The notes under the pieces were generated by a model. The model searched no databases. It had not been told where the DNA came from and worked only from the letters and a program-made list of their open reading frames with translations. Both the position numbers and the translations under genes were made by a program. A stretch of DNA of 64,000 bases from Isoetes taiwanensis. Its lineage: Eukaryota; Streptophyta; Lycopodiopsida; Isoetales; Isoetaceae. Positions 1-64,000 of this stretch are shown here, piece after piece (the stretch's first letter is position 1; each line of letters begins with the position of its first letter). The stretch covers positions 3,767,962-3,831,961 of the forward strand of contig JAJEKV010000054.1 in NCBI GenBank assembly GCA_021234155.1, in the 5' to 3' direction.

Positions 1-565
1 GGGGATCGTGAGACGTTCCCTAGCTGAAACCCTTGACTCGACACCGGGTAATCGAGTACAAGGTAGCACTTGATCATGGGCGATGATAGGATCATCTTAA
101 ATGGTCCTTAAGCTCAAATCCGAAAGGGCCATGATCGAGTGCAAGGTAGTAGGGTAACCTTGAGCTAGTAGTTCGGCTCAAGGAGGTAGGTAAGGGGGGT
201 GGTCCCCAAAAACCACAATTATTAACTAAACTAACGTAATGTGCTACTCGTGCAGGCAAGTGAGAAGCAAGCATCGCGGAGGGGCGCCTTACGAGAAGAT
301 GGGGGAACCATGATTTAGAGCTAAATTATGAACCCTAACAACTCTTATAGTAATGTTTTGATTTATTATAGGGAGTAACCTTGTTAAGGCTATATAATTT
401 TGTATAAGTACAAATATAGCCTAATTTTTGACAAGTTAACTGTTTAATAGGAAGTTGATCATTTAAATTAAATTAAAGTTGCATACTTATGTTGTTTTGC
501 AGGGATAGTGCAGGTTCGTCACCTTAGCGCAATGCTGAGGACAGCATTGTCCTAGGGGGGGAGAA

Positions 566-2210
566 TGTGACGTTCCAGGGGAATATACGCCATAAATACG
601 TATATTCCTGGACTCGTCACTATACAAGTCTAACCTTGTAGCCTTGTATACCTTAAGAAGTGGCATGGGTGCACACCTAAGTTAAATGCTTAACTTAGAT
701 AACCTTAGGATAAGGCCCATTTCCACATGGCCTTATCCTATTGGGCAAACCGCCACACGGCCCCACCCCATTGGTGCCACGTGACATCCCATGTGGACCC
801 TAACCTATATTGGCCCAAACCCTAACCCTAGGCCTCTTTCCTGACCCTAGCACCTGGAGACTCATCTAAGCACTCAAAACCCCGTTTCGAGCATCCTTCG
901 TCATAGCATAGCCTGGTGTAGCAGCCCCCGAAGTGTGTGCACGATCTTGGAGGGAGCACGGCTTTGACCACGTCAAGGAGCATGGAGACACCAGGATTGG
1001 GAGGGAGTGCTTCTGGAGCAGGTAGGTGGAGTAGAGTTCATAGTAGTTCATCTGGAAGTTAGCACTCCAGATGGGTCTGTATGTTGTATCTAGAATAGAG
1101 CCATCCTAGAACCCTTGTTGAACATCTTGAACCCTAATCAAGGAACTCTAACTGTAAGTTAGATATGTATGATCAGGTTAAGATGTTCTTATGATGTTTA
1201 CCATGATATGATGGGATGTGATGATGGTTGATCATGTTTGCTCCTCTTGTATTGGGAAGGGGGGTAGAGACCTAGTAGCCTTACTTAGTAATGCTCCTAG
1301 TTAGACCCTTTAGTCATATTAGTATGCGGCCTGTGCATAAGAGCCCACCGGGCTATGGGGGTTATGATGTGACTCAGCACTGCACAACGGGGCTAGAGGC
1401 AATACGGAGGGAGGATCCTTGCTGAGCGTGGCTACTAGGGATCCCATAGCGGGCTAGGCCTATGGTCGGTCACTTTGTGTGGGCCGGGCATGGGTTCGAC
1501 ACCTCCTGGGGCAATGGTGTCGCCCTGCCTCTCAAGAGTTGCAAGTGTCGGCTTGGCTCCTGTTTTGGGGGGTTAAGTCGGGTACGAATCGTGTATCGCC
1601 ACGATTCTCTAGCTGCCTGTGGAACCTCTAGACCCTGGGAAGGGGAGATGCAACCCTTCCTGCCTCAACGGACCGGGGAGATGCAACCTGGAGTAGTCCC
1701 GATGGGTGATGCCATGGGATTACGTATCCGGAAGGCTAGAGTCATGCCAGAGCCCGATCTATCTCATTCTGCAAAGTATGCACAGGAGGGGCGGATGGAG
1801 TGGTCAACCCTAGCCATTGTCTATAGCCAGCCCCGCCATTGTTATGACTCGGTCTGCTCTATCTTGAGGCCTAGCCAGTCAGTCATCCTCCTTATGAGTC
1901 GGAGCCATGGGTAGGAGCTCTCATGTTTTATGGCATATGTTTATCTTCTTTGTAGTTACGGATATGTGGATGAGCTACCCTTCGAGGTAGTATGATGTGT
2001 TGTTATTGCTAGTTCTGACGTTGTTTATGCTTCCGCTGTGATAGGAGCCCATAGGAGAAGGGCGCGCAAGACACCTTCGTGTCCCCTTTCCGCACTAAGG
2101 TGATCCCAGAGTGCAGGATAGACGGAGGGCCCGTGCGGTCGGAGGACCGGATGGGGGATTTCCTACGGAGTGTACGGCCGGGAGCCGTATATTTTGTAGG
2201 GAGCGTCACA
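566..2210 (+). repeat. LTR of family-B Ty3 element (1645 bp)
   Basis: The sequence begins TGTGACGTTCC and ends GAGCGTCACA. It is collinear with the LTRs at 32721-34359 and 44269-45913. It is more diverged from those two than they are from each other, so this copy is an older insertion or a different subfamily. Confidence 0.9.
805..825 (+). promoter_or_regulatory. LTR promoter: TATA-like box followed by telo-box
   Basis: CTATATT (805-811) is followed by AAACCCTAA (817-825). The same pair occurs at the equivalent place in the two LTRs of the complete family-B element. AAACCCTAA is the plant telo-box, common near transcription starts. That the LTR start site lies just downstream is inferred. 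Confidence 0.5.
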
Positions 2211-2316
2211 TGTAGGCACCCCCAAGAAAACTCGCAGAGGTGCCTTTGTTTACCAATTGATATCCAAGTTGGCTTGATCTTATTTGATAGTAATAATGAT
2301 TGTTATATTTATGTAG

Positions 2317-3405
2317 CTGGTGAACCTGGAGATGAAGATGTTGACATTGATGATGATATGCCGACAACCAATTTTCCACCTTTGGTAATAGACAAAGATG
2401 CAGGTGTTGATCACAGCAAATCGAGTGGCTCTTCCAGTTCAAGTAGTAGTTCTGGATCATCTTCTAGTAATATCATCTTTTTTTGGCTATTGTGAATAAA
2501 TAGTTTGAATGTAGATGCATGCTCTTTACCAGTACAAGGTAACTTATCATGCTAAAAATCACAGAAAATGATTCTGGGAGTTCTTCTGGAAGCAAATCTG
2601 ATGCTGAGGATGCGAAGAATGCTGATGCCAATAAGATGTCTCATGAAAAGGTATATGTTGTACTCGACTCACGTTGGTTCACTTGTTGTACATGAGAATG
2701 TTGCTTGTGTGCTTGTTGGGGGCAATGGGTTTTGTCTTTTGATGGCACTCTGCACGCATGGAACAACCATTTGCTTTTTGCATTAGTTGCTAATGTAGCT
2801 GCATATATAATTTTCATTTGTAGCTGCATCTGTTTATCTTATATTTTCATGAAATGCTGTAGGTATAGTTGTTTATTGTTAGAGGAAGTCCTCTGTATAT
2901 TTTTTAAGTTACTATGGAGGAGGCTGAAAGTGCCCTTCCTTTGCAGAATGTTCGTCCCCACCGCTGCAGGAACCTGTGGTTTCAGGTGCTGTCTGGGATA
3001 GCAAGGGCAGCCCAGCTTTCAAGAACGGCGCTGCAAAAAGTGTGTGCCTATACAACACAATTTACATTTTGTTGAGCCCTATTTCATGGTTGTATCAATC
3101 TTTTATATTTGCAAGTAACTTCTCTAACACCATAAACATTTCAATGTATTCTCATTTTTTGCTCCATACTTGTCCAGGAGAAGAAGATACAGATGGTCAT
3201 ATGGAACAAAGTGAAATTTCATTGTGCCCCAGGTACCTTATAGTTTAGAAGTGTTCCAAAATTGCACTGTATTTCTTTCCTATCTCCGTGAAGTGCAGCA
3301 AGAGAAGAAGAAAGGCACATTTCTCCAGACAAAAATCTGCGTGTTACTCTTCTCAAGGGACGTTTTGTTGATACCATTTTGAAGGCCTGGGAGAAGACAT
3401 TTAAA
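2317..3405 (+). CDS. GTE-like BET bromodomain protein, C-terminal exons only (partial)
   Basis: Five exon-like blocks are visible: 2317-2466, 2565-2650, 2947-3039, 3178-3232 and 3303-3405, with AG acceptors and GT donors. Phases agree from block 1 to 2 and from 3 through 5; the join of 2 to 3 does not fit as drawn, so an exon or boundary may be missed. Block 1 encodes PGDEDVDIDDDMP followed by a long serine run. Block 2 continues with an acidic SDAEDA segment. Block 5 encodes ISPDKNLRVTLLKGRFVDTI and LKAWEKTFK. This order (acidic/Ser-rich segment, then an SPDK...RFADTILKA-type helix) is typical of plant GTE8/10/12 proteins, acetyl-histone readers in the nucleus. No bromodomain is present upstream, where the family-B LTR lies. 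It could be a gene with a retroelement in an intron, or a pseudogene piece. Confidence 0.6.
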
Positions 3406-5251
3406 GTTAGTATAAGGGAAATATTTTTCAGTATTTGGGAATATTATTTCCTTTATGTGGCAATGCTAGCTGCTTGTCTAAACTTTCATGAACATGCTGT
3501 TTGATTAAGCACTAACTCATTCCCAATTCCAACTGCATAAAATCATGGCCAATAATATCACCATTCAATTGCACCTAATATAGTCAATGTGCTTCCAAGA
3601 ACAGCTCCAGCACATATTAGAGAAGATCAAGCAGGCAATAGATGGTATACATCTAGAAATGCATGTTGTAGGCAACTTCAAAATCTGGTGAACTCTAATT
3701 TATTCTTATTACTATTGTGGAAGTCTTTATAATCAATTTTGATGGAGTTTAAAAAGTTCTACAATTGTGCATATGGTCCTAGATTGATCCTTATTTTGGC
3801 CAAAGAATGATATGGGATGAATCATAAAGCTAGAGCACACTTGCAATAGTATTATTTGGTGGCTTTCCGGTGTATAAGGAATATGTCTTATCTCAAAGGC
3901 AATATTTATAGCACACCATGTATTTGCTGGCTCATTATTCTTAATTCTTGTGATAAATACAAATCAATATCAATTGGGTGCAATGAAAGTAAATATGTTC
4001 AGAAGAAAAAGAATGTGAAGATCAGAATATGAATAGGGCTTAATAAAGCTAGTATGATTGCAACTCGCTTTAGATGTTCTAAAAACACCTGATTCACATC
4101 AAGAAAATAGGATATTTGGCAACAAATTACATTTCGATGACAACTCAAAGGTTGAATGCGTCCTAGATAATCTGCTCACGGTTAAATGGGTCATGCCAGA
4201 TCTGCCAAGCCAGTGAGATCAGGGAATCAAGATCACGGCGAATAGCAACAATTCCATCCAATTGAAAAGTGGGTGGGTCATGCCAGGAGATTATGAAGAC
4301 TATCAAGAATAACAATCATTATAGAGCCTGCATAAAAGTACTAGTCTTGCAAAGTGGTTGCAAAAAGGGCACAGAGCTGGAACATACTCTAGACCATAAA
4401 ATTCACACAACGATGAATGAACACAAGGATGCTATAAGATAAAGATTACACAATGACATTTAGTTCAATAGAGGAATTACCTTCAACAGGTTTGAAGTTT
4501 GGAGCCACGAGGTTGACGGATGATGATCGATGCTTCAATCTCTTCGCACACCTTTGAATGCTTTGATAACCCACTCCTTTAAACACCCAATACTTTGCAT
4601 TTTACGGAAAAGGTGCCTTTACATACCCAATACCTTGCATTTTACGAAAGTTCCAAAAAGGCAGAAAACCATGTTTTGCCATATATAAAAATTGTGGAGG
4701 AGCGAGCTTTCCAACCATCAACAAGCAAACCTCCATTGCTTGTCGTCCTTAACCTGCATTGCATGTCCTCGTCCCTTTCAGATCCCATTAACCAGTGTCA
4801 CAGTGCAAATGGCATCATCCAGTGGGTTGACATGCCCAATCCGAAGTCAACAAAAACGATCCAAAAATCAACTTACTTGTTCGCTGCTCCTGGAAATGAG
4901 ATACATGTGCTCATTCTAATACAATACGGGAACTTGCTACGGCCAACATCCAACAGTTACAAGGCATTGAATGTGGACGTCATGGACTAGCATGCAATGC
5001 ACACAATCACGGTAACTGCTGACGAATAATGGGGCGTGGAATTGCAGACCATGTTGAGACCAGGCTTTTGAGTCTCTATACGTAATTTTGGTGTAAGAAA
5101 AAGAAATTCATTGTACATGTTTGGAGATTGTGTGAACACCATAAAGATTCTAAGGAACACCGAGGTGACATCCATTGAAGGGCCTGGACTTCTGCCTTTC
5201 TTATTGCCCACAGATGGTGCAAACATACGGTCACTGTTAAGCGCGACCTAG
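3406..5251. other. No gene recognised; possible intron or intergenic DNA
   Basis: AT-rich sequence without a recognisable domain. An open frame at 4595-4990 (131 codons) has no family resemblance I can name. A short imperfect tandem repeat lies near 4582-4650 (ACCCAATAC.TTGCATTTTACG, twice). The stretch could hold introns of the GTE-like or the following OB-fold gene. Confidence 0.4.
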
Positions 5252-5902
5252 GACCAACCCATATACGTCAACCTGCTAGTTGTTATTATCGGGGTCAAAG
5301 AACATGCGATGTTCCCTTGTTTGCTAGTCGCAGATGGGTGCGGCGAAAAGGATGTTGCAGAATTGAAGTTCTGGCCTGAACATGCACATGTGTTTGACAA
5401 GCTCTCAAATGCTTGTTTCTTTTAGGGCGTAAACCCATTGTCTTATTCAAGACCCTGAAGGCTAGTACATTCTGTGGCCAGACTAAGCCAAAATTGTCCT
5501 CACTTGTCACCTTCTTTGGTACAACTTTCTACTAATCAAACATTTCTGGATGTGCATATCTCAGGCACATTGAGATTGAATATAACTGGCGACAACAAGG
5601 TCGTAAAGACGTGCAATGCTTGCAATAAGGTAGTGTCAGACAGTCTCTGCGACAAGTGCGGGAAGGACGACATGACGGAAGAGTTAACACTGTTCGGCGA
5701 CATTGACACTGCATCCAAGTCGCTACATGTCACAATGGTAGGAGCATTGCTTGACAAATTTTTTGGTTATCCATTAGGAGGCGCATTAGCTACAATGAAG
5801 GCAGATCCTCGATCATTGCACCAAAGCGTACTGAAGAACAGGTGTAAATGCACGTTCGAACTCAACCAGAGACTTCAAATCATTGCATTCGACAGGGCCT
5901 AG
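5252..5902 (+). CDS. OB-fold / zinc-ribbon protein resembling RPA1 C-terminus or MEIOB (partial, exons uncertain)
   Basis: Two coding-like blocks follow each other. The first (about 5252-5437) reads like an OB-fold strand set: YVNLLVVIIGVKEH, then LLVADGCGEKDVAELKFW. The second (about 5550-5902, ending in a stop) holds a four-cysteine zinc ribbon, CNAC-x11-CDKC, followed by a segment with LHVTMVGALLDKFFGYP. That is the arrangement of the C-terminal DNA-binding OB fold of RPA1 and its relatives such as MEIOB, which bind single-stranded DNA in replication, repair or meiotic recombination. A pyrimidine-rich tract with AG at about 5423-5441 suggests a 3' splice site between the blocks. The rest of the gene is not recognised, so it may be a fragment. 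Family assignment rests on pattern only. Confidence 0.4.
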
Positions 5903-5905
5903 GCT

Positions 5906-7691
5906 CGGAACCCGACCCATAATTATTGAGCAACAAAAGACATGCCTTTGCATTTTTTAATAGCTTTACTTTACTTGCAACTTCTATGTATTTCATGCTA
6001 TTAAATTTTTAGCAACCTTCTTCGATTTATAATATCGAGTTCTTCTCCCCCCCCCATTTCTCTATTTGGATTCTTCATACATTGTTTCTTATGTTTCTAA
6101 GAATCCGACGATTCCACTATCTATGTCACATGGTTCTCCATTCACATGATGCAATAAATGTAACTAGGACTCACTTTCATGCATTTATCGTCTGCAAAAT
6201 GGCTATCGTTCCTGGGGGGACACTGAGAGAGGGAGGGAGGGAGGGAGGGACAGAGAGATCTTCATTTAGCTATGGAGACGGGGATTCTTAGTATATGTGT
6301 TGCATACATCTTGCATTTTCAGTCTGCGATCATTGGGTTTTACTTCTTCTTGCGAGGTTTGGAGTTAGGCTATGCATCAATGTTCTTTTCCTCTACAAAT
6401 CTGCTCCTAAGATGTTTGAAGCTCTCTGTGACAAAAAACCGATCAGAGATCTTCAAGGAGTTCTCTCATTTCTATCCTAAGGAAACATGTATTTCCATTC
6501 TGTGCTCTATTAGACTTGTCCTTATGCTTCTGCAATACTTCTTCCATACCGAACACCAAAGATTTCTTCAAGCCAATTCCCATGAAGTCATGGTATCAAG
6601 TATTCCATTGTCTTGAAGTAGCAATTTGAATTGATTGTCAAAACTGACTTTGAACTATGATCTAAGCCACTTCACCCTTCGACCAAGGAAGGCAACCTGC
6701 CGTGCGCAGCACCTTGTTTCATTTAGCTCATAAAAGAATTCACCTATTTAGTGTGTGTTTCCTTAGCTTCTTCCGAACCTGACTTCGCCTGGTCAAGTGC
6801 GCCGGCATTTTATGTGGCTTGTTTTTGTGAAGTAGAGTTCGTGACTCTAGGCACGGCCACATGACCTTTTTATAGTACCCCCTTCCCTCTTTTCAAATTT
6901 AGGGGTGGAGGCCCCCCACTTTAACGCAGAGGTCGTATCACCGGCAGCAGCTCGTATCACCGGCAGCAGCCTGGCCAGGGTCGCCCAGCGGGACATCTTC
7001 ATTTTACAGCACCCCCCCACCTGATGTGGCACAGATCCAGACCACACAATCTGGACATCAAGGGCTAGGATAATGCCACCAGAAGGGTAGCCCCCCCTTC
7101 TGAGAGCCCAAGGCGATTCCTGGGCCACGTAGGCGCCCTGGCTTAAGTCCAGGACGTTTTTGGGCTCATGGAAACAGGGCCTTAAGGGCGGGCAACGTGA
7201 TCGATTTGGCGATTGGAACCTTAAAGGAAGTACGTTACCAGATAGGTATGGGCATTTTGTAAAAGGCAAAGGAGACGGAAATAGCTGCGGTGAAGTGGAC
7301 GTGGTAAGGTAAGGAGCAATGCTAGGTAATGCAGAGCTAGGACAAAAGATTGAAAATACCTGAAGCTTTGAGCTGGAAAAAGCTTCATTACTTCCAAGTT
7401 GCTGTTTGTGCAAGAATTGCAGAAATCAATCGAATGGCACAACAGCGGATCCTTTCCTTTATTATCTAAGTTTCAAGGTTAGATACCATAACTGCAAGCA
7501 TTTCGATTTCAATACGAAAATCTTAAAGCCTCTTAAAATGGCAGTTTATATTTAAGCATATATCTCCTGCATTTCAATGTTCGACTGAATTTGAAGTCGA
7601 GCACTAAAACACACGAGATTATTCAGTCTCTTGATTTGGGTATGCTAATTTAAGGTTCCGTAGTCATTCTGAAAATGCTGGCTTTCATTTG
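5906..7691. other. Intergenic stretch with short GGGA repeat; no gene recognised
   Basis: A (GGGA)n microsatellite lies at about 6230-6250. A GC-richer block (about 6860-7200) contains a short direct repeat (CGTATCACCGGCAGCAGC, twice, 6944-6970). An open frame on the minus strand across that block looks like low-complexity shadow coding. The last 200 bp should contain the promoter and 5' UTR of the PPR gene, but no convincing TATA box was found. Confidence 0.4.
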
Positions 7692-9320
7692 ATGAAGGCC
7701 GCTGTATCATGTTCATGGAAAAGTCAAGTGAGAATCTTACAGTGGCTATCGTCATATGGTGGTGGGTGTTTCAACAACGTTGTTGCAAATGCAGGAAACA
7801 GAAATTATCAATTAGCTGCAGGACAGTGCAAAGACTTGAACATATCTAGACTTGCCTCTATTTTGCGCCAGTGTGCCAGTGAATTTGACCTTAAGCGTGG
7901 AAAATGGACTCATGATTACATCATAAAAAATGGTCTTCAGAAAGATAGATTCATAAGTAATCTGTTGATTCAAATGTATGGTAGATGTGGGGCTGTTCAT
8001 GAAGCAAAGAAAGTTTTTGATGCCATGAAAAACCATAATAACTTCAGTTGGAATATAATGTTGACGGCTTACACTCAACTGGGTCACCTTAATGAGGCTC
8101 TTCTACTCTTTCGACAAATGCCAGAGCCAGATCTCATATCTTGGACTTCTATGATTGCAGCCTTTTCCCAAAGGGGTTTTCTAGAAAGGGCTTATGAATT
8201 TTTTGAGCAAATGCCAGAGAGAAATGTTGTATCTTGGACAGCAATGATCTCAGGTTATGCCAAAAATGGACAATTAGATGAAGCTCTCAGATTTTTTCAA
8301 CAAATGCCTCAACGAAATGTGGTATCATGGAATGCTATGATTGAGGGCTATATGCAGCATGGACAACTTGATGAGGCCACCAAACTTTTCCAAAAAATGC
8401 CTGAGAAGAATGTTGTTTCTTGGACCATAATGATATCAGGTTATGCACGTCATGGACGTCTCAAAGAAGCACATGAACTCTTCAGACGAATGCCTACCCG
8501 AAACACTGTTGCATGGACTGCCATCATTTCGGGCTATGCGCAACAAGGGGACCTCAAAGAGGTCCTTGAGCTATTTCAGCAAATGCAGTTGGAAGGTCTA
8601 AGGCCAGACAAAGTAACCTTTGTAAGTATTCTTGATGCCTGTGCCAGTAACACAGCACTAGCTGAAGGAATTTGGATTTACAATCTAATCCAGGCCCATG
8701 GTTTTGAAGCGGATGTTGTTGTACAAACCGCTCTTATTAATTTGTATGCTAAATGTGGAAAGCTTGAGGATGCCCATAGAATGTTTGACAAGATGCCTCT
8801 TAGGACTGCAGTTTCATGGACTACCATGATTGTAGGATATGCCCAGCATGGATATGGAAAGCAAGTTCTTCATATGCTCCAACAAGCACAACTTGAGGGC
8901 ATTCGACTTGACGAATTTGCTTTATGTAGCATTCTTTCTGCCTGTAGCCATACTGGTCTATTAAATGAAGGTTGTCATATATTGTTTTCCATGAAGGACT
9001 GTCATGTAGTAGTGCCAATAGTCGAGCATTTCAATTGTATTATTGACATGCTTGGTCGAGTAGAATGGCTGGAAGAGTCAGAGATAATAGTTCTTCATAT
9101 GCCACTGGAGCCTGGTGTGTCCACTTGGACAACATTGCTTGGGACATGTAGAATTTTCAATGATATTGAAAGAGGCAAACGAGCGGCGTCGCGAGTGTCG
9201 GAATTATCTCCCAGAAACTCAGCTTCCTATGTTTTGTTATCAAATATATATGCTTCTACTGGTTCTTTTCACAGAGTACCATCTCAATGCAGTAAAATGA
9301 ACAGGACTGGAATGGATTGA
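7692..9320 (+). CDS. PLS-class pentatricopeptide repeat (PPR) protein with E-type C-terminus
   Basis: An intact 542-codon frame without introns; the first ATG in frame is 7692. About residues 1-48 are rich in basic residues and poor in acidic ones, compatible with an organelle transit peptide. From about residue 50 there are some 12 PPR motifs. Motifs from residue 85 onward include a run of 31-residue S motifs of the form NVVSWTAMISGYAKNGQLDEA...FFQQMP. L and P motifs with GLRPD and GIRLD ends follow, then an E1-like segment (STWTTLLGTCR) and an E2-like segment (YVLLSNIYASTG). PLS proteins bind organellar RNA and commonly specify C-to-U editing sites. The frame stops right after E2. Downstream to about 9570 the other frames keep faint E+/DYW-like words (KLKKAYGGW), so the editing domain seems to have decayed or been lost. 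Such proteins can act with a DYW partner in trans. It is the best-supported host gene here. Confidence 0.93.
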   Translation: MKAAVSCSWKSQVRILQWLSSYGGGCFNNVVANAGNRNYQLAAGQCKDLNISRLASILRQCASEFDLKRGKWTHDYIIKNGLQKDRFISNLLIQMYGRCGAVHEAKKVFDAMKNHNNFSWNIMLTAYTQLGHLNEALLLFRQMPEPDLISWTSMIAAFSQRGFLERAYEFFEQMPERNVVSWTAMISGYAKNGQLDEALRFFQQMPQRNVVSWNAMIEGYMQHGQLDEATKLFQKMPEKNVVSWTIMISGYARHGRLKEAHELFRRMPTRNTVAWTAIISGYAQQGDLKEVLELFQQMQLEGLRPDKVTFVSILDACASNTALAEGIWIYNLIQAHGFEADVVVQTALINLYAKCGKLEDAHRMFDKMPLRTAVSWTTMIVGYAQHGYGKQVLHMLQQAQLEGIRLDEFALCSILSACSHTGLLNEGCHILFSMKDCHVVVPIVEHFNCIIDMLGRVEWLEESEIIVLHMPLEPGVSTWTTLLGTCRIFNDIERGKRAASRVSELSPRNSASYVLLSNIYASTGSFHRVPSQCSKMNRTGMD

Positions 9321-9586
9321 ACATTACCTGATTTCCATCTGCTGTTAGACATAAAAGTTCGTGATGAGCAGAATTTCGGAGGATGACCACCTTCAGATTT
9401 CTTTGATGAGTCCATTTCTCTCACATGAAAAGCTTTTCTCTATTGTGATAAGCTCAAGAAAGCTTATGGAGGCTGGATTGTGCACATGCTTAAAATATAT
9501 TATTGGTGGTCTTTCTTGATGAGCCTGCTCTTTTTGTGGGAAGGCACTGTTCAAGTGAGGGACAATCTAAGCAACGTGAACCTTAA
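9321..9586 (+). pseudogene. Decayed E+/DYW extension downstream of the PPR gene
   Basis: After the stop at 9318-9320 the sequence still reads, in mixed frames, like the end of a PLS protein: IKVRDEQNFGG, FFDESISL and YCDKLKKAYGGW resemble the stretch between E2 and DYW. Several stops and frame changes interrupt it, and no HxE...CxxC deaminase signature was found. This is inferred from short word matches only. Confidence 0.35.
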
Positions 9587-9885
9587 CGTAAAAACAGGTT
9601 AGATAAAATTCTGCTTGCGCATCCAATAGCGCCATGCCACGTGGCACACATTCAAACCCTGAATGTAAGCCCTTTTTCTGAGTTTCTTCCTGCTGCGGCG
9701 TTTCTTGGCTGCTCCGGCAGTTTTACCAGCGATTCAGAAGATCTACCCTGCATTCTATGGAGTTTACCTGCGATTCTGAAGATCTACCCTGCATTCTACG
9801 GAGTTTACCTGCGATTCTGTAAGGGTTTTACTGCGATTCTGTAAGGGTTTTACTGTGGCAGAATTTTATCTAACCTATTTTCACG
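9587..9885. mobile_element. Small terminal-inverted-repeat element (MITE-like, about 299 bp)
   Basis: A 28-bp left arm (9587-9614) matches the reverse complement of 9858-9885 at about 25 of 28 positions; both arms contain GGTTAGATAAAATTCTGC on the outer-to-inner reading. The core holds two copies of a roughly 41-bp unit (about 9729-9811) and two copies of a 22-bp unit (about 9811-9855). No coding capacity. The superfamily is not assigned; a possible TAA flank on both sides is suggestive only. Confidence 0.6.
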
Positions 9886-9890
9886 TTTTA

Positions 9891-9990
9891 AGAATCACCT
9901 CTTACCTGTGATTCTGGTGTGTCAACGCCGCCTCTGCCTAACGGCGTCGGCAGCGTTTCCACACCAGAATCACAGGTAAGAGGTGATTCT
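9891..9990. repeat. Foldback with perfect 31-bp inverted arms
   Basis: 9891-9921 (AGAATCACCTCTTACCTGTG, then ATTCTGGTGTG) is the exact reverse complement of 9960-9990. The loop (9922-9959) is GC-rich. The bases just outside read TA on both sides, so TA may be the target duplication of a tiny foldback transposon. It directly abuts the element at 9587-9885. A hairpin RNA would form if it were transcribed. Confidence 0.85.
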
Positions 9991-10495
9991 TATATACAGA
10001 TAAACCCTCTGAACAAACTCTGAACAAAACTACTAAGGAGTGGCATTTATGGCATAAAGTAAGTTCCTGAAAAGATGTCTTGCCAAATGCCCAACTTCCA
10101 AGAGAACATGGATTATAACATTGGACTCGGGAAGAAAGTTGTTCTTCCTAAGCATATATAAGAACCAGCAACCAATGACAAAGTTGTTAACAATTTGCAA
10201 AATTACCTTCTTTTCAAGGCCTATTGCCCGCATGTGTACATGGATTACTTGATAGTGCCCCATTGAGGCAATGGGTTCTCCCCTTGAATACAAAACAAAG
10301 AGGTTACTATTTTTCCAAGAAGTCCATTTTTCCTATAAAATTGAGGGATGATGATAACATAGAAGTCGTTAACTCATAGGTTTATTCCCATTTTTGAATA
10401 GATTGAACCACTTTTGAATCCAAAATGGAAAGAAACACTTGGGCTACAAATGTTTGGCATGTGAACAATTTTAAGTTATACGAAAAAATGCATCA
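9991..10495. other. Intergenic, no feature recognised
   Basis: AT-rich sequence with no coding or repeat signal that I can support. Confidence 0.4.
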
Positions 10496-10504
10496 AACAT
10501 TTAA

Positions 10505-11681
10505 TGGGAAAGTTCTAAAAATGCCCTTGTATTTGATAATAATTGTGAAAATGCCTGTATTTTACTTAATTATCAAAATGCCCCCAATTTTTTTACTGTA
10601 GGAAGATAGCATATGATATGCTACTCTCCATCCTGTCCTTTTACCTCATTGATTTGGTGCATGTTCTTTTGCCGCCTTGATTTCGTGCATGTTTTCTACT
10701 TCGATGGGAGAAATAACATCGTATTGATCCATGATAACTAAATTTAGAAGTAATCAATACCTATCAAAAGATATCCAGAGATTTCTATCGGTTTTCACCA
10801 TAATCCAACTCTTTTGTTGAATATATTTCGATCGGTTTTCACCATAATCCAACTCCTTTGTTGAATATATTTCGATCGGTTTTTACCATAATCCAACTCC
10901 TTTGTTGAATACATCTTTACATCTATTAGTTTCTTCGCTTATCAAATCCGAAATTAGATCCATCGCTTGAAGTTGCTGCTGTTATGCCTTTTTGCTCAGA
11001 ACAATTTGCCTATTGCTATCTCTAAAATCGATGCATGCATGATCTTTTGCGTTGTATCTGCTGGGAATGGCCAAAACGTAAACAGCTTGGGACGTTAGAA
11101 ATGGGATGGGAGGCAAATGTTGCGCGATTTGGATCGGTGTTAGAGCTCCAGCTCCACCCGGCCCTGCTCCACAGATTATATCAGGTAATCCTAATTTTAG
11201 AGCAGCTTTTAGTCGTAAATTCCAGCATCAGACTCCGGATTTGCATGTTAGTAGCCTTGCAACACTTCTGCTTCTTTTGTGTCTAGCTCCATTTCTTAGC
11301 AGCTTGCTGGTTTGCATTGGTAAGTTCAGAAGAATGGGTTTGGTGCCTTCTTTTGGACGGACATGCCCGGATGCTATTCATATGATCTGTAAGCTTTCCA
11401 GCATCTCATTTAAGATGGGTAGTTTTGTGTAATTGGAAATTGTCTAAATCTCCAACCGAGATTTTGCACACACGATCTGCTTTCCCAACCGCATTCACAT
11501 TCTAGAATGGAATAGTAAAAGAAGAGCTGAGGAGATGAAATGGCCATTTAGACTAAGCATGGATGGATTTGGAGCTAGATCTTTGGACTTCACCACGCTA
11601 GGGGCATTTTGACAATACCAAGAAATATAAGGGCATTTTCATAATTATTGCAAAATACAAGGGCATTTTTAGAATTTTTCC
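10505..11681. mobile_element. Non-autonomous Mutator-like element with about 85-bp TIRs
   Basis: The left end (10506-10592) and the reverse complement of the right end (about 11597-11681) match over some 85 bp with scattered differences; both carry GTTCTAAAAATGCCC or ATTCTAAAAATGCCC near the tip. Flanks AACATTTAA (10496-10504) and AACATGTAA (11682-11690) look like a 9-bp target duplication with one difference. Long TIRs and 9-bp duplications are the Mutator pattern. The interior has a 44-bp tandem repeat and no transposase. Open frames at 11035-11432 are unrecognised; they could be captured host sequence as in Pack-MULEs, but nothing supports that yet. Confidence 0.7.
10790..10915 (+). repeat. 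Three tandem copies of a 44-bp unit
   Basis: Units start at 10790, 10834 and 10878 and contain CATAATCCAACTC(C/T)TTTGTTG; the last is incomplete. They lie inside the Mutator-like element and differ at only a few positions. Confidence 0.85.
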
Positions 11682-11690
11682 AACATGTAA

Positions 11691-12662
11691 ACACAATAAA
11701 CTTTGAGGGGCTAAATTGCAATGCACTTCTATGATTTGAAGGTGGAGTTATTAAAAGCATTCAATACGAAAAGCAATCAAGGATTTTGATAGCGTGGGAA
11801 ACCACATAAATTCGCCAGGAATAAAGGCAACCGGTTAGATATATCTTATATATTACTAGTATCTATTGTTTAAATTTGGTTTTCCCGATAAGTGGGAAAC
11901 TTTTTGGATTTTTTTTTTTCAGGCCAGTTGCCTAAGGTTATAGGGAGTTTGGCAGTCAGAAAAATATCTTGATAACCCAAAAATAAAAAATTTCCCCTTT
12001 GTATGATTCGGGGACCAATTTTGACGATCTTACCTCTTTCGGCTCTTCTTATCCAGTTGCAGTTGTCAAGAAGATGCATGCCACGATTTACTGTGCTTCG
12101 TCTTGCATGCTAAGACCTATCGGTTCAAGCTTCCAGGCTGTGCAATGTGTCATTTTTTGGGTTGCCTCAAGGGCCAACTCTAGGTGTGGAGGAGAGATAT
12201 TACATAAATCAGAGTAGTGTATGTTGCGAGATGTTCATAAAATGATTAGCTTATAAAAACTGGCATTTGCTTGGTGTATATGTTTCTTCCCTTTGTGTTA
12301 TTCGGCTCCACGGGCACAACCAACGATCCAATGTTTTTTGCCTTTGCTGTCACTCCTCATCACATTTTCCTGCATTAGAGCTTTTCTACACTGATCTTTT
12401 TCGAAATCCCTGCAGCATGATGGAAAACAGGTAAGCAGATTGGATAAGTCGAATTAGCCTACTTTTTCATATTTGTGGTGTGGAAAGGCTCATGCTAATT
12501 GCTTGCAGGATATCTTTAACATGCAACAAATATTCCTTAATTTTTGTACTATGTTTAGCTCTGCCATTTGGTAAGAGATAGTACTAACGAGAGGATTGAT
12601 TTTCTTGCAAAGGCTGAATCGTAACATGGTATTTTTCTTATTGCACCCTTTTTTTTTATCTA
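11691..12662. other. No gene recognised
   Basis: AT-rich; an open frame at 11999-12217 has no recognisable domain. No repeat structure seen. Confidence 0.35.
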
Positions 12663-13436
12663 TTGACACCCACAAAATGCCTTCCAGACGAATTATGCGA
12701 CTATCTACCTTGCCAATTTGAGTTCTTTGTCCAATTGTTAGATGCATCTAAGGTGAGTTTGTTGGTTCCTTTTATATCTAGACGAAAATGCCTTCCAGAC
12801 GAAATATGCGACTATCTACCTTCCACAAAATGCCTTCCAGACGAATTATGCGACTATCTACCTTGCCAATTTGAGTTCTTTGTCCAATTGTTAGATGCAT
12901 CTAAGGTGAGTTTGTTGGTTGCTTATTTGCTTGCTTCATTGTCCAGGAACAAGCTTGTAGCTATTGCATCAATTCGCACGGGGTCCCACAGGCTACGGAT
13001 TGAGACAGGTAGATGGGAGCGGCCGCAATTACCGCGAGAAGCGAGACTATGTGCATGTTGCCAGTTACAGGTTATTGAAGATGAAAGCCATACTCTTCTG
13101 AGTTGCCCTGCTTTTGAGATAGTCCGGACTCATTTTTTGACCTTAGCATTCCATTCCACGCTTCCACAACTTCTCAGAGCACCATCTGTGCATGACTTGG
13201 CATTATACATACTTGAGGTTCTAGATAAACATCTGCAATTACTGAGCCCTCAGTAGTCATTATCTCTGCTTGTCTAGTATCATCATTACTGCAAAGGTTT
13301 TTCCCTTGAAAACCTTTCGAGGCAGGGGTTTTTTAATCCTAGTAGTAATGATTGTACTAGCCCATTGTATGGGTCCCATGACCTATTGGTCTCCGTGGAC
13401 ATTAAAAAACTATTCTATTCTATTCTATTCTATTTT
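12663..13436 (+). mobile_element. Non-LTR retrotransposon 3' end with (ATTCT)n tail
   Basis: A 197-codon frame (12663-13256) ends in LRIETGRWERPQLP followed by CACC-x10-HTLLSC. This is the CCHC finger and neighbourhood found at the C-terminus of many LINE ORF2 proteins. A 3' untranslated part follows (13257-13412), then ACTATTCTATTCTATTCTA (13408-13432), a pentanucleotide tail in place of poly(A). The 5' part (reverse transcriptase and endonuclease) is absent. A second copy with the same 3' end lies at 17788-18015 and a tiny one at 17404-17432. The first third of the frame consists of an internal duplication (12671-12920). Confidence 0.65.
12671..12920 (+). repeat. Duplicated coding segment (two long copies, one short copy)
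   Basis: A segment of about 96 bp (12671-12766) recurs at 12825-12920, with a 38-bp partial copy at 12785-12822 between them. Each begins AAAATGCCTTCCAGACGAA. All copies stay in the same reading frame (KCLPDELCDYLP repeated). Confidence 0.85.
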
Positions 13437-16400
13437 ATATGCATTGTCTACTGTAATACATATTCAATTTGAAATTTAAAGAGGAATGTGGTCTGCTGAA
13501 ATTAAAGATACTGGTAAGCATGCTAGAATTCGACTTGCTATTCTTGCCCTTCATATACCACTATGGAACTGAGCTGATTGCTTCCAATTTAGACATTTTG
13601 TTTTTTATATTGTTGTTTTAATTGCAGACGGACGTAATAGAGTTGGAGGTTGATGTCTGAGGTGCCTATTGAAGTGGAAATTTTTGTTTATTGACCAGAC
13701 CAGTGGCAGTAATTTGTGGGTGCGAGTTAGTTCTTGCCATATTATTTTCTGTGTTTTGAATATATTTGCTATTTTGCTTTTGCATCATTATTTGAGCATT
13801 GAGCATGGCTTTTCAACGGATGCTCTTTTTTGGCGAAACACAAATTTTCTGTCGCCTCTCATTATCTTACAAGATCAGAGCTGGTAACTTTCTCCAAATG
13901 AATATTGTCTCTCCTACTATAATCTCTTTTGGCTATGTCGCTGAGTACCACGCTAGCATTACATCTGAATCTGCTAACATGTATCTCTCTTGTTGGTATC
14001 TAGAGTGATCAGACACTCAATTAAAACCTACGCCCAATGGCAGTGATCATTCAAAATTGGTAAAAACATACTGGATAATCTTTCTTATTCTATGTTGAAA
14101 CTCAATTAAGACCTAAGCCCATTGGCAGTGATCATTCAAAATTGGTAGAGACATTTTGGATAATACTGAGGAGTTATGAGGTACACACAATGTTCCAGTT
14201 GCATTTAGTTATGTTAATTTAGTTGTGGTTATTTTAGAAGAATTAACTATCTACTGTGTAGTTTGGGCAAATTAGAAGTCCAAGAGTATGCTGACGTAGT
14301 AACAGATTTTCTGGTATGCATGCAAGACTGTGCTAAAGGATCAAATAAAATACTGAAAGACAAATGTGACATTTATCCAAAATGGAGAGCTTCATGAAAC
14401 AAGCAGCAAAATCTAGGCTTTATTATTCCTGATGCAAATTGCGATGAGGTATGAGATGTGAATTTATTTGCCAGTAAAAATTGTAAGAATATGTGACATT
14501 AAATCTGAATCATGCTAATAACTCTTCAAATGTTTATTGCATGCTTCCTATTCATGCTTCGCTTCATTGTCCATGGAGTCATTTCAAGACAACATTTTGC
14601 TGTTTTTAAATTCTGAAGTATATTTTGGAGCAAATTTGGATCTAATACATGTAATTCTAGTCAAACATCTGTAGCATGATGTCTAATGTATAGTATAGAC
14701 ATGGACAGGCATGATGACAGGTACGTAATGCTTAATGGTTCCATTTGTGCCATAGGCAGGGAAATAGCAGGGACATTATCTGTGGCATGGATACGTAATG
14801 CTTCTATCCCTAGCATGACTCCTCTTCTGGAGGTTTGAGATGACTACGGCTAGCTGCTACTCTAGTCTAAGGCAAGATGTAGGTTTTTTGCCCGCTCCAC
14901 TATAATATCGCAGATATCGTGTGTAGAGGCACTCAATTCATTGGGGTGCTACAACTAATGATGATGTTGCACCAACAATTGTTGATATTGTTGCAACCCC
15001 TCGAGGTGCTGCTGCAATTATTGATGATGCTGCAATCCGTCGAGGTACTGCTGCTGCCGCTGCCACTGCTGCTCCACTAGCTATTGATACTGCTACAATG
15101 CCTTGAGGCGCTGCTGTTACTGCTGCTCCTGCTGTTCATGCCCTCGGGAAGCTACCCATTGCTGCTAATACTGCGACTCTGCGGGAGTCTACATTCGCGA
15201 ATCCCAAGTAGGGATTGTACTTGCATATAGTCTCCTACAACTGTGCGGATTTCTATGGTAGAAGGGAGATAATTTGAACTCCATAGTTAGGGATATGAAC
15301 TTCATATTCCTTATCGAAACCTAAAACATCCTGGGCATAGTCAAATGGATCTGTTGGGCTATCATCACTACTTGTTGTCCAATGAATGCATAAGCAGGGG
15401 GGACGTTGTGGCATAGCCTGCTACTATCAGACTGCTTTGGCATCTTCAGTCACCCTCCATAGGACGAACATACATAGTCATTACATGTGGTTACGAGTGC
15501 AGAATTGCAATGGAGCTCTCCTTTTTGTGGCTCCATGTTGCTTCCTGCATACGGATTCAAGCTTCTATTACTACTCAGCCATGGATAGGCTGGACTTGTA
15601 TGCCGATCTATATGATGATATATAGTGCAGATAGCTGGGGCATGTGATATTAGTTGGAGACTTACGCCAATGCTTCTCCTAGATAACATCAATATGAATA
15701 GAGGATAGCTCAGATATCTAATAATCTTACTTAATTGAAAGGACAAAGTACTACTATTCCCTTTTTCGTCTCATACAAACAACTCGATTAAGCTTTCATC
15801 ATTTAATATTTATAGAAATTTCTTTTTAACACTGCCGCAATGCAAGCACGAGCACATTCACTACCAAATCCACGGCTTTTGTGATAGAGCATCTTTGAAA
15901 GTTATGCAATTGGTCCCCATGGAAATGTGTGACTTCAATTGTGATACCATGTACAGACACTATGATGTTCGAGAATTATATGTGACAACCAAGCACGTCA
16001 GGTGAACAAAAAGTGAGCCCATTTTCACTATTGTGGATAACAAAAAGAATTCGAAATTGGTTAACAATTGAACAAGAGTTTATGCTTTGTAAAAACACCC
16101 TGAAAAGGCTAAAATTTGACTATCTCATTTTGTTATATGAAAATTCCATTGCATGTGTATTTAACATATTACAGCTTTTTGGAAGGAAGGAATTCTCCAC
16201 AAAACCCTTTTTTTTCCTTCAATGCCCAAAACGATTTCCGGGAAACCTAATTCTTCAACGTTTTTTTTTTCTCTGCAGTGGAGCGCATCCTGCCATCTGG
16301 ATGTATGGTGCCCTTGGGAACTTGCCTGGATGCATTCAAACTTTTTTTCCCCTCTCTATCTATCTCTATTTTTTCAATGCGGCGATGTTCTTCCTCCTCT

Positions 16401-17403
16401 TGGATCTTGTCTGGATTCTATGGCGCCTTTGATTTCAATAGAGTGTTTGCCTGAAGCACTATCTAGAATGATATCCATCTAATTTTTTAAGTTTTTCTTG
16501 ACCTTTTACTTCTGGCATGTTGTTCTTGCAGGTTTATCAGCGGGACTGGGAAGAAGCTAGAATCTAGTTGCGGTGCTGCTTCAAATTTTCTTATGCATAT
16601 TAAAATTTATATGAAAGCATGACTACCTTACAAGTACTCTAGTAATCTAGAAAAGAGGTTTATTTGTGTGAACATCTTGCTCTGGTTTATTGTGGCATTT
16701 TTTTTTTTTAGAACTGCAAATGGCATTTTTCATCTACGCTCAAAGGCCGTCAAGCTCAATGCTAGGTCCTTACAGACTTTGAAACCAGACTGGAGAGGCT
16801 CGCCAAAATAGTTACTTGATTCTTTGGATCTTGCAGTACATTTTTTGTTTCTTGATGTTGAGCTTCTGTTTTGTTCCATAACATTTGAAGCTTGGATTAA
16901 TTCTCTGTTGGATGGTCCTTGCTACTTATCTATTTTTATTGCAATTTTAGAATGTGAAAAAATAGCACCCAAATTGCCCTTTTTCCAAGTTATCTATTAT
17001 TATTATTATTATCAAGCATTGAGTGTTTGAATGACTATTTTTCCATCATTCCGGTAAGTATCACATTAGGTAAGACTCCTTTTTATATTTGCACTGCATT
17101 AGGTAGTGCAGCAATTTGGCTAATTCTTATTCTTAAAAAATATGCTAGCTAATATGATTTATATAACACACATGGTAAAATTGTAGGTTCAACCATTTAT
17201 TCGAAATTGGGTTGTAAAAGAGTATTGGTTAACTACAAAAAAAAAGTGGTACTAACAATCTTAAACCAAGTACATTTACTGTGCTATGGTGTCATGATTA
17301 ATAATCACTTTAAATTATCATAATACATGCACTTAAAATTACCACGTCAATAAACTAAAGAAGATACACATTATGCACTTGAAATTACCACATCAATAAA
17401 CTA
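13437..17403. other. Long anonymous stretch with minor tandem repeats
   Basis: No gene is supported. Notable items are an imperfect tandem duplication of about 84 bp at 14012-14165 (GGCAGTGATCATTCAAAATT in both halves) and a GCT/CTG-rich block at about 14980-15180. The latter would read as glutamine-rich (QQQYLDGLQHHQ) on the minus strand but is interrupted by stops. There is a short ATT run at about 16992-17010 and a roughly 50-bp imperfect duplication at 17325-17403. Open frames up to 139 codons (16013-16432) are pyrimidine-rich low-complexity reads. Confidence 0.4.
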
Positions 17404-17432
17404 AGGAATAGAATAGAATAGAATAGTTTTTT
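17404..17432 (-). mobile_element. Minute minus-strand copy of the (ATTCT)n-tailed retroposon
   Basis: GGAATAGAATAGAATAGAAT followed by AGTTTTTTT is the reverse complement of the last bases plus tail of the 12663-13436 and 17788-18015 copies. It is consistent with an extremely 5'-truncated insertion. A plain microsatellite is the alternative. Confidence 0.45.
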
Positions 17433-17787
17433 TGATCAGATACCATTCTACTTAACTACACAGATTAACTACTGGAACATATATTTTAGATTCTTATCGA
17501 AGTCAACTACAATTATTATATTTCAGTTTTGTGATTAAAAACATCGTTTGTTTATCAAATCTCGAGACTGTATCGACGAACCATATTGTATAACTAGACA
17601 TGGTTTGTAAACTTTTTGGCCCAAAAATCAATATCGATTTTAAGAGTTGGTTTTCATTATGAAATCATTAGAAAAAAATCATACTAATTCGATTTTCGGG
17701 GCCTTATATATCATGCGTAGTGCTTGTTTTATTTTTATGGGGGGGAGCACTCTAGCTAGCTCTCGTACTACTCTAGCTAGCTCTCGT

Positions 17788-18015
17788 ACTTGAGGTTCTA
17801 GATAGACGTCTGCAATTACTGAGCCCTCAGTACTCATTATCTCCGCTTGTCTAGTATCATCATTACTACAAGGGTTTTTCCCTTGAAAACCTTTCGAGGC
17901 AGGGGTTTTTTAATCCTAGTAGTAATTATTGTACTAGCCCATTGTATGGGTCCCATGACCTATTGGTCTCCGTGGACGTTAAAAAAACTATTCTATTCTA
18001 TTCTATTCTATTCTT
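17788..18015 (+). mobile_element. 5'-truncated copy of the (ATTCT)n-tailed non-LTR retroposon
   Basis: 17788-17990 is nearly identical to 13213-13412 (last codons plus 3' untranslated part), and the same pentanucleotide tail follows (17989-18014). Severe 5' truncation with a preserved 3' end is the hallmark of target-primed reverse transcription. Just upstream a 23-bp direct repeat (ACTCTAGCTAGCTCTCGTAC, 17749-17789) marks the junction. Confidence 0.8.
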
Positions 18016-18712
18016 AACACTAGAGTGGTTAGGTGATGGACCAGAAATGGTCCATGTACAGTGTTTGCTTTAAAATTCATATAGAATCAATGGTACAAAA
18101 TCTATTCGAACCCTTCCTATGCTCATATATGACAGTCATGGTCCACTAGAAAAATACCTAAAATATATATACCTCCATTCTTGTAAGTTATGCTCTAGCA
18201 AACTCAGAGGGGTCAAGTACCAAAAGCACAAAGAGTATAAACGAGATTTTCTAAACGAGATAGGAAAAATGGCACAAAAAACCACATGTCAATCCGAAGT
18301 CTGTAAAGAAATATAGGGCTATTCAAACATGACAGGGTCAAAACTGCTTTCTGCCTCCTCAGATCCAATTATGGTTCCCAGAAGGTAGTTGTAATTTAAA
18401 TACAACAACTTTTACAGGGAAATGCATTTCGATCTAATATAAAAAAAAAAAAAGGTTCGTCGCGCAAAATATATAATTATACGGCCATTTTGCTATGGTT
18501 TGCATATGATTCTATTGTTGTATTTGTGTGAGGGTATGCCAACAGTATTTATAGAGCGCATGTTGTATTTCTTGTTAGTTTGCACTCTCAACCTATGGTT
18601 TTGGCATGCACGCATGCATGCATTCATGCAATGCATGCATGTTGAGTCCCTTTAGTACTTAACACCATGCAAGGCACATTGCTTACTTTCTTTTCCAGCC
18701 ACATAGATATTT
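18016..18712. other. Intergenic; GCAT-rich palindromic run
   Basis: No gene recognised. A (GCAT)n-like run (about 18604-18644) and an A run (18441-18453) are the only patterns seen. Confidence 0.4.
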
Positions 18713-19330
18713 TTACACAAGAGACATACAACATTCATCTTCACAGTAAATGTGCAGATTAGCTTTGTTTGTATGAGAGCTAAAATTCACAAATCCCCAG
18801 TTCTTACATATATAGCTTATTTTGATACAGCAAACGCAATCTTCAGCAAGCCACCCCTCACACATGCTCCCCTCGGGTTTGGCAAATTGTCTCACAAAGT
18901 CTTTAAGAACTTTCATAAACCATTCGAGAAGAAACATCCAACGATAAGAAACTGGTTCGGCCCAATCAATGGCATCGACTAAGTAGGTGAACCTGTATCA
19001 GGGCCTCAAAACATGTATTACAAATTTGATTGAAATCTAAGAAACCAGGATTATAGTTCTAGTATATGCTAACATAATTAGTTATGTTAACCAAAATTTT
19101 TGAAAACTGACCTGTATATCAAAGAAACTCATTGGAGACATTTTCTCAAATAAGCATAAGACTTCAGCAAATAACTCTTTCATTTTTTCAATGTCACTTT
19201 TGTTGATCTCCTTCAATGATATCCATCTGTAACGCATAGAATCTATACTTAATATGGAACAAGGGTAACCAAAGATATATTGAAATTTACCTGCATAGCT
19301 TGGCCAAATAATCCATTGCTCTCAAGTCCC
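18713..19330 (-). pseudogene. CACTA (En/Spm) transposase remnant, DUF4218-type region
   Basis: Read on the minus strand, about 19230-19105 gives RWISLKEINKSDIEKMKE and LCLFEKMSPMSFFDIQ. Then 18985-18713 gives YRWMFLLEWFMKVLKDFVRQ followed by FAKPEGSMCEGWLAEDC. The order (a K...E.LCKLE..FPP.FFDI segment, then RWM.P.ERF.K.LK..VRN.A.PEGS...GY..EE) is that of the DUF4218 domain after the TNP2 core of plant CACTA transposases. The pieces are separated by non-coding sequence, so this is a decayed copy or one with introns. TNP2 core and CACTA ends were not seen. Confidence 0.65.
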
Positions 19331-19404
19331 CCGGTTCCTGAACGGGGGATTTTCCAGGGGATTTAAGCATTTTTTTCATTGTGTAAGGTTGTGCTACCGT
19401 CTTC

Positions 19405-20506
19405 ACATGTAGGATCTCCCCGATACTTGCACCAATTATACCAGGATGCTAAGGCAATCATCCACGCCTGATGTATTTATGACAATGACAGCAAATCCAA
19501 AATGGGATGATATTAATAGAGAGTTGTTGAATGCGTAAATTGCAGCAGATCGTCCTGATTTGGTTGCAAGGGTTTTTGAATTGAAATTGAAAGGATTTAC
19601 TTACCAACAAATGTATATTTGGTCGTCCAGTGGCAAGAATATATGTTGTTGAGTTCCAAAAGAGAGGGTTGCCATATGTCCATTTTTTGTTGATTCTAGA
19701 TCATGTTGACAAACCATTCACGCGTGAAGACTTTGATAAGATTGTTTGAGCTGAAAATCCAGATAAAAACGAGCATCCAGAGCTCTATGAGATTGTCACC
19801 CGTTCGATGATGCACGGGCCATATGGAGTACATAAGCCGAGGGCAGGTTGCATGAAAGATGGAGTTTGCGGTAAATATTATCCACGAGATTTCATTGGCG
19901 AAATTGTGGTGAGTGATGGGTATCCATTATATCGTCATCATGATACGGCTGCAGCGTAGAAAAAGATGGGATGATGTTGGACAACCGATGGGTAATTCCT
20001 TATAATCCATGGCTAATATCATATTTTAAATGCCATATTATATTAACATTGAAATCTGTGCAAATGCCAAATCAGTCAAATATTTGTACAGGTATGTGTA
20101 CAAGGGACCAAACATGATTTCAGTAAATCTACAGCTAGAAAATAATGTGGGGTCTATGGATGCATCTACTACATACTGTGATGAGGTAGAACAGTTCTTG
20201 AATGCCCGTTGCTTCTCTGCCTCGGAAGCGTGCTGGAGAATATTAGGATTTTGGTTGTAACAGCAGGTGCCTAATATGGTCCGTTTAGCAATCCAACTGC
20301 TTGGCTAGCAAGAAGTGTATTTTAGAGAAAATCAGAGTAGAGACACTAAGAAACATGAATCATGCTACATCATTGACTGTTGTTTTTGACATGAACACCT
20401 CAGATAATTCAATGTTATCTAAACATTCTATTCTAATTTCCCTTGCTATCGTAGCATCTCTAACTATACTTTGAAATGAACATTCCAGGTAATGTGGATG
20501 CTATAC
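19405..20506 (+). pseudogene. Helitron Rep/helitron-like N-terminal domain, decayed
   Basis: Words in family order are LYQDAKAI, TPDVFMTMTANPKWDDINRE, DRPDLVARVFELKLKGF, QKRGLPYVHFLLILDHVDKP, ENPDKNEHPELYEIVTRSMM, HGPYG, CMKDGVCGKYYPRDF, DGYPLYRRHDT, INIEICANAKSVKYLYRYVY and FLNARCFSASEACWRILGF. This is the helitron-like N-terminal region containing the Rep nicking part, where one expects the HUH and two-Tyr motifs; RGLPYVH corresponds to the RGLPHAH form of the HUH motif. Stops and frame changes interrupt it (for example TGA at 19747 and TAG at 19957), so it is non-functional. The stretch ends at the insertion site of element A. Confidence 0.85.
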
Positions 20507-23374
20507 TGTAACGAACCTAGGGGCTTAGACTAGCTTATGGTCGCATGTTCTAGTAGAATAATTGTGTCAGTATCGAATTGTGCAACTCATGTTTGATATG
20601 CTTCTATGGGTGCATTGGGGCGACATTTAAATTACATAAGAAACTTTAGCTAAGGTTATTTAAAACCTTAATAGATTCAATTCAAAAGAGTAAGCACCTT
20701 AAAAATAGGGGAGAAAGAATCGTGGCTGCCAGATAGCGGGAGGATTCCGCTTAGAGATGCATGTGGCATGCCAATTTACCATCTGGCCTGATCCTGGGGT
20801 GGATCCTGCCAAGTGTTCTTAAGGCAAGGGTATATAAGAAATAGAAGAGTTGGCCGGATGGGCAAAAAGGAGGAGGAAGAGAATCAGTTGGGCTGATCAA
20901 ATTGGAAGCAGAGCAAGGGAAACAAGAGTCCAAAGCTAAACTCAGGTGGGGATTTGATCTATTTCATGATTTTGCAGCCTGATTGGGGTTGGATTATGTA
21001 GAGATGAGTTTCTGAAGCATGCCGCCACCTGCCTGTAAGCCAAACTCCAGTTCATTAATAAAATCTGTTATGCCCATTTGCTCTGTGCTCCCAAATCCGG
21101 CAGGCCCTGCTTGAATTCGATCACCGATCCTATGAACCTTAGCTTGCTCCGGTCGGTTGTGTAAAAATAATCCTTGGTGTTTTTTAGTGGCCCCGGCGGG
21201 CCAGTTGGCCACACATTCATATTTTCCAAAAAATAGTCTGCCACGCCAGAGTAGGATGCCTTTTCACCCTGGCCAATGGGTAGTGGCCAGTTCAAAACAC
21301 CAACTTATTAGTTTCACTCCATAAGTGGCCAATTTGATGTTTACTAAACCTTCAAACCTATAGGGTGTGGCCATTTCAAAATATCACACACATAAGCAAA
21401 TTGCTGGGGTGGCCATTTAGAACGTACAATAATTTAAAGCTTTTAAGAGTGTGGCTAGGCTCTATATTAGCCATGATTAAGGACATAAGATTGCTACTTG
21501 TAGGGGGATCTAAAATTTCTTTCGAGTTCTAAATTTCTAGTGGTCTTTCTAACAATATAGTATTTTCCCTCTAATGACTTGGTCTAATTTTTTTTTATTT
21601 GATTTATGATTTGCATTTCAAATCTGCCCTTTATCATCTTGCTTGAATCTGCTCTTTATCCTCTCAACTCAAATCAAGGTCAGCTTCCATATGGTTCTTG
21701 ATGAGATCCATCTTATTGTGCTTTTGCCTACAGACAACGTCTTAATACATTTAATTGATCTTATAGAAACTAGTTAGAGATGCAAGCTGCATAGTTTGTT
21801 TAACATTATAGACAGACATACTGACTTTACATGTTCGATGTATGGATGTGGCCAATTTGATTTTTTGGGAAAATTTATTTCTATATTTCGCCATTTAAGT
21901 CACAACCTCTGGAAATAATGAGTCGAAAATCGCCAGGCTAGACTACGCTTGACAACTTATCCAAGATAAGTAGTGGCCAATATTTTACGCCCCTTCAAAT
22001 ATGTAGGGAGATTAAAAAACACCCTGATGTCTGCCTCTCCACTGCCGTGAAGATTGTAAATCCGTCTTCTCCTCTGGGTCCTACTCTAGAGATAGTACTT
22101 TGCACCCTGAATGTATTTTGGAGATGAATTTTTGCCTGAGGCGAGCCTGCAGATCCAATCGACCAGGCCAAAAGGGCCGCTGTTGGGCACCCACGATTTG
22201 GTTACAGTCATTTTCTGATTTCTATTAAAGAGGGATACCAGGGTCCGGTATCCTCAGACCTTTAAAACCTTATTTTAAAGTTAAAGCTTAAACCCTTAAG
22301 TTGTTATAAAGTAAAACCTTAAAACCCTTAAGTGTTCTTATCAATTGTAGTTACCTTCTACCAACTGCTAGGCAAACACACCCTATGAGCCCAAGATTCC
22401 ATTGAATGTTGTTGTCGTCCCGTAGTAGGGAAAAGTATCTGCCCGGCTAGTGTATATTGTGGGATGTTTATGCGTGCATTTAAGATTGCTCTATAAGTAT
22501 GAATAGGGTATGGGGCACCTTACGGAATTGCATTATGTATCTGAGATGGTATTATGGATATGGTGCACTTGAATCAAAGAATGTTGTTTATTTGCATTCA
22601 ACGGCCCACCTTCGGAGGGGTGGGGTGGCCGTGTAACTCCGCATCTGTGCCAGATGGCCTGACGGATGAGTTGAACCCTGTACGTACAGATGGAAAGAGT
22701 GGTCTCCTTGGGGTCGCCACCCAAGGATTACGCTTGGCATGTAGTATGCATGGAAAATGATAGTCATAGAATGTACTAACCTTGCAAGGGGAGTATCAAT
22801 GTAACAGGTAAATCACGTATTATTGTTATTGTTATGCAAGAATGTGAAGATCCCAATGTCCCTCCCCACTTAGTCCTTGTGGACTAACCCCGGATGTTGT
22901 TGTTATGTAAGATGGCACGTCCTGAAGCTACCATCGTGTTGGATCTAGACTCTTTTGTTACTTGGTGGTTCAATGAGACGGAGGCGGAACCTGCTTTAAT
23001 GTCTAAGGAACGAGTTTATGAGATCCTAATATCATTGTTCAGGGAGTTGTATTATGCACAGAGGCAACCCCAAATTGAGGCCCAAGACCCGGAGACGGAT
23101 GGGGAGTCTTCCGGGGATAGCTAGCGACTCCTCCTCGGTCACGTCCGAGGAGGGGGAAGACCAAAGGGCCAATTAAGCATGGGGGACGGGGTTGGCTTGG
23201 GTTTTTGTATATTATAGGTGTAGTGTGAACTCTCTTTTTATGTGTGGCCTTGGGCCTGATGTAAACGATTTGATTGTAACCAAAACTCTATGAATATAAG
23301 TTCAGCATGATTTGATTGTCTATATTCGAGTTATTCAGTGCAACGGCCTAGGCCAAGGGGCTAGGTCCGTTTCA
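20507..23374 (+). repeat. 5' LTR of element A (2868 bp including an 848-bp TIR element)
   Basis: Begins TGTAACGAACC and ends GGTCCGTTTCA. It matches 30478-32480 throughout, except for the extra block 21176-22023. A TATA box (GTATATAAG, about 20829-20837) is conserved in both copies. Confidence 0.93.
21176..22023. mobile_element. 848-bp TIR element inside the 5' LTR of element A
   Basis: GGTGTTTTTTAGT at the left end mirrors ATTAAAAAACACC at the right end. The block is absent from the 3' LTR, which reads ATCCTT directly into CTGTCTGCCTC, so an empty site is available for comparison. GTGGCC and AGTGGCCA words recur near both ends. It has no transposase frame. The target duplication is short or unclear, so the DNA transposon superfamily is left open. 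Confidence 0.7.
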
Positions 23375-23376
23375 GT

Positions 23377-23389
23377 TGGTATCAGAGCC
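23377..23389 (+). other. Primer-binding site of element A
   Basis: TGGTATCAGAGCC lies 2 bp after the 5' LTR and is complementary to the 3' end of plant initiator Met tRNA, the usual primer of Ty3 chromoviruses. Confidence 0.9.
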
Positions 23390-23511
23390 CAAAGTTCTGA
23401 CAACCTTGGGCCGTGGGAATTAAGGGTTAGAAACTTAAGAAATCTACTGGAAAGTAGAGTTGTTTTATGGAAAATAACCATTGCCGTCATTTTCCAGGTG
23501 GTTAGCAGAAT

Positions 23512-26500
23512 GTCGAGAAATAATGATAACAGTTCAAGAGCTGGGGGAAGTGGCACTGCTCCTACGATAACTGAGCAAATTTTGGCAGCCATGCAGCAGC
23601 AGCTTGCCACCATGCAACAGCAGCTTGCCTCCAAGGATGCTGACCTTGATGAGGTCAACAAGGTGTTAAAGCAACTGAAGATGGAGACATTTAGTGGTAA
23701 AGATACCACAGGCGAGGATGCTGATGCTTGGTTGAAAGGGATCGAGTTTTATTTTCAAGTTAAGAAAACCTCCGACCTATTAAAGGCAACCATTGCCGAT
23801 ATGCTATTAACTGGACCCGCCAAGATCTGGTGGGAAGAGTATAAGAAGGTTAATCATCTTTTTCTGAGCCAGATCACGTGGAGTACCTTCAAGGTAGCAT
23901 TTAAACTCCATTATTTACCTGCTGGGTTTGAGCTAGAGCAAATGAACAAGTTTCAAAGTTTGGTTCAAGAAGATACAGTAGAAGTATATGCCAATGCATT
24001 TAGGGCTTGCAACCGTACGGACCCACTATGACAGTGGCACAATTAGCTGACAAATTTATTCGTGGGCTCAAGCCGGAGTTGACTTTGTTAGTTGGAGGGG
24101 TAACCTATCCCAGCCTAGAAGAAGCTATCCGAGTCTCCAAGTTCAAAGAGCAAGTCCAGAGTCGGATCACCAAAAGTCGAGAGGAAACAACCCAAAAGGG
24201 ATACCCTCATAAGCAGAAAGAGAGAGATCCTTTGCGGCTTCTGCGGATACTCGAGGAAATGCACGTTCTACTCAAGAGAGGCGGTCAAATGGACCAAGCC
24301 GGATGAGTTCCGAGGAGCAGGAACATTGCCGCCGAGAAAGATTGTGCTACTATTGCAAAGAAGCTGGGCATATTTCAGCTCGTTGTCCTAGGAAGTGGCA
24401 AAATAGGGGCAATGCAGGACCACAAGCTAGTAGTGGGAACCCAGGAGACTGGAATAGGCTAGTAGCGAGTACGCCAAGTGTTAGTGGACCTCAGAATATT
24501 CGTACAGAGGAGAGGCCTGCACGAGCTAAAGCAGTCACATTAGAAGAAGCAGGAGCAGCACCAGATATGCGTGCATACGCCATTGGTGGAGACCCTGCTG
24601 AGTATATTGCTACTGACATTATCCATCTACCAGGTAGCATTCGAATGCAACCTTTTCATTTTTTATTGACAGTGGTAGCACACACATTTTATTTCGCCTA
24701 GATTGGTTGCTCAGATGGGTTTGAATGTCATTGCATGGAATCCTAGATCCGTAGAGTTCGCATATGGTGTGATTAAGATGCCAGATGGATTTGTGCCTCG
24801 CCTGGACTTTAAACTCTGTGGGATAAAGTTTCATACTAACTTTGAAGTCCTTGATCTTGGTAAGTACGATTTAATTCTCGGAATGTCGTGGTTGTGATAC
24901 GGCACTAGCTTGGGGGGCGTGGCTCAGAGGAATGATTTGTAGAGACAAACACAGAGGCAAGGGCATTGGATAGATAGTATGAATATTCTGATTGATAACC
25001 TTAGGAGTTCTTTAATTATAACGTGTAAAAGCAAGAAACCATTGAAATGTTAAAAGAAAGGAACAATTGAAATTCTAGTAAACAAAAAACAACGAAACCA
25101 TGTAAACAAACGATACAAAAGAAAAAGCAGAACCTTTTTGTTGACGGAAGGCTGAAACGGGCCGGATCTTCCGGAAATAGCTCCTGGGCCCTCAAAGCTG
25201 GCCGGATTACAGGAAAAGGGTGTCGGATTTAGCTAAAAAGGTAAGGGAAATCCAGATTTAGCCATGCAATGCCCTTTTAGAGTAGTATAAATGAATCGAA
25301 TTGCAGAATTGTGGCAGCCGGAAGTGTTTGGAATGTGATAGAAGTCTGACTGCTGTAGATCTTCTGATAATTGTAGTTGATTTGAGTGCTATCCTTAGCT
25401 CTAGCGAATTCTAGAGAATCCCAGAGAGGCTATCCAGTTGGTTAGCAGACTCTCAGAATTGGGAAGAGATTGAGCCAGACTTGCTGTGTTTGCAAATCAG
25501 AGCCCGGTTGGGTGGATAAGTAGTGCCAGAAGAACTTGATCTGGGATTGGATTAACCGTTTTTGTTAGTTTTGCAGATAGATTTGCAGATAGAGAAGACC
25601 GTTTGTATCAGGTTGAAAGCCGTAGGAGCCTACATCGACTGTAAAGGCAAGGCTGTCCTTGCACCTTGTCAAATGATTCTATCAAGAGATTGGGTAGTCG
25701 CCCTATGCTCTCTGGGCCTTCCGTGTTGACTTGCAAGCAGGCAAAGCGCTATTTGCGCAAGGGAGGAATCATGTATGTTGGAATGATAAGTAAAGCCGCA
25801 GAAATGCAAGAAATTATTATTCCAAAAACTATTCAGGAGGTGTTAGAAGAATTCAGGGATGTGTTTCCTGACAAGTTAACAGAACTGCCTCCCTTTCGTG
25901 AGGTGAACCATGATATTGAATTGCTTCCAGGATCTGCACCACCTTCGCGACCCCCTTATCATTTTAATGTGGTAGAGATGGCAGAGCTTAAAAAGCAGCT
26001 TGAAGAATTGGTAGAGCAAAGCTTTATTAGGCCTAGCACATCTCCATTTGGAGCTCCTGTCTTATTCGTAAAGAAGAAGGATGGAAGTCTGCGTTTGTGT
26101 GTAGACTATAGGCTGTTAAATCAGGTAACTATCAAGAATGGTTACGCTTTGCCACGAGTGGATGATCTATTTGATCAATTACTTTTCAAAGATTGACTTG
26201 CGATTTGGCTACCACCAGATTCGGATTAAGGAAGAGGATATCCCTAAAACTGCTTTTCGCACCAGATATGGCCATTATGAATTTGTGGTAATGCCATTTG
26301 GGCTTACCAATGCACCAGCCACTTTCATGAGGCATATGAATGATGTTTTTCGAGCTCATCTTGGCCAATTTGTGCTTGTGTTTTTCGACGATATTCTGAT
26401 TTATTCGAGAACACTTGAAGAGCATGTTGAACATTTGCGCTCAGTTTTGAAGCTTTTAAGGCAACATAAACTTTATGGTAAGCTTTCCAAATGCAGTTTT

Positions 26501-28425
26501 GCTCAAGAGCAGCTGATTTATTTAGGCCATGTTATCTCCAACAAGGGAATTGAGCGGGGTCCTGAAAAGGTAAAAGCTATACAAGAATGGCCACAACCTC
26601 AATCTATAAGGGAGATCCGGGCATTCATAGGATTAGCTGGATATTATCGCAAGTTTGTAAAGCACTTTTCCAGGAAAGCAGCTCCATTGACCACCCTACT
26701 TCAAAAAGACTTAGCATTCCAATGGTCAGAGGCATGTGACCAAAGTTTTCAAATTCTAAAAGATGCCTTGACGCATGCACCAATCTATGGAGCGGGACTT
26801 TTGTGTGGTAACTGATGCCTCAGGCACTGGGATTGGATGTGCTTTATTACAAGATGGCCATGTATGTGCGTATGCATCAAAGAAACTTAATCCAGCTGAA
26901 CGGAATTATCCAACGCATGATTTGGAAATGCTTGCAATTGTGCATGCTTTAAAATTATGGAGGCATTATCTTTTGGGTAAATTTCTCCTCAAGACTGATC
27001 ATCAGAGTCTTAAGTATTTCCACGCAATGGGACAGCAATCTCACGCAGTTGATCCGGGAGGATTCTTATTTCCAGCCTATAGTAGCAGCACTTGAGCAAG
27101 GGAAAAACAAGAATCCCTATAAGATTGAAGCATCCAAGTTATTCTACCACAATCGGTTGTGCATACCGGATAATGCCGAGCTTAAACAGCAGATTATGAG
27201 AGAAGCTCATGATAGTCCAGTATTGGGTCATCCAGGAGTTCAGAAAACTCTTCGTAAGGTCCGCAAGCAGTTCTTTTGGCCTAGCATGAAGAAGCAAATT
27301 TTAGGCTACGTGGCCAGATGTTTACCATGCCAGAAGGTGAAAGCGTCTCACCAGAAGGTCGCAGGGGAATTGCAACCGATGGATATTCCTGATACAAAAT
27401 GGGAAAGTATAGGTATGGATTTTATTGTGGGATTGCCTAAGACACGAGCAGGATATGATTCCATCTATGTAGTAATGGATCGTCTCACCAAACAAGCCCA
27501 CTTTATGCCAACCAAAATCACGGCTACTGCTGCAGATATTGCTAAGATTTTTATCAAGGATATATTCCGTCTGCATGGTATGCCTAAGGTTATCGTGTCA
27601 GACTGAGACACACGCTTTGTTGGCCAGTCTTGGCAAGCATTGTTCCACGGGGTCGAACCCAATTAAGGATGAGTACATCCTATCATCCTCAAACCAATGG
27701 TCAAGTTGAAAGAGTTAATCAGGTTGTCGAAGACATGCTCCGGATGTATGTTCCCGAACATCCGCACACTTGGGAATCTTATCTGTACTTAGTTGAGTTT
27801 GCCTACAACAATACATATCAAGATTCCATAAAAATGAGCCCATTTGAAGCAGTATATAGGCAAGAATGCCGATACCCCTTGACTTGGTGTAGTCCGCAGT
27901 GTAAAGTTGATTTGGTCCAGACCATGGGGGAAGATATTGGGACACAGCTCCGAATTATTAGACAAAATATTGCCAAAGCACAGAACCGACAAAAGCAATA
28001 TGCTGATAAACGGAGAAGACCTTTAGAATTCCAGGAGAATGATATGGTGTTCTTGAAGATTAACCCTAAGCAGGGCACATTGAAGTTTAAGAAGGCTGGC
28101 AAACTAGCACCTAGATATGCAGGTCCTTTTAAAATCATACAGAGGATCGGCAAGGCCGCATACCATTTGGAATTGCCTATTGACGTCAAGGTCCATAATG
28201 TATTCCATGTTAGCAACTTACGCAAGTATCTCAGTGATCCATCACATATACTGCCACAAGATAACTTGGTTGCAGTAGAAGAGACACTCGCAGTAAAGCC
28301 GCAAACAATTTTGCGAGTTGATACTAGGGTCCTGAGGAATCGCACCATCGAAAAATATCTAGTACAATGGGCAGAATATCCGCAAGAAGATGCGACATGG
28401 GAAGACGCTGACAAGTTCAAGAAGT
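23512..28425 (+). pseudogene. gag-pol region of element A (fossil)
   Basis: Gag has an MSRNNDN start and a capsid-like region with WLKGIEFYFQV. A zinc knuckle CYYCKEAGHISARC follows. Protease region ends YDLILGMSWL. Reverse transcriptase shows [16 protein letters not shown] and [10 protein letters not shown]. RNase H shows [14 protein letters not shown]. Integrase has an HHCC finger (HPGVQKTLRKV..., CLPCQKVK) and a core GMDFIVGLP. The end has chromodomain-like words YLVQWAEYPQEDATWED. The order PR-RT-RH-IN marks Ty3; a chromodomain-like end marks the chromovirus clade. Broken in several places and interrupted by a solo LTR. Confidence 0.92.
24895..25610 (+). repeat. Solo LTR (716 bp) with 5-bp target duplication, inside element A
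   Basis: The block starts TGATAC and ends GTATCA, the short inverted ends of an LTR, and is flanked by GGTTG on both sides (24890-24894 and 25611-25615). A TATA box (TATAAAT, 25286-25292) sits in its middle. No coding sequence. It lies between the protease part and the start of the reverse transcriptase part. Recombination between the two LTRs of a full insertion is the usual origin. No other copy of this LTR family is in the window. Confidence 0.88.
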
Positions 28426-30413
28426 TTTTTTTTTTTTTTTGAAGGACGACAAGCTTTATTCACCAACTAAAAACCAGGGCAACGTAAAATGCAAAGACAG
28501 GATTATAACTCCAGTGGACAAACCGATCCAACTGAGCACAACCACCTGCCTATGCAAAAGAATGAATCTGAAGGTAAGTATGCCAGATCAGTACTTTCTT
28601 CTCTTGATCAAGAGAAGAACAATTGTAAGCCATAACAATTTTATTTTGCCCATGAAGAACAATCTCATCCGGTATCTACGCCCTTAAAGATAAACAACCT
28701 CCTTCTCTTCGGATTGACCATAAAAGCCCGACCACATGCGAGATGAAAAGCTTCGTTTCGTAGTTTGGGCCAAGCATCGGGATAGATAGCAAGCAAAATT
28801 CTTTGGCTAGATCGAGACGTGCCAAATAGGGTCAACAACCAAGACCATGCCTGCCCGGCCGCTCACACAAGAAGAAACAATGCTCAATACTCACAACCCT
28901 TTCTTTGGCATAAAGGATGAGCTCTCGAAATCCGATTATCCATTTTATGGACTAACCTATTGACTCGAGGCATCTATGGATCACTTGCCACTACAAAACT
29001 ACTACTTTGGGATGAAGCAGCTTATCCCATACCCATATCCAAACACTTTTCCATTGTGGTCGAGGGACTGAAGATGCCACCTATTAGATGGAGGCAGGAT
29101 TTGAATGCAAAAGCAATTTATACACGAAGACACAAACCGCCTACGGCCTGGATATCCCGATGGCAACCCCATACGACTACCTCAATCGTGGACCGTAATC
29201 CCGCGTGGCAACAATGCGGCAATATGATTCCAGATTACTCATTGTCCCATCCGTACAACAAAAACTTTGTTCTAAATCGCCCCATGACATGAGATGACGG
29301 ACTCATACCAAGCCGCAATAGTGTCGATATACCAACACCGCTACCGTCGTTGTGTCTTTGGATGAACAACCACACTTAGAGGCACATTCTGCGAGTGTCC
29401 CTGCAAAGAAATCCACCAGCATGGAGTGGACAAATCAAGACATGCCTCGGGATTAATATGGAAAAGAGACTGACAAAGTGTCCCAAGCAACAAGCAACCC
29501 CTTTAGGGAGAAGCATTAGGATCTGGATGCATATGATAAAGCAAAACCCAAGGAAGGAGGGGCTTAATGGTGGCCTTATGAAATGGGAGACAATTTGAAT
29601 CATTTCGCACCAACAACCTCGGGCCGGGAGAATCATCCTTACCAATGAAAATCCTCCAAATGAACTTTGATATCATCACCTTGCTTTGGAGGTGAAAATC
29701 CAACATACCAAGACCACCGGTGCCTTAGGTCTAATGCATTTAGCCCAAGCTACCTTGACCCTTTGCTCCTAACTCATTTCCACCCCAAATAAAATTTTTG
29801 ACGATACGCACAATCTCCTCCATCTTACACTGCGGAGCTAATAGAGCAGACGCCATGTAGACATGAGTATTACTAAGAACACATTTAGCCACAGTGATTC
29901 TACCGGGCATGGACAGTTTAGTTGTATTCTACCAAACAAGTGCTTTTGCAACCCACTAATGATTTCATCCCAAGCATCTGAAGCAGAGACGTGAATTCCA
30001 AATCAAGCAACTTTGTGGTATTGCCATGCAAAAGAATCTTCCATGGATAGTCCAAAATACAGGGAGGGATGGGACTGTCCAACATCTACAAAACTGTACA
30101 TTTTTGCCACCCTACAAGAACTCCTGATGCTAAGGAGAATGTGTCTAATAATAGCTTAGCATTACGAAGATTCTCAGCCTCGGCAATTAGGAACAAAAAA
30201 GTGTCATCGGCATATTGGTTACATACCTCTTGAGAACCATCGTCCATTGGGAGGCCTTGAATAATGCCATCTTGGGTAGCCACGGAGAAGAGCTGGGATA
30301 ATACTTCTGCCACAATTGTGAAAAGCAAGGGTGCTAAGGGACAACCTTGCCGAATTCCTCTACCCACTACAAAAATATCTGATGGCTCGCCCTAGAAAAC
30401 GACAGTAGATCTG
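28425..30413 (-). mobile_element. 5'-truncated LINE (L1-like), minus strand, with poly(A) tail
   Basis: A 16-base T run at 28425-28440 is the poly(A) tail of a minus-strand insertion. The minus strand reads RSTVV, GEPSDIFVVGRGIRQGCPLA, PLLFTIVAEVLSQLF and CNQYADDTFLFLIAEAENL (about 30406-30130), the reverse transcriptase core of L1-type LINEs with its YADD box. Further on come FHLQSKVMISKFIWRIF (29690-29640) and a 3' part down to the tail. Stops and frame changes are present, and the 5' half is absent. No target duplication could be found next to the tail and the 5' junction. It is the same LINE family as the copy at 46210-49085. Confidence 0.85.
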
Positions 30414-30477
30414 GCTGATTATATTCGACCATTCCCATAACTCATGAGGACATGAGTTGATTTTTACAAGGTGAGAA

Positions 30478-32480
30478 TGTAACGAACCTAGGGGCTTAGA
30501 CTAGCTTATAGTCGCATGTTCTAGTAGAATAATTGTGTCAGTATCGGATTGTGCAACTCATGGTTGATATGCTTCTATGGGTGCATTGGGGGCGATATTT
30601 AAATTACATAAGAAACTTTAGCTAAGGTTATTTAAAACCTTAATAGATTCAATTCAAAAGAGTAAGCACCTTAAAAATAGGGGAGAAAGAATCGTGGCTG
30701 CCAGATAGCGGGAGGATTCCGCTTAGAGATGCATGTGGCATGCCAATTTACCATCTGGCCTAATCCTGGGATGGATCCTGCCAGTGTTCTTAAGGCAAGG
30801 GTATATAAGAAATAGAAGAGTTGGCCGGATGGGCAAAAATGAGGAGGAAGAGAATCGGTTGGGCTGATCAAATTGGAAGCAGAGCAAGGGAAACAAGAGT
30901 CCAAAGCTAAACTCTGGTGGGGATTTGATCTATTTCATGATTTTGCAGCCTGATTGGGGTTGGATTATGTAGAGATGAGTTTCTGAAGCATGCCGCCACT
31001 TGTCTGTACGCCAAACTCCAGTTCATTAATAAAATCTGTCATGTCAATTTGTTCTGTGCTCCCAAATCTGGCAGGCCCTGCTTGAATTCGATCATCTGAT
31101 CCTATGAACCTTAGCTTGCTTCGGTCGGTTATGTAAAAATAATCCTTCTGTCTGCCTCTCCACTGCCGTGGTCAAGATTGTAAATCCGTCTTCTCCTCTG
31201 GGTCCTACTCTAAAGATAGTGCTTTGCACCCTGAATGTATTTTGGAGATGAATTTTCGCCTGAGGCGAGCCTGCAGATCCAATCGGCCAGGCCAAAAGTG
31301 CCGCTGTTGATTTGGTTACAGTCATTTTCTGATTTCTATTAAAGAGGGATACCAGGATCCGGTATCCCCAGACCTTTAAAACCTTATTTTAAAGTTAAAG
31401 CTTAAACCCTTAAGTTGTTATAAAGTTAAACCTTAAAACCCTTAAGTGTTCTTATCAATTGTAGTTACCTTCTACCAACCGCTAGGCAAACACACCCTAT
31501 GAGCCCAAGATTCCATTGAATGTTGTTGCCGTCCCGTAGTAGGGAAAAGTATCTGCCTGGCTAGTGTATATTGTGGGATGTTTATGCGTGCATTTAAGAT
31601 TGTTCTATAAGTATGAATAGGGTATGGGGCACCTTACGGAATTGCATTATATATCTGAGATGGTATTATGGATATGGTGCACTTGAATCAAAGAATGTTG
31701 TGCATTTGCATTCAACGGCCCACCTTCGGAGGGGTGGGGTGGCCGTGTAACTCCGCATTCGTGCCAGATGGCCTGACGGATGAGTTGAACCTTGTACGTA
31801 CAGATGGAGAGAGTGGTCTCCTTGGGGTCGCCACCCAAGGATTACGCTTGGCATGTAGTATGCATGGAAAATGGTAGTCATAGAATGTACTAACCTTGCA
31901 GGGGAACGTAACAGGTAAATCACGTATTATTGTTATTGTTATGCATGAATGTGAAGATCCCAATGTCCCTTCCCACTTAGTCCTTGTGGACTAACCCCGG
32001 ATGTTGATATGTAAGATGGCACGTCCTGAAGCCACCATCGTGTTGGATCTAGACTCTTTTGTTACCTGGTGGTTCAATGAGACGGAGGCGGAACCTGCTT
32101 TAATGTCTAAGGAACGAGTTTACGAGATCCTAATATCATTGTTCAGGGAGTTGTATTATGCGCAGAGGCAACCCCAAATTGAGGCCCAAGACCCGGAGAC
32201 GGATGGGGAGTCTTCCGGGGATAGCTCTAGCGACTCCTCCTCGGTCACGTCCGAGGAGGGGGAAGATCAAAGGGCCAATTAAGCATGGGGGACAGGGTTG
32301 GCTTGGGTTTTTGTATATTATGGGTGTAGTGTGAACTCTCTTTTTATGTGTGGCCTTGGGCCTGATGTAAACGATTTGATTGTAACCAAAACTCTATGAA
32401 TATAAGTTCAGCATGATTTGATTGTCTATATCCGAGTTATTCAGTGCAACGGCCTAGGCCAAGGGGCTAGGTCCGTTTCA
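30478..32480 (+). repeat. 3' LTR of element A (2003 bp)
   Basis: Begins TGTAACGAACC and ends GGTCCGTTTCA; followed by the TATAC target duplication. It lacks the TIR element of the 5' copy. An open frame (32001-32282) inside it is shared with the 5' LTR (22894-23124); it lies in LTR sequence and shows no known domain. Confidence 0.93.
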
Positions 32481-32720
32481 TATACATATGCTTTACCATA
32501 ATTTTTCCAGGAAGTTCTGATATGACAGGACTGCAAAGAGAACAAATGCATTCAATCCATCTGAAGGGGAGCTGTTCTACTTGCGTCTTTTGCTGACTCA
32601 TGCACCAGACCCCACTAGCTTTGAGGACCTATGTATGATTGATGGACAATTGTACCCAACTTTCAAAGATGCCACTGTGCAACATGGATTGATTCGAGAT
32701 GACATATCTGAATGGCTTAG
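32481..32720 (+). pseudogene. Helitron middle block, between elements A and B
   Basis: Reads NAFNPSEGELFYLRLLLTHA, PDPTSFEDLCMIDGQLYPTF and KDATVQHGLIRDDISEWL (about 32540-32716). This is the highly conserved segment that follows the Rep region in plant Helitron proteins (GE.FYLRLLL....G.TSFEDL...DG..Y.TF..A...GL). Its right end carries the CTTAG copy used by element B. Confidence 0.88.
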
Positions 32721-34359
32721 TGTGACGGTCCAGGGGAATATACGCTATAAATACGCATATTCCTGGATCCGTCACTATACAAGTCTATCATTCATAGCCT
32801 TGTATACCATAGGGGTGGCACTAGGGGGCATGGCCAAGTTATTCTCATAACTTAGCCAACCATAGGTTAAGCCATTATCCATGTGGCCTTAACCTATTGG
32901 GGCACCGCCACACAGGACTCACCCGATTGGTGCCACGTGGCATCCTAGGTGGACCTAACTTATATAGGCATAAACCCTAACCCTAGACCTCTTTTCCAGC
33001 CCTAGCACCCAGAGACTCACCTACTCGTTCGAAACCCCGTTTCGAACATCGTTTGTTGTGGCATAGACTGGTGCAGCAGCCCCAGTAGGGTAGACTCGTT
33101 CTTGGAGCAAGAGCAGCATCACGTGAGTCGAAGACCATGGAGGCACACGGATCTGGAGGGAGAGCATCAGGAGCAGGTATGTAGGGTAGTAGTTGTGATA
33201 GCTCATCTGGAATTAGCATTCCAGATGTGCTAGTATCTTGTATCTAGAGTAGAGCCATCCTAGAACCCATATTCAACATCTTGAACCCTAATCAAGGAAC
33301 CCTAACTATTAGTTAGTTGTATGATTAGGTTAAGATGTTCTTCTTATGATTATTCTCATGATGATTATGTGATGATGGTTGATCATGTTTGCTCCTCTTG
33401 TATTGGGAAGGGGGGTAGAGACCTAGAGCCATATGTAGTATGCTCCTAGAGTAGATCCCTTAGTTCCTATTAGATGCGGCCTGTGCATAGGAGCCCACCA
33501 GGCTATTGAGGCTATGATATGACTCAGCACCATACAACGGGCTAGAGGGAAAGTGGAGGGAGGATCCCCGAGGAGTGGGGGCTTGGGGGATCCCATAGTG
33601 GGGCTAGGCTTATGGTGGGTCACACCGTGTGGGCGAGCATGGGTCCCACACCTCTGGGGCAATGGTGTCGCCTCGCCTCTCGAGAGCTGCAAGTGTCGGC
33701 CTTGGCTCTCGTTTTGGGGGGTTCAGTCGGGGACGAATCGTGTGTCGCCACGATTCTCTAGCCGCCCACGGCACCTCTAGATCGGGGAAGGGGAGATGCA
33801 ACCCTTCACCTCCGGCCGGACCGGGGAGATGCAACTGGAGTAGTCCCGGTGGGTGATGCCCGGGATTGCGTATCAGGAAGGCTAGAGTCCTGTCGAGCCC
33901 TGATTTAGCCCATCCGCAAAGTATGCACGGGAGGGGCGGATGGAGTGGTCAACCCTAGCCATTGTTCTATGCCAGCCCACCGCCATTGCCATGACTCGGC
34001 CTGTTTCTATCTTGAGACCTAGCGGTCAGTCATCCTCCCTTACGAGTCTGAGCCGGGGTAGGAGCTCTCATGTTTCACGGTTTGTGTTTATCATCTTTGC
34101 ATTGGTATATGCGTGATGCACTACCCTTCGAGGTAGTATTTATATATGTTTGATGCTAGTTCTGACGTGTTATCGCTTCCCATTTGTTATAGGAGCCCAT
34201 AGGGGAAGGGCGCAAGGCACCTTTCAGATTATTCCTTCCCGCACTAGGAGTCACCTCGAGTCGCGGAGTAGGCGAAGGGCCCGCAGCGGTTCTTGAGCGG
34301 ATGGGGGATTTCTGCCGAAAGTGTAACGGAGGCCCGTATGTTTGCTTGGGGCGTCCACA
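32721..34359 (+). repeat. 5' LTR of element B (1639 bp)
   Basis: Begins TGTGACGGTCC and ends in CCACA just before the primer-binding site. It is identical to the 3' LTR for hundreds of bases (for example 33235-33555 against 44770-45110) but differs by many small indels in a GC-rich stretch (33600-33900). Confidence 0.93.
32961..32980 (+). promoter_or_regulatory. 5' LTR promoter of element B: TATA box plus telo-box
   Basis: TATATAGG (32961-32968) is followed by AAACCCTAA (32972-32980). The 3' LTR has the same pair at 44506-44525. Telo-boxes near start sites are known binding sites for plant TRB-type proteins, which can bring in Polycomb complexes; that role here is inference. Confidence 0.55.
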
Positions 34360-34360
34360 A

Positions 34361-34372
34361 TGGTATCAGAGC
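34361..34372 (+). other. Primer-binding site of element B
   Basis: TGGTATCAGAGC starts 2 bp after the 5' LTR and matches the complement of the initiator Met tRNA 3' end. Confidence 0.92.
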
Positions 34373-34934
34373 GATGTTCTTGGTTGACCAAGAACTAGCA
34401 CTGACCATAACCATGAAGTAGTCTAACAGGCCTATAGGGGTGTGGAATAAACATTCCACCATCGAACCGCGAAAATGGGGGAAAAATTTTTCTCCTAGGT
34501 AGTGGGTCAGGAATTAGGCTAAGTGTTAGACGAAGAATTGTGAGAGGCAAACGAATTTTCTAGTAAAATTGGAGTGAAAATTATGCATCTGCATCAAATT
34601 TCACCTAAAATGGGTCGAAGAATCATGCCAATCAGAGGCCCAGGTGAAAAATGGCGCAAATTCATAAATTGCACTTCGAACCATTAGGAAAATTCGAAAA
34701 ATTAAAGATAATATCAATTAATATAGGTTAATATGTACATTAATAGTTAAATAATTAATTAAATATCTTGTAATTAATAAGGGGGGGCTAATAAATAGGG
34801 GTAATTATGGTAGGAGAATATTCCCAGGGACCCTCCTTTTTAAATATCTGACACCTCATTTTTCTCTCTCCAACCCTTCACCTCAAACCTTCTCTTGCCC
34901 AGCCCTTCGTCACCCGTTTTCTGAACCATAAGAT
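34373..34934 (+). other. Leader of element B
   Basis: AT-rich non-coding leader between the primer-binding site and the H3-like gene. It ends in a pyrimidine-rich stretch (about 34855-34925: TTTTTCTCTCTCC and similar), as often seen in 5' untranslated regions. Confidence 0.6.
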
Positions 34935-36044
34935 ATGGCCCGCACCAAACAAACTTACAGGAAGACTGGCCCGAGGCCTACCCTCTCCATGGCGCAGGCA
35001 GCGGGTCGACATGTGAAGAAAGTACCGGAGCACCTCCGACCCAAGAAAGGAGAAGAGGAGCCTCCCACCAGCAGCAGCAGCAGCAGCGAAGCCTCGTATC
35101 ATGATGCCGAGAGCGGCCCCAGCAGCAGCCCTTCGTCGGCAGGGACACAAAAGACCGGCGAGTCCCGCCACTTCGGAGCCACAGATACCGAGGTGGAGGA
35201 ACAGGTTGAAGAACAGGTGGAAGAGCAGCACCACCACCAAACCGACGAAGCGGGCCCTTCAGTGCCCAAGAAGAAGGGGAAGGAAAAAGTCGCGGAGTGG
35301 CCAGAGGAGAGGGCCGCCAGGAAGAAGCGGGAGAGGGAGAGGGAGCTGAGAGAGCAGGAGAGGCGGACCAAGAGGAGGAACGACGGCCCTCGCCGGACCG
35401 TTGTCATTGAAGAGCCCCGGCCGGAGGAGGAGCCACAAGTGGAGGGCGACGAAGAGGAGGAGGAGGAGGGGCAGCAGGACCCCGACGCGAGGCCACCCTA
35501 CCCCAAGTGGCCGGAACCACCTAAGGTGGTGAAGAAGCAGAAGGTGGGGGAGCGGGCATTCGCGCTCCAGCAGGACCGAGAGTTCAAGAGGAAGATGGTG
35601 GCATACAAGGAGTACCTCCGTCGCTGGACGAGGTACAATGAGTGGTATTGCCAGCAGGAGGTCCAGCGCGTCGTAGTGGGGGGCAGGCCAAAGAAGAACC
35701 AGCCCAAGCCACCCCCACCAAGGCCAGAAAAACCCGAGAGGGTTCACCACGGGCCAAATAGCACATACGCCCGGGTGTTTAGGGAGATTCGGCACTTCCA
35801 GATGTGCACGAATCTCCTTATAAGGAAGGCGCCCTTCGAGCGTCTCCTTAGGGAGGTATTGCAGCAGTTCCGGACAGACTACAGGGTAACCCCTCTAATG
35901 ACCCGGGCTCTGCAAGAGGCCTCCGAGGCAGAGCTGGTGCAGCTCTTCGAGGAGGGAAACCTCTGCGCTATCCATGCCAAGCGGGTAACCCTTATGCCTA
36001 AGGATATCCACTTAGCACGGAGGATCCGCAGGGAGAGGCCCTAG
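34935..36044 (+). CDS. Histone H3-like protein encoded by LTR element B
   Basis: A whole 369-codon frame with an ATG at 34935. Residues 1-7 are MARTKQT, identical to the H3 start, followed by RKTG, so Lys4 and an Arg-Lys pair at 8-9 are kept. Residues 283-369 are a full H3 histone fold: REIRHFQ (alpha N), [15 protein letters not shown] (alpha 1), a loop of canonical H3 length with [24 protein letters not shown] (alpha 2), [16 protein letters not shown] (loop 2/alpha 3) and the end [10 protein letters not shown]. By eye about 59 of 87 residues match canonical H3. Loop 1 is not lengthened as in CENH3. Between tail and fold lie about 240 residues of Ser runs, a basic helix-prone segment ([19 protein letters not shown]), an acidic run (GDEEEEEEG) and a Pro-rich [11 protein letters not shown] part. 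No introns; GC-rich compared with its AT-rich flanks. It is the first gene after the primer site, so probably translated from the genomic RNA. A nucleosomal or chaperone-bound role is inference. Confidence 0.87.
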
Positions 36045-36273
36045 GCCTCAAATTTTGTAAATTTTGTAGATGAACTAAAATTTTCATGTAATTATGTTCC
36101 TCATTAATATAAAAGTTCTTTCCCCTCTGTAAAAATGTTGTATGCTTGAAATGTAGGAATTAGAACCCAATTGTGGTAGAGTTCTTCATAGCATGCCTAG
36201 AAACACCCTAGAAATCATGACTACAACAAAATTTTGGCAAAAAAATCATCAAAAATGCAAAAATTGGGCCAGT

Positions 36274-36338
36274 CGGGTGAGACCGCGCCAATGGCCTCTG
36301 CGTCATCGACGCGGGCGCGATCCGCGCGAACTCACCCG
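36274..36338. repeat. 65-bp palindrome-ended unit, copy 1
   Basis: Starts CGGGTGAGACCGCGCC and ends CGCGCGAACTCACCCG, which are imperfect inverted repeats. Copy 2 (36477-36541) has the same length and ends, with changes only in the middle. The GC-rich core contains further CGCG palindromes. It may form a stable RNA stem-loop. Confidence 0.85.
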
Positions 36339-36476
36339 CCTACCCCCAAAAACTTGCTTTTAGATGTCAGTTTTGCCCAAAATAAGTTGCTAGTTAGGTT
36401 AGAATTGGCCCAATTAGCCATGTTAGCATCTCCAAATTCCCAAAAATGACCAAAAATTGGCCCAAAACAGGCCAAC

Positions 36477-36541
36477 CGGGTGAGACCGCGCCAAACGCGT
36501 CTGCGTCCGCGACGCGGAGGCCATCCGCGCGAACTCACCCG
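36477..36541. repeat. 65-bp palindrome-ended unit, copy 2
   Basis: Same ends as copy 1, placed 203 bp downstream start to start. The bases before both copies are also related (AAAAATTGG...CC), so the duplicated block is somewhat longer than the palindrome itself. Confidence 0.85.
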
Positions 36542-37431
36542 GGTCGGGTCATCTTTGACCCAAATCAGCCAAATTTGATCAAACAAATTGCCATGTAGTG
36601 TTTCTTGCTTTGTTTTGCTTAAGTTTGCACTTCATGGTAGCTCATTTGGACACCCAGAGCCATAGAACCAAGACCATCTTAGGTAGGCACCTTTTTGCAC
36701 GAACCCCGAGGTCACCCATAGTCTATAAAATAGGTCTCATTTGCCATTTTTCCTTCTCTGAATCGCGCTCCCAGCCCCTTAGGGCGATTTTTGAACCCCC
36801 ATCGATCCTTGCAAGCCATTTTCTACACCCTTTCTTGCTCAATGGCCCGGCAACTTTGAGAGATGGTACAATGTCGCCAGCCATATCCATGCGCCTTCGA
36901 AAGAGATCAAGCCTTCTCGTGTTTGATCACTTGTTTGATCTTCACGCAACCCCGACTAGAACACCCTACTACACGACATTATGTGCCAAGATGACCAGCA
37001 GGTCCCGCCTTGGGAAGTTAGGATCGCCTCCTAGGGAGGGAATTGGGTTTCCCTTGAGACACTTACCCAAGCCTTAGGTCGAGAGTCGGGGGATCCAGAG
37101 GCAAGAAGCAGCTATGGGATAGGACTAGGACCATGCCCGACACATGACTGCGCAGCATAATAGGCATAGGTACCTTTCAGCTCGATGCATGCCCTCGCCC
37201 TCTTCATGCACTATAAGTCAATCAACAAAGTAGGGGAACCTCTGTTCAGCCCCTTAGACTTAGCGCCCACTCGATACCGTGAGAGCCCAGGATCAAATCC
37301 ACGAATATAGAGTCCTCCGCCCACTTAATATTTCAAGCACCACGCGGGCGCACCATCTCTACGAGATCCATGAAGACTACGAGCAGCTAGGGAGCGAGAA
37401 CCCTTAATGGGAGAGCAGGGAGGCAACAAGA

Positions 37432-38378
37432 ATGCGGAGATATGCGTCGAGGCATGACGACGACGTGAGAACGGCTACTGATCCACCAGTCGGCATCACA
37501 GCCTTGTCGCCAATAGTCATCGACGGGGAGGAGTACATTTTTGCAAATGACATCCTCAATCTGTCCTACTGTCAGGAACAGGGTCTTCGAATCGACGAGC
37601 TCTTGGGTATGATAGCACACGGGAAGAGCACAGACATCATCGACTACTCATACCGGGGAGATCCCAAGGGTTTTGGCGGAGAGACACTCTTATCCGGGGA
37701 GACAATGTGGGATATAGCAGCCTATATCCCAGATAAGGGAGATCTATCGACAGTTAGGAGCCTATCATCTCGAGAGGAAGAGTTCCAGCAGATACTGAGA
37801 GCACACTCTACAAACCGGGGAAGGGCCCAAGCTCAAGCTTCACAGTTCGAGCCAGGAGCATGAGGGAAGGGTCCAGCAGCATTAACTTGGACAACGCAAC
37901 CAGCATGTGGAGAGATCATGAAGACCTTATGGCGGTGGATGCCTACGGCGAAGCAGCTCAGAGGAAGGGCACTGGATCGCGAGGCGTAGGGAAGGGCAGG
38001 GCACTTCGCTATTATCTTCCAGCCCTCAGCCAAGGGCAAATGATAGTCTTCCACAAGGAGTTCAGCCCAAGGGGGGAAGAATCCGTGGCACTTCTCATAG
38101 CGCTTTCGGGCTTCGGGCAGCACTCGAAGATATACGCCCATGAAGATCACATCATTCTTTTCAACAGGGCAGTCGCGCTCCATTGCCTCGACTTTGCAAG
38201 AGGGCACCTTAGGGATGCAACACTCTCAGTGGTAGCAGCAACAGCACCTGAACTTCCGGAACCGGAGATGGCCCGAGCACTTGAGGGAAGATCGACGAGG
38301 AACATCTTGCGCAACCTCGGCAAAGGCCTCCGATTCAGGGATGTCAAGAACTTCTTCAGGCTTTCGGGAGGCCACTGA
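37432..38378 (+). CDS. Extra frames of unknown function in element B, upstream of gag
   Basis: Two adjoining open frames (143 and 172 codons) occupy this stretch. The first contains VIDGEEYIFANDILNLSYCQ and a DIIDYSYRGDPKGF segment. The second contains ALRYYLPALSQGQMIVFHKE and ends RFRDVKNFFRLSGGH. I recognise no domain. The composition looks coding (balanced, without low complexity), and the position between the H3-like gene and gag is unusual for a Ty3 element. It could be a captured host gene, a lineage-specific accessory gene, or a diverged piece of another element. AT-rich sequence with an AATAAA (38567) follows before gag. Confidence 0.5.
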
Positions 38379-38639
38379 ATAGTTGAAAAATTTCTTAAAT
38401 TTGTGCTAAATGTTCTTGTACCCATTGTGCTAAGATACATCTGCTTTATTATGTAATCCTTATGTATTAATGACTATTAACTGGTTTGTCAATGTAAGGC
38501 TTTGTATGATTTCTTATAACTAAAGATAATTCAATTTGCAAGTAAAATTGATCGACATCTAACCTAAATAAAATGTATTGATGATCAATCCTTGCAGCAA
38601 GGAACTCAAGAGCAGGATCCCAAGATCAGCAGCGACCAC

Positions 38640-41600
38640 GCAATTGGGTACCAAGGAATTTGTTTGGCAGGGAACAAGAAGATGTTGAGCAGGATATGTC
38701 ACCAGAAGCAGTCAACGCAAGGTTGGTGCAGATGAGGAATCAGATGCAACACCTCATCAACTGGGCGACACCTCTCATGAATGCACAGGAAGATGGTCAC
38801 CCACCTCCACCTTGTTTTCCGGGTGGTGATGAAGTCCCTCAGCAGGAAGGGGAGGGCAACCAGGGGAACGTCAGGGACAAGAGACGAAGAAGGAGAACCA
38901 GGAGTCCATCATCATCTAGTTCCAGCTCATCAGATAGTTCTTCCAGTGACGACAGCTCTAGCTCGACAAAGTGAGTCCGACACACCTAAGGCAAGAAAAA
39001 GGGCAAGAAAGATGATGACTATCGAAAAAGGTGGATAGTGCTATGAGCAATGTGTGGAAGACAAGGAAGCCGGGCCGTTTTGAGGGGAAAGACGATCGTG
39101 CATGGAGGTGAAGCATGGTGGATGAAATGGAAGAATTTGGCAACTCATACGGTATGAAAGACAAGGACATAGGGAAAGTTGCTACAGCTAACCTTATTGG
39201 ACAAGCAAGGATCCGGTGGAAGGGATATGCTAAGTCCAACAAGTGAAGAGGAATAATTGCGTTTAAGACCTTCGCAAGAAGCTTTCCAGTAGAAGCACTA
39301 TGTGCCGAGGTCTCATACTAGTAGACGATTCAAAGCAGTTTTACAAGGTTGAATCAGTGGTACCTTATCTGGCTAAGTATATCAAGAATTCATGAGACTT
39401 AGACTTCATGTCCCGGAGTATCAGAAAGGCAAGCAGTGGACACCTATATTGAGGGGTTGAACAGCAATATCAAGAGGCTTGTTAGAGCAATCAACCCAAG
39501 GTCAGTTGCAGAGGCCGAAGATAAAGCTATAAGTTTGGAGGAGGCACCAGCAACTCCAGCAGAGAAGCAGTCAACCTTCAGGGGTAAGAGTTCAGGCGTG
39601 ATCGGGGGCAATATCGGGGGTAAGCAATCGCCAGCCTACACCATCGGGAGTCGCCAAGAACAAGGTAAGGATAAGAGCAAAGCTTTTTGGGGACCGTGAA
39701 GCCCACGAATGCATCGGGGAAGTGCTCTTAAGCCGTCTCCTAGACACCGATGGCGAAGGAAAAGAGACAGGAATGCATTGAGAAGAAGTTATGCTTCGTG
39801 TGCTTCCTACCCGTAAGTGAGGACACATGATTGTCCATTCGTCATGCAGTCAGCTTTGGCAGAACTCTTGGATTGGGACTCCCCAACAGAAGCGGACGAG
39901 GACGATGAACAGCAGGAGGGCCACGACTTCATAGATGGTGAGTGTCACATATGTGCAAACATTGAGTCGATGAGATAGAGAATCAGAGCCAACTGTCATC
40001 GCGGCTGATGGGATCATAGATAGTAATCCTTATGTAGTCCTCATAGATACAGGTAGCTCTCATAATTTTGCATCTCCTAGATTGGCTGCTCTAATGAAGA
40101 ATAAGGTATTGAAGTCTAAGCCAAGGCCAGAGCTATGGCCTTGGCGCCATTCGCGCACACTAAGGGGAGGAGGATCACCTTTGACATGGACCTTAGTGGG
40201 GCCAAGTGGCCGATGGGAGCAGAAGTCATGGATATTGGAAGGTATGATCTTATAGTGGGAATGGAATTTTTGAAGCCAGCCAAAGCCATGATTGATTGCA
40301 ACCGGAATGAAGTCTCCATGACGGCACCAGACGGCAGCAAGTTGATAGTGAAAGGTAAGAAGCTAGAATCCCCTATGCAGTGTATTTCTTTGAAGCAGCT
40401 AAGGAAGAGTATAGAAAGGAATAAGGTGGATTACATCTTGAGGATGGAATCAGTTGAGCCGTGCAAAGGGGATGGAAGTGACACAAAGGGAAATCAGGGT
40501 TGCCAGGCAGATAGCAAGGCTTATTTCAGAGTTCAAGGATATATTTCGGATGAAATCCGCACCGCCACCTTATAGGGGTGTGGAATGTGAGATCACATTG
40601 GCTCCGGATGCGAAGCCTACCAGTAAGGCGCCATATAGAATGAGCATCCCAGAATTGACTGAGCTCAAGAAACAGCTTCAGGAATTGCTAGAGCTTGGAT
40701 TCATAAGGGCAAGTGTGTCTCCTTTTGGAGCACCTATACTCTTCGTAAAGAAGAAAGACGGGAGCTTAAGAATGTGCATAGACTATCGCCAGCTTAATAA
40801 GCAGACGATAAAGAATAAGTATGCATTGCCAAGGGCAGATGACCTAATGGATCAGCTACAAGGAGCAAAGGTATTCTCTAAAATTGATTTGAGATCAGGA
40901 TACCATCAGATAAGAATTAAAGAAGAGGATATCCATAAGACCGCTTTCAGAACGCGGTATGGTCACTTTGAGTTCACAGTAATGCCCTTTGGACTATCGA
41001 ATGCTCCAGCAACGTTTATGCGCCTCATGAACGATATCTTCAGAGACTTCTTGGATGAGTTTGTTATTGTCTTCTTCGACGACATCCTAATCTACAGCAA
41101 GTCCCTTGAAGAGCATTGTCAGCACCTCAGGAAAGTGTTGGAGAAGTTGAGACGTCATCGGTTGTATGGGAAGCTCTCTAAGTGCCACTTCGCAACAGGC
41201 CGGGTGGAGTACTTGGGGCATGTAGTAACATCCGAGGGAATCTCCACAGATCCATCTAAGATTGAGGCAATAGTTGATTGGCCAGCTCCAAGGAATGTGG
41301 CAGAAGTAAGAAGCTTTCTCGGGTTGGCGGGATACTACGAAAAGTTCGTGAAGGACTTTGCTAAGTGGGCGCCCCCCTCTGTCCGGACCTCACTAAGGCC
41401 AACAAGATTAAGGACTGGGCTAACCATTGGTTAGAGAAAGTCCAAGCTTCCTTTGAGAAGCTTAAAGAGGCCTTAACAACAAGCACCGGTGCTTGTCCTC
41501 CGGATCCGAGTAAGGATAAGTTGGTAGCAACGGATGCAAGCAAGATAGCAACAGGGATCTTGATGCAAGAAGGAAGGGTAGTCGCCCACGACTCGAAGAA

Positions 41601-43409
41601 GATGAAACGCCGAAAGCAACGCTTACCCAACCCATGATCGGGAGCTGCTAGCCATTGTCGGGGCATTGAGGATATGGAGGCATTATCTGCTTTGGGAAGG
41701 AAGTTTCAGTTGGATACCGATCACGAGCCTTCAAGATATTTTTTCACCCACCACTCCTCAACTTAAGACAAAGGAGGTGGATGGAATTCCTTTGAGGAGT
41801 ATGATTTTGATATTATATATAAGCCCGGGTAAGCTTAATGTTGTAGCGGATGCCCTCTCCGAAGACCATTTCGAGACAAGGACGCATTGTAATGCGATTT
41901 CCACTCTTCGAAAGTGAGTTTGGCAAGAAGATTGAGGAGTCCTTGCCAACCGATGTGGACTTCAAGGAGGTATGGGAAAGCCTTTCCAAGGAAGCGAGAA
42001 CAGATAAGGAGCGGGAAGCCTTCAAGCATTATAAGAAGGAAGGCAACTTTGTTGTACCACAAGCATAAGTTGTGTGTGCCCGAATCTTCGTGGGTAAGGA
42101 AGTTAATTCTTCATGACACACATAACAGCCCAATAGCGGGGCATCTTGGCTTCATGAAGACATATTTCAAGATTCAAGTAGCTACTCGGCCAGGAATGAA
42201 GAGGCAGATAGCTGCATATATTGGGATTGCCGTTATGTCACAGACCAAAGGCGGAGCAACCCGATTAGGGTGCTTTAGAGCCATTGGGGGTGCCAAATGC
42301 AAAGTGGGAGGTCATAAGCATGGATTTCATCACAGGTCTCCCTAGAACTCTTCGAGGCAAGGATGCATTGATGGTTGTCGTAGATAAGTTATCAAAGATG
42401 GCGCATTTCGTGCCTTGCAAAACTACTGACACCGCATTAGATACTGCCAAGTTATTTGTAAGAGAGATTTTTAGACTCCATGGCATGCCTCGGGAGATAA
42501 TATCGGATAGAGATTCTAAGTTCATGAGTGCCTTTTGGCAGGATCTCTTTAGCACCATCCAGACGAAGCTCTCCATGAGTACGGCGTATCATCCTCAAAC
42601 AGATGGCCAGACGGAAAGGACCAATCGGATCATTGAGGACATGCTTCGAAGCTATGTGTGGAACAAGCAGTCCAAGTGGGATGAGTACATTCACTTGGTG
42701 GAATTCGCCTACAATAGTGCCAAGCAGGAGTCATCTCAGATGTCGCCTTTCATGGTGAACTACGGCTACCAGTGCTTAACCCCGGATACCTGGCACAATC
42801 CTGTGTCCAAGGTAGAAGTGTCCCAGCAGATGTTAGGGGATATGCAGCAGCTAGTAGAGGAAGTAAGGGGTTATTTATTGGCAGCAAGAAGCCTGTAAGA
42901 GTGTAGCCGACAAGCACAGGACCGTAAGGGAGTTTAAGGTGGGAGATACCGTTTGGTTGAAGATCAAGGTGAAGCAAGCCAAGCTGCGGATTGGGAGCTG
43001 CAAGAAGCTTGCCCCTAGGTGGGCTGGGCCGTTCAAGATTTTAGAGAGAGTGGGCTCTCAAGCCTATAAGTTGGATCTTCCAGCCCATCTTAAGGTCCAC
43101 AAGGTCTTCCACGTAAGTTTATTAAAAAGGCACAATCCTAACCCTGAGGAGGTTTTGGATACTCCAACCTTGTTGGAAATGACGGAGGAGCAAGTAGAAA
43201 TAGTGCCCGAGTTACTTCTTGATAAGTCATTCAAGAAGACTAGGAGGTCTCAATTCCTCCAATATTTGGTTAAGTGGAAGCACTTACCCGTGGAAGATGC
43301 GACATGGGTATTGAAGCAAGATTTGGAGAAGCAATACCCAGAGTTCATGAAGGAGTTTGATGGGCGAGTCGTCTCCGACTTGGTCGACCCCGACTTGCCA
43401 GGTGGTTAG
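38640..43409 (+). pseudogene. gag-pol region of element B (fossil)
   Basis: Gag begins near MSPEAVNARLVQMRNQMQ and includes a Ser-rich stretch and a YIEGLNSNIKRLVRAI segment. Protease has LIDTGSSHNF and ends YDLIVGMEFL. Reverse transcriptase has [20 protein letters not shown] and [10 protein letters not shown]. RNase H has ATDASKIATGILMQ. Integrase has ISMDFITGLP, AYHPQTDGQTERTNRIIED and the GPF.ILERVG-type C-terminal fold. The last domain is a chromodomain (FLQYLVKWKHLPVEDATW). Chromodomains of chromoviruses bind methylated H3 tails or other heterochromatin marks and steer integration. The region is a fossil with about ten breaks. Confidence 0.92.
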
Positions 43410-44268
43410 CTAGTATGTTGTTTGTTAGCTTTGAGCCCGGGCGCATGCATTCCGTTAGGAGGGTGCATGTGCGTAACCTTGGATCGTGTGGGCGATGATG
43501 GGATACGCCTTTAGGGCATTCTCTAGGCCACACGCACCAAGAGGTGCGCATGACCAGTAGGGTCATGTGAGTGAGGAATGAGGCATGGTGGGCGATGATG
43601 GGACATCGATCGGATGATCTCTATGCCACGATGCGGGGTACGCACACCTGGCCGTAGGAGGGTCATGGTGAAGCTTAAGTGATCATGCGCGATGATGGGA
43701 TCGTGAGACGTTCCCTAGCTGAAACCCTCGGGGCATGATGCACTGGGGTGTACTCGATCCGGGGGATCGTGTACAAGGTAGCACTCGATCATGGGCAATG
43801 ATGGGAGCATCTTAAATGATCCCTAAGCTCAAATCCGAAAGGGCCATGATCTTGGGCAAGGTAGTAGGACAACCTTGAGCCAAAAGAGTTCGCCAAGGAG
43901 GTAAGGGGGGTGGTCCCCTAAAACCACAAATTATTAACTAAACTAACGTAATGTGCTCCTTTTGCAGGCAAGTAGAAGGAGGACCTCAACGAGGAGCGCG
44001 TTACGAGAAGCTAGGGGGAGCCATAATTTAGATTATGAACCCTAATAACTCTTATAATAATGTTTGAATTATCGTAGGAAATAACCGTGTTAAGGCTATA
44101 TAATTTTGTATAAGTACAAATATAGCCTAAATTTTGACCTTTAAACTAATAAAACTTGATTACTAAAGTAAAATTAAAGCTTATGACATGTGTTTGTTGC
44201 AGGTATAAGGTAGGTTCGTCACCTTTAGCTGCTAATGTCGAGGACAAGCATTGTCTAAGGGGGGAGAA
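43410..44268 (+). other. 3' non-coding tail of element B with a roughly 100-bp spaced motif
   Basis: GGCGATGATGGGA or close variants start at 43491, 43591, 43688 and 43794, that is every 97-106 bp. The end before the LTR (GGGGGGAGAA, about 44259-44268) is the polypurine tract. The corresponding tail of another copy is at 1-565. Confidence 0.7.
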
Positions 44269-45913
44269 TGTGACGGTCCAGGGAATATACGCTATAAATA
44301 CGATATTCCTCGATCATCACTATACAAGTCTATCATTCATAGCCTTGTATACCATAGGGGTGGCACTAGGGGGCATGGCCAAGTTATTCTCATAACTTAG
44401 CCAACCATAGGTTAAGCCATTATCCATGTGGCCTTAACCTATTGGGGCACCGCCACACAGGACTCACCCGATTGGTGCCACGTGGCATCCTAGGTGGACC
44501 TAACTTATATAGGCATAAACCCTAACCCTAGACCTCTTTTCCAGCCCTAGCACCCAGAGACTCACCTACCGCTCGAAACCCCCGTTTCAACATCGCTTTG
44601 TTGTGGCATAGACTGGTGCAAAGCCCCAATAGGGTAGACTCGTTCTTGGAGCAAGAGCAAAGCATCACGTGAGTCGAAGACCATGGAGGCACACGGATCC
44701 GGAGGGAGAGCATCGAGCAGGGGTATGTAGGGTAGTAGTTGTGATAGCTCATCCGGAATTAGCATTCGGATGTGCTAGTATCTTGTATCTAGAGTAGAGC
44801 CATCCTAGAACCCATATTCAACATCTTGAACCCTAATCAAGGAACCCTAACTATTAGTTAGTTGTATGATTAGGTTAAGATGTTCTTCTTATGATTATTC
44901 TCATGATGATTATGTGATGATGGTTGATCATGTTTGCTCCTCTTGTATTGGGAAGGGGGGTAGAGACCTAGAGCCATATGTAGTATGCTCCTAGAGTAGA
45001 TCCCTTAGTTCCTATTAGATGCGGCCTGTGCATAGGAGCCCACCAGGCTATTGAGGCTATGATATGACTCAGCACCATACAACGGGCTAGAGGGAAAGTG
45101 GAGGGAGGATCCCTGCCGAGTGGGGGCTTCGAGGGATCCCATAGTGGGCTAGGCTTATGGTCGGTCACTTCGGTGGGGCGAGCATGGGTCCGACACCTCC
45201 CCGGGCAATGGTGTCGCCGCCGCCTCGAGAGCCTGCAAGTGTCGCCTTGGCTCTCGCTTTGGGGGTTCGATCGAGGGGACTAATCGTGGTGTCGCCCACG
45301 ATTCTCTAGCCCACGGCACCTCTAGATCCGGGGAAGGGGAGATGCAACCCTTCCCCGCCTCGCCCGGACCAGGGAGATGCAACCCGAGTAGTCCCGGTGG
45401 GTGATGCCCGGGATTGCGTGTGATCCAGGAAGGCTAGAGTCCCTGTCGAGCCTGATTTAGCCCATCCGCAAAGTATGCACGGGAGGGGCGGATGGAGTGG
45501 TCAACCCTAGCCATTGTTCTATGCGGCCCACCGCCATTGCCATGACTCTGGTTCTGTTTCTATCTTGAGACCTAGCGGCCGGTCAGTCATCCTCCTTACG
45601 AGTCCCGAGCGGGGTAGGAGCTCTCATGTTTCACGGTTTGTGTTTATCATCTTTGCATTGGTATATGCGTGATGCACTACCCTTCGAGGTAGTATTTATA
45701 TATGTTTGATGCTAGTTCTGACGTGTTATCGCTTCCGCTGTTATAGGAGCCCATAGGGGAAGGGCGCGCAAGGCACCTTCGTATTCCCTTCCCGCACTAG
45801 GAGTCACCTCAGAGTGCGGAGTAGACGAAGGGCCCAGACGGTTGCTGAGCCGGATGGGGGATTTCCTGCCGAGTGTACGGCCGGGCGCCGTATGTTTAGC
45901 AGGGAGCGTCACA
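44269..45913 (+). repeat. 3' LTR of element B (1645 bp)
   Basis: Begins TGTGACGGTCC and ends GAGCGTCACA, followed by the CTTAG duplication (45914-45918). TATA box and telo-box are at 44506-44525. Confidence 0.93.
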
Positions 45914-46205
45914 CTTAGATATCTTAGAGAGGCTGTTGTATGGGGTATGTCTACCCAGCTACGACATATGTTTATTATGATTTTATTGTATTGTGGACTT
46001 GCAAATTCACTAGCCATTTGGGTGGAAGCACGCCATTTCATTGTGGATGACTATTTGCATGACACGCGTACTCAAGCTAGAGATCTCATCTTGCAGGCAA
46101 GTGAGCATCTATTTGACATGGCATTACATGATATTGAAAAGCATCTTAAGGTCACAGGCAAGTCCTTAACATCTTTTGGCTTTTGTACATATGATGAACA
46201 CTTTG
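45914..46205 (+). pseudogene. Helitron block after element B
   Basis: Reads RYLREAVVWGMSTQLRHMFI, MILLYCGLANSLAIWVEA and MALHDIEKHLKVTGKSL. This is the Helitron segment after the TSFEDL block (...EA..WG...QLR.LF..ILL.C...NP..LW... then DIE..L..NGKSL..F). The PIF1-type helicase part should come next, but a LINE starts at about 46210 and the remainder was not found in the window. Confidence 0.85.
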
Positions 46206-46209
46206 ATAC

Positions 46210-49085
46210 AAACATGACCTTCGGCTCTTTACACTTGGGAATAAAAGAAATGCAGACAGTATTGAGGATCTTATCCAAACTTCTGAACCTGTGAAACTCA
46301 CAAAAAGCATTTTAAAGATCGCAACCCAACCAATCCCTATATTCTTGGAAAAATTCCACTGGGAGACCATCTAGGCCAGGGCACTTGTCTTTCTTTAAAA
46401 GAGAAGTAGCTGAACGTAAGTCATTGATGGTGATGTCCGATTCTAGGTGTGACTGCTCAGCTGACACAATGGGGTGGATCTTCGACGGGAGTGCAGATTG
46501 CATATTCTCCTGGAAGGGCAACTGATGTCTGGAAAAGAATGAGGAAAAGTGGTCGTGGAGATACTGCTTCAATTGAACTAGATCAGAACATTCTAAACTA
46601 TCAAGCAAAATAAAGGAGTTAATAGAGGCCATCATATGCCTTCTTTTAGCAGCCTAAAAAAAAAAGTGAGATCATCTATCATCAGATCTAAACCATTCCA
46701 GTCCAGCCTTTATCTTGGCTTGATTCACAGGAGCTGACTCAATGGCTTTAATCTCTCTCAAGATTGCTTTCTCTCTAATACCAGACGAAGGGGCAAGAGT
46801 GTGACATCTCTATAAATCCTGATACAACCCGGTTAATTGGCCTCTAGTCTGGACCACCTGTGCATGGTCCCACTATTTTGCAAAGGATTTAGCAGCCCTG
46901 AGAAAACCAACAAGGCATCTTTAAAGCATTACTCATACCCGGTGAGAAGCCAGAAGGATAAGGTTGATATAACATGTAATCACTCCACATAGGATCAACA
47001 CCTCGAGCCACCAACTGATTAGCAACAGCAACATCATCAAACATAACTAAAAAGAAGTTTTTCCCAAGCATTTTCAGGGTGCGATAAGCGGGAAGACCAA
47101 TCCTGCAAAGATGGCCTGTCAACCAGTAACCAAGCTTCCTGATGTCCAGTTATGTTCCAGTATAATGGTCCACCACACCAAATGACATCAAGTTACTGAT
47201 ACATCTCTTGTGAAAATCATGATCAATCCGCATAACATTGTGCTAGATGCCATTAAAGTATCTCTACACACCTCCATTTGATAGAAGACATCCACAGGAG
47301 GCAATTCAAAATCAAGTTGACTCTCCTTCGCCTGAAGCTCACCAAGCAAACTACCAATATCTTTCCTATTATTCTGAACCATCATATCAATAGCAACAGA
47401 GACTCGAGCAGAAGATACTGCTGAAGATATGTCTTTCTCAATCCAATCACCAAATCGCTCTCGTGAGTTTTTGTTGGTAGTGGCAACTGCTCTCCAAGGT
47501 AAGGTAGGTGGAGAGGTTGAAGATGGAGGGACAGGGGGAGTGGAATCATTACCAGAAGATGCAATCTGACCCGCATTAGAAACAACAGGTGCAGAAATAT
47601 CGGGAAAATGACCTCGTAGAGGCAACTGAGGGAAATCATCTGAAGAGAATCTAGATTCGCCTCCTTCATATGCAGGACCACCAGAAAGAGACAAGGGGTT
47701 ATTGTGCATTGCTATAGACTCACCTGGCATTGGCAGTGAGGAAGTTGAAGACTGCAGAGCCATTTTGGAAGAAGGAGCTCGCATTGCCATAATGGCCGAG
47801 ATCTAAAACAGAAAATTCGGCAGAACTAATGGCAAAACAGTACCTGATGCAAAACACCTCAGGACATCCTTGAAATCAGCTTTCCAACGCACCAAAGATC
47901 ACCGAATTCTGACGCCTGAAAAGAAAGTTACGACAGATTCTGTGCACGGCGGTTACTACAATATCTGACTGGCGCCATACCACATTATTGTCTCCGTGTA
48001 TAAAATATTTGTGAAGGCCCTTGCTCACAAAGTACATAATGTCTTGGCTGTATCAATCTCTCCTAATCAATCTAGATTCTTGCCTAGGAGGAGCATTTTA
48101 GACAATATTGCTGCTGCTTATAAGGGTATGTATTGGGCCAGATTGAAAGGTCAGCGTATAGTCTATCTTAAATTAGATTTTGCCAAGGCATATGACAGTA
48201 TGGATTGGGAATTTTTGAAAAACAGCCTCTTGACATTGGGCTTTAGTCAGCAGCTCACCAGTGATGTTATGAAGCTCCATATCTCTGCACGGTCTACTGT
48301 GCTTTTTCAGGGGGAACCCTCCACTGTATTTTTGGTTGGGAGGGGAGTTCGCCAAGGATGCCCATTAGCTCCATTTTTGTTCACAATAGTAGCTGAGATC
48401 CTCTCACAGCTATTTTCTAAGACTGTGCAGGATGGGATAGTGCAGGGTCTGAGTATAGAGGATGATTCACAGGAAATCTGTAATCAGTATGCCAATGACA
48501 CGTTTCTCTTTCTTGTTGCTGATGCAGACATTCTTTAGAATGCAAAGCTTCTTTTTGATACTTTCTCTTTAGCATCTGGAGTTCTTGTTGGTTGGCCAAA
48601 GTGTTCCGCATTATGGATGCTTGATGGTGTTGTACCTCCTTGTGTAGCTCATTTTCCTTGGAAAGTGCTTCCTCATGGGAAGGGAAGGCTACTAAACTTC
48701 TTGATATTCCTGTGGGCATTCATATTTCTACCCCCGATGCTTGGGATATTATCATAGAAGGTCTGCAAAAGCATTTGTTTTGGTGGAATACTCTTAAGCT
48801 CTCTCTGTCAGTGCGAATAACTGTTGTTAGCATTTTTAAGTAATTTCCACATCTATATAGCCTCTTCCCTTCTGGCGTCTCAGTCAAAATTTTAGGTGAT
48901 TGTTACCATTGTCCGTAATTTTATTTGAAGTGGGAATGAGGAGCATGCCGTGTTCAAGGCGGCATGGTCCAAATGTACTAGGCCAAAATTTGCAGGTGGT
49001 TTGGGTATGACATACTTCCATTTGCAGAGTAAGATTCTGATTTCTAAGTTCATCTGGAGGATCCTTAAGGATATAGAATCGAAGC
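46210..49085 (+). mobile_element. LINE (L1-like) with inverted 5' part (twin-priming structure)
   Basis: 46210-47985 reads on the minus strand, from its 5' side: ORF1 start MAMRAPSSKMALQ (47790), a DUF4283-like stretch (LGKNFFLVMFDDVAVANQLV, 47070-47010), then ORF2 words INQAKIKAGLEWFRSDDR-like, KKDKCPGLDGLPVEFFQEYR and, at the left edge, LNTVCISFIPKCKEPKV. 47988-49085 reads on the plus strand and picks up at VYKIFVKALAHKVHNV, SPNQSRFLPRRSILDNIAAA, YLKLDFAKAYDSMDWEFLK, GRGVRQGCPLAPFLF, CNQYANDTFLF and FHLQSKILISKFIWRI. The two parts are nearly consecutive in LINE order but opposite in direction. The endonuclease domain is missing between ORF1 and the reverse transcriptase linker. The YADD box reads YAND, and stops occur. 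No poly(A) tail was found after 49085, so the 3' end is also cut. Confidence 0.82.
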
Positions 49086-50340
49086 AACTTACATAAGGTA
49101 TTGAATGCCTCAATTTCTGCAATCAGTTAAAGCTCCTATCATATTAACTGTTCGATTTTGTTTCATTTTTAGAAGAGTTGTTTGCAGCATATTTTCAGAA
49201 ACAGGGCTTCATCTTTCTTGCTTTATCCGCTTTAGGCTTCAACATTACTTGATTTATCTTGCTTTTAGTTCGACTCACAACCCAGGTAACAAGCCATCTG
49301 GCCTTTATGTCGGCCTTGCGTGATGTATAGTGTCTCTATTTTTCATTCTTATGGTGTTTAAGATGCATTTGTTGCTCCATATCTGCCAGATTTAAGCCTT
49401 AAAAAAACCTTTCTTTTGGGTAATGTTTGATTGCAGTGTGCTCCAACATAAAAGTTATTCGGTTTCATGGTTCCACATGAGAGTGGCCACATATCTACGA
49501 CAAACTTCCATACTACTATTTTGCTTTCTGAAAATTAAATTTTTATCAAAGCCCGTATTGATATAGATGTGCTATATTGATTGCTTGCATGGGCAACGCA
49601 ATGCTGATGGATGAATTTGATGTATAGATCTTTGCACAACAAATACACTCATATACTTATATTAATTGGGTTCATATCAAATCATTCATGCATGTGTATT
49701 ATTGTTGCCATGATTTTTCTTCTATTTAGGTGCAACAAGTCGTCTTCAACTTCTAGACATAAAGCATCGGAATGAAGTGGTTACTTGAGTGAAATGGAAT
49801 GTTTGAAGCAGTAACATTAGATCGATATTTTTGAGGTTGTTAATCAACATGATTATTTGACAAAGTCTAGCTTATATTCTGCGTCTTATTTTCGCATTCT
49901 AGGTCCTTTTTGAGGGCCGGCCAACATGATTTTCTGGGTTCAAATCCCTGGGTCTATCTGTTCTGAAGTTGGTGCAAATTTTTCATTAGAAATGCTCTCG
50001 ATGTAATTCAAAAAGGGCATTTTATCTTGCTTGATGTCGTTCATGCTGTCGAGCTCTTGAGAATCTCCTGACTCATGCAACCATTCAAGTTTCATCCTTC
50101 TGAATATATTCTAACAAGGAATTTGCGCATTGTCAATGGACCCATCAGGATCACATGTTTCAGAAGTTGTGATCAGGTCTCTTGATAGGGCACTATCTGA
50201 ACAATGTGAAGTCGCTTGTGGGCAGAAAATGATAGAAGGTTCTTTTATTCAGATATGCAATGTAACAATTTCTGAAACAAGATCGTTCATGGGATATATA
50301 GCTGTATAATTCGATGGATTGCGTAGTGTCAATTGATCCG
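49086..50340. other. No gene recognised; possible intron of the following exon
   Basis: AT-rich; short open frames only (49105-49323 has no domain). No repeat pattern supported. Confidence 0.4.
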
Positions 50341-50510
50341 CGATTTGTCTTAGCATTGATGTCCAGTTAGGTCATCCTTTGTTCGTGACACGCCCCACGA
50401 TTTATCTTAGCATTGCCCAGTTAGGTCACCCTTTGTTGGTCATCCTTTGTTCGTGACTCGCTCCACGATTTATCTTAGCATTGCCCAGTTAGGTCACCCT
50501 TTGTTGGTGA
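50341..50510 (+). repeat. Triplicated unit ahead of a 3' splice site
   Basis: Units start at 50341, 50398 and 50466. All share CGATTT(G/A)TCTTAGCATTG, then CCAGTTAGGTCA and CCTTTGTT. The third copy runs into CTCTGCAG, the acceptor of the exon at 50519. Confidence 0.85.
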
Positions 50511-50518
50511 CTCTGCAG

Positions 50519-50790
50519 GATGTTGGGGATAATGTATTGGACATAATTTGCAATAGGTATGGCTCTCATGTCTTGCGCAACCTTCTTTCTCTATTAAGTG
50601 GGACTACACTCCAGACAACACTAAAGCCATCACACATCAAGTTGGTTGGTTATTTATCAGATGCATCAAATTGTGGGGCAACCACCACCATATCAACATC
50701 CAAATATGTACAGAAGAAGCATCATGGATACTCGAAAATGCTGACAACACTCATGAATAAGGCCCTTTTTCCACGGTCCTATCTCTAAAA
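50519..50790 (+). CDS. Exon of a NOP9/APUM23-like Pumilio-repeat protein (partial)
   Basis: After the acceptor CTCTGCAG (50511-50518) the frame reads DVGDNVLDIICNRYGSHVLR and NLLSLLSG, matching the conserved C(D/N).YGSHVLR.LL.L..G signature of the Pumilio-like repeats in plant APUM23 and yeast/animal NOP9. Those are nucleolar RNA-binding proteins needed for small ribosomal subunit processing. The frame then continues LKPSHIKLVGYLSDASNCGA without clear similarity and ends at 50788. No donor site or flanking exons were identified. It could be one exon of a host gene with long introns or a gene fragment left by transposition. Confidence 0.55.
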
Positions 50791-51665
50791 GTCACATATT
50801 TTATCAAATGAATTTGACCACCTATTGTCCTAAAAGAAAATTAGTTTTCCACTATGAAAATAATACATGTCTTATTTAGGTTCGGAATAGGTTTGAATTG
50901 TAAATGGAGTCTTATTTTATTCTGGGGGATTTCTTCCGCCGTAAAATAAGATACTTAGTCTTATTTGAATATATAACTAAAAAGAAGACGTGTCTTATTA
51001 AATCATGGTTTTTCACTAGTATTTTAATGGTGTCATATTTTTGCAGTGGAAAAGCAAATTTAAATTTGTGTGTCTCATTTTTAGCCCTGGAGTCATAAAT
51101 GGTGTCTTATAGTGTATATGGCAGTCGTATTTTGCGATACTGGAAACTTCAAAAGGCAGCATTTGTGTGCTGAACTGGCACTCGTATGCAATTAAAATTT
51201 TACAAGTAGTGGTAACTGTTGCAAAATAATTCTTTCTCATGGGCATATCATTGCCAAGCTGAATAAAGGGCGTTCTTTCTTATGGGCATGTCATTGTCGA
51301 GCAGAATAAAGGGAAATTCAAAAATTTGATTAAATGTAGACACAAAGTAATGACTTAATTAAATGTAAACACAAAATAGTGAAATCTTAACCTAATATAT
51401 AGTCCCCTTTAATACATAAACATGCTGCACCCTTGCCTCTATGAGGGCTATATATTTCAATGTCCTTGACTAGGGTGAACAGAATACATGCAACTGTTTT
51501 TCCTCTTACTCAGTCTTAAGAAACTCACCGGTAGCTTAGACTTTTGTGCCTATTGCAAACTTTAAGAAACTCACCGATAGCTTAGACTTTTGTGCCTATT
51601 GCAAACTTTAAGTTCCACATCAATTACTTTAACGTTCTAACTATAAAGGAACAAGTGAGCACCGT
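50791..51665. other. Intergenic; 50-bp tandem duplication
   Basis: No gene recognised. A tandem pair of about 50 bp lies at 51514-51612 (TTAAGAAACTCACCG(G/A)TAGC and following, then again). Confidence 0.5.
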
Positions 51666-51670
51666 CATGC

Positions 51671-53828
51671 TGTCGTCTGCCAAATGAAGGTAAAAAATTT
51701 GCAAAATATTGATAAACAAGCATTTTACCTTGGCAAAGTGCTAGCTTTGAAGGAAAAGCTAGGCAAATATGGAAATAGCGCAAAAGTAGTGCAAGAGATG
51801 TGCTACATGGAAGAATACCCATGAGTAAACATGGGAAGAAAGGACATGGCGGAATTGCCGTGAAGAAACATGGCAACCGGGTTGTCATGAGAGAACCCCA
51901 TAGAAGGAAAAAAATACCTATGGTGGAGTTATGAAGAAAACGTGACAAAATAAAGGCCTCAATTAGAGGGGTCAAGTCACGAAGATTGAAGGAGAAAAGA
52001 TGTCGAGAAAAAGGGAGAAAAACCCTTGAGAAGAATTATGGAAGCGGAATTACCCATGGAAGGAAAGAGAAAAGTGTCATGGCCTAGGGGCAAAAGCCAG
52101 AAGAGAAATTTTAATAGTAACACGGACGGCTATAGGCAATGAAAGTCAAAGTCACGAGACTTTAAAGAAAAATATTTGTGAGAGATGGAACGAAATCAGA
52201 CAAACTTGGCATCAACAAATTATGAAAGGGAGAAGGTCCTAGCAAGGCCAAATTATAAAGATCATGGGGAAAATATTGTTCCAAGGTCACAAGCTGGGGA
52301 AGAATCACTATAGTCTGGGCGAACCCAAGAGCAAGGCAATTATTATGAAGGAGAATTGAACCATTGAAAAAAAAAAAGAAAATAAGCATAAATTGTTAAC
52401 ACAAAAAAATTGTTAACAAAAAGGAAAATATTTGGGGCTTGAATGGTGAACGGGCGGAGCTCCTGGGCCGGCTGATAGGGCAAAGGGCCATGGCTGTTCC
52501 GGGCAGATAAGAACTTTTGGGTCTAAGACAGTGGGCGCCAGAAGCAGAATCGGCGGGATTCACAGAAAAAGGAAGAATCGTGGCTAGGAAAACAGAGCAG
52601 ATCAAGGCTGAAGACTATGGCATCAATGGAAACTGAAGAAGAACGGCCGGATCTGGCTTGATTCGGCCTTCTTAGAAATTGTTTACAAGAACAATAGGCC
52701 ATGGCAGTGCAAAAGATTGGAGTCAGGGTTTCGATCTGAAGGCAACAGGCTGGGAGCGGCCGTTTGACAGATCCCGAGGCCTCTAAGGCCTAGATTTGGC
52801 AGCAAATAGGGTAGAAGAATCGAAGCATGGCCGGAATGGGGCCTGTAGATGATCCAGTCGCTGCCAGAGGCTGAAGAATTGACAGCAATAAGGTTTGAAC
52901 AGAGTAACAAATTGGAGCAGTCCGGAATCTGAAGATTAAACCTTTGTGCACGATTTGCTCCAAAGACAGAACCGATTCCTTGTTAAAAACCAAAAAAGGA
53001 GGGGTTTACAGAAGAAAAAAAAGATATAGGGGAAACCCCGCAGAGAAAATTGGTCAGATTTTGTTGATCTCTTGTTGTAAGCAAATCGGGAGGATCCTTT
53101 TGGTTAAGATTGGGTTTGTGGCAGGCCGATAATGCTTGGGTAGGAGCCATCGATTCCACCAAAGAAGGCTTTCTGCCACAAAGCCAACAGAGAAGAATTC
53201 GGAACAATTATGGGAAAATTACAGAAGCCTGGCTGTGGAATAACAGTTTATGAAGGACAGATAAGCGTGAGCAACAAGGGTCAGGGATGGTTCATTGCTG
53301 AAGCCTTGCTCACAGGACGGAATACAGAACCCCACGAATGGAAGGAATTTACCAAACGAACCATGGTGCTGACGCAATCAAACGGCATCACCTATTCCGA
53401 TATTATAAGCTCTTACCCTCAGCGATGGCGTCCAACAGCCAAACGATCATGGCCTGAGGGCTGTGGACCAAGAAAGAGATATGGGGAAGGCAGTTCGTCT
53501 CAATCCTCTCAAGAGCAGGGATACGAATAAGGGAACGACGTGGCATGACCAGTGGCATGTGATGACGTGGCAAGGTGCCACGAGGGCGATCCGCCTAGGT
53601 GGCATACGAAATTCAAGAGGTGTGCTGACGTGGCGATGAGGTGCGATGATGTGGCGATGGCACGGCACCGATGTATGAAAGGGGTAGTTTGGACTATAAA
53701 TATGTGAGCCACGGTTGGGGCTTTTCCAACCAGCGATGTGCAATAAAGTTTGATCTTTTGTTCTAGCTTTCTTGGTGTGTCTCTTTCACAGCGCTACCTT
53801 TTCCTCGGGTTGCGAGCGGGGCTCGACA
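51671..53828 (+). repeat. 5' LTR of element D (2158 bp)
   Basis: Begins TGTCGTCTGCC and ends GGGGCTCGACA. It matches 59687-61846 along its whole length; the differences cluster between 52440 and 53300. A poly(A) signal AATAAA lies at 53742-53747. Confidence 0.94.
53538..53702 (+). promoter_or_regulatory. LTR promoter of element D: three ACGTGGC boxes and a TATA box
   Basis: ACGTGGC occurs at 53538-53544, 53565-53571 and 53628-53634, then TATAAATA at 53695-53702. The 3' LTR keeps the set (61556, 61583, 61646 and 61713-61720). ACGTGGC is the core of the abscisic-acid response element bound by ABF-type bZIP factors; several copies near a TATA box are the usual functional arrangement. The link to stress-induced transcription is inference. 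Confidence 0.6.
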
Positions 53829-53834
53829 TAAAAG

Positions 53835-53851
53835 TGGTGCATTGGCCGGGA
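53835..53851 (+). other. Primer-binding site of element D
   Basis: TGGTGCATTGGCCGGGA, 6 bp after the 5' LTR, resembles the TGGTGCCGTTGCCGGGGA-type primer sites of plant Tat/Athila elements with a few differences. Confidence 0.75.
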
Positions 53852-53959
53852 AACTCAATCGTGGTGCTCGTGGAAGGAGATCTGCCCAAGAAAGCCGGCA
53901 ACATTAGATAGGAAAGAGGAGCCAAGCCACGCGGTAAAAAGAAAACCGGGCCAACTCCC

Positions 53960-55500
53960 TCCGTCAATGTATGTACGTGCAAGGAGCGGAATCTAAAGAA
54001 GAACACGATAGGATTGTGGAACAGCAATGCAGCGAACGAGAATTACGATTTAAACAAAGAGAAAGACAGTTACGCAATGAAGATTTATATTTTCTAAGGG
54101 TGTCAAGTGCGCCAGACCTTTTGGAATTGGAAGGCACGACTTCAACAACATTAGAAGAACCTGCCCAAGAAATTCAAATTCAAGAACCAAGAATCGTTGC
54201 AAAAATGGGAGATTTGAAATACCCAAAGTTTTATTCAGAGACGATGCCGATGGGCATCTATATGTTTTTTAATCGCCAAAGCACCGCAAATGGAAAAAAT
54301 GATGTTGACCGATTAAAGTTATTTCCGTGAACACTTCAACAATATAAAGACGCCGGGTATTGGCAATCCCAGGAGACCCACCTTTTACGAATTGGAATGC
54401 CTTAAAGGAGGCTTTTCTAACTCAATTTAGGGGAGCGGGTACAAGGAGAGAATTTACCAAGAACTCACACACATCAAGTGCTACCCCGACGAGACCTTGC
54501 AAAGTTATATCTTGAGGTATAAAAGCTTGTTATCAAAAAAGAGATCCGCTACCGGCTGCCAAGAACAAGTAAGATATTTTGTGGAGGGATTACCCCTTTA
54601 CTCCAATTATTTGTAAAAGCAAGCCAACCGGCTACCTTGGATGACGCCACGAGGGTGGCATCACAATATGACACGGCGGGTTTTGGAGTGCAAGGAACCT
54701 TGCCGATTCTTTCAAGTGGAGGAGGAATGATTCCTATGGCAGCCAACACATTTCAACCTTCGGGAAGGGTGGATTATTTCTGCCTCCAACAACAAATGCA
54801 AGGCAATCCAAAGAAGACACGCCGCTATCCCCATTGCCCCTATCATTACCAAATTAATCCGACAAGAATCGTGCCAAGTGCTCCTACCATGCCAAATCCC
54901 GTCAATATGGAGAACCAAATTGCAAAGGTTAAAGAAGACATTGTGGAGTCATTGACAAAGCAACTATCCGAATTGCAACTCAACTGGGTGCACGGAGCAG
55001 CAGGAAAGGTCCATGAACAAAAAGAAAGGGCCAATGTATGGTGCGCGAAGTGCAAAAGACCAGGACATCTTCCACATGAGTGTGGAAATACAAGTGATAA
55101 ACCAAAATGTAAAATTTGTGGAAGAAGAAATCATACGGCTGCTACTTGCTATTTCCGCCAAGGGGGTGCAACACCTTCATAATGAATACCACCGCAACGC
55201 ACTTCCTATCACGTTCAACCTCAAGAAGAGCCTATCTACGTGCAAACTCAACCATATCATTCAGATGTCAGAAGCGCCAAGAAAAAGCAATGGGACCTCG
55301 ACCGCATATCGACAAAGGAAACCTATACAATGCTATCGCAGTAAAGAACTTTGGACATATTGCCCCAGAGTGTCCTAATCCAAGAGCTCCGATTGGAGTA
55401 TCAACCAAGCAGCGGCATATATGTCGACTCAAAGGGCTGCATACTCAAGCCGAATGTCCACATAAACTAGAACCCCGAAAGAAGGGCGAACGAGAAAAGG
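53960..55500 (+). pseudogene. gag region of element D (fossil)
   Basis: Starts with a charged helical stretch (EHDRIVEQQCSERELRFKQR), then KMGDLKYPKFYSETMP. Two good CCHC knuckles follow, CAKCKRPGHLPHEC and CKICGRRNHTAATC, with related GH..PEC and GLHTQAEC words after them, as in the multi-knuckle Gag proteins of this lineage. It is broken in a few places. Confidence 0.8.
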
Positions 55501-56037
55501 GAAAGAAACCAATGATGGATTCTAATGCTATATTTATTCTTAAAAAATCAATGGAAGACGAAATTCCTGCGTATGAGACACGTGCACAACGACGTAATAG
55601 ACTAAATCAGGAATCCATTAGAACACCAATTGTCAGATTTCAAGATGAGAATGAGGAAGAAGAGGAAGAGCAGATGATCCAAAACGTGGAAGATATTCCA
55701 AGACCAGAAGATGTGCGGCGAATTAAGGAGCAAGTCGTGGAGCAGTCACAACCAAGGGAAAAGGCAAAAGAGAAAAAGATTCGCCGACGCTACAAGAAGG
55801 TTTTGCAACTTGGAAGTGAACAACCATATGATATCTTGAAGGATATGGAGCAAGTTAGACCATCTATTACCTTTGGACAACTGTTAAATATGGCACCAGG
55901 GTGTAGAAAAGTCGTGATGGCTGCATTGAAGGGTCAAAAAGAAGTGGTCGTGAATTCAGCATGGCCAGTAATTGCGGATATGAGTTCACCATGTTTGGAC
56001 TTGGAAATAAATGGCGAATTGATCCGAAACTGTACCA

Positions 56038-58662
56038 TTGATGGGGGGTCGGGCATTAACATTATGCCTGAACACATGGAGGAAACTAGAGTTGCCTGAA
56101 CCAGTACCAGTACACTTTGTGGTCAAAATGGCCGACCAACGACGTGTGAAGCCAATTGGCGTTATCACCGGAGTGCAAACACTGATAGCCGGCATCATGT
56201 TTTACGTGGACTATGTGGTCCTAAAGATGGTAGTGGAAGGAGCATTAGTCTACCCTCTACTACTTGGAAGACCTTGGCTAATGCAAGCCAGAGCCAAGCA
56301 TGACTGGTCAACGGGATTATTGACCATAGGAGATGGAAACAATGCAGTTTCTATAAAAGTACACATCTCTCCAGGAAGGATTTCGGCGGCTGGACGAGTT
56401 CAAGAGATTGATAGTGATACAAGTTCTAGTGACGATGATGAAGAAGAATTGTCTGACGATGAGGAACAAGAGGCTGCTCTGGTAGCACCTGAAGAAGAAA
56501 AGGGATACAAGGGGTTACAACTACGACCCTCTTATAGGGATGACACTTCAAGTGTTGTTCTTGAGGAGTGGTTGCAAGATCGAATGGAATTGGATTGTGC
56601 CATGGTGGAAGTGGAGATGGAGCCACCGACTCGGCAACAATTGATGAAAAAGGGTAAGACGGCTCGATGGAAAGCTTTGAATTTGTCTAAAAAAGAAGAG
56701 GCTCTAAAGGAAGAAGTATCAAGGGAAGAAAGGTTAGGAGAGTTCCCTCCTTATTTCTTTGAATACGAGGAGGGGGAGATCAAGTTGAATGAAGCACCAG
56801 CTTGTGAAGTGGTTGGTCGAAAGAATATGCCAGAAAGCTTGGAACCGCCAGAAGTGATTGAGTTGAATATGGGAACCAAGGAGGAGCCTAAGGTGGTTCG
56901 AGTTGGAGCACAGTTACCCGAGGAAGAGAGGCAGTTGTATTACGAATTATTTGTGGCCTATAAAGATGTCTTCGCATGGAGTTATCGAGATTTACGAGGA
57001 ATAGACCCAGTGTTGTGCCAACATCGAATACAACTGGTACCTGATGCAAAGCCTATACGACAACGAGCTTATCGCATGAATCCAAATTATAGCAAAGCAG
57101 TAAGAGCGGAAATCGATGGGCTATTGGAAGCTGGATTTATTGTTCCTGTTGAAGGGAGTGATTGGCTATCCCCCATAGTGATTGTGCCCAAGAAGAATAA
57201 GAAGTTGAGAGTTTGCGTGGATTACCGGAAGCTGAATGCTGCCACAGTGAAGGACGGGTTCCCAGTACCTTTTACTGATGCAGTGCTAGACGAAGTGGCG
57301 GGCCATGAACTCTATTCTTTTATGGACGGGTTTAGCGGATACAACCAAGTCACTATTGCACCTGAAGATCGAGAGAAGACCGCATTTGTGACCGAGTGGG
57401 GTTGCTTCATGTATAAGGTGATGCCGTTCGGATTGTGCAATGCCCCAGCCACATTCCAGCGAGTTGTGACTGCAGCCTTCAAGGACTTCTTGAAGGAATT
57501 CATGGAAGTATTTTTGGATGACTTCTGCGTATATAGCAGTTATGGGGATCATCGAAGGAAGCTAGAGAAGTGCTTTTGTAAGTGCCGAGACTATGGGATA
57601 TCATTAAATCCACTCAAATGCATGTTTGCAGTCGTGAGAGGGGTGTTGCTAGGACGAGTGGTGACAGCCCAAGGATTGGCAGTGGATCCGGAAAAAGTGA
57701 AGATAATCATTGAATTACCACCACCAGAAGATGTGAAGCAATTACAAGCATTTTTGAGACATGTGGGGTATCATAGAAGATTTATCCAAAGATATGCGGA
57801 CACGGCTCTTCCATTGACCAACTTGTTGAAGAAAGAAGTGGAGTATCAGTGGAGTGAAGAGTGTCAAGTTGCATTTGAAGCACTCAAGAAGGCTTTGGTA
57901 CAATCACCTATCTTGAAATGGCCTAAATGGGATATTGAATTTCATGTGCATGAGGATGCTTCCGGTTATGCCATTGGGAGTATATTATCTCAAAAGCAAG
58001 AAGATGGATGGGATCATCCAGTATATTATGCAAGCCGACAATTAAACAAGGCTGAAAGGAATTACTCTACCACCGAAAGAGAAGGCCTTGGCATGATATA
58101 TTCTATCCAGAAGTATCGTCACTACTTATTGGGCAAGCCATTTGTGTTCTATGTGGACCACCAGGCTTTGAAATATCTGATCCTGAAACTGTGCCGAACC
58201 GGAAGAGTAACGAGATGGTTACTTCTCCTACAAGAGTTCGAGTTCAAAGTGGTGTTGAAGCCTGGCAGTTCTCATGTAGGGCCAGATCATTTATCGAGAT
58301 TGCCTGGAGAAGAACCAAAAGAAGCAATTCCAGATGAGTTGCCTGATGCGGAGTTATTTAATGTGGAGGCGGTGCCAGAATGGTATACGGGCCTTGGACA
58401 ATATTTGGTAAGTGGGGAGCTACCAGGTGAGCTTACTTCCTCGGAAAGGAAACGATTCATACAGCAGGCTGCTGGGTACACTATGTTGGGAGGAGTATTA
58501 TATAAGCAAGGGCGAGATGATATTTTAAGAAGATGTGTGTTACCCTATGAAGTACCACGAATACTTGAAGATTGCCATGAAGCCCCAGAAGGAGGTCATT
58601 TTGGAACAGCGGTCACCATAAGGAAGGTGCTTCAAGCCGGATATTGGTGGCCAACTTCATAA
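56038..58662 (+). pseudogene. pol of element D: protease, reverse transcriptase, RNase H
   Basis: A long frame (about 874 codons). It has protease-type C-terminal words (LLLGRPWLMQARAKHDWSTG), an acidic linker, then reverse transcriptase: YKDVFAWSYRDLRGIDP, IVPKKNKKLRVCVDYRKLNA and the catalytic box VFLDDFCVYS. RNase H has FHVHEDASGYAIGSILSQ, RNYSTTEREGLGMIYSIQ and YVDHQALKYLI. The end contains the start of the integrase finger (GGHFGTAVTIRKV). The AWSYRDLRGIDP wording is typical of the Tat/Athila side of Ty3. The element as a whole is a fossil, though this frame is long and uninterrupted. Confidence 0.9.
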
Positions 58663-59650
58663 AGATGTGGCAGATCATGTGAAGAAATGTGACCCATGTC
58701 AACGCATGGGAAGACCAACGAGAAGAGATTTGATGCCATTATATCCTGTTGTGCCGATTCGACCTTTTGAGAAGTGAGGAATTGATTTTGTGGGCCCCAT
58801 AAATCCTCCAACGTGGTGGAGTCGAAACAAGTATATATTGATTTGCACAGACTACCTGACAAAGTGGGCAGAAGCTAAGGCGTTCCGGGAAGACAATGGA
58901 GCAGCGGTGGCAACATTCCTATATGAAAATATCATAATCAGGTTTGGATGTCCAGTGGAGTTGGTAAGCGATCGCGGTAAACATTTCTTGAATGAGCTAA
59001 TTGAGACAATGACGACCATGTATCGAATAAAGCATCGAAAGAGTAGTCCTTACCATCCACGAGCGAATGGACAAGCTGAGCGCACAAACAAGACCTTGTG
59101 CAATATTATGACAAAGATTTGCTCCGCTAGTCGAACCGATTGGGATCAAAGATTATTGGATGCCTTATGGGCATATCGTACGGCCTACAAGGTGACTACA
59201 AGGGCCACACCATTCCAATTGGTATATGGACTTGAAGCAGTAATACCAATCGAGTTGGAGATACCAAGCCTGCGAATAGCGGCTCAATACAAGTTGGGGG
59301 AAGTTGATAGTATCAAGGCAAGATTGCAAGAATTGGAAAAGTTGGATGAGACAAGGCTACTGGCTTTGCAAGCAAGGGAAGCTTTACAAAAAAGAAGGAA
59401 GAAATGGTATGATAAGCATTTGCGGAAAAAAGAGTTCAAGGAGGGAGACAAAGTATTGTTGTATGAAGCAAAACATTGGAAGCGACCTGGCAAGCTGAAG
59501 ATGCGATGGGTTGGACCATATGTGGTGAGTGAAGTGTTTTCTAATGGTTCTATACAACTCCAAACATTGGAGGGAGACCTTCTTCCCACAAGAGTCAATG
59601 GTTATCTGGTGAAGAAGTACCATGGGGGTGATGATGAGGAAGTATCTTGA
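58663..59650 (+). pseudogene. Integrase region of element D
   Basis: HHCC finger second half (HVKKCDPCQRMGRP), then the catalytic core with Asp in ICTDYLTKWAEAKAF, Asp in LVSDRGKHF and Glu in NGQAERTNKTL (a D,D-35-E pattern). The core is followed by the C-terminal fold with KLKMRWVGPYVVSEVF. It ends 36 bp before the 3' LTR. Confidence 0.9.
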
Positions 59651-59686
59651 GTTCCTCGGGACGAGGAACATTTTTTCCCCCCCTAA

Positions 59687-61846
59687 TGTCGTCTGCCAAA
59701 TGAAGGTAAAAAAATTGCAAAATATTGATAAACAAGCATTTTACCTTGGCAAAGTGCTAGCTTTGAAGGAAAAGCTAAGCAAATATGGAAATAGCGCAAA
59801 AGTAGTGCAAGAGATGTGCTACATGGAAGAATACCCATGAGTAAACATGGGAAGAAAGGACATGGCGGAATTGCCGTGAAGAAACATGGCAACCGGGTTG
59901 TCATGAGAGAACCCCATAGAAGGAAAAAAATACCTATGGTGGAGTTATGAAGAAAACGTGACAAAATAAAGGCCTCAATTAAAGGGGTCAAGTCACGAAG
60001 ATTGAAGGAGAAAAGATGTCGAGAAAAAGGGAGAAAAACCCTTGAGAAGAATTATGGAAGCGGAATTACCCATGGAAGGAAAGAGAAAAGTGTCATGGCC
60101 TAGGGGCAAAAGCCGGAAGAGAAATTTTAATAGTAACACGGACTGGCTATAGGCAATGAAAGTCAAAGTCACGAGACTTTAAAGAAAAATATTTGTGAGA
60201 GATGGAAGCTAAATCGGACAAACTTGGCATCAACAAATTATGAAAGGGAGAAGGTCCTAGCAAGGCCAAATTATAAAGATCACGGGGAAAATATTGTTCC
60301 AAGGTCACAAGTCGGGAAGAATCACTATAGTGGGCGAACCCAAGAGCAAGGCAATTATTATGAAGGAGAATTGAACCATTGAAAAAAAAAAAAAAAGAAA
60401 ATAAGCATAAATTGTTAACACAAAGAAATTGTTAACAAAAAGGAAAATATTTGGGGCTTGAATGGTGAACGGTGAGAGCCCTGGGCCTACTGATAGGGCA
60501 AAGGGCCATGGCTGTTCGGGCAGATAAGAACTTTTGGGTCTAAGGCGGTGGAAGCGAAGCGAGAATCAAGCGGGATTCACGGAAAAAGGAAGAATCGTGG
60601 CTAGGAAAAAACAGAGCAGATCAAGGTTGAAGACTATGGCATCAATGGAAAATCAAGAAGAACGGCGGATCCGCTTGATTCGGCCTTCTTAGAAATTGTT
60701 TACAAGAACAATAGGCCATGGCAGTCAAAAAAGATTGAGTCGTGGTTTCGACCTGAAGGCAACAGCAGGGAGCGGCCGTTTGATTGATCCCGAGGCCTCT
60801 AAGGCCTAGATTTGGCAACAAATAGGGTAGAAGAATCGGAAGCATGGCGGAATGGGGCTGTAGATGATCCGATCGTTGCAGAGGTACGGAAGAATTGACG
60901 GCAATAAGGTTTGAACAGAGTAACAAATTGGAGCAGTCCGAATCAAGATTAAACCTTTGTGCACGATTTGCTCCAAAGACAGTAACCGATTCGTTGTTAA
61001 AACCAAAAAGGAGGGGTTCTGAAGAAAAAAAAGATATAGGGGAAACCCCAGCGAGAGAAAATTGGTCAGATTTTGTTGATCTCTTGTTGTAAGCAAAATC
61101 GAGAGGATCCTTTTGGTTAAGATTGGGTCCGTGGTAGGCCGATAATGCTTGGGTAGGAGCCATCGATTCCACCAAAGAAGGCTTTTACGCCACAAAGCCA
61201 ACGAGAGAGAAGAATTGAACAATTATGGGAAAATTACAGAAGCCCGGCTGTGGAATAACGTTTATGAAGGGGAGATAAGCGTGAGCAACAAGGGTCGAGG
61301 GGATGGTTCATTGCTGGAAGCCTTGCTCACGGGACGGAATCTGAGAACCCCACGAATGGAAGGAATTTACCAAACGAACCATGGTGCTGACGCAATCAAA
61401 CGGCATCACCTATTCCGATATTATAAGCTCTTACCCTTAGCGATGGCGTCCAGCAGCCAAACGATCATGGCCTGAGGGCTGTGGACCAAGAAAGAGATAC
61501 GGGGAAGGCAGTTCGTCTCAATCCTCTCAAGAGCAGGGATACGAATAAGGGAACGACGTGGCATGACCAGTGGCATGTGATGACGTGGCAAGGTGCCACG
61601 AGGGCAATCCGCCTAGGTGGCATACGAAATTCAAGAGGTGTGCTGACGTGGCGATGAGGTACGATGATGTGGCGATGATGTGGCGCTGATGTGGCGAAGG
61701 GGTAGTTTGGACTATAAATATGTGAGCCACGGTTGGGGCTTTTCCAACCAGCGATGTGCAATAAAGTTTGATCTTTTGTTCTAGCTTTCTTGGTGTGTCT
61801 CTTTCACAGCGCTACCTTTTCCTCGGGTTGCGAGCGGGGCTCGACA
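59687..61846 (+). repeat. 3' LTR of element D (2160 bp)
   Basis: Begins TGTCGTCTGCC and ends GGGGCTCGACA, followed by the CATGC duplication. The bases just before it are a T/C run (59670-59684), not the purine run expected of a polypurine tract. Confidence 0.94.
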
Positions 61847-61851
61847 CATGC

Positions 61852-62439
61852 TGAATATAAAGGTACTCAAATGTCTAAATACATTGAGTGCCATCGTGCT
61901 GAATCTAAATCATTAAAAAAAAACCATTCCACAAGAGAGTCTAAATCATTACATTCTATTAACAATTAACAAGCGAAGCAAAACTTGCCTCTCGTGATGC
62001 AAGAACAGAATGATTCGACAGTGCATGCATGAACAATTCGATGGAAAGTGCATGCATGAGAGTTTGAAATTAGGAGCAAGAGAATCGATCCTTATACAGC
62101 ATTCTTCAGACTGCTTAGATACAAAATGAACTATTCTTACATGTGTAGACCTAGAGAACAATATTTATTGCATTCCTAGATCTTTAACATTTGTTGTTAA
62201 TGAAGCCCAAAGGTTTTAAGAGTCCTTAGGAACAACTTAAACTTGGAGTACCAGAGTATATAACAACCAATGATAATTTCTCTATGGATTTGCCTAATTA
62301 TGTTAGATTTATGGCAAGGAGTTTGAGCTGAACATGTTTTCGTTCACAGATGTTCCTAATTTCGTTTGAGCTCAGCCTTTGTTGTTTGCATTGCATGATA
62401 TTTGTGAAGATTCATCATGCCTTTCAGTTTAATGGAACA
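61852..62439. other. Intergenic, no gene recognised
   Basis: AT-rich host-like sequence between element D and the minus-strand Ty3 fragment. GTGCTGAATCTAAATCATT-like words occur twice near the start (61897-61960). No other pattern supported. Confidence 0.4.
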
Positions 62440-64000
62440 CAGTTGCTAAGTAATTTCAAGCTGGTCGTCCGTCATTTCCAGTAACTCAGTTGTCTCCAAT
62501 ACTTCCTCTGGATTAGGAGTGTGCCTCTTTAGGAGACTTACATGGAAGACCATATGGATTTTGAGATGTGCTGGCAGGTCCAACTTGTAGGATTGGCTTC
62601 CTACTTTTTTGGTTATCCTGAGTGGTCCAGCCCATCTTGGAGCAAGCTTTTTGCAGTTGCCGATGCGGAGCTTGGCCTGCTTCACCTTGATCTTCAACTA
62701 TACATTGTCTTCCACCTGAAATTCCCTTACCGTCCTGTGCTTATCGGCTATGCTTTTCTGCCTGCTTCTTGCTGCTAGAAGGTAACCTCTTACCTCCTCC
62801 ACCAATTGTTGCATATCCGATAACATCTGCTGGGAGACTTCTACTTTTGACACTGGGTTGTGCCAAGTATACGGGGTAAGACACTGATACCCATAATTAA
62901 TCATGAAAGAGACATCTGTGATGACTCCTGCTTTGTGCTGTTGTAGTCGAACTCCACTAAGTGGATGAAATCATCCCACTTAGATTGTTTGTTCCACACA
63001 TAATTCCTTATCATATCTTCAATGATCCGGTTGGCTCGCTCCGTCTGCTATCTGTCTGCGGGTGACTGCTGTGCTCATAGAAAGCTTCGTCTGAATGGTG
63101 GTAAACAAATCCTGCCAGAATGCACTCATAAATTTAGAGTCCCTATCCGAGATTATCTCCCTCGGCATACCGTGGAGTCTAAAGATCTCTTTGATGAACA
63201 ATACGGCAGTGTCCAATGCCGTATCTGTGGTCCTACATGGCACGAAATGTACCATCTTCGACAACTTGTCCTCCACCACCATTAGTGCATCCTTGTCTCT
63301 TACTATTCTCGGAAGCCTTGCAATGAAATCCATACTTATGACTTCCCATTTTGCATTTGGCACTGGCAATGGCTCTAAGGCTCCTGGAATTCGGAGTTGC
63401 TCCGCCTTTGTCTGCTGGCATAACTGACATTCCCAAATGTACCTTGCTATATGCTTCTTCATGCCTGGCCAGAAGTAGCTGCTTCTGATCTTGAAATATG
63501 TCTTCATGAACCTTGCATGCCCGGCTATGGGAATATTGTGTGTATCATGGAGCATTAGCTTCCTTACTCCCGAAGATTCTGGTACATACAACTTGTTCTT
63601 ATCATATAGCAAGTTACCCTCCTTCTTATAATGCTTGAGGATCTCCCTTTCCTTATCTGTTCTTGCCTCTTTAGAGAGGCTTGCCCAAACTTCTTTAAAG
63701 TCGCCCTCTGATGGCAACGTCTCCTCAATCCTCTTGCCATACTCACTTGTGAGAGTCGATATGGCATTGTAATGGGTCCTTGTCTTCAATGGCCAACTGG
63801 AGAGCGTATCGGCTACTACATTTAGCTTGCCTGGCTTGTAAACTATTTCGAAGTCGTACTCTTCGAGAAACTCCATCCACCTCCTTTGCCTCAAATTCAG
63901 GAGTGGTTGTGTCAAGATGTACTGGAGGCTTTGACGATCTGTGTCTAGTTGGAACTTTCTTCCAAACAAGTAGTGTCTCCAGATTCTCAAGGCTCTCACA
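62440..64000 (-). mobile_element. Minus-strand pol fragment of a family-B Ty3 element, runs off the window
   Basis: Read on the minus strand from 64000 it covers RNase H end (RIWRHYLFGRKFQLDTDRQS), the integrase finger (YIWECQLCQQTKAEQ), the integrase core (WEVISMDFIARLP, EIFRLHGMPREIISDRDSKF) and the C-terminal integrase fold (KLAPRWAGPLRITKKVG). The sequence is very close to the same part of element B. It stops at about 62440, before the chromodomain, and no LTR follows, so its 3' end is missing. It is broken in a few places. Confidence 0.9.

Follow-up and report, generated by a model that had tools for sequence, protein, structure and literature searches.

In the 64-kb stretch of Isoetes taiwanensis DNA analysed here (the window), a chromovirus of 13.2 kb, which is a chromodomain-bearing Ty3/Gypsy LTR retrotransposon, carries between its 5' LTR and gag an open frame of 369 codons, and the C-terminal part of this frame is, with certainty on its sequence, a true H3 histone fold. 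The reading that we favour is that the chromovirus has acquired an H3 gene from its host as an accessory gene, for which an anti-silencing use is likeliest; confidence and doubt are about evenly matched for this reading. The H3-bearing element is known from one copy, within the 64-kb window.

The H3-like frame and its parts

The first-pass annotation had described a 369-codon frame that begins with MARTKQT, ends in an H3 fold and stands between the 5' LTR and gag, and on re-reading all of this was confirmed: the frame itself, both of its ends and where it lies. The frame and its parts are as follows.

34935..36044, + strand: H3-like open reading frame, 369 codons plus stop, with Pfam and PDB matches
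34935..34964, + strand: start of the H3 tail, codons 1-10, with the K4 context kept and A7 changed to Y
35055..35744, + strand: inserted block, residues 41-270, recognized from composition and structure prediction
35775..36041, + strand: H3 fold, H3 positions 47-135, from Pfam, PDB and alignment with plant H3

A search with the Pfam Histone profile (PF00125), suggested as a check by the first-pass annotation, matched the fold at E 6e-28 with 98 bits, the Pfam cut-off for this family being 26.4 bits, and PDB H3 chains match the C-terminal part of the frame at E about 3e-31; the PDB matches number 176, and the best 60 of them bear the name H3 in 59 cases and 'Histone domain-containing protein' in the remaining case. 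H3 positions 47-135 align between the frame and plant H3 with no gap, loop 1 included, and 58 of the 89 residues are identical, in keeping with the earlier count by eye of about 59 of 87 against canonical H3. The sites changed relative to plant H3 include K56 (to M) and K79 (to R), and positions 87-90, which fall in the stretch separating H3.1 from H3.3 for chaperones, read LMTR. CENH3/CENP-A is likewise an H3 variant with a divergent N-terminal part, and loop 1 of CENH3 is longer than that of canonical H3; because loop 1 of the present frame has the canonical length, the frame is not a CENH3, and a CENH3 origin was rejected. When the 369-residue protein was compared with the 64-kb window by tblastn, only the self-match was found below E 0.8. 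Structure prediction, also suggested earlier, returned the order of helices expected for H3 and fell short in confidence over the fold, where both models are weak (mean pLDDT 56.8 and 57.1). Foldseek matches to the predicted structure carry nucleosome or H3 titles at TM about 0.4 and rmsd 13-18, and we use them for nothing more than the order of the helices.

The frame opens with MARTKQT-RK, so that 9 of its first 10 residues match H3; the ARTKQT context of K4 is kept and the context of K9 is altered (YRKT instead of ARKS). H3 likeness of the tail past the first ten residues, which would run as far as VKK-PHRFRP, is not relied on here, because it is no better than that of shuffled sequences: 786 of 5000 shuffles reach it for residues 12-60, and 761 of 5000 equal it for residues 8-60. 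No ARKS at a K27 position was seen by eye in the protein; an AARK at residues 127-130 falls within a predicted basic helix.

The length of 369 residues contrasts with about 135 in H3, whose tail adjoins helix N directly. The two H3 halves had been said to be parted by about 240 residues, and we obtained much the same spacing, about 230-240. The inserted block consists, in order, of a Ser-rich part, an acidic part, a basic predicted helix (residues 123-149), a second acidic part, a further helix, predicted at 204-247, and a Pro-rich linker; pLDDT per ten-residue block is 90-97 in the helix at 123-149 and 68-94 in that at 204-247. The block has no Pfam family above the cut-off, the PDB search with residues 120-269 gave no match, and in the protein search with residues 186-276 not one of the 79 candidates reached E 10. 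Of 1000 second-order Markov sequences matched in composition, 2 had a forward frame open for at least 369 codons; the openness of the inserted block says little by itself, because 128 of 1000 such sequences were open over the length of the block alone. That the block is a retained intron is unlikely, its GC content being about 60% with a codon-like GC3. Judged from its position in the sequence, this arm of about 230 residues would sit near the point where the H3 tail leaves the nucleosome core.

Some past constraint on the fold, before or after capture, is suggested by the distribution of its replacements: loop 2 and helix 3 differ from plant H3 at 2 of 17 positions, compared with 29 of 72 in the rest of the fold (Fisher p 0.045). 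We simulated unconstrained drift of the 89 fold codons of canonical H3 up to 31 replacements; among 3000 runs, 13.6% remained without stops, 0.13% remained without both stops and frameshifts (a figure that leans on an assumed rate of one indel per ten substitutions), and 2.3% conserved loop 2 and helix 3 as well as observed. The observed mean BLOSUM score was matched in 78 of 500 drift simulations, and the replacements are thus not clearly milder than drift. GC contents at the three codon positions are 0.635/0.446/0.749 in the frame versus 0.485/0.394/0.512 in the reverse transcriptase; the frame is therefore codon-structured, with an origin or a pressure unlike that of pol.

Concerning expression, the leader upstream of the frame (34360-34934) contains ten ATGs that open short frames of 2-34 codons, and because of these ATGs translation of the frame from the full-length RNA appears unlikely; expression would require splicing of the RNA or else a promoter inside the element, and either is plausible from the sequence. 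Immediately ahead of the start codon, 125 nt have no ATG and are pyrimidine-rich. CTTGCCCAG at 34894-34902, which resembles a 3' splice site, and TTAAATA at 34840 are possible candidates for a 3' splice site and for an internal promoter, respectively.

The chromovirus around the frame

The features of the element outside the H3-like frame are listed below.

32716..32720, no strand: left target site duplication CTTAG, from sequence context
32721..34359, + strand: 5' LTR (TGTGAC...CACA), from BLAST with ends set by eye
34360..34934, + strand: leader, with ten upstream ATGs
34361..34372, + strand: primer binding site TGGTATCAGAGC, following the 5' LTR
37408..38375, + strand: open frames between the H3 frame and gag (37408-37860 and 37758-38375)
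38585..39696, + strand: gag in several frames, Ty3_capsid weak in 39403-39696 and the rest by eye
39974..40572, + strand: aspartic protease pieces in two frames, RVP_2 at 2.2e-4 (39974-40252) and 0.0023 (40120-40572)
40442..41431, + strand: reverse transcriptase, RVT_1 at 3.4e-40
41606..41914, + strand: RNase H piece, RT_RNaseH at 2.4e-5, at the cut-off
41893..42895, + strand: integrase (H2C2, rve) in two frames, 1.4e-6 and 1e-10
42867..43406, + strand: integrase C-terminal SH3 domain and chromodomain, SH3_Tf2-1 at 1e-23 and Chromo (PF00385) at 1.1e-11
44257..44268, + strand: polypurine tract AAGGGGGGAGAA, adjoining the 3' LTR
44269..45913, + strand: 3' LTR, from BLAST with ends set by eye
45914..45918, no strand: right target site duplication CTTAG, from sequence context

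The proposal that the H3-like gene lies within an LTR element is supported, the gene being enclosed by an LTR pair, a matching 5-bp duplication, a primer site, a polypurine tract and pol domains. The CTTAG duplication previously attributed to the LTRs was seen outside both of them, and the LTRs end in TG...CA; the BLAST alignment of the LTRs spans 32721-34355 and 44269-45910, the outer LTR ends having been set by eye. The primer site TGGTATCAGAGC is of the usual plant initiator-Met tRNA type. The pol order is protease, reverse transcriptase, RNase H and integrase, with the chromodomain at the integrase C-terminus. Since the Ty3_capsid match (E 0.002) is below Pfam's cut-off, gag is identified weakly, and its frames are broken.

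About 4 kb ahead of gag look extra, because in a second chromovirus of the window (20507-32480) the gag frame starts about 140 nt past its LTR; the 5' LTR of this second chromovirus (20507-23374) seems split by about 840 bp (21175-22013) in comparison with its 3' LTR (30478-32480). The frames at 37408-37860 and 37758-38375 have no Pfam family, their PDB searches gave a best match of E 0.78 for the former and none for the latter, and they may represent another gene that the element has acquired. Also between the H3 frame and gag lies a direct repeat of 101 nt (36238-36338 and 36441-36541, 76% alike), whose first copy contains GATCCGCG, the plant histone promoter octamer, reversed. We rejected this octamer (36319-36326) as a signal, because the window has 2 matches and at least 2 were found in 8 of 100 shuffles, which is not significant; the plant histone nonamer was found in the 64-kb window only at 18935.

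Two family relatives of the element, cut by the window ends, are at 2-2210 (79.9% identity) and, on the minus strand, at 62453-63993 (76.2%), and both stop short of the H3 slot. Another Ty3-type element, at 51671-61846, has 2.2-kb LTRs and an 873-codon frame with reverse transcriptase and RNase H (56041-58662). A PPR open reading frame of 542 codons with an E motif (7692-9320) is the only clear host gene seen in the window and by its type points to a land plant as host, and short direct repeats are present at 12670-12771 and 12823-12924 (99%) and at 13210-13434 and 17787-18012 (96%).

Divergence between the two LTRs of the H3-bearing element requires a careful reading. BLAST identity is 92.8% over 1672 columns, with 53 mismatches and 48 gap openings, and a gap-tolerant alignment has 126 mismatches and 26 gap openings, the counts varying with alignment settings. 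The three longest stretches without any difference measure 345, 253 and 127 bp, and the first two of these point to a possibly young insertion. Among windows of 80 columns, the 8 with less than 50% GC are 97.8% identical overall, 5 being wholly identical, and the 12 with at least 50% GC are 85.8% identical overall, 1 being wholly identical; the split by GC is imperfect, one window of 57% GC (at column 160) showing no difference and three low-GC windows differing at 3-6 columns. In the gap-tolerant alignment, 17 of the 26 gaps are of 1 bp, and 67 transitions stand against 59 transversions. Mismatches are clustered also in the LTR pair at 51671-53828 and 59687-61846, where 1-bp gaps are 15 of 24, and for the LTR pair at 22013 and 31134 we counted 29 transitions against 9 transversions, with no gap of 1 bp. 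Clusters of this kind are not what uniform ageing would produce; they look like errors of the consensus in GC-rich stretches, and exchange with a diverged copy is a further possible source. Counter to consensus error, the H3 frame itself has 61% GC and no break. Because the LTR differences look like consensus error, neither the age nor the breaks of gag and pol, about nine frame changes in 4.8 kb as counted by eye, can be safely read, and such error in the LTR pairs would distort dating of both elements (32721-45913 and 51671-61846). An old insertion whose H3 frame was kept by selection, a view based on the 92.8% LTR identity and the broken gag and pol, is weakened by this windowed comparison.

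Known captures and competing explanations

Protein searches covered 5.8 billion proteins, of which only the candidates sharing most words were scored. Identity reaches up to 69% among the best 120 of 3117 matches of the whole frame and the best 120 of 7970 of the fold. None of the best 120 whole-frame matches covers more than 45% of the query, and identity among the best 120 fold-only matches is 50-68%. Because 11 of 12 inspected proteins from the fold search contain H3 twice or in part twice, the score ranking of that search is of little use; the fold-only search scored 7987 candidates, and a closer relative is possible beyond them. In the IMG/VR viral contigs, none of 147 pattern matches is a relative. 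No LTR retrotransposon with an H3 gene was found in titles or starts of abstracts, among the matches listed, in the open-licence literature (which excludes subscription papers and preprints).

Capture of H3 is already in print for fungal hAT transposons. A hAT element of Pyrenophora tritici-repentis, with many copies, carries H3L, for which ESTs exist and which is described as quite unlike the typical H3 of its group (PMC3538342). As with our frame, H3L is an H3-like extra ORF within a transposable element; the carrier is a fungal DNA transposon there and a plant LTR chromovirus here, and in the passages on H3L no long stretch inserted between the tail and the fold is mentioned, in contrast to about 230 residues here (PMC3538342). 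In Pseudocercospora fijiensis and relatives, histone H3 was transduplicated by a hAT element, a host H3 having likewise been captured and mobilised by a transposon; all captured copies in P. fijiensis are reported as RIP-inactivated, whereas the present frame is open (PMC6710886). Maize Bs1 is, similarly to our element, a plant LTR element with captured host gene segments, but these are described as ATPase, xylan endohydrolase and glucanase segments, none with a full-length ORF, and the word histone is absent from the main text of the Bs1 review (PMC13317346). Tat elements of moss and clubmoss have, ahead of gag, an ORF for an acquired RNase H, which resembles the present case in that an acquired domain has its own ORF in the slot between the 5' LTR and gag; the domain and lineage are RNase H and Tat there, and histone and chromovirus here (PMC10508981). 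The function of LTR-element chromodomains is described as generally unknown, save for targeting by that of fungal MAGGY (PMC3350952).

We infer from the sequence, as the obvious step, that H3 was captured from the host by the element. A retrocopy of H3 dropped into the element is unsupported: no A/T run of at least 8 was found, and the flanking exact repeats are at most 9 bp. A somewhat unlikely explanation is that an H3 gene or copy gained by template switching or read-through is functionless and stays open because the insertion is young; this fits the identical LTR runs of 345 and 253 bp and the chance of an unbroken 1.1-kb frame at the gag-pol break rate, which is not low (P 0.13), and maize Bs1 sets a precedent for captured fragments (PMC13317346). 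A fold that is 35% diverged from canonical H3, and yet open with helix 3 kept, argues against it, since simulated drift seldom yields that, although the divergence could predate capture.

It is quite improbable that the host has put the frame to use as an H3 variant with a long tail, the surrounding element being a dead shell. The H3 frame is indeed intact where gag and pol shift frame about nine times in 4.8 kb, but these breaks may be consensus errors, given the clusters of LTR differences, mostly in GC-rich windows, and the long identical LTR runs speak for recent insertion. Such errors, which the assembly seems to contain locally, lend something also to the view that an H3-like gene from elsewhere was wrongly joined into the element; we regard this as very improbable, because the window contains no N, the target duplication and LTRs match, the primer site and polypurine tract are in place, and the H3 frame is located well within the element.

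Proposed function and significance

Under the favoured reading, in which the chromovirus carries a captured host H3 as an accessory gene, the host gene would have been taken up between the primer site and gag. The encoded protein would enter the nucleus, its fold would pair with H4, and it would join nucleosomes or compete for H4 and chaperones. In the likeliest use, the element would thereby either place, at or near itself, H3 that is poor at taking repressive marks, or have a decoy that binds silencing enzymes and readers. In either case the element would escape heterochromatic silencing. The wider proposition is that a whole family of chromoviruses has an H3 variant of its own, which has an arm of about 230 residues and a tail altered where silencing marks are placed, and with which the family builds or imitates chromatin resistant to heterochromatic silencing; this we consider unlikely at present.

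Hosts silence transposons through marks written on histones, and the chromodomain in other proteins reads H3 marks. The present finding, judged from a single copy, points to the taking of a host chromatin protein by a genomic parasite. If this is true, the parasite would act on chromatin directly via a captured histone, beside the predicted chromodomain of its integrase, and a large block would be tolerated at the junction of the H3 tail and core with the sequence of the fold kept.
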